From NCBI RefSeq assembly GCF_003287935.1, contig NZ_CP030287.1:1860001-1924000 (forward strand): DNA of 64,000 nt, in the 5' to 3' direction. Below the pieces are notes generated by a model. It had not been told where the DNA came from. It saw only the letters and a program-made list of their open reading frames with translations, and did not search any database. The position numbers and the translations under genes were made by a program. This document shows positions 1-64,000 of this stretch, piece after piece (position 1 is the first letter of the stretch; every line of letters starts with the position of its first letter). Source of the stretch: Streptomyces sp. ICC1. Its GTDB lineage: Bacteria; Actinomycetota; Actinomycetes; Streptomycetales; Streptomycetaceae.

Positions 1-432
1 GACATCTACCGCGCGTTCGTGACCAACCCCGAGAACCGGGCGCAGTTCGCGACCACCCTGCGCGAGATCGCCGACGGCAAGCAGGGTCCGATCCTGTACC
101 ACTGCACCTCGGGCAAGGACCGGACGGGCTGGATGAGCTACGTCCTGCTGCGCGCCCTGGCCGTCCCACAGGACACCGCCGAGCGCGACTACCTGGCCTC
201 GAACACCTTCCGCGGGGCGTACGACGCCCAGGTGCGGGCGGGTCTCAAGCAGTCCGGGCGGATGCAGAACCCGGACCTGCTGATCCCGCTCCAGGAGGTC
301 CGCCAGGACTACCTGGACTCCGCGACGGATCAGATGGAGGCCGACTACGGCAGCTTCTACGGCTACCTGACGGACGGCCTCGGCCTGGACCTGCGGACGC
401 TGGCGAAGCTCCAGAACAAGCTGGTCCGGTGA
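1..432 (+). CDS. Tyrosine phosphatase, C-terminal part (5' truncated by window edge)
   Basis: The reading frame is open from base 1, so only the last 143 residues are seen and the start lies outside the window. The phosphatase loop HCTSGKDRTG is present, with the catalytic Cys codon at 103-105 and the Arg of the C-x5-R signature five residues on. This arrangement, followed by a helical C-terminal part, is typical of the Y_phosphatase3 family of bacterial tyrosine/dual-specificity phosphatases, which remove phosphate through a cysteinyl-phosphate intermediate. The substrate cannot be told; relatives act on phosphotyrosine or phosphoinositides. It converges on the helicase gene with a shared terminator hairpin between them. 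Confidence 0.85.
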   Translation, partial: DIYRAFVTNPENRAQFATTLREIADGKQGPILYHCTSGKDRTGWMSYVLLRALAVPQDTAERDYLASNTFRGAYDAQVRAGLKQSGRMQNPDLLIPLQEVRQDYLDSATDQMEADYGSFYGYLTDGLGLDLRTLAKLQNKLVR

Positions 433-476
433 TCCGGTAGTCCGGTGGCCGCCACCAGGAGGCCGCCGGACACAGC

Positions 477-515
477 ACCGCGCCGGGCAGCACGCGAAGT
501 GCTGCCCGGCGCGGT
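477..515. terminator. Bidirectional terminator hairpin
   Basis: A perfect 17-bp inverted repeat (477-493 with 499-515) closes a GCGAA loop. It lies between the converging phosphatase and helicase genes, so it can end transcripts from both sides. There is no strong T-tract, as is usual in Streptomyces. Confidence 0.8.
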
Positions 516-534
516 GGTCGGTACGTCGTGACGG

Positions 535-2232
535 TCAGGCGGAACGGCGGCGGGCCTGGCCCGCGGCACCCACCCGGCTGCGGGCGGACGCGGCGGCAGC
601 GCCGCCGGAGGCGGCGCCCCCGGTGCGCCGGCCGCGCTCGCCGGAGCCGCCCGCGGCCGCGCCCTGGCCGCCCTGGCCGCGGCGGGCCTGGCCCGAACCG
701 GAAGCCGGAGCCTGGCCGCCGGCCGCGCCCGCGCCGCCGGTACGGCGGCCGCGGCCGCCACCGGCGGCCGGAGCCGCGCCCGTGCCGGAACCCGTACGCG
801 CACCGCCCGAGCGGCGGCGCTGGCCGGAGCCCGAGCCGCCGCCGGCCTGGCCGGCGGAGCGCTGGCGCGGCGGGGTGGCCTGCGGCACGTCCATGACGAC
901 CGGGATGCCCGAGGGCTCCTTGGCGCCGGTGATGCGGACCAGTTCCTCGTCGGAGGACTTGATCTGCGCGGTGCGCGGGGAGATCCCCGCGTCCGACATC
1001 AGGCGGGTCATGTCGCGCTTCTGGTCCGGCAGGACCAGGGTGACGACGCTGCCGGACTCGCCGGCGCGGGCGGTACGGCCGCCGCGGTGCAGGTAGTCCT
1101 TGTGGTCGACCGGCGGGTCCACGTTGACGACGAGGTCGAGGTCGTCGATGTGGATGCCGCGGGCGGCCACGTTGGTGGCGACCAGTGCGGTGACCTCGCC
1201 CGTCTTGAACCAGTCGAGGGTCCGGTTGCGCTGCGGCTGCGAGCGGCCGCCGTGCAGGCCGGAGGCGCGGACACCGTCGGCGAGGAGCTTCTTGACCATG
1301 CGGTCGACGCCGCGCTTGGTGTCGACGAACATGATCACCCGGCCGTCGCGAGCGGCTATACGCGTGGCCACGGCCTTCTTGTCGGTCTCGTCCATGACGT
1401 ACAGGACGTGGTGCTCCATCGTGCTGACCGCACCGGCGGACGGGTCGACGGAGAAGGCGACCGGGTCGTGCAGGAACATCTTGACGAGCTTGTCGATGTT
1501 CTTGTCGAGGGTCGCCGAGAACAGCATGGTCTGGCCCTCGGGCTCGACCTGCTTGAGCAGGGCGGTGACCTGCGGCATGAAGCCCATGTCGGTCATCTGG
1601 TCGGCCTCGTCGAGGACCGTGATGGAGACCTGCGAGAGGTCGGCGTCACCGCGCTCGATGAGGTCCTTCAGACGGCCGGGGGTGGCGACGAGCACCTCGG
1701 CGCCGCGGCGCAGGGCGCCGGACTGCCGGTTGATCGACATGCCGCCGACGACGGTCGTGATGCGCAGGTTGACGGCCGTGGCGTACGGGGCCATCGCGTC
1801 GGTCACCTGCTGCGCGAGCTCACGGGTCGGTACGAGGACCAGGGCGAGCGGCTGCTTCGGCTGCGCGCGGCGGCCGGCGGTCCGGGCCAGCAGCGCCAGG
1901 CCGAAGGCCAGCGTCTTGCCGGAGCCGGTGCGGCCGCGGCCGAGCAGGTCGCGGCCGACGAGGGAGTTCGGGATGGTCGCGGCCTGGATCGGGAACGGCT
2001 CGGTGACGCCCTGGGCGGCGAGGGTCTTCAGCAGCGCCTCGGGCATGTCCATGTCCTCGAACGCGACCACCGGCGGCAGCGCCGGGGTGAGCGGTTCGGG
2101 CATGGTGAATTCTTGGGGCCTGGCTACGGGGGCGGACTTCTGCCGTCCCGCGCCAGCCTTCGGACGTCCCTGGGCCGCACCTCGGCCCCGGGTGGGGCGG
2201 CGGCTGGGTCGTGCGGAGCTGGAGCTGGTCAT
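535..2232 (-). CDS. DEAD-box ATP-dependent RNA helicase with basic RG-rich tail
   Basis: The protein has 565 residues. ATP-dependent RNA unwinding is expected, probably in ribosome assembly or mRNA turnover. Visible motifs are a Q-motif region (FEDMDMPEALLKTL), Walker A GRTGSGKT, DEAD as VLDEADQM, motif III as FSATL, and motif VI as HRGGRTARAG. The last ~125 residues are a low-complexity Gly/Ala/Arg/Ser tail, probably an RNA-binding extension. The start was set at 2232 because AGGAGG sits about 10 bases upstream; the open frame continues to 2316 but lacks a ribosome site there. It lies downstream of the cold-shock gene on the same strand, an association often seen for cold-adaptation functions. 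A hairpin separates the two, so they are probably independent units. Confidence 0.93.
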   Translation of the reverse strand: MTSSSSARPSRRPTRGRGAAQGRPKAGAGRQKSAPVARPQEFTMPEPLTPALPPVVAFEDMDMPEALLKTLAAQGVTEPFPIQAATIPNSLVGRDLLGRGRTGSGKTLAFGLALLARTAGRRAQPKQPLALVLVPTRELAQQVTDAMAPYATAVNLRITTVVGGMSINRQSGALRRGAEVLVATPGRLKDLIERGDADLSQVSITVLDEADQMTDMGFMPQVTALLKQVEPEGQTMLFSATLDKNIDKLVKMFLHDPVAFSVDPSAGAVSTMEHHVLYVMDETDKKAVATRIAARDGRVIMFVDTKRGVDRMVKKLLADGVRASGLHGGRSQPQRNRTLDWFKTGEVTALVATNVAARGIHIDDLDLVVNVDPPVDHKDYLHRGGRTARAGESGSVVTLVLPDQKRDMTRLMSDAGISPRTAQIKSSDEELVRITGAKEPSGIPVVMDVPQATPPRQRSAGQAGGGSGSGQRRRSGGARTGSGTGAAPAAGGGRGRRTGGAGAAGGQAPASGSGQARRGQGGQGAAAGGSGERGRRTGGAASGGAAAASARSRVGAAGQARRRSA

Positions 2233-2302
2233 GCGAGAAAGCCCTCCTGAAACCGGCAGGTACTGCGTACAAAAGCTACAAACAGGTCGAAACAGCAGAC
2301 AA

Positions 2303-2337
2303 GCCGGGGCCCGCACCTACTCGGTGCGGACCCCGGC
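2303..2337 (-). terminator. Terminator of the cold-shock gene
   Basis: Arms 2303-2317 and 2323-2337 form a GC-rich stem with one mismatch around a 5-base loop, 12 bases after the cold-shock stop codon. On the minus strand it is followed by a moderately T-rich stretch. Confidence 0.8.
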
Positions 2338-2349
2338 GTGCTGAATACG

Positions 2350-2553
2350 TCAGGCAGGCAGGATGTTCTCGGCCTGCGGGCCCTTCTGACCCTGGGTGAC
2401 GTCGAAGGACACGCGCTGGCCCTCGTTGAGCTCACGGAAGCCCTGGGTGGCGATGTTCGAGTAGTGGGCGAAGACGTCCGGGCCGCCACCGTCCTGCTCG
2501 ATGAAGCCGAAGCCCTTTTCCGAGTTGAACCACTTCACGGTGCCAAGTGCCAT
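2350..2553 (-). CDS. Cold-shock protein (CspA family)
   Basis: This is a 67-residue single cold-shock domain, the normal family length. It carries both nucleic-acid-binding motifs, RNP1 as KGFGFI and RNP2 as VFAHY, and begins [17 protein letters not shown]. It acts as an RNA chaperone or single-stranded nucleic acid binder in the cytoplasm. The ATG at 2553 has AGGAG nine bases upstream; the longer open frame to 2646 has no support and overlaps the preceding terminator. The gene stands alone between two hairpins, which fits the very high independent expression usual for the family. Confidence 0.95.
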
Positions 2554-2602
2554 TTTTGAATCTCCTGAATAGGCGGCAAAGGGCCCCATCCGGAGATTCC
2601 GG

Positions 2603-2644
2603 CAAAACAATAAAAGCGCCTGTCGGAGCATTCCCGTCAGGCGC
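2603..2644 (-). terminator. Rho-independent terminator of the histidine kinase gene
   Basis: Arms 2616-2626 and 2634-2644 pair over ten bases with one T-T mismatch. On the minus strand they are followed by TTTTATTGTTTTG, an unusually canonical T-tract for this genome. It lies 36 bases after the kinase stop. Confidence 0.88.
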
Positions 2645-2680
2645 ACATAAAGTTCATGGGTACCACAACTGCAACGAGCT

Positions 2681-3913
2681 CTAAGCTAGCACACGTCGGT
2701 CGGGGAGTGTCGCGGCGAGCATGTGACCTCCGTCCCGACCGGGCCCGGAGCGCAGTCTGCCGCCCACCTCCGCGAGGGCCGCCCGGAGCCCCGGAATGCC
2801 CATCCCGCCTGAGTCGAGGACGATCCGTTCCCCCTCGGGCGCGGTGTTCACCACATCCAGGCGAACCTCCCCGTCCCCGGTGTACAGATTCATCCGAACG
2901 GCGGAGCCGGGGGCGTACTTCGCGGCGTTGGTGAGCCCCTCGCGGGCGATCCGCAGCAGCAGCCGCCCGTCGGCCGCCGGGAAGGCCCCGAGGCCGGGCT
3001 GCGTGTGGTGGGTGATCTCCATGCCGGTGGCCCGCATGTTCCGCGCCAGGGAGCCGAGGAAGCGGCCGACGTCCACGGGCGAGGTGTGGGACCGGCTGCC
3101 CGCGGGGTCGGTGAGCATGTCCAGCACCTCCCTGACCTCCGCCATCGCGGCCCGGGCCGATTCCTCCACGGCCGCGGCCCCCTCCCGCACGCGGGGGTCG
3201 GCCCCGGCGTCCAGGCGCAGGGCGGCGGCCTGCATCGTGAGGGCGGTGAGGCGGTGGCCGAGGCCGTCGTGGGTGCGCTGGGCCAAACGGGTGCGCTCCT
3301 GTACGACGGCCAGGTCGGCCGCCTGGTCCACGGCGGCGTGGGCCTGGCGGGCCCGCTCGCGCAGCGCGGCCATGACGCGCCGGTTGCGCCGCACCGTCTC
3401 CCCGTACAGCGCGGGCACGAGGACGGAGCCGAGCACGAAGGAGGCGGGGTCGCGCCCGGCGTACCCGAGCGGCAGGAAGAGGTCGCGGGTGGCGGCGTAG
3501 GCGACGGCCATCAGCAGGACCCCGCCCCAGCGGTGGGCGCGGCCGTACGCGGCCAGGGCGTAGGCGGCGAAGACGAGGGGGCCGCGGTCGTCCGAGACGA
3601 CGGTCGCGGCGGTGGCCACGAGGGCCGGGAGCCAGGGGCGGGAGCGGCGCCAGAGCAGGGAGGCGGCCGCGAGCCAGCCGGCGGCCAGGCTCGTGGGGTA
3701 GTCGCTGACGAGGCCGAAGCGGTGGACGTCGTGGAGGTTGAGGGTGGTGAGCAGCCCGCACAGGAGGGCGAGGCAGATGTCGGTGCGGCGGGCGCGCACC
3801 GGGTCGGGCGCTCCGCCGCTCTCCCCGGTCAGGGTGCGCAGCCCGCGTTCCAGGAGCTGTCCGGCGCGACCGGGCACAGCCTGCACGGCTCCACCACCCC
3901 CCCATGGGCACAT
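2681..3913 (-). CDS. Sensor histidine kinase (HisKA_3/NarL-type)
   Basis: The protein has 410 residues. The N-terminal half (about 45-175) holds four to five hydrophobic segments and no large extracellular domain. A coiled linker follows, then the HisKA_3 dimerisation helix with phospho-acceptor His215 in [11 protein letters not shown], and an HATPase_c domain with the N-box [14 protein letters not shown] near 324-337. It should autophosphorylate and pass phosphate to a NarL-type regulator; the regulator encoded at 5298 is the obvious partner although a wall hydrolase gene lies between. The start is uncertain: ATG at 3913 has no clear ribosome site, while GTG at 3934 has GGGGGA just upstream and would add seven residues. 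Confidence 0.85.
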
Positions 3914-3916
3914 GAA

Positions 3917-3933
3917 TGACGCGAAGCGCGTCA
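3917..3933. promoter_or_regulatory. Inverted repeat at the 5' end of the kinase gene
   Basis: TGACGCG and CGCGTCA are separated by three bases, a perfect 7-bp inverted repeat. It sits just before the ATG at 3913, or inside the first codons if the GTG at 3934 is used. It could be an operator or an mRNA hairpin controlling translation; the sequence alone does not decide. Confidence 0.4.
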
Positions 3934-4011
3934 CAACGTCCCCCCAGGTTGCCCGCCTTCCGCCGAAGGGGCATCCCGGGGGGACGCCGCACCGATGGTC
4001 CGGCTCGGTGT

Positions 4012-5052
4012 CTACAGGGAGACGCCGAGGCCGTTCAGCCAGGTGACGGGATTGACGTCGGCGCCGTAGCTGTTGCTGGAGCGGACCTCGAAGTGGAGGT
4101 GCGGGCCGGTGGAGTTGCCGGTGTTGCCGGACCGGCCGATCTGCTCGCCGGCCAGGACGCGCTCGCCCGCGGAGGCGGTCGCGGAGGACAGGTGGGCGGA
4201 GAGGGTGTGGCGGCCGTCGTCGTGCTTGATGACGACGGCGTTGCCGTAGGCGCCCTGCCGGCCGGAGGACACGACGGTGCCGGCGGCGGCGGCCTTGACC
4301 GGGGTGCCGGTGGACACCGCGAAGTCGATGCCGGTGTGGTGGCCGGCCGCCCAACCGCCCGACTGGTGGTATCGCGCGGAGACGGTGGCGCCGGAGACGG
4401 GCAGGACGCCGGCGCTCTTCGAGGAGTTCGAGGGCTTCGGTGCGGCGGGGGCGTCGGAGCCGCCGCCGGAGCCGGAGCCGTACGCGAGGCGCTGGCCCGG
4501 GATGATCATGTTCGGGTCGGAACCGATCACGGAGCGGTTGTCGGTGTACAGCTTCTGCCAGCCGATGCCCAGCTTGGAGCCGATCGTGCCGAGGGTGTCG
4601 CCGCTGACGACGCTGTAGGCCTTCCCGGCGGCGGAGGCGCCGGTGCCCTCGGCGGGAGCCTTGGGGGCCGCGGGGGCCTTGGGCGCCTCGGGGGCCGGGC
4701 CGCCGCGCTGGAGGCCGGCGAGCTTGCCGCAGGCGGGCCAGGCGCCCGGGCCCTGGGTCGCGAGGACCTTCTCGGCGACGGCGATCTGCTGCGCCTTGGT
4801 GGCCCGGTCGGCCTGCGGGGCGTACCGCTTGCCGCCGAACTCCGCCCACGTGGCGGAGGAGAACTGGAGGCCGCCGTAGTAGCCGTTGCCGGTACTGATG
4901 CTCCAGTTTCCGGTGGACTCGCACTGGGCGACCTTGTCCCACGTGCCGACCGACGCGGCGGACGCGGGCTGTGCCACGAGACCCACGGCGGCGGGGGCGG
5001 CGATGCCGGCGACGACGAGACCGGCGAAGGTGCGGGCAGAGGGGAGAGACAT
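4012..5052 (-). CDS. Secreted wall hydrolase: RPF-like transglycosylase + LysM + M23 peptidase
   Basis: The protein has 346 residues with a Sec signal peptide over about the first 33 (hydrophobic core GLVVAGIAAPAAVGLVAQ, cleavage near ASA). Next is a resuscitation-promoting-factor-like transglycosylase domain with the WDKVAQCESTGNW start and candidate catalytic Glu45. An Ala/Pro linker follows, then a LysM peptidoglycan-binding module (VVSGDTLGTIGSKLGI) and a C-terminal M23 LytM-type metallopeptidase with zinc-ligand motifs HHTGIDF and HLHFEV. It should cut both glycan and peptide in the cell wall, outside the cell, during growth or germination. The start at 5052 gives a clean signal peptide; the longer frame to 5205 adds an unlikely charged leader. 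It is encoded between the two halves of a two-component system. Confidence 0.9.
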   Translation of the reverse strand: MSLPSARTFAGLVVAGIAAPAAVGLVAQPASAASVGTWDKVAQCESTGNWSISTGNGYYGGLQFSSATWAEFGGKRYAPQADRATKAQQIAVAEKVLATQGPGAWPACGKLAGLQRGGPAPEAPKAPAAPKAPAEGTGASAAGKAYSVVSGDTLGTIGSKLGIGWQKLYTDNRSVIGSDPNMIIPGQRLAYGSGSGGGSDAPAAPKPSNSSKSAGVLPVSGATVSARYHQSGGWAAGHHTGIDFAVSTGTPVKAAAAGTVVSSGRQGAYGNAVVIKHDDGRHTLSAHLSSATASAGERVLAGEQIGRSGNTGNSTGPHLHFEVRSSNSYGADVNPVTWLNGLGVSL

Positions 5053-5297
5053 GCGGGGTTCCTGACGTCGGGGACATGGCGAGGCCGGCGCATCGGGTGG
5101 AGACGGTGGAGCGGATGGAGCGGCGGTGCGTTCGGCCTCGGTCACCACCGTCCGGGAGGAGAGGGGGTCTCCGAAGTCGCCTAAAGAGGACAAGCGGGGC
5201 GGCAAAAGGGGACTGGGGAGCGAGGGTTGTGGGGACCGAGGTCCCGATATGCCGGTAATGTCCGGGATGAGACGGGGATTCAGGGGAGGTGGGTCAC

Positions 5298-5951
5298 ATG
5301 GCGATCCGGGTGATGGTGGTCGACGACCAGAGCCTCATACGGTCGGGGCTGGTGACCCTGCTGGGGAGCGCGCCCGGCATCGAGGTGGTCGCGGAGGCCG
5401 CCGACGGGGCCGAGGCCGTGCCGCTGGCGCGCACGCACCGGCCGGACGTGGTGCTGATGGACCTGGTCATGCCGAGGGTCGACGGCCTGGAGGCGACCCT
5501 GCGGCTGCTGCGGCTGCCGGACCCGCCGCGGGTCCTGGTCCTCACCGGCTACACGGCGGACGACCTGGTCCTGGACGCGCTGCGGGCGGGGGCGGCCGGC
5601 TTCCTGTTGAAGGACCTGCGCCCCGAGGAGCTCTTCGCCGGCATCCGCACGGTCGCGGCGGGCGGCAGCGCGCTGGCCCCCGGAGTGATGCGGGCCCTGC
5701 TGGAGCGGGCGGACACCCGGACCGGCACCCCCGACCACACCGAGCAGCTCTCCACCCTCTCCCCCGGCGAACGGGACGTCCTCGCGCTGGTCGGCGAGGG
5801 CCGTACGAACCAGCAGATAGCGCAGGCGCTGCACCTGTCACCGGCGAGCGTGAAGACGTACGTGTCGCGGATCCTGACGCAGCTGGACCTCTCGAACCGG
5901 ACCCAGGCCGCGATCCTGGCCCACGAGGCCGGCCTGGTCCGCGCGGCGTAG
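5298..5951 (+). CDS. NarL/LuxR-family response regulator
   Basis: The protein has 217 residues. The receiver domain (about 4-120) has the acidic pair D9/D10, phospho-acceptor Asp55 (VVLMD) and Lys of the LLKD motif. A C-terminal LuxR helix-turn-helix follows (about 150-215), with LSPGERDVLALVGEGRTNQQ and a recognition helix around SPASVKTYVSRI. It is a DNA-binding output partner of a HisKA_3 kinase, probably the one at 2681-3913. ATG 5298 has GGGGAGG eight bases upstream; a GTG nine bases earlier would fall in that site. It is transcribed away from the wall hydrolase gene across a 245-bp shared control region. Confidence 0.92.
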   Translation: MAIRVMVVDDQSLIRSGLVTLLGSAPGIEVVAEAADGAEAVPLARTHRPDVVLMDLVMPRVDGLEATLRLLRLPDPPRVLVLTGYTADDLVLDALRAGAAGFLLKDLRPEELFAGIRTVAAGGSALAPGVMRALLERADTRTGTPDHTEQLSTLSPGERDVLALVGEGRTNQQIAQALHLSPASVKTYVSRILTQLDLSNRTQAAILAHEAGLVRAA

Positions 5952-6040
5952 CCGGCCGGGCCTACGGCCTGTCAGGACGGGGTCCCGGGCGGGCGGGGTC
6001 CGCCGCGGTGGACACCGGCCCCGCCCCGTACCTACCGCAC

Positions 6041-7021
6041 CTACCGCGCGAGCCCCTGGAGGACCGCCGCCCGGCACTGGGCCGGCGTGCCCCAGGCGTC
6101 GCGCAGCGGGCGGGCCTTGCGCAGCCACAGCGAGAGGTCGAGCTCCTCGGTGTAGCCGACGGCGCCGTGCAGCTGGAGGGCCGTCATGGCCGCCGCGTAC
6201 GCCGCCTCGCCCGCGGTCAGCTTCGCCGCCGCGACCTCCTCGGGGGCGAGGGAGAGGGCGGCCGCCCACAGCAGCGGCCGGGCGAACTCCAGGCCGAGCA
6301 GGGTGTCGGCGAGCCGGTGCTTGACCGCCTGGAAGCCGCCGATCGCGGTGCCGAACTGAGTGCGCTGCTTGGCGTACTCCACCGTGCGGGCGAGCAGGGC
6401 CTCGCCGGTGCCCAGGCACTGGGCCGCCGTCAGCAGCCGTGCCCAGTCTCCGGCGGCGGCGGCCGCCGCGGTGACGTGCGGGCCGGCCGCCAGGAGTTCG
6501 CCGCCGCCCTCCGGGAGGCAGAGGCGCCGGGCGGGGTCGGTGGAGGCCAGGAGCGGGCCGGGGCCGGCCAGGCGCAGTTCCCCGGCCGGCGACACGGTGA
6601 ACAGGTGCGTCGCCGCGTCCGCGTCCAGCGCGTACGGTCCCGCGCCCGGGAGGGTCAGCGTGGCCGAGGTCTCCCCCGCCGCGAGGCCGGGCAGGAACCG
6701 CTTGGCGAGGGCCTCGTCCCCGAGCCGTGAGAGGAGGACGGCGGCGGCGGCCGTCTCCACCGCCGGGCCCGGCACTCCGGCGCGGCCCAGCTCCACGAAG
6801 CCGAGCGACAGTTCCAGCGGGAGCGGGCCCACCCCGTCGTACGCCTCGTCGACGGCGAGGGCGAACAGGCTGGTCCCGGCGAGCCGTGTCCACAGGGCCC
6901 GGCCGGGGGCGTGGTCGCCCGCGCCCCAGGCCCGTACGGCCGCCGGGACGTCCGAGGCGCCGAGCAGGCCGTGCAGGCTGCGGGCGAAGTCCGACTGTTC
7001 TTCGGTCGGCAGGAAGCGCAT
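6041..7021 (-). CDS. Acyl-CoA dehydrogenase, beta-type half (FadE32/33-like by size and place)
   Basis: The 326-residue protein has the acyl-CoA dehydrogenase N-terminal, middle and C-terminal helical domains. It is short and ends soon after GYTEELDLSLWLRKARPL, lacking the terminal GTNEIQR motif that contributes to FAD binding. That fits one half of a heteromeric (alpha2-beta2) dehydrogenase of the kind used in actinobacterial sterol breakdown, where neighbouring genes supply complementary halves. It overlaps the preceding alpha-type gene by one base (TGATG), so equal production through translational coupling is likely. Which ring fragment it oxidises is inferred from context only. FadE32 and FadE33 of M. 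tuberculosis have similar lengths. Confidence 0.8.
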   Translation of the reverse strand: MRFLPTEEQSDFARSLHGLLGASDVPAAVRAWGAGDHAPGRALWTRLAGTSLFALAVDEAYDGVGPLPLELSLGFVELGRAGVPGPAVETAAAAVLLSRLGDEALAKRFLPGLAAGETSATLTLPGAGPYALDADAATHLFTVSPAGELRLAGPGPLLASTDPARRLCLPEGGGELLAAGPHVTAAAAAAGDWARLLTAAQCLGTGEALLARTVEYAKQRTQFGTAIGGFQAVKHRLADTLLGLEFARPLLWAAALSLAPEEVAAAKLTAGEAAYAAAMTALQLHGAVGYTEELDLSLWLRKARPLRDAWGTPAQCRAAVLQGLAR

Positions 7022-8166
7022 CAGCGGCGGCCCTTCGGGAGGCCGAGCAGCCGCTCGGCGATGATGTCGCGCTGGATCTCGTTGGTCCCCGCGTAGATGG
7101 GTCCGGCCAGCGAGAAGACCCAGGGTTCGGCCCACGCGCCGTCGGCGAGCTCCGCGTGCGGGCCGAGCAGGTCCAGGGCGGTCTCGTGCAGGGCGATGTC
7201 GTACTGGGACCAGAAGACCTTGTTGAGGCTGGACTCGGCGCCGATGGTCTCTCCGGCGGCGAACCGGGAGGCGTTGGCCCAGGTGAACAGCTGGTAGGCG
7301 CGGGCGCCGACCACGGCGTCCGCGACCCGGTCGCCGAGCGCGGTGTCCGCCGGGTCGCCGGTGCTGCGCCAGAGCCCGACGAGGCGGTCGGCGGCGGCGA
7401 GGAAGCGGCCGGGGGCGCGCAGGGTGAGCCCGCGCTCGTTGCCGGTGGTCGACATGGCGATCCGCCAGCCCTGGCCGGGCTCGCCGATCACGTCCGCGTC
7501 CGGTACGAAGACCTCGTCGAGGAAGAGCTCCGCGAAGGCGGGCTTGCCGTCGAGCCGGCCGATGGGCCGCACGGTGACGCCGGGGGCGCGCAGGTCGAAC
7601 ATCAGGTACGTGAGCCCCTGGTGCGGTTTCGGGGCGTCCGGGTCGGTGCGGAAGATGCCGAAGGCGCGGTCGGCGAAGGCGGCCCGGGAGGACCAGGTCT
7701 TCTGTCCGGACAGCAGCCAGCCGCCCTCGGTGCGCACGGCCCGGGACTTCAGGGAGGCGAGGTCGGAGCCGGATTCCGGCTCGGACCAGGCCTGGGCCCA
7801 GATCGTCTCCCCGCTCGCCATGGAGGGCAGGACGCGGGCGCGCTGTTCGTCCGTGGCGTGGTCGAAGAGGGTGGGGGCGAGGAGGTTGATGCCGTTCTGG
7901 GAGACCCGGCCGGGGGCGCCGGCGGCCCAGTACTCCTCCTCGAAGACCAGCCAGTGCTCGATGCCGGCGCCGCGGCCGCCGTACTCCTCGGGCCAGGAGA
8001 CCACCGACCAGCGGTGGGCGTGCAGGAGGGCCTCCCAGTCCCGGTGGGCGGCGAATCCCTCCGCGGTTTCCAGGGAGAGCAGGGGGGAGGCGGGGACGTG
8101 GGCGGCCAGCCAGGCGCGCGCTTCGGCGCGGAAGGCCTGGACGTCCGGCGCGTGGTTCAGGTCCAT
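7021..8166 (-). CDS. Acyl-CoA dehydrogenase, alpha-type half
   Basis: The 381-residue protein is full length for the family, with WAQAWSEPESGSDLAS in the flavin/substrate region and the terminal IYAGTNEIQRDIIAERLLG motif. It pairs by context with the beta-type half encoded immediately downstream (1-base TGATG overlap). It also overlaps the stop of the upstream hydratase gene in the same TGATG fashion, so the three form one tightly coupled operon. The reaction is FAD-dependent alpha-beta desaturation of a CoA thioester, electrons going to ETF. By place and size it could be the counterpart of FadE31; this is inference. Confidence 0.82.
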   Translation of the reverse strand: MDLNHAPDVQAFRAEARAWLAAHVPASPLLSLETAEGFAAHRDWEALLHAHRWSVVSWPEEYGGRGAGIEHWLVFEEEYWAAGAPGRVSQNGINLLAPTLFDHATDEQRARVLPSMASGETIWAQAWSEPESGSDLASLKSRAVRTEGGWLLSGQKTWSSRAAFADRAFGIFRTDPDAPKPHQGLTYLMFDLRAPGVTVRPIGRLDGKPAFAELFLDEVFVPDADVIGEPGQGWRIAMSTTGNERGLTLRAPGRFLAAADRLVGLWRSTGDPADTALGDRVADAVVGARAYQLFTWANASRFAAGETIGAESSLNKVFWSQYDIALHETALDLLGPHAELADGAWAEPWVFSLAGPIYAGTNEIQRDIIAERLLGLPKGRR

Positions 8167-9020
8167 CAGCTGTTCGCCTCCTTCATGGCGGCTATGTTCA
8201 TGCCGCCGAGCGAGTCCGCGGCCGTCTCGGCGTTGTGGGCGTGCGCGAGGTGGTGCAGGCCGAAGACGGAGTCCATGCCCGAGTGCAGGCCCTGGAGGTC
8301 CTCGGCCTGGTTGACCGCCCGCTTGGTGAGGGCGAGGCCGAAGCTCGGCATCTCGGCGATCCGCAGGGCGAGGCGGTCGGTCTCCCGCGCCAGTTCGGCC
8401 CGTGCGACGACGCGGTTGACCATGCCGATCTCGTACGCGCGCCGGGCGGACATCCGGTCGCCGGTGTACAGGAACTCCTTCGCGATGCGCGGGGGCATCG
8501 CCCACGGGTGCGCGAAGTACTCGACGCCCGGGATGCCCATGCGGACGACGGGGTCCGCGAAGAAGGCGTCCTCGCCCGCCACGATGAGGTCGCAGACCCA
8601 GGCGAGCATCAGGCCGCCGGCCACGCACGCGCCGTGGACGGAGGCGATGACGGGTTTGGGCAGCTCGCGCCAGCGGCGGCACATGCCGAGGTAGACCTCG
8701 GATTCGCGGGCGAAGCGGGATTCGGCGCCGGGGCGCCGCGAGTGGTCCCACCACAGGCCGGCGCGGCGTTCGAAGGGCAGGTGCGCGTCGCGGTCCGGGG
8801 TGCCGATGTCGTGGCCCGCCGAGAAGTGCTCGCCGGCGCCGGCCAGGACCACGACCTTGACCTCCGGGTCGTCGGCGGCCCGGTAGAAGGCGTCGTCGAG
8901 CGCGTAGGTCATGGCGCTGTTCTGCGCGTTGCGGTAGCGGGGGCGGTTCATGGTCACGTACGCCACCGGGCCGCGGCGCTCGTAGAGCACCGGCGTCTCG
9001 GGGTCGGGGGCAGCGGGCAT
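8166..9020 (-). CDS. Enoyl-CoA hydratase/isomerase family protein
   Basis: The 284-residue crotonase-fold protein has the oxyanion-hole segments AGEHFSAGHDIG and ASVHGACVAGGL. The usual second catalytic Glu region reads VVRMGIPGVEYF, so the exact chemistry (hydration, isomerisation or hydrolysis) cannot be assigned. It is the first gene of a three-gene operon with two acyl-CoA dehydrogenases. The start at 9020 has AAGGAAG five bases before the ATG; the open frame extends to 9071 but would run into the operator. It is divergent from the fadE30-like gene, and the palindrome between them probably controls both. It does not look closely like mycobacterial EchA20, the hydrolase of the same regulon. 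Confidence 0.8.
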   Translation of the reverse strand: MPAAPDPETPVLYERRGPVAYVTMNRPRYRNAQNSAMTYALDDAFYRAADDPEVKVVVLAGAGEHFSAGHDIGTPDRDAHLPFERRAGLWWDHSRRPGAESRFARESEVYLGMCRRWRELPKPVIASVHGACVAGGLMLAWVCDLIVAGEDAFFADPVVRMGIPGVEYFAHPWAMPPRIAKEFLYTGDRMSARRAYEIGMVNRVVARAELARETDRLALRIAEMPSFGLALTKRAVNQAEDLQGLHSGMDSVFGLHHLAHAHNAETAADSLGGMNIAAMKEANS

Positions 9021-9064
9021 CCGGCTTCCTTCGCTCACGGAGCTTCCGTCCTTCACAAACTTCC

Positions 9065-9082
9065 CTAACAAGTGTTTGGTAG
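9065..9082. promoter_or_regulatory. KstR2-like operator between divergent operons
   Basis: The core AACAAGTGTTTGGT (9067-9080) differs at one position from the published KstR2 consensus AnCAAGnnCTTGnT and lies in the larger imperfect palindrome CTAACAAGTGTTTGGTAG. It sits 17 bases before the fadE30-like start and about 45 bases before the hydratase start. A kstR2-like gene is the third gene of the rightward operon, so autoregulation is expected. Lifting of repression by a CoA-thioester ligand is known for KstR2. Confidence 0.75.
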
Positions 9083-9096
9083 GTTAACGTACGGCC

Positions 9097-10245
9097 ATGA
9101 GCAGCGTCGAGGAGTTCCGCACCGAGGTTCGGAGTTGGCTACGGGCCCACCTCACCGGCGGGTTCGCCGACCTCAAGGGCCGCGGCGGACCCGGCCGCGA
9201 GCACGAGGCCTTCGACGAACGCCTCGCCTGGGAGCGGCACATGGCGGCCCACGGCTGGACCTGCGTCGGCTGGCCCGTCGAATACGGCGGCCGCGGCGCG
9301 AGCACCGGGCAGCAGATCGCCTTCCACGAGGAGTACGCCCTCGCCGACGCGCCCGCGCGCGTGAACCACATCGGCGAGCAGCTCCTCGGCCCCACCCTCA
9401 TCGCCCACGGCACCGAGGAGCAGCGGCGGCGCTTCCTGCCGCCCATCCGGGCCGTGGAGGAACTGTGGTGCCAGGGCTACAGCGAGCCCGGCGCCGGCTC
9501 CGACCTGGCGGGGGTCCGCACCCGGGCCGCCCTGGTGGACGGCGTGTGGGTGGTGGACGGCCAGAAGATCTGGACCTCGCTGGCCCATCAGTCGCAGTGG
9601 TGCTTCGTCCTGGCCCGCACCTCGCCCGGCTCACGGCGCCACGCGGGACTGTCCTACCTCCTGGTCCCGATGGACCAGGAGGGCGTGGAGGTCCGGCCGA
9701 TCACCCAGCTGACGGGCACCTGCGAGTTCAACGAGGTCTTCTTCGACGGGGCCCGCACCGACGCCGCCCACCTCGTGGGTGCCCCCGGCGAGGGCTGGGC
9801 CGTAGCCATGGCCACCCTCGGCTTCGAGCGCGGCGTCTCCACCCTCGGCCAGCAGGTCGGCTTCCGCCGCGAGCTGGAGAACCTGGCCGAACTGGCCCGC
9901 GGCAACGGCGCGATGGCCGATCCGCTGATCCGCGACCGGCTCGTCCGGGCCTGGATCGGCCTGGAGACCATGCGCGCCGGCGCCCTGCGGCCCGGCGCGG
10001 CCCCGTCGGCCGCCAAGCTGTACTGGGCCCGCTGGCACCGGGACCTGGGCGAACTGGCCATGGACGTGTGCGGCGCCGCCTCGCTCGTCGCCGCCGGCGC
10101 GCACGGGGACCCGTACGACCTCGACGACTGGCAGCGGCTCTTCCTCTTCTCCCGCTCCGACACCATCTACGCGGGCTCGGACGAGATCCAGCGCAACATC
10201 CTCGCCGAGCGCATCCTCGGCCTTCCCAAGGAGGTACGGGCGTGA
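9097..10245 (+). CDS. fadE30: Acyl-CoA dehydrogenase, FadE30-like
   Basis: The 382-residue protein matches remembered M. tuberculosis FadE30 in long stretches, for example GGPGREHEAF, ELWCQGYSEPGAGSDLA, WTSLAHQSQWCFVLART, RGVSTLGQQ and DEIQRNILAERILGLP. FadE30 desaturates the CoA ester of the C/D-ring propionate intermediate (HIP-CoA branch) of cholesterol. The C-terminal FAD-binding motif is complete. No good ribosome site precedes ATG 9097, and the operator ends only 17 bases upstream, so the message may have a very short leader. Its stop overlaps the following ipdF-like start by four bases (GTGA). Confidence 0.88.
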   Translation: MSSVEEFRTEVRSWLRAHLTGGFADLKGRGGPGREHEAFDERLAWERHMAAHGWTCVGWPVEYGGRGASTGQQIAFHEEYALADAPARVNHIGEQLLGPTLIAHGTEEQRRRFLPPIRAVEELWCQGYSEPGAGSDLAGVRTRAALVDGVWVVDGQKIWTSLAHQSQWCFVLARTSPGSRRHAGLSYLLVPMDQEGVEVRPITQLTGTCEFNEVFFDGARTDAAHLVGAPGEGWAVAMATLGFERGVSTLGQQVGFRRELENLAELARGNGAMADPLIRDRLVRAWIGLETMRAGALRPGAAPSAAKLYWARWHRDLGELAMDVCGAASLVAAGAHGDPYDLDDWQRLFLFSRSDTIYAGSDEIQRNILAERILGLPKEVRA

Positions 10246-11027
10246 ACGCACCCGAGTACGTGTCCGGGCACGGGCTGCTGGCGGGCCGGACGGCCGTCAT
10301 CACCGCCGCCGCCGGAGCCGGCATCGGCGGGGCCACCGCACGGCGGTTCCTGGAGGAGGGCGCCCGCGTGATCGTCAGCGACGCCCACGCCCGGCGCCTG
10401 AAGGAGAGCGAGGACGCGCTGGCCGCGGAGTTCGGCGCGGACCGCGTCGCCTCCCTGCCCTGCGACGTCACCGACGAGGAGCAGGTCCAAGCGCTGTTCG
10501 CGCTCGCCGAACAGACGCACGGCGGCCTCGACATCGTCGTCAACAACGCGGGCCTCGGCGGGACGGCGAACCTCGTCGACATGACCGACGACCAGTGGTC
10601 GCGGGTCCTGGACGTGACCTTGAACGGCACCTTCCGCTGCACCCGCGCCGCGATGCGCTCCCTGCGGGCCGCCGGCACCGGGCGCGGGGTCATCGTCAAC
10701 AACGCCTCCGTCGTCGGCTGGCGCGCCCAGACCGGGCAGGCCCACTACGCCGCCGCCAAGGCCGGGGTGATGGCGCTGACCCGCTGCGCGGCGCTGGAGG
10801 CTGCGGAGTTCGGCGTACGGATCAACGCGGTCGCCCCGAGCCTGGCCATGCACCCGCACCTGGTGAAGGTCACCAGCGAGGAGCTGCTCGCCGAGCTCAC
10901 CGCCCGGGAGGCCTTCGGGCGGTACGCCGAACCGTGGGAGGTCGCCAACGTCATCGTCTTCCTGGCCAGCGGCTACTCGTCGTACATGACGGGCGAGACC
11001 GTGTCGGTCAGCAGTCAGCGCGCCTAG
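10242..11027 (+). CDS. ipdF: Short-chain dehydrogenase, IpdF-like
   Basis: The 261-residue SDR starts at GTG 10242, overlapping the dehydrogenase stop. The nucleotide-binding loop is modified (TAAAGAGIGGATARR), the active site reads NNAS...YAAAK, and the NNAG motif is present. The segments GWRAQTGQAHYAAAKAGVMALTRC and SGYSSYMTGE resemble remembered mycobacterial IpdF, which oxidises the 5-hydroxy group of the C/D-ring indane-propionyl-CoA intermediate. Gene order fadE30-ipdF-kstR2-fadA6 is the same as in M. tuberculosis (there split by a PPE gene), which strengthens the assignment. Confidence 0.87.
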   Translation: MNAPEYVSGHGLLAGRTAVITAAAGAGIGGATARRFLEEGARVIVSDAHARRLKESEDALAAEFGADRVASLPCDVTDEEQVQALFALAEQTHGGLDIVVNNAGLGGTANLVDMTDDQWSRVLDVTLNGTFRCTRAAMRSLRAAGTGRGVIVNNASVVGWRAQTGQAHYAAAKAGVMALTRCAALEAAEFGVRINAVAPSLAMHPHLVKVTSEELLAELTAREAFGRYAEPWEVANVIVFLASGYSSYMTGETVSVSSQRA

Positions 11028-11076
11028 CGGAAGCCGTGCCGACCGGACCCGGCTCCCGCTGGCCCAGAATGGGCGC

Positions 11077-11703
11077 GTGCCAACGAACAAGCCGACAGCC
11101 AAGAAGAAGCCCCAGGTGACGGCGTCGCCCGAACGCCGCCGCGAACTCCTCGACACCGCCGCCGAGGTCTTCGCCGCGCAGGGCTACAACGCCACCACCG
11201 TCCGCAAGATCGCCGATGCCGCCGGGATGCTCGCCGGCAGCCTCTACTACCACTTCGATTCCAAGGAATCGATGCTCGACGAGATCCTCTCCGCCTTCCT
11301 GAACGAGCTGTGGGAGGGGTACGACACCGTCCTCGCCGCCGGTCTCGGACCCCGGCAGACCATCGAGGCCCTCGTCACCGAATCGTTCCGGGAGATCGAC
11401 CGGCACCGCGCCGCCGTCGCGATCTACCAGAAGGAATCCCGGCACCTCTCCGCCCAGCCCCGCTTCCACTACCTCTCCGACTCGCAGGTCAAGTTCGAGA
11501 AGGCGTGGCTGGGGACGCTGGAGCGCGGGGTCGCCGCCGAGGTCTTCCGCGCCGACCTGGACATTCGCCTCACCTACCGCTTCGTGCGCGACACGGTGTG
11601 GGTGGCGGCGTCCTGGTACCGGCCGGGCGGCCAGCACAGTCCCGAGGAGATCGCCCGCCAGTACCTGTCGATGGTGCTGGACGGCATCGCCACACGCACG
11701 TAA
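11077..11703 (+). CDS. kstR2: TetR-family repressor, KstR2-like
   Basis: The 208-residue protein has an N-terminal helix-turn-helix around residues 20-65 (AAEVFAAQGYNATTVRKIAD and AGSLYYHFDSKESML). The ligand domain ends VWVAASWYRPGGQHSPEEIARQYL, close to remembered KstR2 (YRFIRDTTWVSVRWYRPGG). Known KstR2 represses the lower sterol-degradation pathway until a HIP-CoA-type ligand binds. GTG 11077 is used; a Lys-rich leader (TAKKKPQ) precedes the HTH. It is cotranscribed with its presumed targets and the palindrome at 9065-9082 is its likely site. No second operator is visible in the 49-bp gap before this gene. Confidence 0.88.
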   Translation: MPTNKPTAKKKPQVTASPERRRELLDTAAEVFAAQGYNATTVRKIADAAGMLAGSLYYHFDSKESMLDEILSAFLNELWEGYDTVLAAGLGPRQTIEALVTESFREIDRHRAAVAIYQKESRHLSAQPRFHYLSDSQVKFEKAWLGTLERGVAAEVFRADLDIRLTYRFVRDTVWVAASWYRPGGQHSPEEIARQYLSMVLDGIATRT

Positions 11704-11728
11704 CCCCGCATACCCCTGAGGAGTTCTG

Positions 11729-12886
11729 ATGCCCGAGGCCTACATAGTCGAAGCGGTGCGCACCCCGGTGGGCCGGCGCAAGGGGGGCCTGTCCGAGGTC
11801 CACCCGGCCGACCTGGGGGCGCACGTCCTCAAGGCCCTCGTCGAACGGTCCGGGATCGACCCGGCGGCCGTCGAGGACGTGGTGTTCGGCTGCCTCGACA
11901 CGGTGGGGCCGCAGGCGGGCGACATCGCGCGCACGGCCTGGCTGGCGGCGGGGCTCCCCGAGGAGGTCCCGGGCGTCACCATCGACCGGCAGTGCGGATC
12001 GTCGCAGCAGGCGGTGCACTTCGCGGCCCAGGGCGTCATGTCCGGAACGCAGGACCTGGTGGTCGCGGGCGGCACCCAGAACATGTCGATGATCCCGATC
12101 GCCTTCGCCTCGCGGCAGGCGGCGGAGCCGCTGGGCTTCACCGAAGGCCCGTACCTGGGGTCGGCGGGGTGGCGGGCACGGTACGGGGACTCCCCGATCA
12201 ACCAGTTCCACGGCGCCCAGCTGATCGCGGAGAAGTGGGGCATCTCGCGGGAGGACATGGAGCGCTTCGCCCTGCGCTCCCACCAGCGGGCGCTGCGGGC
12301 GATCGACGAGGGGCGCTTCGAGCGGGAGATCGTGCCGTACGGCGGGGTATCGGTCGACGAGGGCCCGCGCCGCGACACCACGTTGGAGAGGATGGCGGGT
12401 CTGAAGCCGGTCATGGAGGGCGGCACGATCACGGCGGCGGTCTCCTCCCAGGTCTCGGACGGGGCGGCGGCGATGCTGCTGGCCTCCGAGCGGGCGGTAC
12501 GGGAACACGGCCTGCGCCCGCGCGCCCGCATCCACCACCTGTCGGTCCGCGGCGAGGACCCGATCCGCATGCTGTCCGCGCCGATCCCGGCGACGGCCTA
12601 CGCCCTGAAGAAGACCGGCATGTCCCTCTCGGACATCGACCTGGTCGAGATCAACGAGGCCTTCGCCCCGGTGGCCCTGGCCTGGCTGAAGGAGACCGGC
12701 GCGGACCCGGAGCGGGTCAACGTCAACGGCGGCGCGATCGCCCTGGGCCACCCCCTGGGCGCGACGGGCGTCAAGCTGATGACGACGCTCCTGCACGAAC
12801 TGGAGCGCACGGGAGGCCGCTTCGGCCTCCAGACCATGTGCGAGGGCGGCGGCCAGGCCAACGTCACCATCATCGAGCGGCTCTAG
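11729..12886 (+). CDS. fadA6: Thiolase, FadA6-like acetyl-CoA C-acyltransferase
   Basis: The 385-residue thiolase has all catalytic parts: nucleophile Cys89 (DRQCGSSQQA), His near 341 (GGAIALGHPLGATG) and the second Cys near 371 (MCEGGG). Long identities with remembered M. tuberculosis FadA6 include PEEVPGVTIDRQCGSSQQA and AEKW...REDMER. FadA6 performs thiolytic cleavage in C/D-ring degradation of cholesterol. GAGGAG lies six bases before the ATG. It is the last gene of the rightward operon, 25 bases after kstR2, and is followed by a hairpin. Confidence 0.9.
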   Translation: MPEAYIVEAVRTPVGRRKGGLSEVHPADLGAHVLKALVERSGIDPAAVEDVVFGCLDTVGPQAGDIARTAWLAAGLPEEVPGVTIDRQCGSSQQAVHFAAQGVMSGTQDLVVAGGTQNMSMIPIAFASRQAAEPLGFTEGPYLGSAGWRARYGDSPINQFHGAQLIAEKWGISREDMERFALRSHQRALRAIDEGRFEREIVPYGGVSVDEGPRRDTTLERMAGLKPVMEGGTITAAVSSQVSDGAAAMLLASERAVREHGLRPRARIHHLSVRGEDPIRMLSAPIPATAYALKKTGMSLSDIDLVEINEAFAPVALAWLKETGADPERVNVNGGAIALGHPLGATGVKLMTTLLHELERTGGRFGLQTMCEGGGQANVTIIERL

Positions 12887-12899
12887 CCTCCGCCCCGGT

Positions 12900-12929
12900 C
12901 CGCTGACCGGCCGGCGGACCGGTCAGCGG
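12900..12929. terminator. Hairpin between converging fadA6-like and membrane-protein genes
   Basis: A 10-bp perfect stem (12900-12909 with 12920-12929) closes a GC-rich loop. The right arm includes the stop codon of the leftward membrane-protein gene, so the hairpin can serve both transcripts. Confidence 0.6.
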
Positions 12930-13231
12930 CGGGAGATCCGGGTCAACACGACCGTCTGGATCAGGGCCAGGACCCCGGTCAGCACCTGCCAGGGGACCTC
13001 GTCCCCGGCCCGGACACCGCACCACACGATCAGCACCGCCCCACCCGCGAGCACCGTCCGCAGGACGAAGCCGGCCTCGGTACCGTTCGGCACCCCGGAC
13101 ACGAAGGCGAACAGCACCAGCATGACCGGCAGCCAGTGCGACGGGTCGCCGCGCAGCAGCAGGACGGCGGCGAACTCCGCTGCCAGGGCGAGGGAGTTGC
13201 GCGCCAGCACCCCGGGGACCGATATCGACAT
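12923..13231 (-). CDS. Small membrane protein of unknown function
   Basis: The 102-residue protein has three to four hydrophobic segments (around AEFAAVLLL, WLPVMLVLFAFVSG, TVLAGGAVLIVWCG and VLTGVLALIQTVVL) and a short basic tail RISRR. No family is recognised. The ATG at 13231 begins MSISVPGVL; a longer frame reaches 13327 but would start in an Arg-rich stretch. It converges with the thiolase gene and runs away from the tRNA-like gene. Confidence 0.65.
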   Translation of the reverse strand: MSISVPGVLARNSLALAAEFAAVLLLRGDPSHWLPVMLVLFAFVSGVPNGTEAGFVLRTVLAGGAVLIVWCGVRAGDEVPWQVLTGVLALIQTVVLTRISRR

Positions 13232-13346
13232 GCGCACATCATGCCGGGGATATCCGCGTGCGCGGCGGCCGGGGCCGCGGCGAGGTGCCGTGCCGGGCGC
13301 CGCGACCCGGTGGACCTTTCCGGTCACAGCGCTAAGCTTCGGGCAA

Positions 13347-13422
13347 GGGCTGGGTCGTAGCGCAGAGGCAGCGCATCCCTTGCTAAGGGAAGGACGCCGG
13401 TTCGAATCCGGCCGCCCAGCCC
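13347..13422 (+). tRNA. Atypical tRNA or tRNA-like gene, anticodon GCT (13382-13384)
   Basis: A full cloverleaf can be drawn: U8-A9 at 13358-13359, D-stem GCGC/GCGC, anticodon arm TCCC-TTGCTAA-GGGA, a short variable region, and T-arm GCCGG-TTCGAAT-CCGGC (13396-13412). The anticodon GCT would read Ser AGC/AGU codons, yet the long variable arm required of bacterial Ser tRNAs is missing. The acceptor is also odd: GGGCTGGG pairs with CCCAGCCC and CG with CG, around one bulged T at 13355, giving ten base pairs where seven are normal. CCA is not encoded. It may be a real but divergent tRNA, a specialised tRNA-like RNA or a decaying copy. It ends five bases before the converging hydrolase stop. Confidence 0.7.
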
Positions 13423-13426
13423 CCCT

Positions 13427-14359
13427 CTACTTCGCGGCCGTGGCCGTGGTCGCCAGCCACGCCCCGGCCGCCCGGATCACCCCGGCCGCGGCCGGGAGCG
13501 GCAGGCCCAGGAAGCCGTGGAAGACCCCGGGCACCAGGTGGACGCCGCAGTCCACGCCCGCCTCCCCCAGCCGGCGCCCGTACGCCAGCCCCTCGTCCCG
13601 CAGCACGTCGCAGTCCGCGAGGACGATCAGCGTGCGCGGGAGACCGGACAGGTCGGGGGCGCGGAGCGGGGACACGTGCGGGTGTTCCGGGTCGCCGCCG
13701 CCGACGTACTGGTCCCAGTACCAGGCCATGTGGGCCGCCGTGTGGAAGTACCCCTCCCCGAACCCGGCCACCGACGGCGAGTCCATCGACGCGTCCAGCG
13801 GCGGGTAGAACAGCAGCTGGCCCGCGATCAGTTCGGGGGCCCGCAGGGCGGTCACGGCCGCCAGGTTGCCCCCGCTGGAGTCCCCCGCGACCACCAGCCT
13901 CGCGGGGTCGCAGCCCAGTGCGGCGGCCCGCGCGCGGGCCCACAGGAGCACCGTCAGCGCGTCGTCCGGCGCCGCCGGCCACGGGTGCTCGGGGGCGAGG
14001 CGGTAGTCCGCGGAGACCACCACCGCGCCCGAGGCCGCGGCCAGCGCCCGGCACAGCGCGTCGTGGGTGTCCAGGCCGCACATCACCCAGCCCCCGCCGT
14101 GGAACCAGGCGACGAGGGGGCGGCCCGCGGCGCCCGGCGCGGGATCGTAGATCCGGACCGGGACGCCGTCCGCGACCGCGTCCCGCACCGAGGCCACCTC
14201 CACGCCCGCTGCCCGGCCCGGATCCCGGCCCGCCGCGGCGGCGGCCCGCAGGGCCGCCACGTCGCCCGGCCCGGGGAAGCCTGCCGACATCGCGTCGCAC
14301 AGCCGGCGGGCCGCCCCGGACAAGGAGCCGCCCATCGTGACGCCCATGGAGTCGCTCAT
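13427..14359 (-). CDS. Alpha/beta hydrolase, hormone-sensitive-lipase family
   Basis: The 310-residue protein has the HSL-family oxyanion motif HGGGW, the nucleophile elbow GDSSGG and the catalytic His in [10 protein letters not shown]; the acid is probably the Asp of [10 protein letters not shown]. It should hydrolyse a small ester, in the cytoplasm since no signal peptide is seen. It overlaps the upstream SDR by four bases (ATGA) and is third in a coupled operon of luciferase-like monooxygenase, SDR and hydrolase. A monooxygenase plus esterase pair could cleave a ketone through a Baeyer-Villiger-type ester; that is inference. Confidence 0.85.
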
Positions 14360-15096
14360 CGCGCCGTCATCCCCCCGTCGACCGTGAACTCCGCCCCCGT
14401 GATGTACGAGGACGCGTCCGAGCAGAGGAAGAGGACCAGCTCCCCGACCTCCTCGGGCCGCCCGATCCGCCCCAGCGGCACGTGCGACCAGTCCCGCCCC
14501 GCGACCGCCCCGCTGACCATCGGGGTGTCGATCGCCCCCGGATGGACCGAGTTGATCCTGATCCCGTCCCCGGCCAGGTCCAGCGCCGCCGACTTCGTCA
14601 GCCCGCGCAGCGCGTACTTGGTCGACCCGTACGCCGCGTGGCCCGGGATGCCCTTGAGTCCGGCGGTGGAGGAGACGTTGACGATCGAGCCGCCCCCGCC
14701 GGCGCGCAGCACCGGGGCCAGCGCCTGGATGCCGAGGAAGGGGCCGAGCAGGTTGACCCGCAGCAGGGCCTCGAAGTCCTCGAGGCCCTGGCGCTCCACG
14801 TGGGCCGTGCGCCACAGCGCCGCGTTGTTGACGAGCGCCGAGACGGTCCCGAAGGCGCGTACGGCCTCGCGGACCACCTGCGCCCAGCTGTCCGCCTCGG
14901 CCACGTCGTGGCGCACGTAGAGCCCCTGGCCGCCCAGCGAGGCGGCGACCTCGCGGCCCTCCTCCTCCCGGACGTCGGTGACGACCACCCGGGCGCCGGC
15001 CTCGGCGCACAGCCGGGCCCCGGCGGCGCCCTGGCCGCGGCCTGCGCCGGTGATGACGACGACCTTGCCGTCGAGACGGACGGAGCCTGCGGACAC
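14356..15096 (-). CDS. Short-chain dehydrogenase, hydroxysteroid-dehydrogenase-like
   Basis: The 246-residue classical SDR has the cofactor motif [12 protein letters not shown], catalytic Ser in NVSSTAG, and YGSTK. The Asp after the second strand ([11 protein letters not shown]) suggests NAD(H) preference. The PGAIDTPM region and overall pattern resemble 3-alpha/20-beta-hydroxysteroid dehydrogenases, but the true substrate is unknown. It starts with GTG three bases after the upstream monooxygenase stop and overlaps the downstream hydrolase, so translation is coupled throughout. Confidence 0.85.
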
Positions 15097-15099
15097 GGT

Positions 15100-16230
15100 T
15101 CAGCCCTCCAGCGCGCGGAAGTGCGGGATGACGTGCTCGCCCCACTGGCGGATGGTCTCCATGCACGCCTCCTGCGGAACGGTGCCCATCTGGATCAGGC
15201 ACATGACCTCGTCGACGCCGATCTCGCGCAGCCGCTCGACGTAGGCGATGGCGGTCCCGGCGTTTCCGTAGGCATGTTCGGCGTTGTAGGTGCCGGTGTC
15301 CACGGGTCGGGCCGGGATGTTCGCCTCGTGCAGTGTGGCGACGAGCTCCTCGCGGCCGCGCTCCAGGGCGGCCACGTGGTCCTCGGCGCTCTCCTCCTCG
15401 GAGTAGCCGGTGGGCGCGGGGGCGTTGCCGTACCAGTGCGCGATGGACTCGGCGAAGAAGCGCTGGCCGCGGGTGCCCAGGCGCAGGGCGCGCTCCGCGT
15501 CGTCGAGGACGATGGTCGGGCAGAGGGCGGAGAGGTGGTCGTTGACCTCGGTGGAGACGAAGCGGTCGCCGGTGCGGGTGGCGATGGCCTCGTCGTACAC
15601 CTTGCGCATCGCGCGGACGTCGTCGGCGCCGGCGAAGCCCATCACCAGTGCCCCGATGCCCAGTTCGGCGGCGAGCTTGAGGGTGTCGTGCTTGGAGCAG
15701 GCCATGAAGAGCGGCGGGTGGGGGCCCTGGACCGGGCGGGGCAGGATCGCGCCGGGTCCGATGTCGATGGAGCCGTGCCACTCGAACCGCTCCTCGCGCC
15801 AGGCCGAGGAGAAGATCCGCAGCGCCTCTTCCATCTGCGGGTAGGTGTCCTCGGGCCGGACCCCGTACATGGACATCTCCTGGCGGGTGGCCCCGCGCCC
15901 GGCGCCGATGTCGACGCGGCCCCCGGAGAGCACGTCGAGCATGGCGGCGCGTTCGGCGACGCGCACGGGGTGCTGGTAGCCGAAGGGCATGGTCACGACG
16001 CCGTGGCCGATGCGGATCCTCCGGGTGCGGGCGGCGACCCAGGTCAGGAAGATCTCGGAGGCGCTCATGTGGGCGTACTGGGTGAGGGCATGGTGCTCGA
16101 CGGCCCAGATCCGGTCGAAGCCCATCTCCTCGGCGAACACGGCCTGTTCGACGCAGTCGTGGATGACCTGGCGTTCGCGTTCGGGGGTCGGGTCGACGAG
16201 CTGGGCCTCGAAGATCATCGAGAACTTCAT
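15100..16230 (-). CDS. Luciferase-like flavin-dependent monooxygenase/oxidoreductase
   Basis: The 376-residue TIM-barrel protein of the bacterial luciferase family begins MKFSMIFEAQLVD and carries EHHALTQYAHMSA, RIRIGHGVVTMPFGY and LSGGRVDIGAGRG. Members use FMNH2 or F420H2 to oxygenate or reduce small organic molecules. GGGAGG lies just upstream of the ATG. It is the first gene of a three-gene operon, and the flavin reductase encoded about 600 bases beyond padR could supply reduced flavin. A palindrome 45 bases upstream is probably a repressor site. Confidence 0.85.
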   Translation of the reverse strand: MKFSMIFEAQLVDPTPERERQVIHDCVEQAVFAEEMGFDRIWAVEHHALTQYAHMSASEIFLTWVAARTRRIRIGHGVVTMPFGYQHPVRVAERAAMLDVLSGGRVDIGAGRGATRQEMSMYGVRPEDTYPQMEEALRIFSSAWREERFEWHGSIDIGPGAILPRPVQGPHPPLFMACSKHDTLKLAAELGIGALVMGFAGADDVRAMRKVYDEAIATRTGDRFVSTEVNDHLSALCPTIVLDDAERALRLGTRGQRFFAESIAHWYGNAPAPTGYSEEESAEDHVAALERGREELVATLHEANIPARPVDTGTYNAEHAYGNAGTAIAYVERLREIGVDEVMCLIQMGTVPQEACMETIRQWGEHVIPHFRALEG

Positions 16231-16274
16231 GGGGAACCTCCCAGCCGTGCACCGGGCACGGCACGTGAACGATG

Positions 16275-16291
16275 TATTTCGATTAGGAATA
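16275..16291. promoter_or_regulatory. Putative PadR operator upstream of monooxygenase operon and padR
   Basis: The imperfect palindrome TATTTCGATTAGGAATA (read on the minus strand it starts TATTCCTA) lies between the leftward monooxygenase operon and the rightward padR gene. The same TATTCCTA half-site occurs in the better palindrome on the other side of padR at 17493-17509. Confidence 0.5.
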
Positions 16292-16355
16292 CTTCTAGCA
16301 GTCATACTTCACCGGGGGAAGAGTCACCGCGAAGACCGGTCGTAGACTGCGCTGC

Positions 16356-17030
16356 GTGGCGAACCAGGCGGCAGACGAGACGAACAAGCGCACGCTCCCG
16401 GCAACCAGCTGGGCTGTGCTCGGGCTGCTCTCCTTCGGAGAGGAGCTCTCCGGCTACGACCTGAAGAAGTGGTCGGACTGGTCGCTGCGCTTCTTCTACT
16501 GGAGCCCGTCCTTCAGCCAGATCTACAGCGAGCTCAAGCGGCTGGAGAAGGCCGGCTACGCCTCCTCGCGGATGGTCGCCCAGGAGACCGGCACCCGCGA
16601 CAAGCGCGTGTACCGGATCACCGGCGAGGGCATGGCGGCCGTACGGGAATGGGCGCGCGAGGCGCCCGTCGACCCGCCGGTGCTCAAGCACGGGCCGATG
16701 CTGCGGCTATGGCTGGGCCACCTGCTGGAGCCGGAGCAGATGCGCGAAGTCCTCGTACAGCACCAGGAGTTCGCGGAGAAGATGCGCCGGCGCGCGGTGG
16801 CCGACGCGGACGGGGCCAAGGACGAGGCCTCGTGGGCGTACCCGACGCTCACCCTGAAGTGGGCGGAGCGCTACTACGCCTCCGAGCGCGACCTCGCCGC
16901 CGCCATGCTCGACGACATCGAGGCGCTGGCGGCGGGCCGGAACCCGGGCGGCGCCGGGACCGGCGGACCGGGCACGGCGGGGAAGCCCGACGGGGCGGGG
17001 AAGTCCGGCGCGGCCGGCAAGCGCCCGTAG
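16356..17030 (+). CDS. PadR-family transcriptional regulator
   Basis: The 224-residue protein has the winged helix of PadR proteins near residues 15-90 (WAVLGLLSFGEELSGYDLKK, SQIYSELKRLEKAGYA, VYRITGEG). It continues into a helical C-terminal domain (about 100-190) typical of the long PadR subfamily. The last ~30 residues are a Gly/Ala/Lys-rich tail and are antisense to the 3' end of the flavin-reductase gene. Start is GTG 16356. PadR proteins usually repress neighbouring catabolic genes; related palindromes lie in both flanking promoter regions. Confidence 0.85.
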   Translation: MANQAADETNKRTLPATSWAVLGLLSFGEELSGYDLKKWSDWSLRFFYWSPSFSQIYSELKRLEKAGYASSRMVAQETGTRDKRVYRITGEGMAAVREWAREAPVDPPVLKHGPMLRLWLGHLLEPEQMREVLVQHQEFAEKMRRRAVADADGAKDEASWAYPTLTLKWAERYYASERDLAAAMLDDIEALAAGRNPGGAGTGGPGTAGKPDGAGKSGAAGKRP

Positions 17031-17476
17031 GCGCGCCGGAAGTAGAGCAGCGGAGCGCCTTCGCGGTGCGCCGCCAGGGCGGTGACCCGGCCGAGCGCGA
17101 TGGCGTGGTCGCCGCCGTCCAGGACGGCCTCCAGATCGCACGCGACGGAGGCGAGCACCCCGTCCAGGAGGGGCGCGCCGTTGCCGCCCGCGCGCCAGGC
17201 GACGCCGGCGAACTTGTCGCCCCCGGTGACGGCGAACCGGCGGCACAGGTCCTGCTGGTCGGCGGCGAGGATGTTGACGGCGAAGGCGCCGGCGGCCTGG
17301 ATCCTCGGCCAGGTGGTGGACGTACGGGCCGGGCAGAAGCAGACCAGCGGCGGGTCCAGCGAAACGGACGAGAAGGACTGCACGGCCATCCCGACGGGAC
17401 GGCCGTCGGCTTCGCGTGCCGTGATGACGGCGACCCCGGTGCAGAAGCTGGACAGGACCGACTTCATGTCGGACAT
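16874..17476 (-). CDS. Flavin reductase, HsaB-like
   Basis: The 200-residue protein belongs to the flavin-reductase-like split-barrel family. The segments SFCTGVAVIT, QSFSSVSLDPPLV, DKFAGVAW and DGGDHAI are close to remembered HsaB, which supplies reduced flavin to the sterol-ring hydroxylase HsaA. No HsaA is in the window, so the partner may be the luciferase-like enzyme at 15100. The ATG at 17476 has GGGGAGG upstream. The gene runs 157 bases into the 3' end of padR on the other strand, and its last ~45 residues are Pro/Ala/Ser-rich. Confidence 0.83.
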   Translation of the reverse strand: MSDMKSVLSSFCTGVAVITAREADGRPVGMAVQSFSSVSLDPPLVCFCPARTSTTWPRIQAAGAFAVNILAADQQDLCRRFAVTGGDKFAGVAWRAGGNGAPLLDGVLASVACDLEAVLDGGDHAIALGRVTALAAHREGAPLLYFRRAYGRLPAAPDFPAPSGFPAVPGPPVPAPPGFRPAASASMSSSMAAARSRSEA

Positions 17477-17492
17477 GAGAACCTCCCCTGAT

Positions 17493-17509
17493 TATTCCTA
17501 CTAGGTATA
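17493..17509. promoter_or_regulatory. Putative PadR operator in divergent promoter
   Basis: TATTCCTACTAGGTATA is palindromic at all but one pair around the central C. It lies 17 bases before the flavin-reductase start and 65 bases before the fadD3-like start. Its left half TATTCCTA is shared with the element at 16275-16291, so one regulator (PadR by position) probably binds both. Confidence 0.58.
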
Positions 17510-17573
17510 TGCCTAACCGAAACACCTGTGATTGGATACCGCCCACGCTCGCTCGTCAAGTAGGGAGGGTCCG

Positions 17574-19262
17574 ATGCCACCACCGCCCCCGCAGCAGCCG
17601 CCGTGGCCACAGCAGGCGCAGCCGCAGCCGCCCGCCACGCTCGCCCGGCTCCCCGACCACGCCGCCGCGGCGCACGGGGAGCTCGAGGCGCTCGCCGACG
17701 GCGAGGTCCGCTGGACCTTCGCCCGGCTCGCCGCCGAGATCCACCGGGCCGCCCGCGCCGCGATCGCCCACGGCGTCCGGCCCGGCGACCGGGTCGCGAT
17801 CTGGGCCCCCAACAGCCGCCGGTGGATCACCGCCGCCCTCGGCGCGGTGGGCGTCGGAGCCGTCCTCGTCCCGGTCAACACCCGCTACAAGCCCGCCGAG
17901 GCGGCGGACGTCATCCGGCGCAGCGGCGCCCGCGCGCTCTTCACCGAGCGCGGCTTCCTCGGCACCGACTACGCCCGCGCGCTGCACGCCTCCGGCGAGG
18001 ACCTGGGGGTACTCGCCTCCACCGTGATCCTGCGCGGCGAAGGAGGCGAAGAGGGTGAAGGAGGCGAAGGAGGTGAAGGGGGTGAAGGCCCAGGCGGCGG
18101 CGCCGCCACGACCGCCGCCACCCTCGGCTGGGAGGCGTACCTGCGGGCCGGCGAGTCCGTCACCGAGGAGGAGCGGGCCGCGCGCGCGGCCGCCGTACGC
18201 CCCGGGGACCTCTGCGACATCCTCTACACCTCCGGCACCACCGGCCGTTCCAAGGGCGTCATGACCACCCACGGCCAGACCGTCCGGCTCTACGCCTCCT
18301 GGTCCGGCCTCGTCGGCCTGCGCGCCGGCGACCGGTACCTGCTGGTCAACCCCTTCTTCCACACCTTCGGCTACAAGGCCGGCGTGCTCGCCTGCCTGCT
18401 GCGCGGGGCCACCATGCTCCCCGAGGCCGTCTACGACGCCGACCGCGTCCTCGCGCGCATGGCCGCCGAGCGCGTCACCTGCCTGATGGGGCCGCCCACC
18501 GTCTTCCACGGCCTGGTCCGCCACCCGCGCCGGACCTCGTACGACCTCTCCGCCCTGCGCCTGGCCGGCACCGGGGCCGCCTCCGTGCCCGCCTCCCTCG
18601 TCGAGGAGATCCGCACCGCACTGGGCGCGCCGGAGGTGTTCACCGCGTACGGGCTCACCGAATCCGGCGGGGTCGTCTCCGTCTGCCCCACCGACGCCGA
18701 CGCCCGGACCCTCGCCCACACCGTCGGACCGCCGCTGCCCGGCACCGAGGTGCGGATCGCCGACCCGCTCGGCGCGGTGCTGGCCGCCGGGGAGCCGGGC
18801 GAGGTGCAGGTCCGCGGCTACCACGTCACCCCCGGCTACCTGGACGACCCGGCGGCCACCGCCGAGGTGGTGCTGCCCGGCGGCTGGCTGCGCACCGGGG
18901 ACATCGGCGTCCTGGACGGGCGCGGCTACCTCGCCATCACCGACCGGCTGAAGGACATGTACGTGGTGGGCGGCTTCAACGCCTACCCCGCGGAGGTGGA
19001 GAACGTGCTGCTCACCCATCCCGCCATCACCGACGCCGCGGTCGTCGGGGCCCCCGACGAGCGGCTCGGCGAGGTCGGGGTGGCCTACGTCGTCACCACC
19101 GGGCCGGTCACCTCCGACGAGCTGACGGCCTGGTCCCGGGAGCGGCTGGCCAATTTCAAGGTGCCGCGGCGGTTCACCCGCCTGGCCGAGCTCCCGCGGG
19201 GCGTGGGCGGCAAGCTGCTGAAGACGGAGCTGCGCCGCGCGGCCCGGGGGGAGTCGGCGTGA
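17574..19262 (+). CDS. fadD3: Acyl-CoA ligase, FadD3-like
   Basis: The 562-residue ANL-superfamily ligase has the P-loop ILYTSGTTGRSKGV at 216-229, FFHTFGYKAGVLACLL, YGLTE, RLKDMYVVGGFNAYPAEVE, and a C-terminal Lys in GGKLLKTEL. Many segments match remembered M. tuberculosis FadD3 (DRVAIWSPN, GYKAGILACL, DRLKDMY), which activates HIP, the C/D-ring propionate of cholesterol, with CoA. A Gly/Glu-repeat insert at about 155-176 is unusual. AGGGAGGG precedes ATG 17574. It overlaps the downstream dehydrogenase by four bases (GTGA). Its promoter shows a PadR-type rather than KstR2-type palindrome. Confidence 0.84.
   Translation: MPPPPPQQPPWPQQAQPQPPATLARLPDHAAAAHGELEALADGEVRWTFARLAAEIHRAARAAIAHGVRPGDRVAIWAPNSRRWITAALGAVGVGAVLVPVNTRYKPAEAADVIRRSGARALFTERGFLGTDYARALHASGEDLGVLASTVILRGEGGEEGEGGEGGEGGEGPGGGAATTAATLGWEAYLRAGESVTEEERAARAAAVRPGDLCDILYTSGTTGRSKGVMTTHGQTVRLYASWSGLVGLRAGDRYLLVNPFFHTFGYKAGVLACLLRGATMLPEAVYDADRVLARMAAERVTCLMGPPTVFHGLVRHPRRTSYDLSALRLAGTGAASVPASLVEEIRTALGAPEVFTAYGLTESGGVVSVCPTDADARTLAHTVGPPLPGTEVRIADPLGAVLAAGEPGEVQVRGYHVTPGYLDDPAATAEVVLPGGWLRTGDIGVLDGRGYLAITDRLKDMYVVGGFNAYPAEVENVLLTHPAITDAAVVGAPDERLGEVGVAYVVTTGPVTSDELTAWSRERLANFKVPRRFTRLAELPRGVGGKLLKTELRRAARGESA
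18036..18088 (+). repeat. In-frame Gly/Glu-coding purine repeat inside fadD3-like gene
   Basis: Repeats of the form GGNGAAGGA run for about 53 bases and encode alternating Gly and Glu. The stretch is strongly purine-biased on the plus strand and interrupts an otherwise conserved ligase between the N-terminal subdomain and the P-loop. Copy number is likely to vary by slippage. Confidence 0.85.
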
Positions 19263-20440
19263 GGACACTGGCGCCCACCCCCGAGCAGGCGGAACTGCGG
19301 GACGCGGTACGGGCGGTGCTCGCCCGCCACCCCGGCCACGCGGCCTGGGCCCCGCTGACGGCCCAGGTGGGCGCGGCCGCGCTGGCGGTGCCCGAGGAGT
19401 ACGGCGGCCTGGGCTGCGGGGCCGCCGAAGTCGGGGTGGTCATGGCGGAGCTGGGGCGCGCGCTGAGCCCCGTACCGTATCTGGGCTCGGCGGTGCTGAC
19501 GGTGGGGGCGCTGCTGGCGGCCGGGGACCGGGAGGCGTGCGCGAGGCATCTGCCCGGGCTGGCGGAGGGGACGGCCGTGGGGGCGCTGGCCTGGGCGGAG
19601 GAGGGCGGGCGCCCCGACGGCGGGCCGGAGACGGGATCCGGTCCGGCCCCGGGCGCCCGGCGCGGCAGTTGGGAGGCCGGCGATCTGGCGGCCCGGGCGG
19701 AGCCGGCCGGGCCGGACTGGCTGCTCACGGGCGCCAAGCGGTACGTACTGACCGGCCCGAGCGAGCCGTCCCTGCTGCTGGCCTTCGCCACCCTCGCCAC
19801 CGCGACCGAGCCCGGCACCACCGCTGCCCCCACGCCCGGCACCGGGCCCGGCCAGGGCGGCGGCCGGCTGGGCCTGTTCGAACTCACCGCCCCGCCGACG
19901 GCCTTCACCGTACGGTCCACCATGGACCGGACCCGGCCGCTCGCGGAGCTGACCATGGACCGGACCCCGGCCCGGCTGCTCTCGTCCGACGGCGCCGGAG
20001 TCCTGGCCCGGGTCCGGGACCTGGCCTGCACCGCGCTCGCCGCCGAGCAGGCGGGGGCGGCGGCGCGGGCGCTGGAGGCGACGGTCCGGTACGCGAAGGA
20101 CCGGGTGCAGTTCGGACGGCCCATCGGCTCCTTCCAGGCGATCAAGCACCGGCTGGCCGACATGTACACCGCGGTGGAGAGCGCCCGCTCGCTCGCGCTC
20201 GCGGCGGCCGCCGCGGACGCGGCCCCGGCGCCGGCCGCCGCGGCCAAGTCGGCCTGTTCGGAGGCCTTCTCGTACGTGGCGGGCGAGATGATCCAGCTGC
20301 ACGGCGGGATCGGCATCACCTGGGAGCACGAGGCGCACGAGTTCTTCAAGCGCGCGCACGGCTCGGCGCAGCTCTTCGGCTCCCCGGCCGCGCACCGTGA
20401 ACGGCTGGCGGCCTTGCTCGGCCTGCTGTCGGCACGCTGA
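19259..20440 (+). CDS. Acyl-CoA dehydrogenase, beta-type
   Basis: The 393-residue acyl-CoA dehydrogenase starts at GTG 19259, coupled to the fadD3-like gene. The C-terminal domain is clear (YAKDRVQFGRPIGSFQAIKHRLAD and QLHGGIGITWEHEAHEFFKRA), but the terminal NEIQR-type motif is missing. The middle domain contains Pro/Gly/Thr-rich inserts (around residues 120-140 and 185-200). This looks like the beta half of a heteromeric dehydrogenase of the FadE27/FadE34 kind. No alpha partner is adjacent; the fadE26-like protein at 62377 or a gene outside the window could pair with it. Confidence 0.78.
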   Translation: MRTLAPTPEQAELRDAVRAVLARHPGHAAWAPLTAQVGAAALAVPEEYGGLGCGAAEVGVVMAELGRALSPVPYLGSAVLTVGALLAAGDREACARHLPGLAEGTAVGALAWAEEGGRPDGGPETGSGPAPGARRGSWEAGDLAARAEPAGPDWLLTGAKRYVLTGPSEPSLLLAFATLATATEPGTTAAPTPGTGPGQGGGRLGLFELTAPPTAFTVRSTMDRTRPLAELTMDRTPARLLSSDGAGVLARVRDLACTALAAEQAGAAARALEATVRYAKDRVQFGRPIGSFQAIKHRLADMYTAVESARSLALAAAAADAAPAPAAAAKSACSEAFSYVAGEMIQLHGGIGITWEHEAHEFFKRAHGSAQLFGSPAAHRERLAALLGLLSAR

Positions 20441-20610
20441 CGCACACAGCATCTGCTACTCTCACCGCATGGTTTGCGGACGATAACCAAGTCCCCAACA
20501 ACCAGAGCAGGTCTCGCACTTGCTCCTGCGGCCGGGAGGGTCGTGGCCGGACAGGCGTGCCCTGTCAAACTCCTCGGAGCAATCCGAGGGAGAGTCTTCC
20601 GGATTCATCC

Positions 20611-21169
20611 GGGAGAGAACTCCAACTGGTCCTGGACTACTCCAGATCGATGTGCCCGTACCACCAGCGCTACCGCGAGCAGGCCCGTACCAATCAGGTG
20701 TCGGGCCTGCCCGCACATCTGGATGACGACACGCGCATACCGGCGGCGGTTCACCGAGATCCCCTCTCACCTCGGCCACATGGGCAAGACGGCCTACCAC
20801 GCGGCGATGGACGCGGTGATCGACCACTACCTGGATTCGGGCTCCGCGGCTCCGGCGCTCGTGGTCTTCCAGACCGACGGCGGGCCGATCAACAAGCTCG
20901 CCGCGGAGAAGTACCTGTGCAAGGCGGCCGCTCTCCCGCTGTTCTGGCAGTTCGTCGGCTTCGGGAACACGCGCAGCTCGCAGTTCGACTTCCTGCGGCG
21001 GCTGGACGAACTGCCCGTCCCGGGCAAACGGGTCGTGGACAACGCGGGCTACTTCCACGCCGGCCCGGACCCGCGGACCGTCGCGGACTCCGAGCTGTAC
21101 GACCGCCTGGTCGGGGAGTTCCCGGCATGGCTGGCGGCGGCCCGGGCGGCGGGCATCGTGCGCGCCTGA
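20611..21169 (+). pseudogene. Broken VWA-domain (TerY-like) gene
   Basis: Frame 1 reads GRELQLVLDYSRSMCPYHQ and then PAHLDDDTRIP, which is the start of a tellurium-resistance-type von Willebrand A domain with its MIDAS motif DxSxS. After about 20742 the homology continues in frame 2 from LGHMGKTAYHAAMDAV (20768) to the stop, through VVFQTDGGP and QFVGFGN. The protein is thus split by a frameshift and has lost about 25-30 residues between. No convincing start codon or N-terminal part is seen upstream to 20441. Confidence 0.8.
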
Positions 21170-21205
21170 GCGGCGGCCGGGGGCACCTCGCGCTTTGATG
21201 GACGT

Positions 21206-21748
21206 ATGACGACGAACAACTGGGCCGTGTTCGAGACGGCGGAACCGGACTTCGCGGCGGCCGTCGAGGCCCGCTTCGCGCAGTTCCCGCACCACGTCCT
21301 CGCGACCCTGCGCAAGGACGGGTCCCCCCGCGCGACCGGGCTCAATGTCGACATCCGCGGCGGCGAGCTGTGGCTGGGCATGATGCCCGGCTCGATGAAG
21401 GGCAAGGACCTGCGGCGCGACCCGCGCTTCGCCCTGCACACCAATCCGGGCGCGGGAGAGACGATGCCCGACGGGGACGTGCGGATCGCCGGGCGGGCGG
21501 TGGAGATCGTGGAGCCGCCCGAGCTCCACCGGTACGCGGAGGAGACCGAGTCCCCGCACCCCTTCGACCTCTTCCGCACCGAGCTGACGGAGGTCGTCCA
21601 CGTCGGCGTCGAGGGCGACGACCTCGTGGTGCGCTCGTGGACCCCGGAGCACGGCCTGCGCACCCTGCGCCGGGGAGACGACGACGAGCCGGTCCGCGAG
21701 GAGGCGGTTCCCGAGAAGCCGGTCCCCGAGGAGCCGCCGGCCGGCTGA
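21206..21748 (+). CDS. Pyridoxamine 5'-phosphate oxidase-family (FMN/F420 split-barrel) protein
   Basis: The 180-residue split-barrel protein contains HHVLATLRKDGSPRATGLNV and ELWLGMMPGSMKGKDLRRDPRFALHTNP, the usual flavin or F420 phosphate-binding pattern. Substrate is unknown; relatives reduce or oxidise small molecules or bind cofactors. The C-terminal ~25 residues are an acidic, Pro/Glu/Val repeat tail. It follows the broken VWA gene but is a separate unit with its own ATG. Confidence 0.75.
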   Translation: MTTNNWAVFETAEPDFAAAVEARFAQFPHHVLATLRKDGSPRATGLNVDIRGGELWLGMMPGSMKGKDLRRDPRFALHTNPGAGETMPDGDVRIAGRAVEIVEPPELHRYAEETESPHPFDLFRTELTEVVHVGVEGDDLVVRSWTPEHGLRTLRRGDDDEPVREEAVPEKPVPEEPPAG

Positions 21749-21780
21749 CCGGCGGACCCCGTGGACCCTTCCGGTCACCG

Positions 21781-21808
21781 CACTGGGCCACAGCACTGGG
21801 CCACAGCA
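21781..21808 (+). repeat. 13-bp tandem duplication between converging genes
   Basis: CACTGGGCCACAG occurs twice in tandem and starts a third time (CACT), ending in the stop codon of the leftward DUF1906 gene. Confidence 0.75.
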
Positions 21809-23140
21809 CTAGCTGAGCGGCAGGCGGCCCTTCTTCGGGGCCTGCTGCTCGCCCACGTGCACCCAGCTCCGGTCGATGTTGATCGTCACGTCGCCGTACG
21901 TGGCGTCGTGGTCGCCCCGGAACTGGTGGGCCCGGCGCGCGCCGGCCCACTGCCCGGTGCCCTGGGGCAGTCCCAGGTCGGCGTCGGAGACGGAGGCCGC
22001 GCCGTTCCAGCGGGCCACCCACAGCACGTCGGGCATGGCCTCCGGGGCCTGGGCGTAGTGCGCGCTCAGCGCCTTGGCCCCGGAGCTCGCCGAGACGTAG
22101 GCGGCCGCCCGGTAGTCCAGTTCGTGCAGCCGGACCGTCCAGGCGGTGAGGTAGGCGACGACCGGGGCGTCCCAGGTGGCCCGGTCCGTGTAGTTCTCCA
22201 CGTCGTTGTAGAGGACCGTGCCCTCGGCCAGCCCCAGGGCCCTGGCCGCCTGGGCGGCGCCGTCGGCGGCGGCCCGGCCCTGCTCATTGGCCTCGGAGGG
22301 GTCGGTGGACAGGCCGGTGGAGGAGCTGTGCCAGGGCTGGGGGCCGACCCAGATCGGCATCAGGTGCCAGCCCGCCGCGGTCTGCCGGTCGACCCACCCG
22401 GCGGTGAGCTGCGGCTGGGCGCAGGCCCGGGCGCGGCCGCCGATGTAGACGCCGACGGCGCCGAAGGGGGAGTCGCCGCGCCAGGCGTCCATGGCCCGCT
22501 GGGTGGGGGCGGTGCAGGCGTCGAAGCCCTCGCCGGTGTAGGGCTCCTGGACGGCGGTACGGGGGCCCGGGCCGGTCGCGACGGCCGGCTCGGCGGGTGC
22601 GGGGCCCGGGGCCGCGGGCGGGAGGAACGCGCGGGCCCGTCCGAGGACGCCCCGTACGGACTCGGGCGTGGTCGCGTAGGAGACGGTGGCCATCAGCCCG
22701 GCGCGGCGCAGTGCGTAGCGGAGCTCGTTGCTGTCGCCCCGGACCTTGGGCAGCGGGTCGCCCTCGTCCCCTCCGACGGTCGGGATGTCGGCGCGCGGCG
22801 GGGCGCCTTCGAGGGGTTCCAGGTGCAGGGTGTCGGCGCGGGGGGCGGCGGCGCGGCCGGCCGCGCATTCGCCCTGGGTGCCGGCGTGCCCGAGGTAGAG
22901 CGTGGGCAGGTCGAGGCGCAGGCAGGCCTCGGGGTTCCGGTCGAGGTCGACGACCCGCCAGTCGGCGGGGACGCTGAGCCGCAGCCCGCGGTAGTCGACC
23001 GTACGGCCGTCGGCGGCGCCCGGCTCGGTGCGCGGCTCGGTGCTCGCTGCGCCGGCTGGCGGTTCGCCGGTCCCGAGGGGGACGGGAGAGAGCAGCGCGG
23101 CGCCCAGCAGGCAGCTCAACATCATGTGGGAGGACAACAT
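21809..23140 (-). CDS. Secreted DUF1906 glycoside-hydrolase-like protein
   Basis: The 443-residue protein has an N-terminal signal sequence (MMLSCLLGAALLSPVPLG). A variable region with WRVVDLDR and a long Ala/Pro linker follow, then a C-terminal DUF1906 TIM-barrel domain (GFDACTAPTQRAMDAW, VGVYIGGR, LMPIWVGPQ, VLYNDVENY, WVARWNG). The family is related to lysozyme-like GH25 folds, and Rv2525c is a Tat-exported member; catalytic activity is not established. The Asp/Glu of LYNDVENY could be active-site residues. The start is uncertain, as ATG 23140 and ATG 23125 are both possible and neither has a strong ribosome site. Confidence 0.82.
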   Translation of the reverse strand: MLSSHMMLSCLLGAALLSPVPLGTGEPPAGAASTEPRTEPGAADGRTVDYRGLRLSVPADWRVVDLDRNPEACLRLDLPTLYLGHAGTQGECAAGRAAAPRADTLHLEPLEGAPPRADIPTVGGDEGDPLPKVRGDSNELRYALRRAGLMATVSYATTPESVRGVLGRARAFLPPAAPGPAPAEPAVATGPGPRTAVQEPYTGEGFDACTAPTQRAMDAWRGDSPFGAVGVYIGGRARACAQPQLTAGWVDRQTAAGWHLMPIWVGPQPWHSSSTGLSTDPSEANEQGRAAADGAAQAARALGLAEGTVLYNDVENYTDRATWDAPVVAYLTAWTVRLHELDYRAAAYVSASSGAKALSAHYAQAPEAMPDVLWVARWNGAASVSDADLGLPQGTGQWAGARRAHQFRGDHDATYGDVTINIDRSWVHVGEQQAPKKGRLPLS

Positions 23141-23225
23141 GTGACCCACTGTTACCAGAATGCGGGGCCCCTCCTCCGAGTGGAGAAGCCCCGCGACTGG
23201 CCCGTCCGGCCCAGCGGGCGTCCCC

Positions 23226-24314
23226 TTACCCCTGCTGGTCCTGGAAGGCGGGAAGGGCGAAGATCCGCTCCTTGCCCGCCTCCTCCATGAGCTCGACGAG
23301 CGGCAGCACCAGCTCCCACAGGTCCTGCTTGTCGACCTCGCGCACGAGTCCCTCGAGCTCCGCGTCGCCCAGCGCGGCGGCGGCGTCCGCCACCACCTTG
23401 CGGGCCTCCTCGGGCAGCACGCCGACCAGCGGCAGGAACGCGCCCCACAGCGCGGTCGCCACGACGGCCCGCACCACTCCGGCCAGGATCTCCGGATCGC
23501 GCAGGGAGCCCAGCCGGGCCACGGCGAGCCGGTCGTCCTCGCCGAGCAGCGCGACGAGCGGGAGCAGGGACTCCCACAGCCCCTCGGCGTGCGTCACCCG
23601 CACGAGCGAGTCGAGCTCGGGCCCGTCGAGGCGGGCGGTGAGCTCGGCGATCCGCAGCCGCTGGTCGCCTCCCACCATCGCGGCGATGCCGAGGGCCTCC
23701 TCCCAGAGCCCGCAGGCAGCGGCGGCCCGTACCACCGCGGCGAGCCGCTCGTCGCCCATCAGCTCCAGGATCCGGGGCAGCCGGTCGGGCAGGTCGACGT
23801 AGAAGCCGGCGCGCAGCACCGCCTCGTCATCCACCTGGTCCAGGATCCGGCGCAGCACCCGGTCCCTCATGTGGCCGACGAACCGGCCCATGGTGAGGTG
23901 GTCCCGGTGGTCGGCGAGGGTGACGGCGATGCGGACGACGAGCCCCTCGTCGAGCCGGTCGACGATCCCGGCGATCTTCCGGGGGTCCAGGTGCCCGCAG
24001 GCCTCCGCGGTGAAGGGGACGGGGAGCTTCTCGATGATGTCCGCGGCCCGGCCCGCCTCCAGCCGGCCGGCCACGGCGGCCGCCAGCCGGGGCCCGAGCG
24101 CCTTCTGCGAGATGGCGGCCGCCACCCCGGCCGGGACCAGCTTGGTCGCGGCGGCGATCCGGTCGAGCATCTCGGGCGCCCCGTCGTTCAGCACGCCGCC
24201 GACCTGCTCGCGGAACGCCCGTACGTCCTCGTCCGGAAGCCCGCGCAGGAAGCCGAGCTCCCCGGCGTCCACGCCCACCAGGCGGGCGATCTTCTCCACT
24301 TCGGCGCGGCTCAC
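23226..24314 (-). CDS. Conserved hypothetical all-helical protein
   Basis: The 362-residue protein is predicted to be almost entirely helical, with repeated units such as LWEEALGIAAMVGGD, LWESLLPLVALLGED, LWGAFLPLVGVLPEE and LWELVLPLVELMEEA at intervals of about 46 residues, suggesting a HEAT-like or MgtE_N-like solenoid. No enzyme motif, signal peptide or membrane segment is seen. It starts at GTG 24314, overlapping the upstream small gene by four bases (GTGA), so the two form one unit. Confidence 0.72.
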   Translation of the reverse strand: MSRAEVEKIARLVGVDAGELGFLRGLPDEDVRAFREQVGGVLNDGAPEMLDRIAAATKLVPAGVAAAISQKALGPRLAAAVAGRLEAGRAADIIEKLPVPFTAEACGHLDPRKIAGIVDRLDEGLVVRIAVTLADHRDHLTMGRFVGHMRDRVLRRILDQVDDEAVLRAGFYVDLPDRLPRILELMGDERLAAVVRAAAACGLWEEALGIAAMVGGDQRLRIAELTARLDGPELDSLVRVTHAEGLWESLLPLVALLGEDDRLAVARLGSLRDPEILAGVVRAVVATALWGAFLPLVGVLPEEARKVVADAAAALGDAELEGLVREVDKQDLWELVLPLVELMEEAGKERIFALPAFQDQQG

Positions 24315-24535
24315 CGGAACAGCACCTTGCGTACGGCGCCGCGGGCGATGGCGGGCACCAGCTTGAGGGCCTCCTCGGCGGCTTCGCCGAGCCCCTCGGC
24401 CTGGCGCACCCGCTCCGCCTTCAGGGCTCCGGCGAGCCGCGCGAGCTCACCGGCGTCCAGTGACGCGAACGACGCGGGCGGTCGGGCGCCTCCCAACTCA
24501 GCGCTCAACCGGCCCAGTTCCTCATCGGTACGCAC
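24311..24535 (-). CDS. Small conserved helical protein
   Basis: This 74-residue protein is rich in Ala, Glu, Leu and Arg and has no recognised family. The start at GTG 24535 was chosen because GGGAGGT lies six bases upstream; a GTG 15 bases earlier would overlap that site. It is cotranscribed with the solenoid-like protein it overlaps. A 19-bp palindrome 54 bases upstream probably controls both. Confidence 0.62.
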   Translation of the reverse strand: MRTDEELGRLSAELGGARPPASFASLDAGELARLAGALKAERVRQAEGLGEAAEEALKLVPAIARGAVRKVLFR

Positions 24536-24588
24536 GGGACGACCTCCCACACCAGAGACGACGACGGCTCGCTCCGAGCGTGAGGCTG

Positions 24589-24607
24589 TATTGACTAATA
24601 GTCAATA
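24589..24607. promoter_or_regulatory. Perfect 19-bp palindrome, probable operator
   Basis: TATTGACTA and TAGTCAATA are perfect inverted arms around a single A. The form is typical of TetR- or MarR-type operators, and TTGACT within it could be the -35 element of the leftward two-gene unit. It lies between the NmrA-like gene's stop and that unit. Confidence 0.62.
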
Positions 24608-24633
24608 CTCGCGGGTAAGGCCGGCATCGGCCT

Positions 24634-25551
24634 TCAGTTCCCGCTCTCCACCAGCTCCTTGAGGACGAGGTCCAGCGCGGTGGCCCGTACGCCGAGCACG
24701 CGCTCGGTCTCGGAGGCGTCCACGCGCAGCGCCCGGTCGTACATGTACGCCATCTCCGGGACCTCGGCCATCACCGCGTCCCGGGCCACCAGTGCGGCCA
24801 GTTCCCCGGGCGTCGTGCGCCGCAGCCGCGGGCCGGGCGCACCCGCGGCTTCGGCGAGCCGGCCCGCCAGCGCCCGGATGGACAGCTCCGAGGTGGACGG
24901 CACGTGCCAGGCGCGGCCCCAGCCGTCCTCCCGGCCGCCGACCGCGATGAGGGTACGGGCCACATCGCCCACGTAGGACCAGGCGTGCGCCTCGTCCAGG
25001 TCGACCGGGAACACGGCCTCCGTGCCCGCGAGCACCGCCGGGACGGCCGTCCAGGTGAACAGCGAGAGCGCCCCTTCGCCGAGGAAGTCGCTTCCCCGGA
25101 CCTCGGCGACGCGCACGCCCCCCGCCTCGTGGGCGGCCAGGGCCTCCTCCCACATCGCGGCGCGCACGCGCCCCTTGTCCGAGGTCGGCCGCAGGGGCAG
25201 ACCGGGGGTCAGGGGCTCCGCCACTGGCCCGTACCCGTAGAGGTTCCCCAGCATCACGTAGTCCGTTCCGGTCCGCCCGGCGGCGGTGAGCAGGGAGGCC
25301 GCCAGCGGCGGGAAGGCGGTGCGCCAGTCCTGGTAGGCGGGGGCGGCCGCGTTGTAGAGGGTGCGCGCATCCCGGAGCAGCCCGGTGAGGCGGTCGGTGT
25401 CGGTGATGTCGGCGGCGACCCGCTCGACGAGCGGATGCTCGGGCCCACCACCACTGCGGGTGACGACACGGACCCGCTCGCCGGACGCGGCGAGCATGCG
25501 GGCGGTGGCGATGCCGATCGGGCCGGCGCCGGTGATGACGTGCACGGACAT
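24634..25551 (-). CDS. NAD(P)-binding epimerase/NmrA-type protein
   Basis: The 305-residue extended-SDR protein has a modified dinucleotide motif TGAGPIGIATARML at residues 7-20. The usual YxxxK is replaced by the weak region NLYGYGP, so it may be a reductase or a redox sensor rather than a classic epimerase. GGGGAG lies eight bases before the ATG. It is transcribed divergently from the AraC/DJ-1 regulator gene across about 110 bp, and that regulator may control it. Confidence 0.8.
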   Translation of the reverse strand: MSVHVITGAGPIGIATARMLAASGERVRVVTRSGGGPEHPLVERVAADITDTDRLTGLLRDARTLYNAAAPAYQDWRTAFPPLAASLLTAAGRTGTDYVMLGNLYGYGPVAEPLTPGLPLRPTSDKGRVRAAMWEEALAAHEAGGVRVAEVRGSDFLGEGALSLFTWTAVPAVLAGTEAVFPVDLDEAHAWSYVGDVARTLIAVGGREDGWGRAWHVPSTSELSIRALAGRLAEAAGAPGPRLRRTTPGELAALVARDAVMAEVPEMAYMYDRALRVDASETERVLGVRATALDLVLKELVESGN

Positions 25552-25662
25552 GGCTGTACTCCCCTGCTGAAGGCCTGAGTTGTTCACGCGATGGATCAAC
25601 TCTCGCTCCGGGCGGCGCCGTACAGTAGTGGCCTGAATGCCAGCCATCCGGAGATTCGAGCC

Positions 25663-26637
25663 ATGACGCCCCCTCCTCCGACCCACCGTCCGCACCGGGT
25701 GACGGTCATCGCGGTCCCCCCGGTGACCACCTTCGACCTGTCGATCCCGGAGATGGTCTTCGGCGCGACGCGCATCGGGGAGGACCCGGCCTACGAGGTG
25801 ACGGTCTGCACCCCCACCCCCGGGGTCGTCACTGCGGCGATCGGCATCGACATCGTCGTGCGCCACGGCATGGAGGCGATCGAGCGGGCCGACACCGTGA
25901 TGGTCACGGGGACGGGCGCGCGGGTCAGCGCGGACCCGCGGGTGCTGGACGCCTTGCGGGCCGCCGCCGCGCGGGGGCGGCGCATCGCGTCCATCTGCAC
26001 GGGTGCATTCGTCCTCGCGCAGGCCGGTCTCCTCGATTCCCGTCGCGCAACGACCTTCTGGAGCATGTCGGAGGAGTTCAGGGAGCGCTTCCCCGCGGTC
26101 GACATCGTGCCGGGCGTGCTGTTCGTCGAGGACGACGGGGTGCTGACCTCGGCGGGGCTCTCGGCGGGGATCGACCTGTGCCTGCACATGGTGCGCGGCG
26201 ACTACGGGGCCGCCGTGGCGAACGCCACCGCCCGCCTGGTGGTCGCCGCCCCCGCACGGCCGGGCGGCCAGGCCCAGTTCATCGAGACCCCGCTCCCGGC
26301 CGACGGCGACACCTCCCTCGCCGGGACGCGCGCCTGGGCCCTGGCCCGCCTGCACGAACCGACCACCCTGACCGACCTGGCCCGGCACGCGGGCCTGAGC
26401 ATGCGCACCCTGACCCGCCGCTTCCGCTCCGAAACGGGCCTCAGCCCCCTGCAGTGGCTCCTGCACCAGCGTCTCCACCGGGCCCGCGAGATCCTGGAGA
26501 CGACCTCCCTCCCCGTGGACCAGGTGGCCGCCCGGAGCGGCCTCGGCACGGCCGACTCCCTCCGCACCCACCTGGTCCGCTCCACCGGCCTCACCCCGAC
26601 CGCCTACCGGGCCACGGCGCGGGTTCGCCGGCCGTAG
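25663..26637 (+). CDS. GlxA-type AraC regulator with DJ-1/PfpI domain
   Basis: The 324-residue protein has an N-terminal class-I glutamine-amidotransferase-like (DJ-1) domain with the Cys-containing SICTGAFVLAQAGLLD. The C-terminal part is an AraC double helix-turn-helix (TDLARHAGLSMRTLTRRF and DQVAARSGLGTADSLRTHL). Regulators of this type often control the adjacent divergent gene, here the NmrA-like oxidoreductase. The stop codon lies inside the stem of a bidirectional terminator. Confidence 0.88.
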   Translation: MTPPPPTHRPHRVTVIAVPPVTTFDLSIPEMVFGATRIGEDPAYEVTVCTPTPGVVTAAIGIDIVVRHGMEAIERADTVMVTGTGARVSADPRVLDALRAAAARGRRIASICTGAFVLAQAGLLDSRRATTFWSMSEEFRERFPAVDIVPGVLFVEDDGVLTSAGLSAGIDLCLHMVRGDYGAAVANATARLVVAAPARPGGQAQFIETPLPADGDTSLAGTRAWALARLHEPTTLTDLARHAGLSMRTLTRRFRSETGLSPLQWLLHQRLHRAREILETTSLPVDQVAARSGLGTADSLRTHLVRSTGLTPTAYRATARVRRP

Positions 26638-26665
26638 GGCCGGAGGCGCGGCCCTACGGCCGGCG
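26626..26665. terminator. Bidirectional terminator, 17-bp perfect stem
   Basis: Arms 26626-26642 and 26649-26665 pair perfectly around a GAGGCG loop between the converging AraC-type and molybdenum-hydroxylase genes. Confidence 0.8.
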
Positions 26666-26670
26666 GGACG

Positions 26671-27633
26671 CTAACCGGTGGGGGCGGGGGCGGCGGCCCG
26701 TTCCAGGACCTCCAGCACGGTGTCCCGGAACAGCGTGGTCTTGTACGCGGTCTGCGGCAGCGGTCGGCAGCGGCCGAGGACCGTCGCGGCCGCCGCGGCC
26801 AGGACCTCGGGGGTGGCCTCACGGCCGATCAGCACGGCCTCCACCTCCGTCAGCCTCAGCGGAACCCGAGCCACGCCGCCCGCCGCTACGGCGGCGTGCG
26901 TGACCGTGGCGCCGTCCAGGACGAGCCGGGCGGTGGCCTCGACCAGGGGCCATTCGGCGTGGGCCCGGCTGGTGGCCCGGTGGCAGGCGGCTCGTTCTCC
27001 CGGCAGGGACGGCGGCAGCAGGACCGCGGTGAGGATGCGGTCGGGCGCCAACAGGTGGTCGGCACGGTGGAGCCGGTCGCCGTCCCCGTACAAGTCAGCG
27101 ACGGTACGCGGCGATTCGCCGTGGACCTCGACCTCGGCGTCATAGGTGAGCAGGGCCATCGCGAGGGTCGACGGGTGCGGGGCGACACAGGGGCCATCGC
27201 CGGCGACCACGCCGAAATGGTGGTCGCCTTCGCGCGCGGGGCAGCCGGAGCCGCCCTTCTGGAGGCAGCTGAAGTGCGGATTGCGGTAGTACCAACAGCG
27301 GTTGCGCTGGAGCAGGTTGCCGCTCAGCGTGCCCGCGGCACGAACCTGCGGGGTCGCCGCGGTCCCGGCCGACAGTGCCAGGGCCGGCCAGCCGGAGCGC
27401 ACCCGCGGATCGGTGGCCAGCGTGGCGAGCGTGGTCAGCGCGCCGACGCGCAGCCCGCCGCCGGGCAGTGGGGTGAAGCCGTGCAGCCCGTCCGCGCCGT
27501 CGAGGTCGGTGAACGGCCCCGGGGAGATCGCGCCGCGCTGTCGGGCGGTGGTGTCGGTGCCACCGGCGCGCAGCTCCCCGCCGCGGGCCAGGACGGCGGC
27601 CGAGAGGTCGGCGAGGGTGGGCTCGGTGCTCAC
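26671..27633 (-). CDS. Molybdenum hydroxylase FAD/[4Fe-4S] subunit (PaoB/HbcR-beta type)
   Basis: The 320-residue FAD_binding_5/CO-dehydrogenase-flavoprotein-type subunit has AGGTDTTARQRG for FAD binding. An insert with CWYYRNPHFSCLQKGGSGC plus a later Cys (GPCVAPHPS) supplies four cysteines, as in the extra [4Fe-4S] cluster of PaoB and 4-hydroxybenzoyl-CoA reductase beta. It passes electrons between the 2Fe-2S clusters of the large subunit and the acceptor. Start is GTG 27633, overlapping the large-subunit stop by four bases. Confidence 0.87.
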   Translation of the reverse strand: MSTEPTLADLSAAVLARGGELRAGGTDTTARQRGAISPGPFTDLDGADGLHGFTPLPGGGLRVGALTTLATLATDPRVRSGWPALALSAGTAATPQVRAAGTLSGNLLQRNRCWYYRNPHFSCLQKGGSGCPAREGDHHFGVVAGDGPCVAPHPSTLAMALLTYDAEVEVHGESPRTVADLYGDGDRLHRADHLLAPDRILTAVLLPPSLPGERAACHRATSRAHAEWPLVEATARLVLDGATVTHAAVAAGGVARVPLRLTEVEAVLIGREATPEVLAAAAATVLGRCRPLPQTAYKTTLFRDTVLEVLERAAAPAPTG

Positions 27634-30191
27634 GTAGCCAGTCCTTCCAGGAGCCGGTCGGGTCGGATGGGCATGTCGTACGGGCGCCGGCCGGTGGCGT
27701 CGTGGACCGCGTTGGCCAGGGCGGCCGCGGTCGGCAGGGTGGCGATCTCGCCGAGGCCGACTCCGCCGCCGGGGACGTGTTCGAAGCCCTCCTGGTGGAA
27801 GTGGACGGTGATCTCGGGGGTGTCTCCAATGCCGGGGACGCGGTAGTCCTCCAGGTTGTCGGTCAGCACCCGGCCGGTGGCCGGGTCGGTGCGCCGCTCC
27901 TCGAACAGGGCGTAGCCGACGCCCTGGACGACGGCGCCCTCGCACTGGCTGCGGGCGAGCCGTTCCTCGTGGATGCGGCCCGCGGCGATGCCGCTCCACA
28001 CGCGCAGCGGGCGGATCCGGCCGAGCCGGGTGTCCACCTCCACCTCGGCGACCTGCACCGATCCGGTGAAGCCGCGGCCGATCGCCACGCCGCCCATGGT
28101 CAGGTTGAGGGGGGTCACGAAGCCCCGGCGGTCGCGGGGGCGCCGGCCGGTGACCCGTACGCCGTTCGCAAGCCCCAACCGGGAGGCCACGTCGCCGTCA
28201 GCGGCGCCGAGCGCGTCTCGCAGCCGTTCGGCGGCGTCCACGGCCGCGGGCACGATCGACGGCGTGGTGCGGCTGCCGCCGGAGGTGGGCCCGTGGACGG
28301 TGTCGCTGTGCCCGACCTCGGCACGCACCCTCTCCTCCGGCACGCCGAGCCCTTCGGCGACGGCCCGGCGCAGTACGGTGCGCGAGCCCGTGCCCATGTC
28401 CTGCACGGCGCAGCGGGCGACGACGATCCCGTCCTCGACGGTGAGCTCGACCTCGGTGACGGGGTCGAGGAAGTACAGCCAGTTGGCCGCTGCCACCCCG
28501 ACGCCCCGGCGGAACCGCCCGGTGCCGCCGCGGGTCCCCGACCAGGCCGGGAGCGCGGCGGCCAGGTCGTACAGGGCGTGGCGCTTCGGGTTGCCGTCCC
28601 AGCGGCGGCGCAGCGCGATGGGATCCTCGCCGAGCCGGTGGGCCATCTCGTCGACGGCCTGCTCCAGGGCCCAGCACATCGTGGGTCCGCCCGGGCCGCG
28701 GAAGGGCGCGCCCGGCGGCCGGTGCGTGACGATGTCGAAGTCGCGGAGCCTGCGCGGCGCCTTGCCGTACATGAACCGGGCCAGCGCAGCCACGGTGCCG
28801 CCCACCGAGACTCCGCCGTCGGTGTCCACGTCCATGGCCAGCGCGCTCAGCTCTCCGGCGGCGTCCGCGGCCATCGCCAGCCGGATCCGCGTGCCGGGCC
28901 GGTACCCACCGTCGGTGAGCTCCTCGTCCCGGTCCAGCACCACCCGCACCGGGGCGCCGTGCAGCCGGGCCAGCTCCACCGCGGCGACGACGTCGGAGGT
29001 GAGCCCCATCTTGCAGCCGAAGCCGCCGCCCACGTGGACGGCCCGTGCCACGACCCGTTCGACGGGCACGCCGAAGCGTTCGGCGGCGAGCTCGGCCACC
29101 TGCTTCACCGACTGCGTGGACACCTCCAGGTGGAGGGCGCCGTCGACCCAGTGGGCCAGGCAGGCGTGCGGTTCGAGCGGCGTATGGCTCTGGGCGGCAG
29201 TCGTGAACAGCCCCTCGACCACCCGCTCGGGGCTGCGTTCCCGGCCCTCGATGATCCGGCGCACGGCCGTGGCGGGCCGCTTGCTCATGGCGGACGGGCC
29301 GCGCCGGTTGCCGCGCCAGCGGGCGGGCACCAGCTGGGGAGCCTCTCCGGAGCCGGGTGCCAGCTTGCGCGCCGCCTTGTCCTCGTAGACCAGCGGCCCT
29401 TCGCCGGCCCGGGCCCGGCCCACGTCGAGGGCGGCCGGCAGCACCTCGTACTCCACCTTGACCCGCTCGGCGGCCGCCCGCGCCGAGGCCCGGTCCGCCG
29501 CGGCGACCGCCGCCACGGGCTGCCCGACGTACCGCACCACCCCGTCGGGGGGCAGCAGCGGCACCAGCGGCAGGTCCCCGGCCTCCAGGGACCGTACGTG
29601 CGCGTGCGCGTGCGGCGAGCGGATGATCACCCCCTCCAGCAGCCCCTCGGGCCGGTGGTCGGTGGTGTACCGGGCGGACCCGTCGACCTTCTCCGGCGCC
29701 TCGGCGCGCGGCGGCGCCGGCACCTCCCCGTCGTAGTCCCCCACACAGGCCGCCGCCACGGCACTGAAGATCCCCTCGTACGCCCCACACCGGCACAGGT
29801 GCCCCGCCAGCGCCTCCGCGATCTCCTCCCGCCCCGGCCTGGCCCGCCCGTGCGCGGCCCGCCACCGCTCGAAGAACGCGGCCGCCTCGACCACGAACCC
29901 GGGGGTGCAGTAGCCGCACTGGAGGGCGTCCTCACCGGCGAAGGCACGCCCGACCGGGTGACCGGCCAGCCCCTCCACCGTCGTGACCCGCCGCCCGGCC
30001 AGCCGGACCGCCGGCGTCAGGCACGCCACCCGCGGCTCCCCGTCGACCTGGATCGTGCACGCCCCGCACACCCCGCCGGCGCAGACCAGCTTGGTCCCGG
30101 TCAGCCCCAGCCGCTCCCGCACCACCTCCACGGCGGCCGGATCACCGTCCACGTCCACCGCGCACGGGACGCCATTGACCTCGAACTCCAC
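27630..30191 (-). CDS. Molybdenum hydroxylase: fused 2Fe-2S and Mo-cofactor subunits
   Basis: The 853-residue xanthine-dehydrogenase-family protein joins in one chain what is often two. An N-terminal plant-type 2Fe-2S domain (CAGGVCGACTI) and helical second 2Fe-2S domain (QCGYCTPG, CRCGAYEG) occupy about the first 155 residues. The molybdopterin domains follow, with HVGGGFGCK, FRGPGGPT and the catalytic Glu in GVGLGEIATLP near the end. It should oxidise an aldehyde or purine/N-heterocycle using water. GTG 30191 is preferred because GAGGAG lies eight bases upstream; GTG 30200 overlaps that site. No XdhC-type maturation gene is adjacent. Confidence 0.9.
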   Translation of the reverse strand: MEFEVNGVPCAVDVDGDPAAVEVVRERLGLTGTKLVCAGGVCGACTIQVDGEPRVACLTPAVRLAGRRVTTVEGLAGHPVGRAFAGEDALQCGYCTPGFVVEAAAFFERWRAAHGRARPGREEIAEALAGHLCRCGAYEGIFSAVAAACVGDYDGEVPAPPRAEAPEKVDGSARYTTDHRPEGLLEGVIIRSPHAHAHVRSLEAGDLPLVPLLPPDGVVRYVGQPVAAVAAADRASARAAAERVKVEYEVLPAALDVGRARAGEGPLVYEDKAARKLAPGSGEAPQLVPARWRGNRRGPSAMSKRPATAVRRIIEGRERSPERVVEGLFTTAAQSHTPLEPHACLAHWVDGALHLEVSTQSVKQVAELAAERFGVPVERVVARAVHVGGGFGCKMGLTSDVVAAVELARLHGAPVRVVLDRDEELTDGGYRPGTRIRLAMAADAAGELSALAMDVDTDGGVSVGGTVAALARFMYGKAPRRLRDFDIVTHRPPGAPFRGPGGPTMCWALEQAVDEMAHRLGEDPIALRRRWDGNPKRHALYDLAAALPAWSGTRGGTGRFRRGVGVAAANWLYFLDPVTEVELTVEDGIVVARCAVQDMGTGSRTVLRRAVAEGLGVPEERVRAEVGHSDTVHGPTSGGSRTTPSIVPAAVDAAERLRDALGAADGDVASRLGLANGVRVTGRRPRDRRGFVTPLNLTMGGVAIGRGFTGSVQVAEVEVDTRLGRIRPLRVWSGIAAGRIHEERLARSQCEGAVVQGVGYALFEERRTDPATGRVLTDNLEDYRVPGIGDTPEITVHFHQEGFEHVPGGGVGLGEIATLPTAAALANAVHDATGRRPYDMPIRPDRLLEGLAT

Positions 30192-30373
30192 GAGACGCAC
30201 TCCTCAACCGTGGGGGCGGCGACCCCCATACCTACCGGGCTCGCCTTCACCCCCCTTGATAACACCCCGGGCACCGGACCCCGCGCGCGTTCGGGGCGCG
30301 GAGGTGCGGGGGCCCCTGGCGCGGGGCTGCCGGGCCGGACCGCGCCGCGGCGCCCCGGACCGGGCCGCGGGCG

Positions 30374-33214
30374 TCAGCGGCGGCGGGACAGGGAATCCAC
30401 TGTGTCGCGCAGGCCCGCGCGGTCCGTGCCCAGCTTGCGGTACACCGGGGACTGCTCGTCCTCGGAGACCGTCGTGTCCCCGGCCAGCAGCCGCTCGGCC
30501 ACCTCCCAGTCGTCCTGGTCCAGGGCGTCGTCCCAGGGGGCCATGCAGAGGTAGCCCCCGCCCGCCGCCGCGTGCGCCTCCGACGCGATGCGCGTCAGTT
30601 CGTCCGCCCCGCACTGCCGGGCCGCGACCACCGCCCGCAGCAGCGCGTCCTCGTCCCCCCGCTCCACTCCCAGCGCGGTCAGCGCGAGCGCCAGCTCGTA
30701 GCCCGCCGGGGAAGCCGACAGCAGTTCCACCGCCTCCTCCAGGAGGGGCACCCTGTCGGCCGGCTCGGCCACCTCGGCCGCGACCCGCAGGGCCTGGCCG
30801 ATGCCCGACGGGGCTCCGAAGGCACGGGCCTGACGGACGGCCTCCGCGGCCAGGGACCGGGCCCGGGCCGGGTCCTCGGCGAAGACCGCCCGGGCCAGGT
30901 GCAGGCGCCACGGGCACCAGGTCGGGTTCTGGATCCCCCGGGGGCTGAGCCTGCGGTCCACCGCCTCCAGCTCCGCCGCCGCGGCCTTCGCCTGGCCGCG
31001 TGCCAGCAGCAGCTCGGCGTAGACCGTCTGGGAGTCCGGGAAGACGACCGCCGCCGGGAAGGGCTCCCCGTACTCGTGCTCCTTCGCCAGCTCCCACGCC
31101 TCGTCCACCCGGCCCCGGGCCACCAGCGTGGTCACGAGGATCGCGATGGCGTACCAGTGCACGGGAGTGCGCCGGCCGACCCGCTCGGCGAGCCGCAGGC
31201 CCGCCCGCGCCAGCTCCTCCGCCTCCTCCAGCCGTCCGCGCCGGTAGCGGATGTAGGCGCGCAGGCTGTACGCGAAGGACAGGTGCGCCCCGCGCCAGCC
31301 CTGCCGCTCGAACTCGGCGGTGCCGGCCTCGAACAGCTCTTCGGCGCGCCCCGGCCGGTCGGCGTACATGTGGACCATGGCGACGAGCACGGGGACCTCG
31401 AACCCCCGGTCCTCGTACGCCCAGCTGAACTCGGTTTCGAGCACCCTGCCCGCGTGGTGGAGGACCACGTCGACCGGCTCCCCGCGCAGGCAGGCGTCCC
31501 ACGCGCGCAGTCCGATCACGTACCGCTCGGTGAGGTCCCGCCCGGTCAGCCGGTCGGCGAGTTTCGCGAGCCGCCGCGAGCGCGCCGGGGAGTCGGTCTC
31601 GGCGGCGTTGAAGGCGTCCCACATGAACTGCTCGGACTGCAGCCGCAGCCGGGCGCGCACGTCCTGGGTGTACGGGATCTCCCGCGCGAGGGACTCCGAG
31701 GCCTCGGCGAGGCGGTCGCTGTGCGAGAGCACCTGGGCCAGCCGGATGACGATGCCCTGGCGCAGCGCCTGGTCCTCGAAGGGCTCCGCGAGGGCGGCAC
31801 GCAGGTGGTTGACGGTGTTGGCGGGCTCGGTGAGCAGGGAGGCGCAGCCGAGCTCGTAGAGCACGGCCGCGCGCTCGTCGAAGTCCGGGGGCTCGCGCAG
31901 GGCCCGGGCGAGCTGGCGGCGGGCGGCTTCGGGGGCGCCGGCCCGCAGGTTCTCGCCGGCGGCCTCGCGCAGGGTGCGCACCACCCAGGGGTCGTTCTCG
32001 GGGTGGGTCTCCAGCAGGTGCCGGGCCGCCGCGGAGGGCCCGAGACCGGCGTCGACGACGGCCGCGGCGGCCTTGCCGTGCAGGGCGACCCGCAGGGCGT
32101 CGGGGATGGCGCGGTATATGGCGGTGGCGATGAGCGGGTGGACGAACTCCAGCCCGGCCTCGTCCTCTTCCCCGACTTCCTCGACGGCGGCCGACAGGAT
32201 GCGGGCGTCGCGCAGCCGCCCGGTGGCGTCGACGGCCTCCTCGGCGCCGAGGCCCGCGACGCGGGCGGCGAGGTCCCGGGGGATGGCGGTGCCGAGGACG
32301 GCGCAGGCCCAGGCGAAGCGGACGGTGGAGGGGCCGAGGCTGTGCAGGCGGGCCACGAGTCCGCTGCCGCGCTGGGCGGCGGCGAGGTCGCGCAGCAGCG
32401 GGGCGCTGGCCTCGACGGGGGCCAGCCCCTTGTCCCGTACCTTCGCGGTCAGTTCGACGGCTTCGAAGGGGTTGCCGGTGGTGACGGTCCAGGCCTCCCG
32501 GCAGAAGGCGTCGTCGGCGTGCTCGCCGACGGCTTCGCGGACCAGGGTGGAGACGGCGTCCTCGGTGAGCGGTGCCAGGTTCAGGGGGCGGTGTCCGGCG
32601 CGGCCGGGCAGCGTACGGAAGGCCTCGGCGTGTGCGGGCAGTTCGTCGGGCCGGTAGGCGACGACGAGGAGCAGCGGGAGGTGTTCGGCGCGCGGGGCGA
32701 AGGCGGCGAGCCAGGAGAGGGACTCGGGGTCGGCCCAGTGGGCGTCGTCGAGGACGAGGGCGACGGGGGCGCGCTGCACGATGAGGTGGGTGAGGACCCA
32801 GTCGAGGCCGTCGCGCAGGCCCTGGGGGTCGGGCGGGGCGCCCTGTTCGGCGGCGCACAGGCCGAGGGCGGGGCCGACGATGGAGTACCAGCTGCCGAGG
32901 GCGGCGCGCAGTTCCTCGTCGGAGGTGCCGGCCAGCTGGGGCTGGATGAGCTGGCGGGCGACGTGGAACGGCTGGCTCTGCTCCTGTTCGCCGCCGCGGG
33001 CGGCGAGGACGGTGCAGGAGGCGGCGTGGGCGCGGCGGCGGACTTCGGCGAGGAGCGTGGTCTTGCCCAGGCCGGCGGGTCCGGAGAAGGCGAGCAGGGC
33101 GCCGTCCGCGTCGGGGCCCGGACCGGTGAGCTGGTCCAGGGCCTCCTCGACGGCGGCGAGCTCCGTGTCGCGTTCGAACATCGTGCGCCGTTTGCGGGTC
33201 CGGCGTTCCGTCAT
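30374..33214 (-). CDS. LAL-type AAA ATPase with degenerate LuxR tail
   Basis: The 946-residue protein has Walker A GPAGLGKTT at 45-53, Walker B LVLDDAHWADPESL, and a long TPR-like helical region from about 330 to 880. LAL regulators normally end in a LuxR helix-turn-helix. Here the last 46 residues read WEVAERLLAGDTTVSEDEQ and then SPVYRKLGTDRAGL, keeping the flanks of that motif but lacking the recognition-helix segment. It may therefore act through protein contacts, or DNA binding is lost. It is encoded upstream of the molybdenum hydroxylase on the same strand, with a 182-bp gap, and may regulate it. Confidence 0.82.
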   Translation of the reverse strand: MTERRTRKRRTMFERDTELAAVEEALDQLTGPGPDADGALLAFSGPAGLGKTTLLAEVRRRAHAASCTVLAARGGEQEQSQPFHVARQLIQPQLAGTSDEELRAALGSWYSIVGPALGLCAAEQGAPPDPQGLRDGLDWVLTHLIVQRAPVALVLDDAHWADPESLSWLAAFAPRAEHLPLLLVVAYRPDELPAHAEAFRTLPGRAGHRPLNLAPLTEDAVSTLVREAVGEHADDAFCREAWTVTTGNPFEAVELTAKVRDKGLAPVEASAPLLRDLAAAQRGSGLVARLHSLGPSTVRFAWACAVLGTAIPRDLAARVAGLGAEEAVDATGRLRDARILSAAVEEVGEEDEAGLEFVHPLIATAIYRAIPDALRVALHGKAAAAVVDAGLGPSAAARHLLETHPENDPWVVRTLREAAGENLRAGAPEAARRQLARALREPPDFDERAAVLYELGCASLLTEPANTVNHLRAALAEPFEDQALRQGIVIRLAQVLSHSDRLAEASESLAREIPYTQDVRARLRLQSEQFMWDAFNAAETDSPARSRRLAKLADRLTGRDLTERYVIGLRAWDACLRGEPVDVVLHHAGRVLETEFSWAYEDRGFEVPVLVAMVHMYADRPGRAEELFEAGTAEFERQGWRGAHLSFAYSLRAYIRYRRGRLEEAEELARAGLRLAERVGRRTPVHWYAIAILVTTLVARGRVDEAWELAKEHEYGEPFPAAVVFPDSQTVYAELLLARGQAKAAAAELEAVDRRLSPRGIQNPTWCPWRLHLARAVFAEDPARARSLAAEAVRQARAFGAPSGIGQALRVAAEVAEPADRVPLLEEAVELLSASPAGYELALALTALGVERGDEDALLRAVVAARQCGADELTRIASEAHAAAGGGYLCMAPWDDALDQDDWEVAERLLAGDTTVSEDEQSPVYRKLGTDRAGLRDTVDSLSRRR

Positions 33215-33281
33215 GGCTGGTACCCCCCAGGCCTGTTCGGGGGATCAGCGTACGCCCGCGCACTCACGGGGGAAGGCCCGT

Positions 33282-33311
33282 GCCGAAAAACAAGCTGATC
33301 TTCTTTTCGGC
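33282..33311 (-). terminator. Possible terminator after ACT-domain gene
   Basis: GCCGAAAA (33282-33289) and TTTTCGGC (33304-33311) form an 8-bp stem with a 14-base loop, 30 bases after the ACT gene stop. It lies just upstream of the LAL-type gene, so it may separate the two. Confidence 0.45.
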
Positions 33312-33340
33312 GGTGCGGGCCGGGGCTTCCCCCGGGCGGC

Positions 33341-33757
33341 TCAGTCCTGGGCGGAGCGCGCCGCGAGCGCTTCCAGGACGGCCACGGCCTCGGCGGCCCG
33401 GTCGGCGGCGACGAAGAGGTGGTCGTGGTGGTATCCGGCGATGACGTTGCAGCTCAGGCCGTGTGCGCCGAGTTCGGTGGCGAAGGCCGCGGTGAGGCCC
33501 ACGGCGTCGAGGGCGGAGTGCACGCGCAGGGTGATCCACCCGGCGGTGTACTCGTAGGACAGGCCCGCGTCGTCGGCCTCCTCCTGGGCCAGGACGAGGG
33601 TGAGCCCCTCGGGTTCCAGGATGCTGGCGACGGGGGTGAGCCCGACGAGGGCCTCCGGGTCGGTGTCACCGGGGATGGTGCAGAACACGTACAGCCCGTC
33701 GTTCAGTTCGGGGCGCATTCCGCTCAGCAGTTTCCGCAGGTCGTTCTCTCCACTCAT
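33341..33757 (-). CDS. ACT-domain protein
   Basis: The 138-residue protein has two ACT-like halves: an N-terminal region with DGLYVFCTIPGD and VASILEPEGLTLV, and a C-terminal ACT_7-type half with WITLRVHSALDAVGLTAAFATELG and GYHHDHLFV. Such stand-alone proteins are thought to bind amino acids or other small ligands, but no partner is evident here. ATG 33757 is the clear start. It is a single-gene unit. Confidence 0.78.
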   Translation of the reverse strand: MSGENDLRKLLSGMRPELNDGLYVFCTIPGDTDPEALVGLTPVASILEPEGLTLVLAQEEADDAGLSYEYTAGWITLRVHSALDAVGLTAAFATELGAHGLSCNVIAGYHHDHLFVAADRAAEAVAVLEALAARSAQD

Positions 33758-33870
33758 GCCCCCACCCTACCTATCATCCCGATATGACCGAATCGGCGGC
33801 GCGGGCCCCGGCCGGCGGCGCCCGGGCCGTCCCCGCGCAGAACGGCGGACGGCCCGGCCGGATGCCTCCG

Positions 33871-34110
33871 CTACGTGAGGTCGAACTCCCCGCCCCGCGC
33901 GTTCAGGACGAACCTGCGCCACTCGTCCGGTGCGAAGATCAGCGAGGGGCTTTCGGGGCGGTCTCCGTTGCGCATCGCGATGAAACCCTCCACGAAGGCG
34001 ATCTGGACGTCCCCCTCCCCCCGGCTGCTCGACTGCCAGTCCGCCTCGGTCAGATCGAGATCCGGCTTTCCCCAGCCGGCCGGCGCCTGCGAAGTCATGC
34101 TCTCGGCCAC
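33871..34110 (-). CDS. DUF397 protein
   Basis: The 79-residue protein has the DUF397 pattern WQSSSRGEGDVQIAFVEGFIAMRNGD followed (in separate parts) by SLIFAPDEWRRFV. DUF397 proteins are small partners of HTH regulators in Streptomyces development, yet no adjacent helix-turn-helix gene is present here. GTG 34110 has GGGAGGAG upstream; ATG 34098 is an alternative. Confidence 0.82.
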   Translation of the reverse strand: MAESMTSQAPAGWGKPDLDLTEADWQSSSRGEGDVQIAFVEGFIAMRNGDRPESPSLIFAPDEWRRFVLNARGGEFDLT

Positions 34111-34233
34111 GTGCGTGCTCCTCCCGGTACGTCGTCGTCCCGGGGTCAGGTTAGCCATCGCGCGCGGCGCCGCACAGGCCACGATCCGTCACTCGTGGCC
34201 GGTGCGGCACCCCGCCCGGAATCCGGTTTCCGT

Positions 34234-35409
34234 TCAGGAGGCCGGCGGCTCGGCCCCCACCAGCCACATCGCGAAGAACTGCGCGCCACCGCCGTACGCG
34301 TGTCCCATCGCCCGGCGCGCGTCCGGGACTTGGTGCTCCCCGGCCTGTCCGCGCACCTGGAGGGCCGCCTCCGCGAAGCGGATCATGCCGGAGGCGCCGA
34401 TCGGGTTGGTGGACAGCACGCCGCCGGAGGGGTTGACCGGGAGGTCGCCGTCGAGCTCGGTGACCCCGGCCTCGGTGAGCTTCCAGCCCTCGCCCTCCTC
34501 GGCGAAGCCGAGGTTCTCCAGCCACATCGGCTCGTACCAGGAGAACGGCACGTACATCTCCACCGCGTCGATCTCGCGGCGCGGATCGGTGATCCCGGCC
34601 TGCCGGTAGACGTCGGCCGCGCAGTCCTTGCCGGCCTGCGGGGAGACGAAGTCCTTGCCCGCGAAGAGCGTCGGCTCGCTGCGCATGGCCCCGCCGTGCA
34701 CCCAGGCCGGCGGCTTCGGCGAACGGGCCGCGCCCTCCCGGTCGGTGAGGATCATGGCGCACGCCCCGTCGGAGGAAGGGCAGGTCTCGGAGTAGCGGAT
34801 CGGGTCCCAGAGCATCGGGGAGGCCTGGACCTTCTCCAGGGTGATGTCGTGCTCGTGCAGGTGCGCGTAGGGGTTCTTCAGCGCGTTGCGGCGGTCCTTG
34901 TACGCGACGAGCGAGCCGACCGTGTCGGGGGCGCCGGTGCGCCGCATGTACGCGCGCACGTGGGGGGCGAAGAACCCGCCGGCCCCGGCCAGCAGCGGCT
35001 GCTGGAAGGGGACGGGCAGCGAGAGCCCCCACATGGCGTTGGACTCCGACTGCTTCTCGAAGGCCAGGGTCAGCACCGTGCGGTGAACGCGGGCGGCTAC
35101 CAGGTTGGAGGCGACCAGCGCCGTGGAGCCGCCCACCGAACCGGCCGTGTGCACACGGAGCATGGGCTTGCCGACGGCGCCGAGGGCGTCCGCCAGGTAC
35201 AGCTCCGGCATCATCACGCCCTCGAAGAAGTCGGGGGCCTTGCCGATGACGACCGCGTCGATGTCCGCCCAGGTCAGCTCGGCGTCCGCGAGCGCCCGCA
35301 CCGCGGCTTCCCGGACCAGCCCGGCGATGGAGACGTCGTGGCGGGCGGCCACGTGCTTGGTCTGCCCGATGCCGACGACGGCCACGGGCTCCTTGCCCGA
35401 TGCGCTCAT
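34234..35409 (-). CDS. Thiolase-fold lipid-transfer (Ltp3-like) protein, catalytic residues replaced
   Basis: The 391-residue SCP2-thiolase-fold protein resembles Ltp proteins of sterol side-chain catabolism. The place of the nucleophilic Cys reads HTAGSVGGST (Gly for Cys), and the HxP motif near the C-terminus reads STNPIGASG (Asn for His). It is therefore unlikely to be a condensing or thiolytic enzyme. Ltp2, a known relative, is a retro-aldolase that works with a DUF35 partner. Here a second Ltp-like protein and a DUF35 protein are encoded in the same coupled operon (ATGA overlap), in the Rv3521-ltp4-ltp3 arrangement of mycobacteria. Activity is inferred. Confidence 0.83.
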   Translation of the reverse strand: MSASGKEPVAVVGIGQTKHVAARHDVSIAGLVREAAVRALADAELTWADIDAVVIGKAPDFFEGVMMPELYLADALGAVGKPMLRVHTAGSVGGSTALVASNLVAARVHRTVLTLAFEKQSESNAMWGLSLPVPFQQPLLAGAGGFFAPHVRAYMRRTGAPDTVGSLVAYKDRRNALKNPYAHLHEHDITLEKVQASPMLWDPIRYSETCPSSDGACAMILTDREGAARSPKPPAWVHGGAMRSEPTLFAGKDFVSPQAGKDCAADVYRQAGITDPRREIDAVEMYVPFSWYEPMWLENLGFAEEGEGWKLTEAGVTELDGDLPVNPSGGVLSTNPIGASGMIRFAEAALQVRGQAGEHQVPDARRAMGHAYGGGAQFFAMWLVGAEPPAS

Positions 35410-36482
35410 GCTCGGTCCCCTTCCAGGACGGCGACCAGGTTCTGCTGGAGGCAGGGGCCGGAGGTGGCGTGCGCGACGGCCCGGTCGGACTCGCCCCGGT
35501 GGATGCGGGCGGCCGCTTCGCCGATCCGGATCAGGCCGGCGGCCATCATCGGATTGGCCGCGAGGGCGCCGCCGGACAGGTTGACGGACACGCCCTCGCC
35601 GAGCCCGAGGGCCTTGCGCAGCACGACCTCCTGGGAGGAGAACGGCGCATGCAGTTCGGCCGTGTCCACCGGGCCCTCGAAGACGCCCGCGTGCTCGGCG
35701 GCGATCCGCGTCGACGGGGAGTCGGTGAGGTCCCGCAGCCCGAGGCTGTGCGCCTCGATGCGGTGGTCGATGCCGGTGATCCAGGCGGGCCGCCCGCACA
35801 GCCGCCGCGCCACGTCCCCGGCGGCCAGGATGACGGCGGCCGCGCCGTCGCCTACGGGCGGGCAGTCACCGGTGCGCAGCGGGGCGACCTGGTAGTCGCC
35901 CTGCGGGACGGCGCCGGTGAGCTGGGCGTGCGGGTTGGCGCTCGCGGCGGCCCGGCTGCGGGCGCCGATCGCGGCGAGCCCGGCTTCGTCGGTCTCCCCC
36001 GCGTCGATGAGCGCCTGCGCCTGGAGGGCGGCCAGGGCCACCGCGTCGGGCCAGAGCGGAGCCAGGTAGTACGGGTCGAGCTGGCGCGTCAGGACGTCGC
36101 GTACGGATCCCGGGGAGGACTTCCCGTAGGAGTACACGAGCGCGGTGTCGGCCTCGCCGGTCTGGATCTTGACCCAGGCCTCGTACAGGGCCCAGGCGCC
36201 GTCCATCTCCACGTGCGATTCGGAGATCGGCGGCCAGGCGCCGACCCCGTCGAGGGTCATGGTGAAGGAGAAGGCCCGGCCGGCGAGGTAGTCGCTGGAG
36301 CCGGAGCAGGTGAAGCCGATCTCGCCGGCCTTCAGGCCGGTCTGGGCCAGCACCTGGTGCAGGACCGGCATGACCATCTCGACTTCGCTGAGCTCGTCGG
36401 TGCGGCGCAGGTGGTCGCTCTGCGCGAAGGCGATGACGGCCACCTCGCGCGCGTGGCGCCGCGTCCTCGGCGTGCCTGGCAT
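35406..36482 (-). CDS. Thiolase-fold lipid-transfer (Ltp4-like) protein, catalytic residues replaced
   Basis: The 358-residue protein is the second Ltp-like member. The Cys region reads ISESHVEMDGAWAL with no Cys, and the C-terminal motif reads SGGALAANPMMAAG with Asn for the thiolase His. It overlaps the DUF35 gene upstream by one base (TGATG) and the Ltp3-like gene downstream by four (ATGA), so a stoichiometric complex is likely. The N-terminus begins MPGTPRTRRHAREVAVIAFAQ, slightly extended compared with the fold. Confidence 0.83.
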   Translation of the reverse strand: MPGTPRTRRHAREVAVIAFAQSDHLRRTDELSEVEMVMPVLHQVLAQTGLKAGEIGFTCSGSSDYLAGRAFSFTMTLDGVGAWPPISESHVEMDGAWALYEAWVKIQTGEADTALVYSYGKSSPGSVRDVLTRQLDPYYLAPLWPDAVALAALQAQALIDAGETDEAGLAAIGARSRAAASANPHAQLTGAVPQGDYQVAPLRTGDCPPVGDGAAAVILAAGDVARRLCGRPAWITGIDHRIEAHSLGLRDLTDSPSTRIAAEHAGVFEGPVDTAELHAPFSSQEVVLRKALGLGEGVSVNLSGGALAANPMMAAGLIRIGEAAARIHRGESDRAVAHATSGPCLQQNLVAVLEGDRA

Positions 36483-37453
36483 CAGATGAGCTCCTTGTAC
36501 ACGTCGTAGTCCGCGTCCGGCTCTCCGGTGGGGCGGTAGTGGTCGGGGTAGCGTCCGCCTTCGGTCCAGACGGGCTCGACGCGCAGGCCCATGCGGACCT
36601 GGTCGTACGGGATGCCGCCGATCCGGCCGTGGAGGGCGAGGCCGGCGCCGTCGAGGGCGATGTGGGCGTAGACGTAGGGGACTTCGATGCCGAGATTCGC
36701 CGTATGCGCAGCCTTGATGTTGACGATGCAGTAGGTGGTGACCGTGCCGGCCGGGCCGACCTCGACCTGGTCGGTGGTCGCCACCCCGCAGGTGGGGCAG
36801 GCGCCGCGCGGAGGCACGTACACCTTGTGGCAGGAGGGGCAGCGCTCGCCGATGGTCTTCTGCTCGGAGAGGCCCGCGATGTACGCGGTCTGCGCGCGGC
36901 CGGGGCTGTACGTGTAGTCCAGGCGGGCTTCCGCGACGATGCCGGTGACGGCGTCGGCGAACTCCCCGCCGTGCGGCGTCGCCCGCGCGACCGGGTCCCC
37001 TTCCTCCGCGGGCTCGAAGCAGGCGATGTCGGTGATCGCCCCGGTCCGCTCCCCGGCCCACCGCACGCGGACCCGCATGCCGGTGGAGACGGCCTCGGGC
37101 CCGGGGGCGTCGAGGGCGTGCAGGATCGCGGTGTCGGCGCCGTCGAGGCGGACGAGGACCCAGGCGAAGGGCGTGGCGAGGGGCTGGTTGCGGCGCGGTG
37201 AGCCGTTCCAGGCCCAGGTGGTGACGGTCCCGGTGGTGCCGACCTCGACGAGGTCGCGGATCTCCTCCGCGGTGACGGGGTCGTACTCGACGGGCGGCAC
37301 CATCACCTTGCCGTCGGCGGTCGTGACGCCGAGGACGACCCCTTCGCGCAGCCCGGTGAGGAAGGCGCTCTGCACGGGCCCGAGGGACCGGGTGAAGGGG
37401 AACTCGACGACGAGGGGCGCACGGAGGATCTCCGGTGGCGACGCGGCTGTCAT
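36482..37453 (-). CDS. DUF35 OB-fold/zinc-ribbon protein, two tandem OB halves
   Basis: The 323-residue protein repeats the DUF35 plan. The first half has an OB-fold (GTVTTWAWNGSP) but a lost zinc ribbon. The second half has a complete ribbon (ERCPSCHKVYVPPRGACPTCG) followed by another OB-fold (GTVTTYCIVNI). DUF35 proteins are partners that organise Ltp-type thiolases and acyl-CoA binding, as in ChsH2-Ltp2. It is the first gene of the three-gene operon and resembles Rv3521 in size and place. Upstream lies a block of 28-bp direct repeats. Confidence 0.85.
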   Translation of the reverse strand: MTAASPPEILRAPLVVEFPFTRSLGPVQSAFLTGLREGVVLGVTTADGKVMVPPVEYDPVTAEEIRDLVEVGTTGTVTTWAWNGSPRRNQPLATPFAWVLVRLDGADTAILHALDAPGPEAVSTGMRVRVRWAGERTGAITDIACFEPAEEGDPVARATPHGGEFADAVTGIVAEARLDYTYSPGRAQTAYIAGLSEQKTIGERCPSCHKVYVPPRGACPTCGVATTDQVEVGPAGTVTTYCIVNIKAAHTANLGIEVPYVYAHIALDGAGLALHGRIGGIPYDQVRMGLRVEPVWTEGGRYPDHYRPTGEPDADYDVYKELI

Positions 37454-37488
37454 GGGTGGGTCTCCGATGTCTGGGAGGCGGGGCCGAA

Positions 37489-37630
37489 CCAGCCCCGCCG
37501 GCGTGTGAGGAACCTTCCGGCCCCACCGGCGATTGAAGCGACCTTCAGCCCCGCCGGCGCGTGAGGGACCTTCAGCCCCGCCGGCGCTTGAGGCGACCTT
37601 CCAGCCCCGCCGGCGTTTGAGGCGCGGGGG
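37489..37630. repeat. Five tandem ~28-bp repeats upstream of the DUF35-Ltp operon
   Basis: Five units built on CAGCCCCGCCGGCG followed by TTGAGGCGACCTT-like bases stand head to tail with small changes (GTGTGAGG, ATTGAAGCG, CGTGAGGGA, CTTGAGGCG, TTTGAGGCG at the variable part). The block is followed by a perfect GC palindrome near 37633-37650. The unit looks like a short element common between Streptomyces genes; tandem multiplication is unusual. The rest of 37454-37741 has only short direct repeats of CAGGCAGACG near 37695-37720. Confidence 0.85.
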
Positions 37631-37741
37631 TCCGGGGGCCGGCCCCCGGCAACGGCGCCGCACCCGCGACCGGACCGGCACCACGGGCACAGGCCCAAGC
37701 GCAGGCAGACGCAGGCAGACGCAAGCGGGGCGCCGCCCCCA

Positions 37742-38542
37742 CTACTCCCGCCGATACAGCGCGGGCCGCTTCTCCGCGAAAGCCCTCGCCCCTTCCTTGG
37801 CATCCGCGGTGTCGAAGACCGGCCACCCCCGAAGGAGTTCGGAGGCCAGCCCCTCCGTCTCGGTCATCTCGGCCGTCTCGTAGACGGACGCCTTCACCGC
37901 CTCCACCGCCAGCGGCCCGCACGCGTTGATCCGCTCCGCGATCTCCAGCGCCGCCTCCAGCGCGGTGCCGTCCGGCACCACCCTGCCGATGAGCCCGATC
38001 CGCGCCGCCTCCTGCGCGGCGTACGGCCGCCCGGTCAGCAGCATCTCCAGCGCGTGCGTGCGCGGGATCTGCCGGGGCAGCCGGACCGTCGAGCCGCCGA
38101 TCGGGAAGAGCCCGCGCTTGACCTCGAACAGCCCGAACGTGGCCCCCTCCCCCGCGACCCGGATGTCGGTCCCCTGGAGGATCTCGGTCCCGCCGGCCAC
38201 GCAGTACCCCTCCACCGCCGCGATGACGGGCTTGCGCGGCCGGTGGTGGCGCAGCATCGCCTTCCAGTGCAGGTCGGGGTCGGCCTTGAGCCGGTCCCGG
38301 TACTGGTCGCCCGCCATGCCCTTGCCGGCCAGCGCCTTCAGGTCCATGCCGGCGCAGAAGTCCCCGCCCGCTCCCGTCAGCACCACCGAGCGGATCGTGT
38401 CGTCCGCGTCCGCCTCCAGCCAGCCGTCGTACAGCCCCACCAACAGCGGCAGCGAGAGCGCGTTCTTCGCCTCGGGCCTGTTCATGGTGAGCACCAGCGT
38501 GGCGCCGTGGCGTTCCACGGTCAGGTGTTCCGTCCCACCCAT
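37742..38542 (-). CDS. echA19: Enoyl-CoA hydratase, EchA19-like
   Basis: The 266-residue crotonase-fold protein has GAGGDFCAGMDLKAL and VEGYCVAGGTEILQGTDIRVAGE, both nearly identical to remembered M. tuberculosis EchA19, and ends DAKEGARAFAEKRPALY as that protein does. EchA19 hydrates the enoyl-CoA of the sterol side chain in the first beta-oxidation cycle. GGGAGG precedes the ATG. It is divergent from a fadD19-like gene, the same neighbour and orientation as in mycobacteria, and a KstR-like box lies 24 bases upstream. Confidence 0.88.
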   Translation of the reverse strand: MGGTEHLTVERHGATLVLTMNRPEAKNALSLPLLVGLYDGWLEADADDTIRSVVLTGAGGDFCAGMDLKALAGKGMAGDQYRDRLKADPDLHWKAMLRHHRPRKPVIAAVEGYCVAGGTEILQGTDIRVAGEGATFGLFEVKRGLFPIGGSTVRLPRQIPRTHALEMLLTGRPYAAQEAARIGLIGRVVPDGTALEAALEIAERINACGPLAVEAVKASVYETAEMTETEGLASELLRGWPVFDTADAKEGARAFAEKRPALYRRE

Positions 38543-38565
38543 TGCCGTCCTCCCGTCTCAAGACC

Positions 38566-38579
38566 TAGAACAGGTTGCA
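38566..38579. promoter_or_regulatory. KstR-like operator
   Basis: TAGAACAGGTTGCA satisfies every fixed position of the published KstR motif TnnAACnnGTTnnA. It lies between the echA19-like and fadD19-like genes, both members of the KstR regulon in mycobacteria. No kstR gene is within the window. Confidence 0.78.
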
Positions 38580-38606
38580 GGAGGGGCGGGTGCAGTTCAA
38601 TAGTTT

Positions 38607-38623
38607 TCTGACACCCAGTCAGA
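38607..38623. promoter_or_regulatory. Second palindrome in the same promoter (TCTGA-N7-TCAGA)
   Basis: TCTGACACCCAGTCAGA, flanked by TTT and TTTCTTG, is 94 bases before the fadD19-like start. The same 17-bp pattern with similar flanks recurs at 51977-51993, and a shorter TGAC-N5-GTCA form at 45164-45176, each before an acyl-CoA-ligase unit. A TetR-type fatty-acid or CoA-ligase regulator is the likely reader. Confidence 0.6.
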
Positions 38624-38716
38624 TTTCTTGGACGGTCCCCTTCCCTGTTCGGGTTGGCGACGCTCTAATGACCGCCGAGCAGACCAGCCATGGGATTTTC
38701 TGGGTCAGGAGGACCG

Positions 38717-40354
38717 GTGGAGTACAACATTGCCGACCTGTTCGAGTCGGTCGTGGACGTGGTCCCGGACCGCGAGGCCCTCGTGTACGTGGACCACCCC
38801 GGGACCGGCGCCGAGCGCCGCCTGACGTACGCGGAGCTGGACGCGGCGGCCAACCGCATCGCGCACCACTTGCTGGACAGCGGGCTGCGGGCAGGCGAGC
38901 ACCTGGGCCTGCACCTCTACAACGGAATCGAGTACCTGCAGACCGTCCTGGCCTGTCTGAAGGCCCGCCTGGTACCGGTGAACGTGAACTACCGGTACGT
39001 CGAGGAGGAGCTCGTCTACCTCTACAACGACGCCGACCTGGCCGCGCTCGTCTTCGAGGGCGAGTTCACCGGGCGCGTCGCCGCCGCCCTGCCGCAGACG
39101 ACGAAGCTCCGCCACCTGATCCGGGTCGGCCCGACCCCCGAGGGCGCCCCGGAGCCCTCGATCGCGCCGGTCGCGTACGCCGATGCCGAGGCGGCCGGCT
39201 CACCCGGGCGCGGCTTCCCGCCCCGCTCCCCCGACGACCTGTTCATCATCTACACGGGCGGCACGACCGGTATGCCCAAGGGCGTCATGTGGCGCGCCGA
39301 GGACCTCTTCTTCGCCGGGCTCTTCGGCGGCGAGCCCACCGGCGAGCCGGTGAAGCGGCCCGAGGAACTGGCCGAGCGGGTCGCGTCGAAGGGCGCCGGG
39401 CTCACCTTCTTCCCCGCGCCGCCGCTGATGCACGGCACGTCCACGCTGACCTCCTTCATCGCCTTCAACTACGGGCAGCGGGTGGTGATCCACCGCAAGT
39501 ACGCGCCCGAGGAGGTGCTGCGCACGATCGAGAAGGAGAAGGTCTCCAGCGTCTCGCTGGTGGGCGACGCCATGCTGCGGCCGCTCATCGACGCCCTGAA
39601 CGGACCGCTGAAGGGCACCGACCTGTCCTCCTTGTTCAGCGTCTCCTCGTCCGGCGCGATCATGTCGGAGACGGTGCGCGCCGAGTTCCAGGCGCTCGTG
39701 CCGAACGTGATGCTCCTGAACAACTTCGGCTCCTCCGAGTCCGGCTCCAACGGCCGCGCCACGAACGACTCCAGCCCGGAGAGGGGCTTCCGGCTGGAGG
39801 TCAACGAGCGTACGCAGGTGGTCGACCCGGTGACCCACGAGCCGGTGCCGGTCGGCGAGCCGGGGCGGCTCGCGCAGCGCGGGTACGTTCCGCTGGGCTA
39901 CTACAACGACCCCGTCAAGACGGCCGAGACCTTCTTCCAGAAGGGAACCGAGCGGTGGGTGCTGCTCGGCGACATGGCGACCGTGGACGAGCAGGGGATC
40001 GTCACCGTGCTCGGCCGCGGCTCGCAGTGCATCAACACGGGCGGCGAGAAGGTGTACCCGGAGGAGGTCGAGCAGGCGCTGAAGTCCCACCCGGACGTCT
40101 ACGACGCCCTGGTCGCGGGGGTCGCGGACCCGAAGTGGGGCAGCCACGTCGCCGCGGTGGTCCAGATCCGGGAAGGCGCCGCCGAGCCGACGCTGGAGGA
40201 GATCCAGGCCCACTGCCGCACCAAGCTGGCGGGCTACAAGATCCCGCGCCAGCTGGTCGTCTCCCCGGCCATCCAGCGCTCCCCGAGCGGCAAGGCGGAC
40301 TACCGGTGGGCGAAGTCGGTGGCCACGGAGGCCGACGCGGACGCGGCGCGCTGA
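38717..40354 (+). CDS. fadD19: Acyl-CoA ligase, FadD19-like (steroid side-chain CoA ligase)
   Basis: The 545-residue ANL ligase has the P-loop YTGGTTGMPKGVMWRAED, GRGSQCINTGGEKVYPEEVE, and catalytic Lys in SPSGKADYRWAKS. The segments VNVNYRYVEEELVYLY and SHPDVYDALVAGV match the remembered FadD19 pattern, which activates the C8 side chain of cholesterol with CoA. GTG 38717 was chosen because AGGAGG lies just before it; ATG 38690 is in frame but has no ribosome site. It is divergent from echA19 and followed by a strong terminator. Confidence 0.88.
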   Translation: MEYNIADLFESVVDVVPDREALVYVDHPGTGAERRLTYAELDAAANRIAHHLLDSGLRAGEHLGLHLYNGIEYLQTVLACLKARLVPVNVNYRYVEEELVYLYNDADLAALVFEGEFTGRVAAALPQTTKLRHLIRVGPTPEGAPEPSIAPVAYADAEAAGSPGRGFPPRSPDDLFIIYTGGTTGMPKGVMWRAEDLFFAGLFGGEPTGEPVKRPEELAERVASKGAGLTFFPAPPLMHGTSTLTSFIAFNYGQRVVIHRKYAPEEVLRTIEKEKVSSVSLVGDAMLRPLIDALNGPLKGTDLSSLFSVSSSGAIMSETVRAEFQALVPNVMLLNNFGSSESGSNGRATNDSSPERGFRLEVNERTQVVDPVTHEPVPVGEPGRLAQRGYVPLGYYNDPVKTAETFFQKGTERWVLLGDMATVDEQGIVTVLGRGSQCINTGGEKVYPEEVEQALKSHPDVYDALVAGVADPKWGSHVAAVVQIREGAAEPTLEEIQAHCRTKLAGYKIPRQLVVSPAIQRSPSGKADYRWAKSVATEADADAAR

Positions 40355-40391
40355 TCCGGAATTGATCCGGCGCCGATCCGGCGCGGGTGTG

Positions 40392-40433
40392 CGTGAGGGG
40401 GCCGGGACCCGGAGGGGTCCCGGCCCCCTCACG
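40392..40433. terminator. Bidirectional terminator, 18-bp perfect stem
   Basis: Arms 40392-40409 and 40416-40433 are perfect complements around a 6-base loop. It stands between the fadD19-like gene and the converging small hypothetical gene. Confidence 0.82.
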
Positions 40434-40441
40434 TGCGGCCG

Positions 40442-40478
40442 GCTCAGACCTCAGAGCTCAGACCTCAGACCTCAGAGC
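40442..40478. repeat. Short CTCAGACCTCAGAG tandem repeats
   Basis: CTCAGACCTCAGAG occurs twice with an extra CTCAGAC between them, running up to the stop codon of the following leftward gene. It may be a slippage-prone remnant of a hairpin. Confidence 0.65.
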
Positions 40479-40690
40479 TTGGCGAGCAGTTCGGCCGCGA
40501 GGTCGCGGGCCCAGTTCGCCAGCTCGGGCCGGTCCGTGCCCTGGCCCAGCGCGTCGGCCTGGGCCTCCGTGAGCCGCAGCGGACCGCCGGGGTCGTCCAG
40601 CAGGAAGGCCACCTCGGAGAGCAGGCCGGCCAGGCGGCGCGCGCCCGGCGCGCCGAGCCGCACCGATACCGCGGGGTCGATGACGGGCAT
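40472..40690 (-). CDS. Small conserved hypothetical protein
   Basis: The 72-residue protein (begins MPVIDPAVSVRLGAPGARRL, ends LAAELLAKL) is mostly helical and unrecognised. GGGAGG lies upstream of ATG 40690. It sits downstream of a decayed hydrolase gene on the same strand, and the coding frame looks intact. Confidence 0.6.
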   Translation of the reverse strand: MPVIDPAVSVRLGAPGARRLAGLLSEVAFLLDDPGGPLRLTEAQADALGQGTDRPELANWARDLAAELLAKL

Positions 40691-40755
40691 GGCCGCCGCC
40701 TCCCTTCGCCAGGGCGTCTGTTTCGACCGTACGCCCCCGGCCGGGGGGCCGCCGC

Positions 40756-41290
40756 TCAGGTCCCGGTGGCCAGGAAGCGCTCGACGCGGGCCGCGAACCG
40801 CGCCGCGTCGTCCAGCCACGGGAAGTGCCCGCCGTCCGGCTGCACGTCGACGAGGCCGTGCGCGAAGAGCTCCGCGAGCCGGGCGGTGAGGGCCGGGGAG
40901 GGGTTGGAGTCCAGCTCGCCGGCGAGCCGGCGCAGGGCGTCCCGGGTGGCGGGCGGGTCGAAGGCGCCGGGCCCGGCGAAGGCGGCGGCCGCCCCGGCGT
41001 TCTTCTGGACCGGGCTCAGTGCGGCACGGGCGCGCGCCCGCTCGTCCCAGCGGCCGTAGGCGAGCGGCACGGAGGCCGCCCAGCCGGCCTCGTCGGGGGC
41101 GCCTGCGGCGGCGAAGGCCGCGAGCGCCCGCTCGCAGGCCGCGATGGCCGGGTCGTAGGGCTCGCTGCCGGCCCGCCGGCGGATGTCCGCCGGGCGGACC
41201 TCCGGGGGCTCCGTGAGGTCGACGGCCCAGCAGATCGGAGTGACCAGGCGAGCCGGCGCACGCGCCGCGGGTGGGCCGCCGCGTAGAGCA
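40756..41290 (-). pseudogene. Remnant of an alpha/beta hydrolase gene
   Basis: On the minus strand the frame LLYAAAHPRRVRRLA is typical of the segment after the nucleophile elbow of proline-iminopeptidase-like hydrolases. One base is then missing, and the homology continues in another frame as LVTPICWAVDLTEPPEVR through to VDVQPDGGHFPWLDDAARF, which carries the catalytic His. The N-terminal half with HG and GxSxG motifs is absent; in its place is a 9-bp tandem repeat. At least two lesions, so a dead gene. Confidence 0.78.
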
Positions 41291-41297
41291 GCCGCGC

Positions 41298-41351
41298 AGG
41301 TCGAGCAGGTCGAGCAGGTCGAGCAGGTCGAGCAGGTCGAGCAGGTCGAGC
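41298..41351. repeat. Six 9-bp tandem repeats (AGGTCGAGC)
   Basis: Six perfect head-to-tail copies of AGGTCGAGC are followed by a diverged seventh. They abut the broken end of the hydrolase remnant. In each strand the repeat is open in several frames, producing spurious repetitive ORFs. Beyond the repeat, 41352-41490 shows no gene. Confidence 0.92.
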
Positions 41352-41490
41352 AGGATCAGCCTGCGTCGGTTCCGTCCTACGTGGCGAAGGTAAAGGTGCA
41401 GGTGGAGGGCGTGGCGATCGGCATGGGGACAATTCCAGCAGACGATCACCCGTTCGAGTAATTGATTTGGCCGCCGCGGTCCGGCAATCT

Positions 41491-41508
41491 ACCGAATGAT
41501 CGGTCGGT
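41491..41508. promoter_or_regulatory. Probable TetR/PaaR-type operator upstream of paaK-like gene
   Basis: ACCGAATGATCGGTCGGT contains perfect arms ACCGA and TCGGT (41491-41495 with 41500-41504) and overlaps a second TCGGT. Operators of this form are bound by TetR-family regulators of phenylacetate and acyl-CoA genes. It lies 24 bases before the ligase start. Confidence 0.55.
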
Positions 41509-41531
41509 TGACTCGAAGTGGGGTGGGCGGC

Positions 41532-42854
41532 ATGGGTACGTACACGAGGGGCCAGGACGGCGCTGCGGACGAGGGCGAGCGGCTGGGCCCGGACGAGCTG
41601 GCCGCGCTGCAGCTGACGCGGCTGCGCGCGACCTTGCACCGGGCGTACGAGCGGGTGCCCTTCTACCGGCAGGCCTTCGAGAAGGCGGGCCTGCATCCCG
41701 ACGACTGCCGCTCCCTCTCCGATCTCGCCCTCTTTCCGTTCACCACCAAGGCGGACCTGCGCGACCAGTACCCCTTCGGGATGTTCGCCGTGCCGCGCTC
41801 CGAGGTGCGCCGGATCCACGCGTCCAGCGGCACCACGGGCCGGCCGACGGTCGTCGGGTACACCGAGGGGGACCTGTCCACCTGGGCGGATGTCGTCGCC
41901 CGCTCGATCCGGGCGGCGGGCGGCAGGCCGGGCCAGATGGTCCACGTCGCGTACGGGTACGGGCTGTTCACCGGCGGACTGGGCGCGCACTACGGCGCGG
42001 AGCGCCTGGGATGCACGGTCGTGCCCGCGTCGGGCGGGATGACGGACCGCCAGGTCCGGCTGATCCAGGACTTCCGGCCGGAGGTCATCATGGTCACCCC
42101 GTCCTACATGCTGACCCTGCTGGACGAGATGGAGCGCCAGGGCCTGGACCCCCGCGCCACCTCCCTGCGCACGGGGATCTTCGGCGCCGAGCCGTGGACG
42201 GAGGAGATGCGCCGCGAGATCGAGGAGCGGCTCGACATCGACGCGGTCGACATTTACGGCCTGTCGGAGGTGATGGGCCCGGGCGTCGCACAGGAGTTCG
42301 CCGAGACCAAGGACGGCCTGCACATCTGGGAGGACCACTTCTATCCGGAGGTCGTCGACCCCCTGACGGGCGCCGTGCTGCCGGAGGGAGAGGCCGGGGA
42401 GCTGGTCTTCACCTCGCTCACCAAGGAGGCGATGCCGGTCATCCGCTACCGCACCCGGGATCTGACCCGGCTGCTGCCGGGCACCGCCCGGCCGGCGTTC
42501 CGCCGGATGGAGAAGATAACGGGCCGCAGTGACGACATGATCATCCTGCGCGGGGTGAACCTCTACCCCACGCAGATCGAGGAGGTCCTCCTGCGCATAC
42601 CGGCCCTGGCCCCCCACTTCCAGCTCCGGCTGACCCGGGAGGGCCGGCTGGACGCCCTGACCGTACGGGTGGAGGCGCGGCGGGAGAGCGATGCCGGTCA
42701 GCGGGAGGCCGCGGCGGCCGCCGTGGTCCGGGCGGTCAAGGAGGGCGTCGGAGTCTCGGTCGCGGTGGAGGTGGTGGACCCGGAGACCCTGGAGCGGTCG
42801 GTCGGCAAGATCAAGCGCGTGAGGGACCTCCGGGACACACCGCCGGGGGCCTGA
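41532..42854 (+). CDS. paaK: Phenylacetate-CoA ligase (PaaK-type)
   Basis: The 440-residue protein has the usual PaaK length and marks: YERVPFYRQAF, FPFTTKADLRDQYPFG, the P-loop ASSGTTGRPTVVGYT, YGLSEVMGPGV, YRTRDLTRLLPG and GRSDDMIILRGVNLYPTQIEE. It converts phenylacetate (or a related aryl acid) to its CoA ester at the expense of ATP. ATG 41532 begins after a G-rich stretch (GGGGTGGGCGG); the longer frame from 41496 would start inside the operator. No paaABCDE epoxidase genes are near, so it acts alone here or feeds a pathway elsewhere. Confidence 0.9.
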   Translation: MGTYTRGQDGAADEGERLGPDELAALQLTRLRATLHRAYERVPFYRQAFEKAGLHPDDCRSLSDLALFPFTTKADLRDQYPFGMFAVPRSEVRRIHASSGTTGRPTVVGYTEGDLSTWADVVARSIRAAGGRPGQMVHVAYGYGLFTGGLGAHYGAERLGCTVVPASGGMTDRQVRLIQDFRPEVIMVTPSYMLTLLDEMERQGLDPRATSLRTGIFGAEPWTEEMRREIEERLDIDAVDIYGLSEVMGPGVAQEFAETKDGLHIWEDHFYPEVVDPLTGAVLPEGEAGELVFTSLTKEAMPVIRYRTRDLTRLLPGTARPAFRRMEKITGRSDDMIILRGVNLYPTQIEEVLLRIPALAPHFQLRLTREGRLDALTVRVEARRESDAGQREAAAAAVVRAVKEGVGVSVAVEVVDPETLERSVGKIKRVRDLRDTPPGA

Positions 42855-42953
42855 GCCGCGCGGCCCCCGGATCCGGCCCCGGATCCACCCCTTCGGGCCC
42901 ACTTCGGGGGGCCACCCGGGAAGGCGCGGGCCGGTCCGGGTAGGGAAAGGGGC

Positions 42954-43775
42954 GTGACCTCGATCTTCCGGCAGCTCCACGACCGGCTCCAGGCCTCCCA
43001 GGCCGGGCTGGCCTGGAGCCGTGGCCGGGAGATGGAGCTGATGCACCGGGCGATGGGCTTCGCCGCCCTCGGCTTCCTGACCTTGGTACCGCTGCTGGTC
43101 GTCGTCGCGGCCGCCGCGCCCGGCAGCGGCTCGGGCTTCGGCCGCTGGCTGGGCCAGGCCCTCGGGGTGACGGCGTACTCCCGGGAGCGCGTGGAGATGC
43201 TGTTCGGGGCCGCGGACCTCGCGCTGGAGCGGACCACCGCGTTCGGCCTGGCCGCGCTGGCCGTCTTCGGCCTGACCTTCGGCTCCGCCGTGCAGACCGG
43301 GTACGAGAAGGTCTGGGACCTGCCGACGGCCCGCTGGCACACCATGTGGCGGCACGTGGTGTGGCTCGCCCTGCTGTGCTGCTACCTCGCGCTGCTGGTC
43401 ACCATCCCCGCCCCCTCGAACGACGCCGTCGGCACCGTCCTGGGCACCACGGGCGACGTCATCGGCACCTGCCTGTTCTTCTGGACCTCGCAACGGCTCC
43501 TGCTCGGCGGCCGGGTCCGCTGGCGCGCCCTCCTCCCGGGCGCCGCCGCCACCAGCGTCGGGCTCCTCGGGCTGCGGGTGTTCTCGCAGCTGGTGTTCTC
43601 CCCGCTGATCGCCTCCAACGCCGTGACGTACGGCCCCTTCGGCACCCTGCTGGTCGTCCAGTCCTGGCTGGTCGGCGTCGGCTTCGTGGTCTACGGCGGC
43701 GCCCTCGTCGGCCGCCTCGTCCACGAGCACCTCGTCCTGCGCAGCCTCCAAGGCGGCGAGCTCCTCACGGAGTAG
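42954..43775 (+). CDS. YihY/BrkB-type inner membrane protein
   Basis: The 273-residue protein has six predicted membrane segments (GFAALGFLTLVPLLVVVAAA, TTAFGLAALAVFGLTFG, VVWLALLCCYLALLVTI, VIGTCLFFWT, LLPGAAATSVGLLGL, LLVVQSWLVGVGFVVYGGAL). The pattern is that of the family once called ribonuclease BN; the membrane members are not nucleases and their role is unsettled. Start is GTG 42954. It converges with a broken acyl-CoA-ligase gene. Confidence 0.75.
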   Translation: MTSIFRQLHDRLQASQAGLAWSRGREMELMHRAMGFAALGFLTLVPLLVVVAAAAPGSGSGFGRWLGQALGVTAYSRERVEMLFGAADLALERTTAFGLAALAVFGLTFGSAVQTGYEKVWDLPTARWHTMWRHVVWLALLCCYLALLVTIPAPSNDAVGTVLGTTGDVIGTCLFFWTSQRLLLGGRVRWRALLPGAAATSVGLLGLRVFSQLVFSPLIASNAVTYGPFGTLLVVQSWLVGVGFVVYGGALVGRLVHEHLVLRSLQGGELLTE

Positions 43776-43784
43776 GGGCGCCGG

Positions 43785-45071
43785 TCAGGCCGGATCAGAG
43801 AAGCGGTCGCGGAGGGCACGCTTGAGGATCTTGCCGCTCGCGTTGCGGGGCAGCGAGTCCACGAACAGGACGCGCTTGGGGGCCTTGAAGTGCGCCAGCC
43901 TCTCGCGGGCGTGGGCGACCAGCTCCGCCTCCGTGACCCCGTCCCGCGGGACCACCACCGCCGTGACCGCCTCGATCCACCGCTCGTCGGGCAGGCCGAC
44001 CACCGCCGCCTCGGCCACGCCCGGGTGGGTGTACAGCACGTCCTCGACCTGCCGGGAGGCGACGAGCACGCCGCCCGAGTTGATGACGTCCTTGACCCGG
44101 TCCACCACCGTGAAGTACCCCTGCGCGTCCCGCACCGCCAGGTCCCCGGAGCGGAACCAGCCGTCCCGGAACGCCTGCTTCGTGGCCTCCGCGTCGTTCC
44201 AGTAACCCCGGCAGAGCTGCGGGGAGCGGTAGACCACCTCGCCGGGGGTGCCGTCCGGCACGTCCGCCCCGTCCTCGTCGACGACCCGCGTCTCCACGTG
44301 GTTCGCCAGCGCGATCCACACCGTCGGCGGGGCGAACAGGCTGTCCGGCTCCCCCGCCCCGACGAGGTCGAAGATCTCGGTGGCGACCGGCGCGTCCACG
44401 ATCGTGTTGCGGGCGCCCACCGCCAGGTACGGCAGCAGGAAGACGTGCATCTGCGCCGAGTGGTACAGCGGCAGGGAGTGGACGGGCAGGTCCCCCGCCG
44501 CCAGGTCCAGGGCCTCGATCGCGCTCTCGTACTCGTGGCAGAGCGCCTCGTGGGTCATCATCGCGCCCTTGGGCAGGGCGGTCGTCCCGGACGTGTACAG
44601 CAGCTGGGCCAGCCCGGAGGGGTCCCCGGTCCGGGCGAAGGGCGCGGGTTCGGCCAGCTCCTCGAGGAAGGAGCCGGGGGCGTCGCGCAGCGGTCGCACG
44701 GGGAACCCGTCGGGGATCCGCCCGGCCAGGTCCGGGTCCGCGAGGACCAGCGAACCCGCGCAGTTCTCCAGGATGTACGCGAGGTCCTCGCCGGAGAGGT
44801 TCTGGTTGACCGGGACGTGCGTCAGCCCGGCCCGCGCTCAGGCGAGGAAGGCCGGGAGATAGGCGTCGCTGTTGTGCGCGAAGGTCGCGACCCGGTCCCC
44901 CTCGGCCAGCCCGTACCGCTCGCGCAGCACGGCCGCGCCCGTGGAGACGGCCGCGTCCAGCTCCGCGTAGGTCCAGCTCCGCTGCCGGTAGCGGACGGCC
45001 ACCCGGTCCGGGACGCGCCGCGCGCTGTCGTGGACCAGTCCGTCGACCGTGTTCTTGCGCACTGGCGTCAT
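43785..45071 (-). pseudogene. Acyl-CoA ligase gene with in-frame stop and internal deletion
   Basis: The frame starts MTPVRKNTVDGLVHDSARRV and reads normally to YLPAFLA, where TGA (44840-44838) interrupts before ARAGLTHVPVNQNL in the same frame, at a place where relatives often carry Cys. Further on, PPTVWIALANH joins directly to VETRVVDEDG near 44297, so the ~75 residues that normally hold the YGxTE motif and acyl pocket are gone in frame. The P-loop LLYTSGTTALPKGA and C-terminal GKILKRALRD remain. Two independent lesions argue for a true pseudogene, not a sequencing fault. Confidence 0.85.
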
Positions 45072-45163
45072 ACCGGGATCCTCGTCTCCCGGTGCGCACG
45101 GGGTCAATGACCGCAGCGCCCCGGATGCCGGACCGCTCCACCAGGGGATACCAAACGGCATGT

Positions 45164-45176
45164 TGACAGGGGGTCA
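45164..45176. promoter_or_regulatory. TGAC-N5-GTCA palindrome upstream of the broken ligase gene
   Basis: TGACAGGGGGTCA lies 93 bases upstream of the ligase pseudogene start. It shares the inner form of the longer palindromes at 38607-38623 and 51977-51993 but lacks their TCT/AGA outer bases. The rest of 45072-45304 is an unremarkable divergent promoter region. Confidence 0.38.
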
Positions 45177-45304
45177 GTCGGCCTGCGTGAGTGTGGTTGC
45201 ACAGAAGCACCGCCGGCACCGAGAGCGCCGCCGGCCCCGCCCACCCGCACGGGCAACCGCACCCGCACGGGCGATTTCGCCCGCGCGCAGGCTACTTGGG
45301 AGAC

Positions 45305-47812
45305 ATGTTGCGCTTACTCCGCGGACACCGTCGCACCCGCCCGCTCCTCCGCCGCGTCGCCCTCATCGGCGCCACCCTGCTGGCCGCCACCGCCGCGCTG
45401 CCCGAGGCCGCCGCCCGGGAACAGGGCTCCGGCCCGTCCGGCTCCGGCCCCTCCGGCGGCGGTCTGTCCGCCGTCATCCGCTACACCGAGAACGGCATCC
45501 CCCACATCCTGGCCCAGGACTACGCCCACCTCGGATTCGGCACCGGCTGGGCGCAGGCCGCTGACCAGGTCTGCGTGCTCGCCGACGGCTTCCTGACCGT
45601 GTCCGGCGAGCGTTCGCGCTGGTTCGGCGCGGACGCCGCACCCGACGGCTCGCTCTCCTCCGCCGTCGGGAACCTCTCCAGCGACCTGTACTTCAAGGGC
45701 GTCCGCGATTCCGGCGCCGTGGAGGAGCTGCTCGCCGCGCCCGCGCCGGCCGGTCCGGGCAAGGACGTCAAGGAGCTCATGCGCGGGTGGGCCGCCGGCT
45801 ACAACGCCTGGCTCGCCCAGAACAAGATCACCGATCCGGCCTGCAAGGGCGCCGGGTGGGTCCGCCCGGTCACCGTCACCGACGTCGCCGCCCGCGGCTT
45901 CGCCGTCTCGGTGCTCGGCGGCCAGGGCCGCGCCGTGGACGGCATCACCGCGGCGCAGCCCCCGGGCGGCGCGCAGCCCCCGGGCGCGGCCCCGGGCGCC
46001 GGTGCCCGCGCCGGCGCCGGTGCGGCCGGTCCGCCCGCCGGTGAGGTCGATCCGGCCGCCGCGGCGGAGGCGGCCCGGGAGTTCTTCGACACCACCCGCT
46101 ACGACATGGGTTCCAACGCGGTGGCCTTCGCCGGTTCCACCACCGCGAACGGCAGGGGCCTGCTGCTCGGGAACCCGCACTACCCCTGGCAGGGCGGCCG
46201 CCGTTTCTGGCAGTCGCAGCAGACCATCCCCGGCGAGCTGAACGTCTCGGGCGGCTCGCTGCTCGGCACCGCGGTGGTGAACATCGGCTTCAACGACAAG
46301 GTGGCCTGGAGCCACACCGTGGCCACCGGCACCCCCGTCAACCTGCACCAGCTGGTCCTCGACCCCGCCGACCCGACCGCGTACCTGGTGGACGGGAAGC
46401 CGGAGAAGATGATCCGGCGCCAGGTCAGCGTCCAGGTGTCCGCAGGCGCCCCGGTCACCCGTACGCAGTGGTGGACCCGCTACGGCCCGGTCGTCTCCGG
46501 TCTCGGCGGGAGCCTGCCGCTGCCCTGGACGGCGGCCACCGCCTACGCGCTGAACGACCCCAACGCGGCCAACCTGCGCGGCTCCGACACCGCGCTCGCC
46601 ATGGGCAAGGCCCGCTCCGTCGCCGGGATCCAGGACGCCCTGCGCCGCACCCAGGGCCTGCCGTGGGTCAACACCGTCGCCGCCGACTCGGCGGGCGGCA
46701 CCCTCTTCACCCAGTCCCAGGTGCTTCCCCGGATCACCGACGAGCTCGCCGCCCGCTGCTCGACCCCGCTCGGCAGGGCCACGTACCCGTCCTCGGGGCT
46801 GGCGGTCCTGGACGGCTCGCGGGCCGACTGCGCGCTCGGCTCGGACGCGGACGCCGTACAACCGGGGGTGTTCGGGCCGGCGAAGGCGCCGACGCTGCAG
46901 GGCGCCCCGTACGCGGAGAACTCCAACGACAGCGCCTGGCTGGCCAACGCGGATCAGCCGCTCACCGGGTACGAGCGGATCTGGGGCAACGTGGGCACCC
47001 CGCGCTCGCTGCGCACCCGCGGTGCGGTGGAGGACGTGTCCGCGATGGCCTCGCGCGGCGGACTGACCGTGGCGGACCTGCAGGAGCAGCAATTCGCGAA
47101 CCGGGCCCCGGCCGGTGACCTGGCGGCGGCGGACGCGGCGAAGGCGTGCGCGGCCCTTCCGGGCGGCAAGGCCACGGCCGGCGACGGCGCGGCCGTGGAC
47201 GTGTCGGCGGCGTGCGGGGTGCTGGCGGCCTGGGACCACACGGCCGACACCACCAGCCGCGGCGCACTGCTCTTCGACCGGTTCTGGCGCAAGCTGACCG
47301 CGGGCACGCCGGCCAAGGACCTGTGGCTGGTGCCGTTCTCGGCGGCCGATCCGGTCCGCACGCCCCGGACGCTCAACCAGGCGGCTCCCGGGATCGGCCG
47401 GGCGCTCGCCGACACGGTCGCGGAGCTGAAGGCGGCGGGCATCGCGCTGGACGCCCCGCTCGGCGACCACCAGTTCGTGGTGCGCGGCGGGCGGAAACTG
47501 CCGGTCGGCGGCGGCACCGAGGCCCTCGGCGTCTGGAACAAGATCGAGGCGCCGTGGAACGCGGCGGCCGGCGGCTATCCGGAGGTCCTGCACGGCTCGA
47601 GCCACATCCAGGCGGTCGGCTGGGACGGCGGCCGCTGCCCGGTGGCGCGCACGCTGCTGACGTACGGCCAGTCCTCGAATCCGAACTCCGCCCACTACGC
47701 CGACCAGACCCGGCTCTTCTCGCAGGAGCGCTGGGTGAAGGCCCGGTTCTGCGAGTGGGACATCCTCACCTCGCCGCAGCTGAAGGTGGTCTGGCCGCGC
47801 GAGCGGCGCTGA
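45305..47812 (+). CDS. Penicillin-acylase-type Ntn hydrolase (aculeacin A/AHL acylase-like), secreted
   Basis: The 835-residue precursor begins with a basic n-region and hydrophobic core (RRVALIGATLLAATAALPEAA), so it is exported. It then follows the S45 peptidase plan: alpha chain with YTENGIPHILAQDYAHLGFG, a linker rich in Gly/Ala/Pro (about residues 225-255), and beta chain starting at the candidate nucleophile Ser270 (DMGSNAVAF) exposed by self-cleavage. LLLGNPHYPWQG and FNDKVAWSHTVATG are typical. It removes acyl chains from amides such as acyl-homoserine lactones, echinocandins or penicillins. GGGAG lies just before ATG 45305. Confidence 0.9.
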   Translation: MLRLLRGHRRTRPLLRRVALIGATLLAATAALPEAAAREQGSGPSGSGPSGGGLSAVIRYTENGIPHILAQDYAHLGFGTGWAQAADQVCVLADGFLTVSGERSRWFGADAAPDGSLSSAVGNLSSDLYFKGVRDSGAVEELLAAPAPAGPGKDVKELMRGWAAGYNAWLAQNKITDPACKGAGWVRPVTVTDVAARGFAVSVLGGQGRAVDGITAAQPPGGAQPPGAAPGAGARAGAGAAGPPAGEVDPAAAAEAAREFFDTTRYDMGSNAVAFAGSTTANGRGLLLGNPHYPWQGGRRFWQSQQTIPGELNVSGGSLLGTAVVNIGFNDKVAWSHTVATGTPVNLHQLVLDPADPTAYLVDGKPEKMIRRQVSVQVSAGAPVTRTQWWTRYGPVVSGLGGSLPLPWTAATAYALNDPNAANLRGSDTALAMGKARSVAGIQDALRRTQGLPWVNTVAADSAGGTLFTQSQVLPRITDELAARCSTPLGRATYPSSGLAVLDGSRADCALGSDADAVQPGVFGPAKAPTLQGAPYAENSNDSAWLANADQPLTGYERIWGNVGTPRSLRTRGAVEDVSAMASRGGLTVADLQEQQFANRAPAGDLAAADAAKACAALPGGKATAGDGAAVDVSAACGVLAAWDHTADTTSRGALLFDRFWRKLTAGTPAKDLWLVPFSAADPVRTPRTLNQAAPGIGRALADTVAELKAAGIALDAPLGDHQFVVRGGRKLPVGGGTEALGVWNKIEAPWNAAAGGYPEVLHGSSHIQAVGWDGGRCPVARTLLTYGQSSNPNSAHYADQTRLFSQERWVKARFCEWDILTSPQLKVVWPRERR

Positions 47813-47838
47813 CGCCCCGGCGCCGGTACGGCCGCCGG

Positions 47839-47857
47839 CTCCCCGCCGTACGGGGAG
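47839..47857. terminator. Short hairpin between converging acylase and antiporter genes
   Basis: CTCCCCG and CGGGGAG pair around a 5-base loop in the 74-bp gap, and further GTACGGCC-type repeats surround it. Confidence 0.45.
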
Positions 47858-47886
47858 GGCCGACGGCCGTACGGGCCCGGACGCGC

Positions 47887-49026
47887 TCAGGGGCTGACGG
47901 CGAGGAAGAGGTAGGCCGCCAGCAGCACGAGGTGCACGCCGCCCTGGAGCAGCGTGGCGCGGCCGGGCACGATGGTGAGCGCGCTGACGACGACGGTCAG
48001 CGCGAGCAGCACCATGTGGACCGGGGCGAGGCCGAGCATCAGCGGCCCCGAGAGCCAGACCGAGGCGAGCGCGATGGCCGGGATGGTCAGGCCGATGCTG
48101 GCGATGGCGGAGCCGTAGGCCAGGTTGAGGCTGGTCTGCACGCGGTCGCGGCGGGCGGCGCGGACGGCGGCCAGGGTCTCGGGCGCCAGGACCAGCAGGG
48201 CGATGATCACACCGACGACGGCGTAGGGCAGGCCGAGGTCCGCGACACCCCGTTCGATGGTCGGGGAGACCGCCTTCGCGTTGCCGACGACCGCGACGAG
48301 CGCGACGAACAGCAGGCCGACGCTGATCAGGGCGGCGCGGGCGGTGGGCGGTTCGGCGTGCTCGTCATCCTCGCCGGCCGCCGCCGCGGCCGCGGCCTGC
48401 GCCGCCTCCTTGCGGATCCGCTTCGTGTCCACGGGCAGGAAGTAGTCGCGGTGGCGGACGGTCTGGACGGCGATGAAGAGGCCGTAGAGGGCGAGGGAGG
48501 CGCAGGCCGCGAAGGCCAGCTGGGCGGTGGAGAACTCGGGGCCGGGCTTGCTGGTGGTGAAGGTGGGCAGGACGAGGCTGAGTACGGCGAGCGTCGCGAC
48601 GGTGGCGAGGGCCGCGCCCGAACCCTCGGCGTTGAAGACGGCGACGCTGTTGCGCAGGGCCCCGACGAGCAGGGACAGGCCCACGATGCCGTTGCACGTG
48701 ATCATGACGGCGGCGAAGACGGTGTCGCGGGCGAGGGAGGAGGTCTTGTCCCCGCCGTCGGCCAGCAGGGTGACGATGAGGGCCACTTCGATGACGGTGA
48801 CGGCGACGGCGAGGACGAGGGAGCCGAAGGGTTCGCCGACCCGGTGCGCGACGACCTCGGCGTGGTGGACCGCCGCCAGCACGGCGCCGGCCAGGCAGAG
48901 CGCCACCAGGGCCACGGCGAGCGAGGGCAGATCGCGTCCCCAGCTGAAGGCGAGCGCGACGAGCGCCACCACGGGGACCACGACGGTCCAGTCGGTCAGG
49001 GGGGATCTGTGCGTTGCCGTACTCAT
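47887..49026 (-). CDS. chaA: Ca2+(Na+)/H+ antiporter, ChaA-like
   Basis: The 379-residue membrane protein has about eleven hydrophobic segments. HHAEVVAHRVGEPFGSLVLAVAVTVIEVALI and the second repeat LVLAPETLAAVRAARRDRVQTSLNLAYGSAIASIGLTIP (in parts) are the paired acidic alpha-repeat motifs of the cation/Ca2+ exchanger family, close to E. coli ChaA. A hydrophilic loop with an acidic stretch (GEDDEHAEPP) divides the halves. It exports Ca2+ or Na+ in exchange for protons. ATG 49026 is chosen; GTG 49065 would add 13 residues. Nothing is seen in 49027-49198 apart from GC-rich repeats near 49130-49195. Confidence 0.88.
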   Translation of the reverse strand: MSTATHRSPLTDWTVVVPVVALVALAFSWGRDLPSLAVALVALCLAGAVLAAVHHAEVVAHRVGEPFGSLVLAVAVTVIEVALIVTLLADGGDKTSSLARDTVFAAVMITCNGIVGLSLLVGALRNSVAVFNAEGSGAALATVATLAVLSLVLPTFTTSKPGPEFSTAQLAFAACASLALYGLFIAVQTVRHRDYFLPVDTKRIRKEAAQAAAAAAAGEDDEHAEPPTARAALISVGLLFVALVAVVGNAKAVSPTIERGVADLGLPYAVVGVIIALLVLAPETLAAVRAARRDRVQTSLNLAYGSAIASIGLTIPAIALASVWLSGPLMLGLAPVHMVLLALTVVVSALTIVPGRATLLQGGVHLVLLAAYLFLAVSP

Positions 49027-49198
49027 ATCAGCCAACTTGCCAGAACTGTTCCCCTTGTGCGTCACGACGACCGCTCACACGCCTCTGACGTGGCACTTCT
49101 CACGAAGCTCCGGGCGTGGCGGGACCGGCCGCCGGCGGGACCGGCCCCGGGGGGTCGGCCCCGGGAGGCCGGCCCGGCGCGAAGGCCGGCCCCGGCGC

Positions 49199-50809
49199 TC
49201 ACATCGCGCGCTCGTGCCCCTCCCAGTACGGCTCGCGCAGCCGGCGCTTGTACAGCTTGCCGTTGGGGTCGCGCGGCATCGTCTCGATGAAGTCCACGGT
49301 CTTGGGCCGCTTGTACCCGGCCAGTTGGCGCTCGCAGTGGTTCAGGATCTCCGCCGCCAGCGCGTCGCTCGCCGCGAAGCCCTCGGCGGGCTCGATGACC
49401 GCCTTGACCTCCTCGCCCCAGGTGGGGTGCGGGATGCCGAAGGCGGCGGCGTCGGCGACCGCCGGATGGGTGAGGAGGGCCGATTCGATCTCGGCCGGGT
49501 AGATGTTCACCCCGCCCGAGATGATCATGTCGATCTTGCGGTCGCGGAGGAAGAGGTAGCCCTCCTCGTCCATCAGGCCGAGGTCGCCGACGGTGAAGAA
49601 GTCGCCGATGCGGTTCTTCTTCGTCTTCCCCTCGTCCTTGTGGTAGCTGAAGCCGCCGGTGTTCATCTTGATGTAGACGGTGCCGAGTTCGCCGGCGGGC
49701 AGCCGCTCGCCGTCGTCGTCGAAGATGGCCAGTTCACTGATCGGCCAGGCCTTGCCCACGGTTCCCGGCCTCTTCAGCCAGTCCTCGGCCGTCGCGAAGG
49801 CCCCGCCGCCCTCGCTCGCCGCGTAGTACTCCTCCACGCACCCGCCCCACCAGTCGATCATCGCCCGCTTGACGTGGTCCGGGCAGGGCGCGGCGCCGTG
49901 GATGGCATGCCGCATCGAGGAGACGTCGTACGAGTCCTTCGTGTCCTGCGGGAGCGCGAGGAGCCGGTGGAACTGCGTCGGGACCATGTGGGTGTGCGTG
50001 CACGCGTGCTCGTCGATCAGGCGGAGCATCTCCTCGGCGGTCCACTTGTCCATCAGGACCAGCGGGTGCCCGATGTGCAGGGCGGCGGCCGCGAACTGCA
50101 GGACGGCCGTGTGGTAGAGCGGCGAGCAGACGAGGTGGACGTTGTCGTCGAAGGCGCGGATCCCGAAGATGCCGAGGAAGCCCCCGAGGTACGTCTCCTC
50201 CGGGAGCTTGCCCGGCAGCGGGCGGCGGATGCCGCGCGGCCGGCCGGTGGTGCCGGAGGTGTAGTTCATGACCCAGCCGAGCGTGCGGTCCCCGGGGGCG
50301 GTGACCGGCTGCCCGTCGAGCAGCTCGCCGTACGAACGGAAGCCCGCGACGGCTCCGACCGCGTAGCGGTGGCTCGCGGGCAGGCCCGCCTCGTCGGCCG
50401 CGGCGGTGGCGGCGTCGGCGAACCGCTCGTGGGCGATGAGGACCTTGGCTCCGGAGTCGGAGACGATCCAGGCGATCTCGGGGCCGACGAGGTGGTGGTT
50501 GACCGGGACGAGGTAGAACCCGGCCTGGGACGCGGCGAGGTAGGCGGTGAGGAACTCGACGCTGTTGGGGAGGACGACCGCGAAGACGTCCCCCTTCTCC
50601 AGGCCCGCGGCGCGCAGTCCGTGGACGAGCCGGTTGACGTCGGCGTGCAGCCGGTCCGCGGTCCACTCCTCGCCCTCGGGGGTGACCAGGACGGTGCGGT
50701 CGGGGTCGGCGGCGGCCTGCGCCCAGAAGCCGTTGGGCGGCTGCGCGGTGGCCGCCGTGGCCGCGGCGGGCGCGGTCGGCGCGGGCTGCTTGTTCGGTGA
50801 GTCGGTCAT
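49199..50809 (-). CDS. Acyl-CoA ligase (FadD family)
   Basis: The 536-residue ANL ligase has the P-loop NYTSGTTGRPRGIRRP, CSPLYHTAVLQFAA, the A5 region EYYAASEGG, LRDRKIDMIISGGVNIYPAEIES and terminal Lys in PNGKLYKRRLR. The Ala/Thr-rich first 25 residues are variable. Substrate is unknown; it is not close to FadD3, FadD17 or FadD19 from memory. It is the second gene of an operon with a nitronate-monooxygenase-like protein (17-bp gap), whose promoter carries the TCTGA-N7-TCAGA palindrome shared with the fadD19-like gene. Confidence 0.87.
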   Translation of the reverse strand: MTDSPNKQPAPTAPAAATAATAQPPNGFWAQAAADPDRTVLVTPEGEEWTADRLHADVNRLVHGLRAAGLEKGDVFAVVLPNSVEFLTAYLAASQAGFYLVPVNHHLVGPEIAWIVSDSGAKVLIAHERFADAATAAADEAGLPASHRYAVGAVAGFRSYGELLDGQPVTAPGDRTLGWVMNYTSGTTGRPRGIRRPLPGKLPEETYLGGFLGIFGIRAFDDNVHLVCSPLYHTAVLQFAAAALHIGHPLVLMDKWTAEEMLRLIDEHACTHTHMVPTQFHRLLALPQDTKDSYDVSSMRHAIHGAAPCPDHVKRAMIDWWGGCVEEYYAASEGGGAFATAEDWLKRPGTVGKAWPISELAIFDDDGERLPAGELGTVYIKMNTGGFSYHKDEGKTKKNRIGDFFTVGDLGLMDEEGYLFLRDRKIDMIISGGVNIYPAEIESALLTHPAVADAAAFGIPHPTWGEEVKAVIEPAEGFAASDALAAEILNHCERQLAGYKRPKTVDFIETMPRDPNGKLYKRRLREPYWEGHERAM

Positions 50810-50826
50810 GTCGCTGCTCACGCCTC

Positions 50827-51933
50827 TCAGGCTCGGCCGGCGATGCGGGTGATGCGGTCGATGGCGCGCTCGAATCCGCTGGTGAGGTCGTCGAAGACGG
50901 CCTGGACGCTGCGCTCGCTGTTCATCCGGCCGACGATCTGGCCGACGGGCGTGCCGAGCAGCGGCTGGATCTCGTACTTCTGGATGCGGGACACGGCCTC
51001 GGCGACGAGCAGGCCCTGCAGCGGCATCGGGAGCGCGCCGGGGCCCTCCGGGTCGTCCCAGGCGTCGGTCCACTCGGTGCGCAGCTGGCGGGCGGGCTTG
51101 CCGGTGAGGGCGCGGGAGCGGACGGTGTCGCCGGAGCCGGCGGCGAGGAGCTTCTCCGTCAGGGCGCGCGAGTGCATGTCGGCCTCGGTGGTGGTCAACC
51201 AGAGGGAGCCGAGCCAGGCGCCCTGGGCGCCGAGGGCGAGGCCGGCGGCGATCTGCTCCCCGCTGCCGATGCCGCCGGCGGCGAGGACCGGAATCGGGCC
51301 GACTGCCTCCACCACCTCGGGTACCAGCACCATGGTGGCGATGTCGCCGGTGTGGCCGCCGGCCTCGTAGCCCTGGGCGACGACGATGTCGATGCCGGCC
51401 TCGGCGTGGCGGCGGGCGTGCTTGGCGCTGCCGGCGAGGGCGGCGACGAGGACGCCGTGCGCGTGGGCGCGCGCGATGACGTCGGCGGGCGGGGAACCGA
51501 GGGCGTTCGCGAGGAGTTTGATGGGGTAGTCGAAGGCGACGTCGAGCTGGTTGCGGGCGACCTGCTCCATCCAGCCGGTGATGCGCCACCCGGAGGCCTC
51601 GCCCTCGGCGAGCTCGGGCACGTGGTGCTTGGCGAGGGTGTCGCGGACGTACTCGCGGTGCGCGGCCGGGATCATCGCCTCGATGTCGGCCTCGCTGACG
51701 CCGTCGACGGCCTTCTTGGCGGGCATGACGACGTCGAGGCCGTAGGGCTTGCCGTCGGTGTGCTCCTGCATCCAGTCGAGGTCGCGCTTGAGGTCGTCGG
51801 GGGCGGTGTAGCGCACCGCCCCGAGGACCCCGAACCCGCCCGCGCGGGTGATCGCAGCGGCGACCGCCGGGAAGGGCGTGAAGCCGAAGATGGCGTGCTC
51901 GACTCCCAGTTTCTTGCTCAGCTCCGTCTCCAT
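50827..51933 (-). CDS. Nitronate monooxygenase/2-nitropropane-dioxygenase-like flavoprotein
   Basis: The 368-residue FMN TIM-barrel protein contains VLGAVRYTAPDDL, VAQGYEAGGHTGDIATMVLVPEV with the active-site His, and PVLAAGGIGSGEQIAAGLALGAQGAWLGSLWL for the phosphate site (in parts). Members oxidise nitronates or act as enoyl reductases. IpdC, a relative, is a reductase in the KstR2 regulon, but this protein looks like a different subfamily. It is the first gene of the operon with the acyl-CoA ligase. Start ATG 51933. Confidence 0.83.
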   Translation of the reverse strand: METELSKKLGVEHAIFGFTPFPAVAAAITRAGGFGVLGAVRYTAPDDLKRDLDWMQEHTDGKPYGLDVVMPAKKAVDGVSEADIEAMIPAAHREYVRDTLAKHHVPELAEGEASGWRITGWMEQVARNQLDVAFDYPIKLLANALGSPPADVIARAHAHGVLVAALAGSAKHARRHAEAGIDIVVAQGYEAGGHTGDIATMVLVPEVVEAVGPIPVLAAGGIGSGEQIAAGLALGAQGAWLGSLWLTTTEADMHSRALTEKLLAAGSGDTVRSRALTGKPARQLRTEWTDAWDDPEGPGALPMPLQGLLVAEAVSRIQKYEIQPLLGTPVGQIVGRMNSERSVQAVFDDLTSGFERAIDRITRIAGRA

Positions 51934-51976
51934 GGGCGGCAGGATGCCGCAGCCGGGCCGCCGAGGGAAGAGATTT

Positions 51977-51993
51977 TCTGATGCAGCGTCAGA
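51977..51993. promoter_or_regulatory. TCTGA-N7-TCAGA palindrome upstream of the NMO-ligase operon
   Basis: TCTGATGCAGCGTCAGA with flanks TTT and TTCTTTG is 44 bases before the NMO-like start. It matches the element at 38607-38623 in arms, spacing and flanks. It lies between this leftward operon and the rightward serine-hydrolase gene. Confidence 0.6.
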
Positions 51994-52079
51994 TTCTTTG
52001 CGGGCCGGTCGTGGCGGGAGGTGCGCGGCGGACGGGCAGATACTTCGGGAGGGCGCGACGGTGGACGGGAGGACCGGTC

Positions 52080-54500
52080 ATGGAGGAACGCAAGGCCGCC
52101 GGCAACGACGGTGACACGGAAGGCCCCGGCGACGGGCACGGCATGCCGAACCCAAGCCGCACGAGCGGCCGGAACCACGAACGCGACGGGCCGGCCGGCG
52201 CGGGCGTGCACGATGGGGCCGGCGGGAACGACGGTGACACCGAGGGCTCCGGCGACGGGCCCGCTGGGGCGGCCTGGCCTGTCGGGCCCGACGGGGCGGG
52301 TGGGCCCAGTCGCGCCGACGAGCCCGGCGGGGACGTCGAAGGCGATGGCCTGCACGGCAGCGGCCACGGCGCCGGAACCCACGAGCGGAACGCCGAAGTC
52401 GTCGGCGGCAGCGACGGGGACACCGGCGTCCACCGCCGGGACGGCAGCTGCGACCCCCACCGCCGAAAGGCCGGCGACCCGGGGCCGGGTAGCGGGACCG
52501 CCAACACCACCGGCCCGGAGGCCAGGAACACCGGCCACCCAGGGCCGGACGGCGACACCGGCGACCACCACCGCCAGGAGGCCGGTGGCATCGCCCGCCA
52601 CCGCGAGGCCGACAGCCCGGGGCCGGGTGGCGGGACCGCCAACACCCCCGGCCCAGAGGCCAGGAGCACCGGCGACCAGCGCGGCCCGGTCCCCGGGAGG
52701 GGCGACGGGGGCAGTGACGGGCGGGGGCTCAGTCGGCGGCGGCTCGGCGCGCGGCTGCTCGCGCTGGGCGGCGTGCTCGCGCTCCAGGCCGCGCTGCCCT
52801 GGCCGGCGGGCGCCGCCGGGGGGCCCGCCGAGCGGCGCGCGCTCCAGGGACTGCGGCTGCGCTACGGCTCCGCCCGCCAGGCCGGGCTGTTGGAGAGGCA
52901 CCTCGAAGGGGTCGCGGACGAGGCGCGGCGGTTCCTCGGCCCCTCCCCCGAACGCCCGTACTACGCCGGGGCCGTGGTCCTCGCCGGCCGGGGCCGCACC
53001 GTGGCCCTGCACCGGGCGATGGGCGAAGCCGTCCGGTACGCCGACTACGACGGCCGCACCGACCGGGTGCGGGAGTTCCCGGCAGCCGAGCGCATCGCGA
53101 TGACGGAGGACACGGTCTTCGACCTGGCCTCGCTGTCGAAGCTGTTCACCTCGCTGCTCGCCGTGCAGCAGATGGAGCGCGGGCGACTGGAGCTGGAGGC
53201 GCCGGTGAACCGGTACCTGCCCGAGTTCACCGGCGGGGGCAAAGAGGCGATCACCGTCCGCCAGCTCCTCACGCACACCTCGGGGCTGCGGTCCTGGGCC
53301 CCCTTCTACCAGGAGCCCACCCGGGCGGGCCAGTTGCGACTGCTGTGGTCGGTGAGGCCGCAAGAGACCCCCGGGACGGTCTACCGCTACTCGGACCTCA
53401 ACCTCATCGCCCTCCAACTGCTCCTGGAACGGATCACCGGTCACACTCTGGATCTCCTGCTCCAAGACGAGATCACCGCTCCACTCGGGATGCACCGCAC
53501 TCGTTACAATCCACCGCTCTCCTGGCGCCGTGTCACGGCCGCCACCGAAGTGCAGCGACCGCCCTGGTCCGGGCTGGACCGCGGGCTCGTCTGGGGCGAG
53601 GTCCACGACGAGAACGCGCACGCGCTGGGCGGCGTCGCCGGCCACGCCGGCGTCTTCGGCACCGCCTGGGACCTGGCCATCCTCGCCCGCACCCTGCTCG
53701 ACGGCGGGGTCTACGCCGGCAGGCGCATCCTGCGCCCCGCCTCCGTGGAACTGCTCTTCACCGACTACAACACCGCCTTCCCCGGCGACGACCACGGCCT
53801 CGGCTTCGAGCTCTACCAGCCCTGGTACATGGGTGCCATGGCCACCCCGCACTCCGCCGGCCACACCGGCTTCACCGGAACCTCCCTGGTCCTGGACCCC
53901 TCCACCGATTCCTTCCTCATCCTGCTGGGCAACTCCGTCCACCCCGTGCGGACCTGGCGCGCGGGCAGCGCCCCCCGCGTCGCCACCGGCAACCGCTTCG
54001 CCCGCGCCGTCCCGGTCCGCACGAAGCACGGCGGCCCGGCCTGGTTCTCCGGCATGGAGACCGGGGGCTCCGGCACCCTCACCCTGCCGCCGCTCACCCC
54101 GTCCACCGGCTCCGCCCGGCTGCGCTGCGCGCTGTGGTGGGACACCGTGCCCGGCGAGGGAGCCCTGCACGTGGAGGCCTCCGCCGACGGGCTGACCTGG
54201 GAGCCGCTGCCCTTCAGCACCGTACGCACCACCGGCGGAGCCGCCGAGCAGTGGCCGCGCGGCTCCGTAACGGGCTGGTCGGGCCGCATCTGGCACCGTC
54301 TCGAAGCCCCGCTCCCCGCGTGGGCGGGCCGCGAGGTCCGGCTCCGCTTCCGCCACACCGCGCAGGGCCGCTACGTGGGCCGCGGCGTCTACGTCGACGT
54401 CCTGCGCGTGGCGGAGCCCGCCCGCCTCCTCTTCGCCGAGGACCGCCCCGCGGACGCCTCCCGCATCGAGGCGACCGGCTGGTCCCGCTCGGCGGACTAG
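52080..54500 (+). CDS. Beta-lactamase-fold serine hydrolase with long disordered N-terminus
   Basis: The 806-residue protein starts at an ATG with GGGAGG seven bases upstream. Residues 1 to about 215 are Gly/Asp/Thr/Pro-rich, without predicted structure, and contain internal repeats. A Tat-like or membrane segment follows (LSRRRLGARLLALGGVLALQ, from about 217). Next is a class-C beta-lactamase/esterase domain with Ser351-x-x-Lys354 (SLSK), the Tyr motif YRYSDLN and HTGFTG in the KTG position. A C-terminal beta-rich domain of about 150 residues completes it. The N-terminal stretch would stay inside the cell if the hydrophobic segment is a membrane anchor. Substrate (beta-lactam, D-peptide or ester) is unknown. 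Confidence 0.82.
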   Translation: MEERKAAGNDGDTEGPGDGHGMPNPSRTSGRNHERDGPAGAGVHDGAGGNDGDTEGSGDGPAGAAWPVGPDGAGGPSRADEPGGDVEGDGLHGSGHGAGTHERNAEVVGGSDGDTGVHRRDGSCDPHRRKAGDPGPGSGTANTTGPEARNTGHPGPDGDTGDHHRQEAGGIARHREADSPGPGGGTANTPGPEARSTGDQRGPVPGRGDGGSDGRGLSRRRLGARLLALGGVLALQAALPWPAGAAGGPAERRALQGLRLRYGSARQAGLLERHLEGVADEARRFLGPSPERPYYAGAVVLAGRGRTVALHRAMGEAVRYADYDGRTDRVREFPAAERIAMTEDTVFDLASLSKLFTSLLAVQQMERGRLELEAPVNRYLPEFTGGGKEAITVRQLLTHTSGLRSWAPFYQEPTRAGQLRLLWSVRPQETPGTVYRYSDLNLIALQLLLERITGHTLDLLLQDEITAPLGMHRTRYNPPLSWRRVTAATEVQRPPWSGLDRGLVWGEVHDENAHALGGVAGHAGVFGTAWDLAILARTLLDGGVYAGRRILRPASVELLFTDYNTAFPGDDHGLGFELYQPWYMGAMATPHSAGHTGFTGTSLVLDPSTDSFLILLGNSVHPVRTWRAGSAPRVATGNRFARAVPVRTKHGGPAWFSGMETGGSGTLTLPPLTPSTGSARLRCALWWDTVPGEGALHVEASADGLTWEPLPFSTVRTTGGAAEQWPRGSVTGWSGRIWHRLEAPLPAWAGREVRLRFRHTAQGRYVGRGVYVDVLRVAEPARLLFAEDRPADASRIEATGWSRSAD
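52480..52673 (+). repeat. Two ~55-bp direct repeats in the serine-hydrolase N-terminus
   Basis: The copies at 52480-52535 and 52619-52673 differ at about five positions and encode GPGSGTANTTGPEARNTG and GPGGGTANTPGPEARSTG. A shorter repeat pair (GNDGDTEG followed by P or S and GDG) lies earlier at about 52104 and 52227. These suggest duplication within the disordered region. Confidence 0.82.
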
Positions 54501-54667
54501 CGGACCAGCGGGCTAGCGGACCAGGGGGGGTTCTTTCGGCCCGAACGGCTGCCATCGGGTATCGCATCCGTGCCCCGGAGCGTTGTCATTCGTTGGTGTG
54601 GGTTGTTGACCGTTGAACACGAAGTCATTGACGACCTCGACGACACGACGAAGGCGGGCAGAGCGCC

Positions 54668-55111
54668 ATGAGCGACATCGACTGGGACCACCCGATCGAC
54701 CCCAAGCCGGGCTGGACCCTGGACCACGTCAAGCTGTACGTCGGCTCCGGCGGCACCGAGGGGCAGTACTGGAACAACACCCAGACCCTGCTGCTGACCA
54801 CCGTCGGCCGCAAATCCGGCAAGCCGGTGCGCACGCCGCTCATCTACGGCGAGGACGACGGCCGCTACCTCATCGTCGCGTCCAAGGGCGGCGACCCCGC
54901 CGACCCGCTCTGGTACCGGAACCTCAGCGAGCACCCCGAGGTCCGGGTCCAGGTGGGCCCCAAGGTCGTCCAGGGCGTCGCGCGGACCGCGAACTCCGAG
55001 GAGCGTGCCGCCTTCTGGCCGCTGATGGTCAAGCACTGGCCTTCGTACGACGAGTACCAGACCAAGACCACCCGGGAGATCCCGATCGTGGTGATCGACC
55101 CCGTCGCCTGA
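54668..55111 (+). CDS. F420-dependent nitroreductase-family (Ddn-like) protein
   Basis: The 147-residue split-barrel protein has LLLTTVGRKSGKPVRTPLIY, LIVASKGGDPADPLWYRNL and HPEVRVQVGPKV, the signature of deazaflavin-dependent nitroreductases such as Ddn of M. tuberculosis. It should use F420H2 to reduce quinones or nitro compounds. ATG 54668 has a weak GGGCAG upstream. The 167 bases before it include TTGACC/TTGAAC/TTGACG elements that may form a promoter but no clear regulator site. Confidence 0.87.
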   Translation: MSDIDWDHPIDPKPGWTLDHVKLYVGSGGTEGQYWNNTQTLLLTTVGRKSGKPVRTPLIYGEDDGRYLIVASKGGDPADPLWYRNLSEHPEVRVQVGPKVVQGVARTANSEERAAFWPLMVKHWPSYDEYQTKTTREIPIVVIDPVA

Positions 55112-55186
55112 ACCGGCCCGCCGCCTGAACCGGGCCCGCCGCCGGGCCCGTCCGGCCCCGGGCCCGCCCGACGTGACCGCGCGGCG

Positions 55187-56767
55187 TCAGTGCCCGAGCA
55201 CCGCCATCGCCGCGTTGTGGCCGGGGACCCCGCTGACTCCGCCGCCCCGGACCGCCCCCGCACCGCACAGCAGGACGCCCGGGCGGCCCGTCTCCACTCC
55301 CCACCGGCCGCCCGCGCCGTCCGGCTCCGCGTAGGGCCAGGACAGGTCCCGGTGGAAGATGTGGCCGCCCGGCAGCCGCAGTTCGCGCTCGAGGTCGAGC
55401 GGGGTCTTCGCCTCGATGCACGGGCGGCCGTCGGCATCGAAGGCGAGGCAGTCGGTGAGCGGTTCGGCCAGGTGCGCGTCGAGCTGGGCGAGGGTGGCGG
55501 TGAGCAGCACCTCCCTCGCCCCCCGGTTGTCGTGTCCGAACAGCCGCGCCGGGGTGTGCAGTCCGAAGAGGGTCAGGGTCTGGTAGCCCTGCGCCGCGAG
55601 CTCGGGTCCCAGGATCGACGGGTCCGTCAGCGAGTGGCAGTAGATCTCCGAGGGCGGTACGGAGGGCAGTTCGCCGGCCCGGGCCTCCGCGTGCGCCCGG
55701 GCGAGCTGCTCGTACCCCTCCGCGATGTGGAAGGTCCCGCCGAATGCCTCGCGCGGGTCCACGGAGGTGTCGCGCAGCCGGGGCAGCCTCCGCAGCAGCA
55801 TGTTGACCTTGAGCTGGGCCCCCTCGGGGGCCGGCCCCTCGGGCTCCTCGCCGAGCAGCTCGGCCAGCGCCCTGGGCGAGGCGTTGACGATGACCACGCG
55901 CGCGGCCACGCTTCCCTCTCCCGTCGCCGTCCGGAAGGTCACCTCGGCCGGCGCGGTCGTCCCGTCCGTGTCGATGCGCAGCACCTCGTGCCCGGTGGCG
56001 ATCTCCGCCCCGGCCGCCAGCGCGGCCCCCGCGAGGGCGTCGGTGAGCGCGCCCATGCCGCCGACCGGCACGTCCCAGTCACCGGTGCCGCCGCCGATCA
56101 CGTGGTAGAGGAAGCAGCGGTTCTGGGCGAGCGACGGGTCGTGGGCGTCGGCGAACGTGCCGATCAGGGCGTCCGTGAGGACGACCCCGCGCACCAGGTC
56201 GTCGGCGAACTCCCGTTCCACCGACTGCCCGACGGGCTCCTCGAACAGCATCCGCCAGGCCGCCTCGTCGTCGAGCCGGGCCCGCAGCTCCGTACGCGTG
56301 GGCAGCGGTTCGGTCAGCGTCGGGAAGAGCCGTTCGGCGGCCCGCCCTGTCGTCCCGTAGAAGGCGCGCCAGCTCTCGTACTCCCGGTCCGAGCCGGTCA
56401 GCCGTGCGAAGGACTCCCGGGTGCGGGCCTCTCCGCCGCCGACCAGCAGGCCGCCGGGCCGGCCGCCCCGCTCGACGGGGGTGTACGAGGAAACCGCCCG
56501 CTTGCGGACTTCGAAGCTCAGCCCCAGCTCGCGCACGATCTTCGCCGGGAGCAGCGAGACGAGGTAGGAGTACCGGGACAGTCTGGCGTCGACCCCGGCG
56601 AACGGCCGGGTGGACACGGCCGCGCCGCCGGTGTGCCCGAGCCGCTCCAGGACCAGCACCGAGCGGCCGGCCCGCGCCAGGTAGGCGGCGGCGACCAGCC
56701 CGTTGTGGCCGCCTCCCACGATCACCGCGTCGTACACGTCCGAACCGAAGCCCCGCGAGGTCGTCAT
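55187..56767 (-). CDS. FAD-dependent oxidoreductase, phytoene-dehydrogenase-like (amine-oxidase fold)
   Basis: The 526-residue protein has the Rossmann motif VIVGGGHNGLVAAAYLARAG followed by VLVLERLGHTGGAA, GGMGALTDAL for substrate and flavin contact, and the C-terminal FAD motif GVLLCGAGAVRGGGVSGVPG. Members desaturate or isomerise isoprenoids such as carotenoids or retinol. No carotenoid genes are near. Its ATG overlaps the stop of the kinase gene by four bases (ATGA), so it is translated with the kinase. Confidence 0.86.
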   Translation of the reverse strand: MTTSRGFGSDVYDAVIVGGGHNGLVAAAYLARAGRSVLVLERLGHTGGAAVSTRPFAGVDARLSRYSYLVSLLPAKIVRELGLSFEVRKRAVSSYTPVERGGRPGGLLVGGGEARTRESFARLTGSDREYESWRAFYGTTGRAAERLFPTLTEPLPTRTELRARLDDEAAWRMLFEEPVGQSVEREFADDLVRGVVLTDALIGTFADAHDPSLAQNRCFLYHVIGGGTGDWDVPVGGMGALTDALAGAALAAGAEIATGHEVLRIDTDGTTAPAEVTFRTATGEGSVAARVVIVNASPRALAELLGEEPEGPAPEGAQLKVNMLLRRLPRLRDTSVDPREAFGGTFHIAEGYEQLARAHAEARAGELPSVPPSEIYCHSLTDPSILGPELAAQGYQTLTLFGLHTPARLFGHDNRGAREVLLTATLAQLDAHLAEPLTDCLAFDADGRPCIEAKTPLDLERELRLPGGHIFHRDLSWPYAEPDGAGGRWGVETGRPGVLLCGAGAVRGGGVSGVPGHNAAMAVLGH

Positions 56768-58959
56768 GGCTCTTGGTAACACACCTGCCCGAGCCGCTCC
56801 AGACAGTGCGCCTCGTCGGCGTGGGCGGCGACGGTGTCGGGGTGGTCGTCGCCCAGCGACCGTTCGCGGATGCCCGACAGTTCCCGGTACAGCGGCAGCG
56901 CCTCGTCCCAGCGGCCCAGCCGGCCGAGCCCGACGGCGAGTTCCCGGCGGCTGACCAGGGTGTCGGGGTGTTCGGCGCCGAGCGCCCGGGCCCGCGCCTC
57001 GCCCACCTGCCGGGCCTCGGCCACCGCTTCCTCCCACCGTTCGAGGCGCCCGAGGTTGACCCCGAGGACGTGGCGGGCGCGCAGCGTCTCCGGGTCGGCG
57101 GCCCCGTAGGCGCGGGTGCGGTCGCGGACCAGGTCCCGGAACAGCTCCAGGGCCTCGGCGCAGCGGCCGGTCCGGCCGAGCGCGATGCCGGCCTCGTACC
57201 GCGCGGCCAGGGTGTCGGGGTGGTCGCGGCCCAGGACCCGCTCCCGGACGGCGGCGATGTGCCGGAAACCGTCCAGGGCCTCCTCCCAGCGCTCCAGGCG
57301 GCCGAGCGCGTACGCCGCCTCGTACCGGGTCAGCAGCGTGTCCGCGTGCTCCGCGCCCAGGGCGGCCGCCCGGTCGGCGGCGACCTCGGCGGCGACGGCG
57401 TGGGCCTCGGCGAAGCGGCCGAGGGCGCCCAGCGCGCAGGCCAGGTTGTGCCGGCAGCGCAGGGTGTCGGGATGGTCGGCGCCCATCGTCCGCTCGCGGC
57501 CGGCGAGCACCGCGCGGTAGCCCTCGTAGGCCTCCTGGTGGCGGCCGAGCAGGCCCGTCTCGTACGCCGCCTCCTGGCGCGCGGCGAGGGTGTCTGCGTG
57601 GTCCGGGCCGAGCACCCGGGCCCGGCCCTCGGCGACGGCCGTGTACCCGGCGAGGGCTTCCTCGGTACGGCCGGCCCGGCTGAGGGCGAAGGCCCGGGCG
57701 TGGCCGGCGGCGAGCGCGTCACGGCCGGTGGGGTCCGCGCCGGGGGCGCGCTGGACCCCGTACGCGGCGGTGAGCCGCGGGTCCTCGGCCGGGCGCGGGC
57801 GTACGACGGACAGCCCGCCCGGGCGGGCTGCGGGCGCCTGCGACTGCCCCTGCGACTGGCCCTGCCCCTGCCCCTGCGCCTGCGCCGGGGTCCCGGCGGG
57901 CCGCCCGGCGGGGCCGTCCGCGCGGGCGGCTGCGCCGGGCACGGGCGGCTCGGCGCCCGGGCGGGTGGCCGTCCAGGATCCGGTCAGGACGGCCCATGCC
58001 CCGCTCGCGGGCCGGGCTTCGAGGCCGGCCTTGCGCCCGGCGGTCATCCCGTCGGCCCATTCGGGCAGCGGCGGGTGCGCGCCCGGCGCCGTGCCGGGGC
58101 CGAGCCGGGCCTCGACGAGCCGCCGGTGCAGGTGGCGGGCGTCGCCCGGGCGGTCCTCGGGGCGCTTGGCGAGCAGGTCGAGCACGAGCCGCTCGAAGTA
58201 GTCGGGCAGCTCGGGGCGGTGCTCGCGCAGCGGCACGGGCTCGGTGTCGCGGTGGCCGACCAGGACGGACCAGGAGTCGCCGAGGTCGAAGGGCGGGGCG
58301 CCGGTGGCGATCTCGTACAGGACGCAGCCGAGCGAGTAGAGGTCGCTGCGGTGGTCGACCTCACCGCCCGCGATCTGCTCGGGCGACATGTAGTGCGGGG
58401 TTCCCATGGCCACGCCGCCGCCGGTGAGCTTCGCGGTGAAGCCGATGTCGGCGGCGATCCGGGCGATGCCGAAGTCGCAGATCTTCACCGTGCCGTCGGT
58501 GAGCCGCATGATGTTCGCGGGCTTCAGGTCCCGGTGCACGACGCCCTGGTCGTGGGTGTAGCCGAGGGCGGCGGCCATCTGCTCGGCGATGTCGACGACC
58601 ACGTCCACGGGGAGCGGGCGCGCTTCGTTGTCGTCCAGGAGCTGGCTGAGATTGCGGCCTTCGAGGAGTTCCATGACGAGGTAGAGGGGGCCGCCGGCGG
58701 CGCTGTCGTCGCCGAAGTCGTGGACGACGGTGACGCCCCGGTGCTGGAGGGACGCGGCGACGCGCGCCTCGCGGCGGAAGCGCTCGCGCAGCACCTGGGT
58801 GAAGTGGGCGTCCTGCTCGGGCCCTATGGGCTTGAGGCATTTGACGGCGACGTGCCGGCCCAGCGACTCGTCGCGGGCCCGCCACACCTCGCCCATGCCG
58901 CCTCGGCCGATCAGGTCGAGCGACCGGTACCTGCCTTGGATCAGTCTGGACTCCGCCAT
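56764..58959 (-). CDS. Ser/Thr protein kinase with C-terminal TPR-like repeats
   Basis: The 731-residue protein begins with a Hanks-type kinase: glycine loop IGRGGMGEVW, Lys40, catalytic loop VVHRDLKPAN with Asp144, CDFG with Asp162, and GTPHYMSPEQ. A linker (about 300-400) with a GQGQGQSQ repeat follows. The C-terminal half is built of about eight 42-residue repeats carrying variants of LGADHPDTL and LGRLERWEEAL, as in kinesin-light-chain TPR_10/12 repeats. No membrane segment is seen, so it is probably cytoplasmic. The coupled oxidoreductase may be its target or simply share control. Confidence 0.9.
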   Translation of the reverse strand: MAESRLIQGRYRSLDLIGRGGMGEVWRARDESLGRHVAVKCLKPIGPEQDAHFTQVLRERFRREARVAASLQHRGVTVVHDFGDDSAAGGPLYLVMELLEGRNLSQLLDDNEARPLPVDVVVDIAEQMAAALGYTHDQGVVHRDLKPANIMRLTDGTVKICDFGIARIAADIGFTAKLTGGGVAMGTPHYMSPEQIAGGEVDHRSDLYSLGCVLYEIATGAPPFDLGDSWSVLVGHRDTEPVPLREHRPELPDYFERLVLDLLAKRPEDRPGDARHLHRRLVEARLGPGTAPGAHPPLPEWADGMTAGRKAGLEARPASGAWAVLTGSWTATRPGAEPPVPGAAARADGPAGRPAGTPAQAQGQGQGQSQGQSQAPAARPGGLSVVRPRPAEDPRLTAAYGVQRAPGADPTGRDALAAGHARAFALSRAGRTEEALAGYTAVAEGRARVLGPDHADTLAARQEAAYETGLLGRHQEAYEGYRAVLAGRERTMGADHPDTLRCRHNLACALGALGRFAEAHAVAAEVAADRAAALGAEHADTLLTRYEAAYALGRLERWEEALDGFRHIAAVRERVLGRDHPDTLAARYEAGIALGRTGRCAEALELFRDLVRDRTRAYGAADPETLRARHVLGVNLGRLERWEEAVAEARQVGEARARALGAEHPDTLVSRRELAVGLGRLGRWDEALPLYRELSGIRERSLGDDHPDTVAAHADEAHCLERLGQVCYQEP

Positions 58960-58986
58960 GTCTTGAAGTCGCCCCCGTGTGTCGTG

Positions 58987-59895
58987 CTACGCCCTCCCCG
59001 GCCGGTCCAGTATGGCCGCTGATGTACGCAGTGTGTACGGCGCGGGGCGGCTCCCGGGGCCCATGCGGCGCATCGCTTTCAAGATGTGACCTGGGGGCAG
59101 CTGCCAGCGCAGACCTGCGGGAATGCTGCGCAGCAGGCTACCGGTGAGACGCAGGCGGCGGGTGACGCTGCGCGGGGCCGGTGCGGGGCGGCCGTACAGC
59201 TGGTGCGCGTATCCGGGGAGGGATCCGTAGGCGAGGGCGGCGAGCGGGCGCCACACCAGATTCCGGCCAGGGACGAGGAGGGGATGGACGGGCGGCGCGC
59301 ACAGGAAGGCGTCCACTGCGTGCGCGTCGGGGCCGGCGGCGAGCTCGGGGCGGATCCGCTCGAAGTAGGCGGCCAGCTGGACGGTGTCGGCGGGTACACC
59401 GGAGGCGTCGAGCCCGACGAGGCGGGCGTTCACGAGGTTCTCGGCGACGTAGCGGTCGGCCTGGCCGGGGCTGAGCGGGACCCCTGAGCGCCGCAGGACG
59501 TGCAGGAAGCTGTCGATCTGGGCGCAGTGGATCCACAGGAGCAGCTCGGGGTCGTCGACGGGGAAGCGCTCGCCGGTGGCGGGGTCGGTGGCGGACAGCG
59601 TGCTGTGGATCTTCCGGACGCGGGCGCCGGCCCGCTCGGCGGCCTCGGTGGTGCCGTAGGTGACGGTGCCGACGAAGTCGGCGGTGCGCAGCAGCCGGCC
59701 CCAGGCGTCGCCCGGGCCCTTCGCGCCGCTGAACGCGGAGCTGTTCTCCATCACCCCGCGGACGGCGCGCGGGTGCAGGGCCTGGAGGTAGAGCGCGCGG
59801 ACTCCGGCGATCCACATCACCGGGTCGCCGTGGCACTGCCAGGTGACGGATCGCGGGCCGTAGAGCCCGGGATCGGGTCCGCCGCTCTCACCCAT
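58987..59895 (-). CDS. DUF2236 (oxygenase MpaB/latex-clearing-protein family) protein
   Basis: The 302-residue helical protein contains RALYLQALHPRAVRGVME, ADFVGTVTYGTTEAAERAG, LLLWIHCAQIDSF and DRYVAENL, the family pattern that includes haem-containing rubber oxygenase Lcp. The His residues in LHPRA and LWIHCA are candidate haem or metal ligands. No signal peptide is seen, unlike Lcp. It is upstream of and on the same strand as the kinase gene but separated by 27 bases. Substrate is unknown; a polyisoprenoid or sterol is possible. Confidence 0.83.
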   Translation of the reverse strand: MGESGGPDPGLYGPRSVTWQCHGDPVMWIAGVRALYLQALHPRAVRGVMENSSAFSGAKGPGDAWGRLLRTADFVGTVTYGTTEAAERAGARVRKIHSTLSATDPATGERFPVDDPELLLWIHCAQIDSFLHVLRRSGVPLSPGQADRYVAENLVNARLVGLDASGVPADTVQLAAYFERIRPELAAGPDAHAVDAFLCAPPVHPLLVPGRNLVWRPLAALAYGSLPGYAHQLYGRPAPAPRSVTRRLRLTGSLLRSIPAGLRWQLPPGHILKAMRRMGPGSRPAPYTLRTSAAILDRPGRA

Positions 59896-60033
59896 GGCCG
59901 TCGCTCCCCCGCTCGCCGCGTGTTCCCGTGTTCCTGTCCTTCCAGCATTCCACCCGGCGGGCGCCCGTACGCGCCACTAGGATGTCCGGTCGGCGGACCG
60001 CACCCGCCTCCCCCGGAGCGAGGAGGCACGGTC

Positions 60034-60807
60034 ATGAGCACAGAACACGCGGCACACACGGCACACGTGGGACGCGCGGGGCAGCTCGACGGGCAGGTCG
60101 CGGTGATCACGGGCGGGTCGGCGGGCATCGGCCTGGCGACGGCCCACCGCTTCGTGCAGGAGGGCGCCCGGGTCTTCATCACCGGCAGGCGGCCGGCGGA
60201 ACTCGCCTCGGCGGCCCGGGAGCTGGGCGGGAGCGCCGTCGCCGTGCCCGGTGACGCGTCCCGCGTCGAGGACCTGGACCGGCTGTACGCGGCCGTCGCC
60301 GCCGGGGGCCGTCCGATCGACGTCCTGGTGGCCAACGCGGGCGGCGGACCGGCGGGCGGCTTCGCCGAGTTCACCGAGGAGCAGTTCGACGCGACCTCGG
60401 ACCTGAACTTCCGGGGCACCTACTTCACCGTCCAGCGGGCCCTGCCGCTGCTGCGGGACGGCGCCTCGGTGGTCCTGCTGGGATCGGCGGCCGGGTCCTC
60501 GGCGTCCACCCGGTTCGGCGTGTACGCCGCCACGAAGGCGGCCGTACGGTCCCTCGCGCGCAGCCTGGCCCTGGAGCTCGCGGGGCGCGGGATCCGGGTC
60601 AACACCCTCAGTCCGGGCCCGGTCGACACCCCGGCGCTGGCCCAGGCGCCGGCCGGGGTACGCGAACGGGCGACCGCCGGGGTCCCGCTCGGCCGGGCCG
60701 GACACCCCGAGGAGGTGGCCGCGGCGGCCCTGTTCCTCGCTTCGCGGGAGAGCAGCTTCATCACCGGCATCGAACTCTTCGTGGACGGCGGCGCCGGCCA
60801 GATCTGA
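60034..60807 (+). CDS. Short-chain dehydrogenase/reductase
   Basis: The 257-residue classical SDR has TGGSAGIGLATA for cofactor binding, RR after the second strand (TGRRPAEL) suggesting NADPH, NAGGG, the catalytic Ser in LLGSAAG, and YAATK. The His-rich first 15 residues (STEHAAHTAHVGRAG) are not conserved in the fold. GAGGAGG lies about ten bases before ATG 60034. It is a single gene converging on the P450. Confidence 0.88.
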   Translation: MSTEHAAHTAHVGRAGQLDGQVAVITGGSAGIGLATAHRFVQEGARVFITGRRPAELASAARELGGSAVAVPGDASRVEDLDRLYAAVAAGGRPIDVLVANAGGGPAGGFAEFTEEQFDATSDLNFRGTYFTVQRALPLLRDGASVVLLGSAAGSSASTRFGVYAATKAAVRSLARSLALELAGRGIRVNTLSPGPVDTPALAQAPAGVRERATAGVPLGRAGHPEEVAAAALFLASRESSFITGIELFVDGGAGQI

Positions 60808-60884
60808 GCCCCGGGGGCGCAGCGGTCGGACGGGCCTGCCTGCCTGCCCGAGGAGCGGACGTCCACCGCGCGGCTGCCCGGGCT

Positions 60885-62111
60885 TCAGCCGGCGGCCGGC
60901 GTGAACTCCACGAGCAGGGAGGAGGGTCCGCGGGTGAAGACGCCCTGCTCGGCCGGGTCGTACCCGTCGGCGGGCCGGATGCCGGGCATCGCGTCGAGGA
61001 GCTGGTTGGTGGCGATCTCCACCTCGGCCTTGGCCAGGAGCGCGCCGACGCAGAAGTGCCGTCCGAGCGCGAACGCCAGGTGGTCGGCGGCCGCGGAGAA
61101 GGCGGTGGTCGCCGTCAGGTCGTCGCGGAAGATGTCGAACCGCTCCGGGTCCTTGTACCGCCCGGGGTCGCGGTTGGCCGCTCCGATCAGGCAGGTGACG
61201 GTCGCCCCGGCGGGGATGGTGCCACCGCTCACGGACACGTCGACGGCGGCCTGCCGCATGATCATGTGGACCGGCGGGGTGTAGCGCAGGGTCTCCGCGA
61301 AGGCCCGGTCGATGAGTCCGCGGTCCCGCTGCACGGCCGCGAGCTGTTCGGGGTGGGCCAGGAGGTTCGAGAAGAGCCCGGCGATGGCCTTGTCGGTGGT
61401 CTCGGCGCCCGCCGTGAGGAGCAGGCTGCAGAACGCCTTGATGTCCTCGTCGCTCATGCTCACCCCGTCGACCTCGGCGGCGCAGAGCGCGGACAGCAGG
61501 TCGTCCCCGAGGTGCTCGCGCCGGTTCCTGATGACCGGCAGCATGTACGCGGCGAACTCGGCCTGGGCGCGCGCGCCGGCCGCCGCCTGCTCCGGGTCTC
61601 CGGACAGGTTGGCGATGAACGCCACGAAGGCCCGGTACCAGTGGCCGAGGGCCTCCTGCCCGGACCGGTCCAGTCCGAACATGTCGGCGATGACCGAGAT
61701 GGGGAAGTGGGAGGCGAAGCCGCTCACCAGGTCGACCGAGCCGGTGTCGCGGAACCCGTCGATCAGCTCGCGGGCGTTGCGCTCGATGACGGGGACGACC
61801 TTGTCGCGGAGCTCGTTGCCGCGGAAGGCCGGGGCCACCAGGGCGCGCCGCGTGGCGTGTTCGCGCCCGCTCATCTGGAGCAGGGTCTTGCCGTGCACGG
61901 GCTCGGCCTGCCACGCGTAGTTGTCCGTGGTGAAGAGCGAGTCCTTGTCCTTGAACGCCCGCGCGACGTCCTCGTAGCGCGAGATGAGGTAACTGCGCGT
62001 GGGCTCGTGCCAGCTGAGCGGCGCGCTCTCGCGCAGGGCCCGGTACGTCGGGTAGGGGTTCTCGGCGAACTCCCGCGACAGGATGTCCGGGACGTCGGGC
62101 GCGGCGGTCAT
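60885..62111 (-). CDS. Cytochrome P450
   Basis: The 408-residue soluble bacterial P450 has the I-helix LLTAGAETTDKAI, ExxR as ETLRYTPPV, and the haem loop FALGRHFCVG with Cys354 as axial ligand. It is full length for the class. The substrate cannot be read from sequence; it is not obviously CYP125 or CYP142, although it sits next to a KstR-boxed fadE26-like gene. No ferredoxin gene is adjacent. ATG 62111 is the start, and a palindrome about 90 bases upstream may control it. Confidence 0.9.
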   Translation of the reverse strand: MTAAPDVPDILSREFAENPYPTYRALRESAPLSWHEPTRSYLISRYEDVARAFKDKDSLFTTDNYAWQAEPVHGKTLLQMSGREHATRRALVAPAFRGNELRDKVVPVIERNARELIDGFRDTGSVDLVSGFASHFPISVIADMFGLDRSGQEALGHWYRAFVAFIANLSGDPEQAAAGARAQAEFAAYMLPVIRNRREHLGDDLLSALCAAEVDGVSMSDEDIKAFCSLLLTAGAETTDKAIAGLFSNLLAHPEQLAAVQRDRGLIDRAFAETLRYTPPVHMIMRQAAVDVSVSGGTIPAGATVTCLIGAANRDPGRYKDPERFDIFRDDLTATTAFSAAADHLAFALGRHFCVGALLAKAEVEIATNQLLDAMPGIRPADGYDPAEQGVFTRGPSSLLVEFTPAAG

Positions 62112-62200
62112 GGAGTTCCCCCATCAGCTTGGCCTGCCGGCTGTCCTGAGGTGCCTCGGGCGATCGTCACCACGATGCCCGGTCGTGCCGCGTCGTGCTG

Positions 62201-62214
62201 TGTGGTGCGCCACA
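62201..62214. promoter_or_regulatory. Candidate operator upstream of the P450 gene
   Basis: TGTGGTGCGCCACA has 5-bp perfect arms TGTGG/CCACA around four bases. It lies in the 265-bp region between the P450 start and the terminator of the upstream dehydrogenase; nothing else stands out there. Confidence 0.35.
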
Positions 62215-62284
62215 ACGCCGTCTGCGAGCACTTTCAAGGAAACCGCAAGCCGTCCGCCGCCGCCAGGGCTTCGACACCGGCGCA

Positions 62285-62340
62285 CGGGCACACGGGGGCG
62301 CGTACGCCGGCGGGACTGCCCGCGCGCCCCCGTGTGCCCG
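62285..62340 (-). terminator. Terminator of the fadE26-like gene, 18-bp perfect stem
   Basis: Arms 62285-62302 and 62323-62340 are perfectly complementary around a 20-base loop, 37 bases after the dehydrogenase stop, so the P450 is probably transcribed separately. Confidence 0.75.
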
Positions 62341-62344
62341 TAGG

Positions 62345-62370
62345 CCCGTACGCCCGTACGCCCGTACGGG
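62345..62370. repeat. CCCGTACG tandem repeats
   Basis: CCCGTACG stands three times head to tail and ends in GG, making several overlapping palindromes between the dehydrogenase stop and its terminator. Confidence 0.75.
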
Positions 62371-62376
62371 CTCCGC

Positions 62377-63567
62377 TCAGCGGCGGACGCGCGGCATGCC
62401 GAGGCCGATCCAGGAGATGATCTCGCGCTGGATCTCGTTGTTGCCGCCGCCGAAGGTGAAGATGACCGCGCTGCGGTAGCCGCGCTCCAGCTCCCCGTGC
62501 AGGACCGCGCCCGCCGAGCCGTCCTTGAGGGAGCCGGCCGCGCCGACCACCTCCATCAGCCAGGCGTACGCGTCCCTGCGCGCCTCGGAGCCGTAGACCT
62601 TGACGGCGGAGGCGTCCTGCGGGGTGAGGGTGCCGTCCTGGACGGCGTTGACCATCTGCCAGTTGAGCAGCTTCATCGCGTCGAGGCGGGCGTGGGTGCG
62701 GGCGAGGCGGCCGCGGACCCAGTTGAGGTCGATGACGCGACGACCGTCGGCGATCTTGGTCTCGGCGGCCCAGCGCTGGACGTCGTGCAGGGCTCGGATG
62801 GCCATGGTGCCGTGGGCGGCCAGGGTGACCCGCTCGTGGTTGAGCTGGTTGGTGATCAGCCGCCAGCCCTTGTTCTCCTGGCCGACGCGGCGGCTCGCGG
62901 GGACGCGGATGTCCTCGTAGTAGCTGGCGGTGGTGTCGTGCGAGGCGAGGGTGTTGATGAGGGTGCAGGAGTAGCCGGGGTCGGCGGTCGGCACGAGGAG
63001 CATGGTGATGCCCTTGTGCGCGGGGGCTTCGGGGTCGGTGCGGACGGCGAGCCAGACCCAGTCGGCGGTGTCGCCGTTGGTGGTCCAGATCTTCTGGCCG
63101 TTGACCACGTAGGTGCCGGTCTCCTCGTCGCCCTCGCGCACGGCCTTGCACTTGAGGGCGGCGAGGTCGGTGCCCGCGTCCGGCTCGCTGTAGCCGATGG
63201 CGAAGTCGATCTCACCGGCGAGGATCTTGGGGAGGAAGTAGGCCTTCTGCTCGTCGGTGCCGAACTGCATGATCGTCGGCCCGACGGTGTTGAGCGCCAT
63301 CAGCGGCAGCGGCACCACGGCCTGCGCGGCCTCGTCGAAGAAGATGAACTGGTCCATGGGCGACATCCCGCGCCCGCCGTACTCCTTCGGCCAGCCGACC
63401 CCGAGCCAGCCGTCGGACCCGAGCCGGCGGATGGTCTCCCGGTAGAAGCGCTTCTGCTCGGCCGGGTCCTCGTACCGGGCGTAGACGTCCTCGGGGATCA
63501 GCTCGGCGAAGTACGCGCGCAGCTCGGTGCGCAACTGCTGCTGCTCAGGCGTGTATTCGAGGTGCAC
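62377..63567 (-). CDS. fadE26: Acyl-CoA dehydrogenase, FadE26-like (sterol side chain)
   Basis: The 396-residue protein matches remembered M. tuberculosis FadE26 in many places: LEYTPEQQQLRTELRAYF, MDQFIFFDEAA, VGPTIMQFGTDEQK, IGYSEPDAGTDLAALK, TNQLNHERV and FTFGGGNNEIQREII. FadE26 is the alpha half of ChsE4-ChsE5, which desaturates the C8 sterol side chain as CoA ester. A beta half (FadE27-like) is not adjacent; the protein at 19259 is a candidate. GTG 63567 has GGAGG six bases upstream. A KstR-like box lies 65 bases upstream. Confidence 0.88.
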   Translation of the reverse strand: MHLEYTPEQQQLRTELRAYFAELIPEDVYARYEDPAEQKRFYRETIRRLGSDGWLGVGWPKEYGGRGMSPMDQFIFFDEAAQAVVPLPLMALNTVGPTIMQFGTDEQKAYFLPKILAGEIDFAIGYSEPDAGTDLAALKCKAVREGDEETGTYVVNGQKIWTTNGDTADWVWLAVRTDPEAPAHKGITMLLVPTADPGYSCTLINTLASHDTTASYYEDIRVPASRRVGQENKGWRLITNQLNHERVTLAAHGTMAIRALHDVQRWAAETKIADGRRVIDLNWVRGRLARTHARLDAMKLLNWQMVNAVQDGTLTPQDASAVKVYGSEARRDAYAWLMEVVGAAGSLKDGSAGAVLHGELERGYRSAVIFTFGGGNNEIQREIISWIGLGMPRVRR

Positions 63568-63631
63568 GGCCCCTCCGGGTCTCTCGTGGCTCAAGGTCGC
63601 GCGGCCGTCCACCGCCGCCGCGGGGGCAGAC

Positions 63632-63645
63632 TAGAACCTGTTCCA
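63632..63645. promoter_or_regulatory. KstR-like operator upstream of fadE26-like gene
   Basis: TAGAACCTGTTCCA satisfies every fixed position of the KstR motif TnnAACnnGTTnnA and is a near-perfect palindrome (AGAACCTGTTC is fully symmetrical apart from its centre). It precedes a gene that is a KstR target in mycobacteria. Confidence 0.8.
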
Positions 63646-63659
63646 GCAATCCGGAAGGG

Positions 63660-64000
63660 TCAGCGGGGCACCACCGCGTTTCCCGCGAGCCCCGGGCGGA
63701 TCAGGACCTTGACGTGCTCCTCGGGGCGGCGCAGGGAGGCGAAGGCCGCGTCCGGCCCGGCGAAGCGCCGGGTCTCCTCCAGGGCGAACCACTCGGTGGC
63801 GGCCGTGACCGTCTCCCCGCGCAGCAGCCGGACGATCGCGTCGAGGGAGTCGGCCGTCATCTCCCGGGAGCGCAGCGGGTCGACGCCCATCATGAAGGCG
63901 TCGGACGGCAGCTGTCCGGGGCCGACGCCGAGCAAGGCGCGGCCCCGGGACTGCTGGTCGAGCCGGCAGATCCGGTCGGCGAGGATCAGCGGCTGGTGGT
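63660..64000 (-). CDS. Luciferase-like oxidoreductase, 5' part beyond edge, 3' end abnormal
   Basis: The frame is open to the window edge. It reads PLILADRICRLDQQSRGRAL and then LGVGPGQLPSDAFMMGVDP and LDAIVRLLRGETVTAATEWF, the middle of a luciferase-family TIM barrel. Relatives continue for about 200 more residues, but here the barrel stops and a tail of about 35 residues follows (FASLRRPEEHVKVLIRPG), which recalls the C-terminus of zinc alcohol dehydrogenases. The gene therefore looks like a deletion fusion. The stop is at 63660, just beyond the KstR-like box. Confidence 0.6.
   Translation of the reverse strand, partial: HQPLILADRICRLDQQSRGRALLGVGPGQLPSDAFMMGVDPLRSREMTADSLDAIVRLLRGETVTAATEWFALEETRRFAGPDAAFASLRRPEEHVKVLIRPGLAGNAVVPR

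Follow-up and report, generated by a model that had tools for sequence, protein, structure and literature searches.

The window analysed here is the whole 64,000-nt stretch of Streptomyces sp. ICC1 DNA at positions 1,860,001-1,924,000 of NZ_CP030287.1 (assembly GCF_003287935.1; 9.03-Mb genome, hereafter G000). At 6041-12886 it carries two divergent operons, fadE32-fadE31-crotonase on one side and fadE30-ipdF-kstR2-fadA6 on the other, with a palindrome between them. These features, together with two genes farther along, are as follows (percentages are to the homologues named):

6041..7021, minus strand: FadE32-like acyl-CoA dehydrogenase of the small, or beta, type (44% to R. qingshengii, 45% to the M. 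lepraemurium gene at the fadE32 position)
7021..8169, minus strand: FadE31-like acyl-CoA dehydrogenase (63% to R. qingshengii, 61% to the M. lepraemurium gene at the fadE31 position)
8166..9020, minus strand: crotonase of the rhodococcal KstR2 cluster, not EchA20 (71% to R. qingshengii, 74% to the Kibdelosporangium gene between fadD3 and fadE31)
9064..9083, no strand: putative KstR2 operator, CCTAACAAGTGTTTGGTAGG, with its core at 9067-9080
9097..10245, plus strand: FadE30-like acyl-CoA dehydrogenase (64-67% to the FadE30 proteins of Rhodococcus, Mycobacterium and Kibdelosporangium)
10242..11027, plus strand: IpdF-like short-chain dehydrogenase (67% to R. qingshengii, 64% to M. lepraemurium; PRK07831 449.8 bits, cut-off 336)
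11077..11703, plus strand: KstR2, a TetR family repressor (PDB 2ibd 230 bits; 4w97, Mtb KstR2, 191 bits)
11729..12886, plus strand: FadA6-like thiolase (68% to R. qingshengii, 65% to M. lepraemurium; PRK07801 714 bits, cut-off 591)
17574..19262, plus strand: FadD3-like acyl-CoA ligase, candidate HIP-CoA synthetase (44-48% to FadD3)
19262..20440, plus strand: FadE33/IpdE2-like acyl-CoA dehydrogenase adjoining the FadD3-like gene (42% to R. qingshengii FadE33)

The original prediction was of divergent operons with fadE30-, ipdF-, kstR2- and fadA6-like genes in mycobacterial order. The genes are where it put them, and their order matches that of the R. qingshengii (L025) and M. lepraemurium (L086) loci; it counted eight proteins, and these are present as described but number seven. 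The repressor's scores against the two KstR2 structures stand well apart from the 77 bits of the next different protein. Entry 2ibd, titled 'possible transcriptional regulator', we take to be the KstR2 of RHA1. The window protein retains the motif RDTxW, which holds the equivalents of Arg162 and Trp166, presumably the residues of the Mtb KstR2-HIP-CoA literature; these agree with the chain numbering.

The opposite arm had raised two doubts: its crotonase was not clearly EchA20, and the lower pathway might be a different one. The first was well placed: the crotonase is 33% identical to the EchA20 of the same genome, which maps outside the window with ipdABC, and it scores 440 bits against PRK08290 (cut-off 280). 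The second is not supported: sequence and position both identify the arm as the FadE31/32 arm of rhodococci, crotonase included. In L025 the arm reads fadD3-crotonase-fadE31-fadE32-fadE33; the crotonase immediately precedes fadE31 in both, and the two are 71% identical, whereas in the window fadD3 and fadE33 lie outside the arm, 4.7 kb past fadA6. The FadE32-like protein scores 107.5 bits against the NCBIfam IpdE2 model, under its cut-off of 450. A paralogous operon of the FadE17/FadE18/EchA13 type was ruled out, in favour of FadE31/32, by synteny and identity. The crotonase probably acts as enoyl-CoA hydratase in the final round of beta-oxidation. A similar role, the final enoyl-CoA hydration in C/D-ring breakdown, is assigned to echA13/scdN, a crotonase listed in the KstR2 regulon of Nocardioides simplex (PMC7807495, available text); the two are likened by role and not by orthology.

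The rest of the C/D-ring set lies nearby. The genes echA20-ipdABC are found 0.5-4 kb left of the window start, behind a second operator, as one side of a second divergent pair (echA20-ipdABC // Rv3549c-Rv3548c-like). The gene for IpdC is at G000:C1:1858368-1859468; a FabK-like gene at 50827-51933 was tried for this part and rejected, being only 29-42% to IpdC. Against its family model the FadD3-like protein scores 650.1 bits, slightly below the cut-off of 657, and the FadE33/IpdE2-like protein 242.6 bits against the IpdE2 model (cut-off 450); no KstR2-type site was found ahead of this pair (17574-20440). The genes ipdA, ipdB, ipdC, echA20, ipdF, fadA6, fadE30-33 and fadD3 are all present, some outside the window, and each of the 14 KstR2 regulon genes of Table 1 in PMC5380842 has a counterpart in the window or elsewhere in G000. 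FadD3, FadE32 and FadE33 are the weaker assignments among the C/D-ring genes.

Genes for rings A and B are divided between 1.85 and 7.23 Mb of G000. HsaA (609.9 bits, NCBIfam cut-off 450) and HsaD (444.4, cut-off 400) score over their cut-offs; HsaC (349.5 against 450) and KstD (646.2 against 788) fall short, and HsaE is below three NCBIfam cut-offs. KshA, KshB and HsaB have no family match at E 1e-60; the presumed KshA is named by its place and by its Rieske-type sequence motif. That the split cuts kshB was ruled out, the alignment spanning residues 23-370 of 372. Since the genome holds ring A/B genes, it is predicted to belong to a full steroid degrader.

A near-consensus KstR2 site had been placed at 9067-9080 between the operons, and the core there, AACAAGTGTTTGGT, indeed has one mismatch to the published mycobacterial operator AnCAAGnnCTTGnT. 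The palindrome of the echA20 promoter has two mismatches, and the exact mycobacterial operator is absent from both. Within the 64-kb window 9067-9080 is the sole match to AnCAAGnnCTTGnT with at most one mismatch. The whole genome holds 174 such matches (162 for the pattern read backwards), so that about 0.0015 are expected in a given 76-bp gap, and the bare one-mismatch motif is unfit as a regulon finder. The extended Streptomyces form CCTAACAARYGTTTGGTRG, composed after both operator sites had been seen, occurs genome-wide with up to two mismatches only at the two operators, and once more at three; its reversed control had no matches in the whole genome.

By sequence, Streptomyces has its own pair of operator (AACAARyGTTTGGT) and recognition helix (LAGSLYYHF), which sets it apart from the 78 non-Streptomyces loci compared. 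Named loci with the helix ILSGSLYHHF (n = 78) have perfect AnCAAGnnCTTGnT in 71 cases and the Streptomyces form in none, and two named Streptomyces loci combine the LAGSLYYHF helix with the Streptomyces operator form. In 7/7 other Streptomyces loci inspected, the promoter of fadE30 or ipdF carries the Streptomyces-type core; three further loci (L118, L119 and L137) carry it with a single base change. Perfect AnCAAGnnCTTGnT occurs in 0/38 Streptomyces loci. The exact Streptomyces form occurs in 19/38 stretches, the other 19 comprising the three with one base changed, three around second KstR2 copies, 12 from FadE30 genomes (promoter outside the 1.5-kb flank) and one from G037 (FadE30 remnant). 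The repressor and its site look to have changed together, once. The original description of a KstR2 module, its gene order, its operator and its Streptomyces type are all borne out.

Compared with the KstR2 regulon of R. jostii RHA1 and M. tuberculosis (available parts of Kendall 2010, PMC3068626, and Crowe 2017, PMC5380842), G000 has in common the gene set, the divergent operon pairs, the TetR repressor, and operators at the divergent promoters where they are expected, fadE30//opposite arm and echA20//Rv3549c. It differs in having two operators instead of three; in carrying kstR2 inside the fadE30 operon, with no site ahead of it; in its altered half-site and its helix (LSGSLYHHF in the RHA1/Mtb type); and in its fadD3-fadE33 pair, which is relocated and has no operator. 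A literature search in which subscription journals were thinly covered found no KstR2 module or operator of Streptomyces, including in the available parts of PMC4810484, PMC5380842, PMC5790920, PMC9782250, PMC3388012, PMC7807495 and PMC3068626.

With gene likeness, gene order, the operators and their conservation observed, we read the locus, with a probability of roughly 0.86, as a steroid C/D-ring (HIP) degradation module under KstR2 control, in a Streptomyces with ring A/B genes as well. Homology and the cited papers suggest the repressor's action, its effector and all of the reactions. KstR2, whose own gene comes third in the right-hand operon, would repress both divergent operons through the palindrome at 9064-9083, and echA20-ipdABC // Rv3549c-Rv3548c-like through the near-identical palindrome left of the window. 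Ring A/B breakdown would yield HIP, the FadD3-like ligase would convert it to HIP-CoA, and HIP-CoA would be expected to release KstR2. IpdF and FadE30 would begin to take off the propionate side chain, rings D and C would be opened by IpdF/IpdC, EchA20 and IpdAB, FadA6 would cleave, and FadE31/32 with the crotonase would complete beta-oxidation. That the proteins are instead non-sterol paralogues, an ordinary fatty-acid or branched-chain acyl-CoA operon with an unrelated TetR, is very improbable: some do score below curated cut-offs, but they have one-to-one ordered counterparts in the KstR2 clusters of Rhodococcus, Kibdelosporangium and Mycobacterium, the regulator matches KstR2 at 191-230 bits, and KstR2 accompanies IpdA in 136/136 genomes. 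As far as sequence can, this refutes the paralogue reading.

In trimmed form the module is widespread. Among 199 genomes assigned to Streptomyces via named protein matches, the sets nest (HsaC 17 < FadE30 30 < IpdA 136 < KstR2 142), with cut-offs for these proteins and KshA of our own choosing, FadE30 being scored as present at 77% or above; FadE30 and FadE30b counts rest on up to nine candidates scored per genome. HsaC-like matches of 45-46% identity and <226 bits in G107, G123, G009 and G021 fall outside the HsaC count. Because of the nesting, 106/199 genomes have KstR2 and IpdA without FadE30 (up to nine FadE30 candidates scored in each): a trimmed C/D-ring set, without ring A/B genes, is common in Streptomyces. 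The rarity of ring A/B genes (KshA 18/199, HsaC 17/199) agrees with the finding, in the available text of Bergstrand 2016 (PMC4810484), that 55/57 Streptomyces genomes are without the 9,10-seco steroid pathway. That text makes no mention of C/D-ring genes in other Streptomyces, and the genus is counted as mostly without steroid degradation; yet IpdA and KstR2 occur together in 136/199 genomes. The FadD3/FadE33-like genes at 17574-20440, the ring A/B genes elsewhere and the prevalence of the FadE30-less form in the genus had all been missed by the original prediction.

Four trimmed loci that we read retain the operators, and neither FadD3 nor FadE33 lies beside their modules. For five module genes, 24 pairwise comparisons covering up to four genomes, including three trimmed ones, give dN/dS of 0.10-0.32, values that point to purifying selection in the trimmed three. 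A paralogue of FadE30, FadE30b, occurs in a separate acyl-CoA locus (six genomes read) with a CoA ligase, acyl-CoA dehydrogenases, an SDR, a Zn-dehydrogenase, a cyclase and an amidohydrolase. With up to nine candidates per genome, it was scored in 102/106 IpdA-positive genomes without FadE30, in 10/30 with FadE30 and in 4/63 without IpdA. No KstR2-type site was seen in seven FadE30b-locus stretches read, so there is no sign of regulation shared with the module. On an rpoB tree, dependent evolution of IpdA and FadE30b is favoured across the 83 tips without FadE30 (LR 80.3; 67.3 with an earlier FadE30b list). The tree, rpoB-only and midpoint rooted, has 100/199 genomes (54/63 without IpdA, 17/30 with FadE30, 29/106 trimmed; G000 left out), and its optimiser ended at 40 steps. 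Labels change 25 times for IpdA (shuffled mean 33.3) and 24 for FadE30b (27.0); with one gene and changes near the shuffled means, the correction for kinship is weak. In the 25 closest pairs in which one member has IpdA and the other lacks it, FadE30b is present in 24 IpdA-positive and two IpdA-negative members; in the latter, G143 and G167, IpdA was perhaps missed, since both carry KstR2.

The input of the trimmed module is probably something other than whole sterols. It may scavenge HIP, or intermediates farther down the C/D-ring route, that leak from other soil steroid degraders, FadE30b substituting for FadE30 in the side-chain step, a suggestion whose chances fall a little short of even. 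Its enzymes and operators are those of the full module, and the nesting, the 50-56% identity of FadE30b to M. lepraemurium FadE30 (five trimmed genomes; one gene call is a fragment), its rarity without IpdA, and a FadE30 remnant interrupted by a TAG about 0.8 kb ahead of kstR2 in G037 favour this; the lack of FadD3 and FadE33 beside the four trimmed modules, and the cyclase and amidohydrolase of the FadE30b locus, for which HIP breakdown has no need, speak against it. Tentatively, and with the odds clearly against, the substrate may instead be a bicyclic or alicyclic carboxylic acid (e.g. a hydrindane or terpenoid acid) arriving as a CoA ester from the unlinked FadE30b locus; the G000 module would then serve both inputs. 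The FadE30b counts, the tree and nearest-pair results, the low dN/dS and the retained operators fit such a substrate. Against it, FadE30b loci have no KstR2-type site, the tree corrects for kinship only weakly, a common niche could yield the same co-occurrence, the published KstR2 effector is HIP-CoA, and HIP from other steroid degraders requires no novel substrate. A literature search on degradation of hydrindanes and coronafacic acid found nothing useful, and among the papers listed by another there was none on a KstR2 structure. Extended to most Streptomyces, this becomes a proposal rather likelier to be wrong than right: a KstR2-controlled core (FadE31/32, IpdF, FadA6, IpdABC and EchA20), uncoupled from ring A/B, FadD3 and FadE30, would have moved off sterols, co-evolved with the unlinked FadE30b feeder locus and come to degrade a soil bicyclic or alicyclic acid. 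The survey poses the substrate question in laboratory-tractable bacteria and names FadE30b as a candidate partner locus.

Three genomes (G051, G052 and G071) have weak KstR2 matches only. FadE30 lies within 3 kb of kstR2 in 29/30 FadE30 genomes and 56 kb away in G022, and in G082, G102 and G161 HsaC and KshA have further genes of hsa type close by.

There is good support for a KstR2 module in the window, a variant within a known system, in a genome predicted to degrade steroids completely. KstR2-centred loci were fetched from named genomes (the best 80 among the matches listed), and synteny to Table 1 of PMC5380842, as excerpted, served to label their genes. Reference genes from R. qingshengii (locus L025) and M. 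lepraemurium (L086) were compared with the window in that direction; the return direction comes from labelled comparisons of loci only. The best window matches of both reference sets are one to one. The window KstR2 scores 230 bits with PDB 2ibd, which we take to be Rhodococcus RHA1 KstR2, and 191 bits with Mtb KstR2 (4w97), against 77 bits for the next protein. The original prediction of a KstR2 module is thus borne out.

Genes of the module, and the FadD3- and FadE33-like genes beyond it, in the window (the first seven by gene calling), with identity to R. qingshengii / M. lepraemurium
6041-7021, minus strand, FadE32-like acyl-CoA dehydrogenase, 44% / 45%
7021-8169, minus strand, FadE31-like acyl-CoA dehydrogenase, 63% / 61%
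8166-9020, minus strand, crotonase, 71% (R. qingshengii)
start 9097, plus strand, FadE30, 64% / 66%
start 10242, plus strand, IpdF, 67% / 64%
start 11077, plus strand, KstR2, 56% / 47%
start 11729, plus strand, FadA6, 68% / 65%
17574-19262, FadD3-like, 44% / 46%
19262-20440, FadE33-like, 42% (R. qingshengii)

Between the module and fadD3 (15100-17476) lie a luciferase-like monooxygenase, an unassigned gene that may encode a regulator, and an HsaB-like flavin reductase (192 bits against a cut-off of 230). The monooxygenase and the regulator candidate have close copies on another contig of Streptomyces genome G161, where the nearby KstR2 copy has no module genes.

The crotonase is indeed not EchA20: a separate echA20 gene adjoins ipdA left of the window, where echA20-ipdA-ipdB-ipdC diverge from Rv3548c/Rv3549c-like genes (L139; G000:C1:1854208-1859468, G000 being the source genome). 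Since EchA20 is present there, the crotonase is an addition and not a replacement, and the suggestion that the lower pathway might differ is not supported. In M. lepraemurium, the one mycobacterial locus covering this region (L065 ends short of it), fadE31 adjoins fadD3 with no crotonase between. An enoyl-CoA hydratase (echA13/scdN) is listed in the Nocardioides KstR2 regulon in the excerpt of PMC7807495.

The source genome is a single contig of 9.03 Mb, assigned to Streptomyces through its named protein relatives, and the window is G000:C1:1860001-1924000. Ring A/B genes occupy two places in it: kshA-hsaF-hsaG-hsaE-like genes at G000:C1:1849351-1853281 (L139), and hsaA-D-C-B-kstD-like genes downstream of an IclR-like gene at ~7.227-7.232 Mb (L155). 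HsaA, HsaD, the aldolase and acetaldehyde dehydrogenase exceed their NCBIfam cut-offs; HsaC, KstD and HsaE fall below theirs; and KshA, KshB and HsaB match no NCBIfam family at E 1e-60. We regard these genes as split because G082, another genome of the genus, holds them together with the module within 40 kb. The two spots (1.849 and 7.227 Mb) are nearly mirror-placed on the chromosome, which, with their union in G082, points to an inversion spanning the origin of replication. Elsewhere in the window, the genes at 34234-40354 resemble a sterol side-chain cluster: two are of lipid-transfer/thiolase type (PRK08313, PRK07937), one is unassigned, one is an EchA19-like crotonase (370.5 bits against a cut-off of 400) and one is an acyl-CoA synthetase (PRK07798). 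At 60885-63567, a P450 and an acyl-CoA dehydrogenase might take part in breaking down side chains or terpenoids.

The gap 9021-9096 contains AACAAGTGTTTGGT at 9067-9080, inside a 20-bp palindrome (9064-9083). The published KstR2 motif, AnCAAGnnCTTGnT, comes from three promoter regions, with band-shifts, in the excerpt of Kendall 2010 (PMC3068626), whereas the source genome has two putative sites, at the fadE30 and echA20 promoters, respectively 1 and 2 bases off that motif. The predicted near-consensus operator is therefore confirmed as a sequence match. From these two sites we composed a Streptomyces form, CCTAACAARYGTTTGGTRG. Searched through 9.03 Mb with up to two mismatches it finds just these two, and with three mismatches one more; the reversed control finds none. 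The same core occurs at the fadE30 or ipdF promoter in all seven further Streptomyces loci inspected for it. Among the best 80 named loci of the matches listed, 78 encode the recognition helix ILSGSLYHHF; a perfect published motif lies somewhere in 71 of these 78, the Streptomyces form in none. The other two, both Streptomyces, combine [IM]LAGSLYYHF with the Streptomyces form and lack the published motif. Another 38 Streptomyces stretches, with some genomes represented more than once, all lack the published motif; the Streptomyces form is exact in 19 and has one base changed in 3, and the remainder either stop before they reach the promoter or flank a second KstR2 copy. Kitasatospora belongs to the same family as Streptomyces, and Kitasatospora arboriphila has the rhodococcal helix with the rhodococcal site; the site therefore goes with the helix. 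The switch looks like a single evolutionary change rather than many. Second KstR2 copies include one without module genes around it (L161, G161) and one directly 3' of an hsaB-like gene (L158, G102).

More interesting are a trimmed form of the module, which many members of the genus carry, and the partner locus of that form. Among 199 genomes, KstR2 (E 1e-40) occurs in 142, IpdA (E 1e-60) in 136, FadE30 (at least 77% identity) in 30, and KshA (E 1e-60) in 18. A search for HsaC matches 47 at E 1e-20, 17 of them with at least 45% identity and at least 265 bits. These sets are nested: the 17 HsaC genomes within both the 30 FadE30 and the 18 KshA genomes, the FadE30 genomes within the IpdA genomes, and these within the KstR2 genomes. 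G180 has KshA without FadE30. FadE30 lies within 3 kb of a kstR2 in 29 of 30. At G037:C1:5697768-5698400, ~0.8 kb before kstR2, lies a FadE30 remnant that matches at 83% across the final 210 residues and is interrupted by a TAG; it may mark a recent loss of FadE30.

All four trimmed loci read (G056, G109, G048 and S. olivoverticillatus) retain fadE32-fadE31, ipdF-kstR2-fadA6 and ipdCBA-echA20; one retains the crotonase, and none has FadE30, FadD3 or FadE33 beside the module. Rv3548c-like genes occur in G056, G109 and G048, and Rv3549c-like genes in the latter two. Both putative operators persist in these three genomes, and two Streptomyces-form sites are present in S. olivoverticillatus. dN/dS is 0.10-0.32 (24 pairwise comparisons, five genes, up to four genomes including the source). 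Such a module might scavenge HIP-like intermediates, a reading we hold tentatively and at somewhat less than even odds; that it serves a non-sterol substrate is only slightly less likely, with no result separating the two readings.

The partner locus (G000:C1:3123187-3144748; L171, L172) encodes FadE30b (at 3128024), a paralogue 56% identical to the window FadE30 and 52% to its M. lepraemurium counterpart. The same locus contains a Zn-dehydrogenase, an Rv3548c-like SDR and a PF04199 cyclase and, 8-13 kb further on, two paired acyl-CoA dehydrogenases, an amidohydrolase (PF04909) and a CoA ligase. An HsaB-like flavin reductase is also present. Five trimmed genomes read have a similar locus, the amidohydrolase being called in four. 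None of seven stretches of the locus has a KstR2-type site, which counts against a shared regulon with the module. By direct search, FadE30b occurs in 102 of 106 IpdA-positive genomes without FadE30 (missing from G031, G080, G098 and G182), in 10 of 30 with FadE30, and in 4 of 63 without IpdA (G001, G078, G143 and G167). Kinship was considered with a tree built from rpoB of 100 genomes. On it IpdA requires 25 changes, against a mean of 33.3 and a minimum of 26 for shuffled labels, and FadE30b, from an earlier presence list, requires 24 (shuffled mean 27.0, minimum 22); these counts reflect many separate gains or losses, and are also a sign of poor resolution of the genus by rpoB alone. A dependent model is favoured over an independent one (LR 80.3, 83 tips of the rpoB tree). 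In the 25 nearest pairs whose members differ in IpdA, 24 IpdA-positive and 2 IpdA-negative members have FadE30b, and these 2 carry KstR2.
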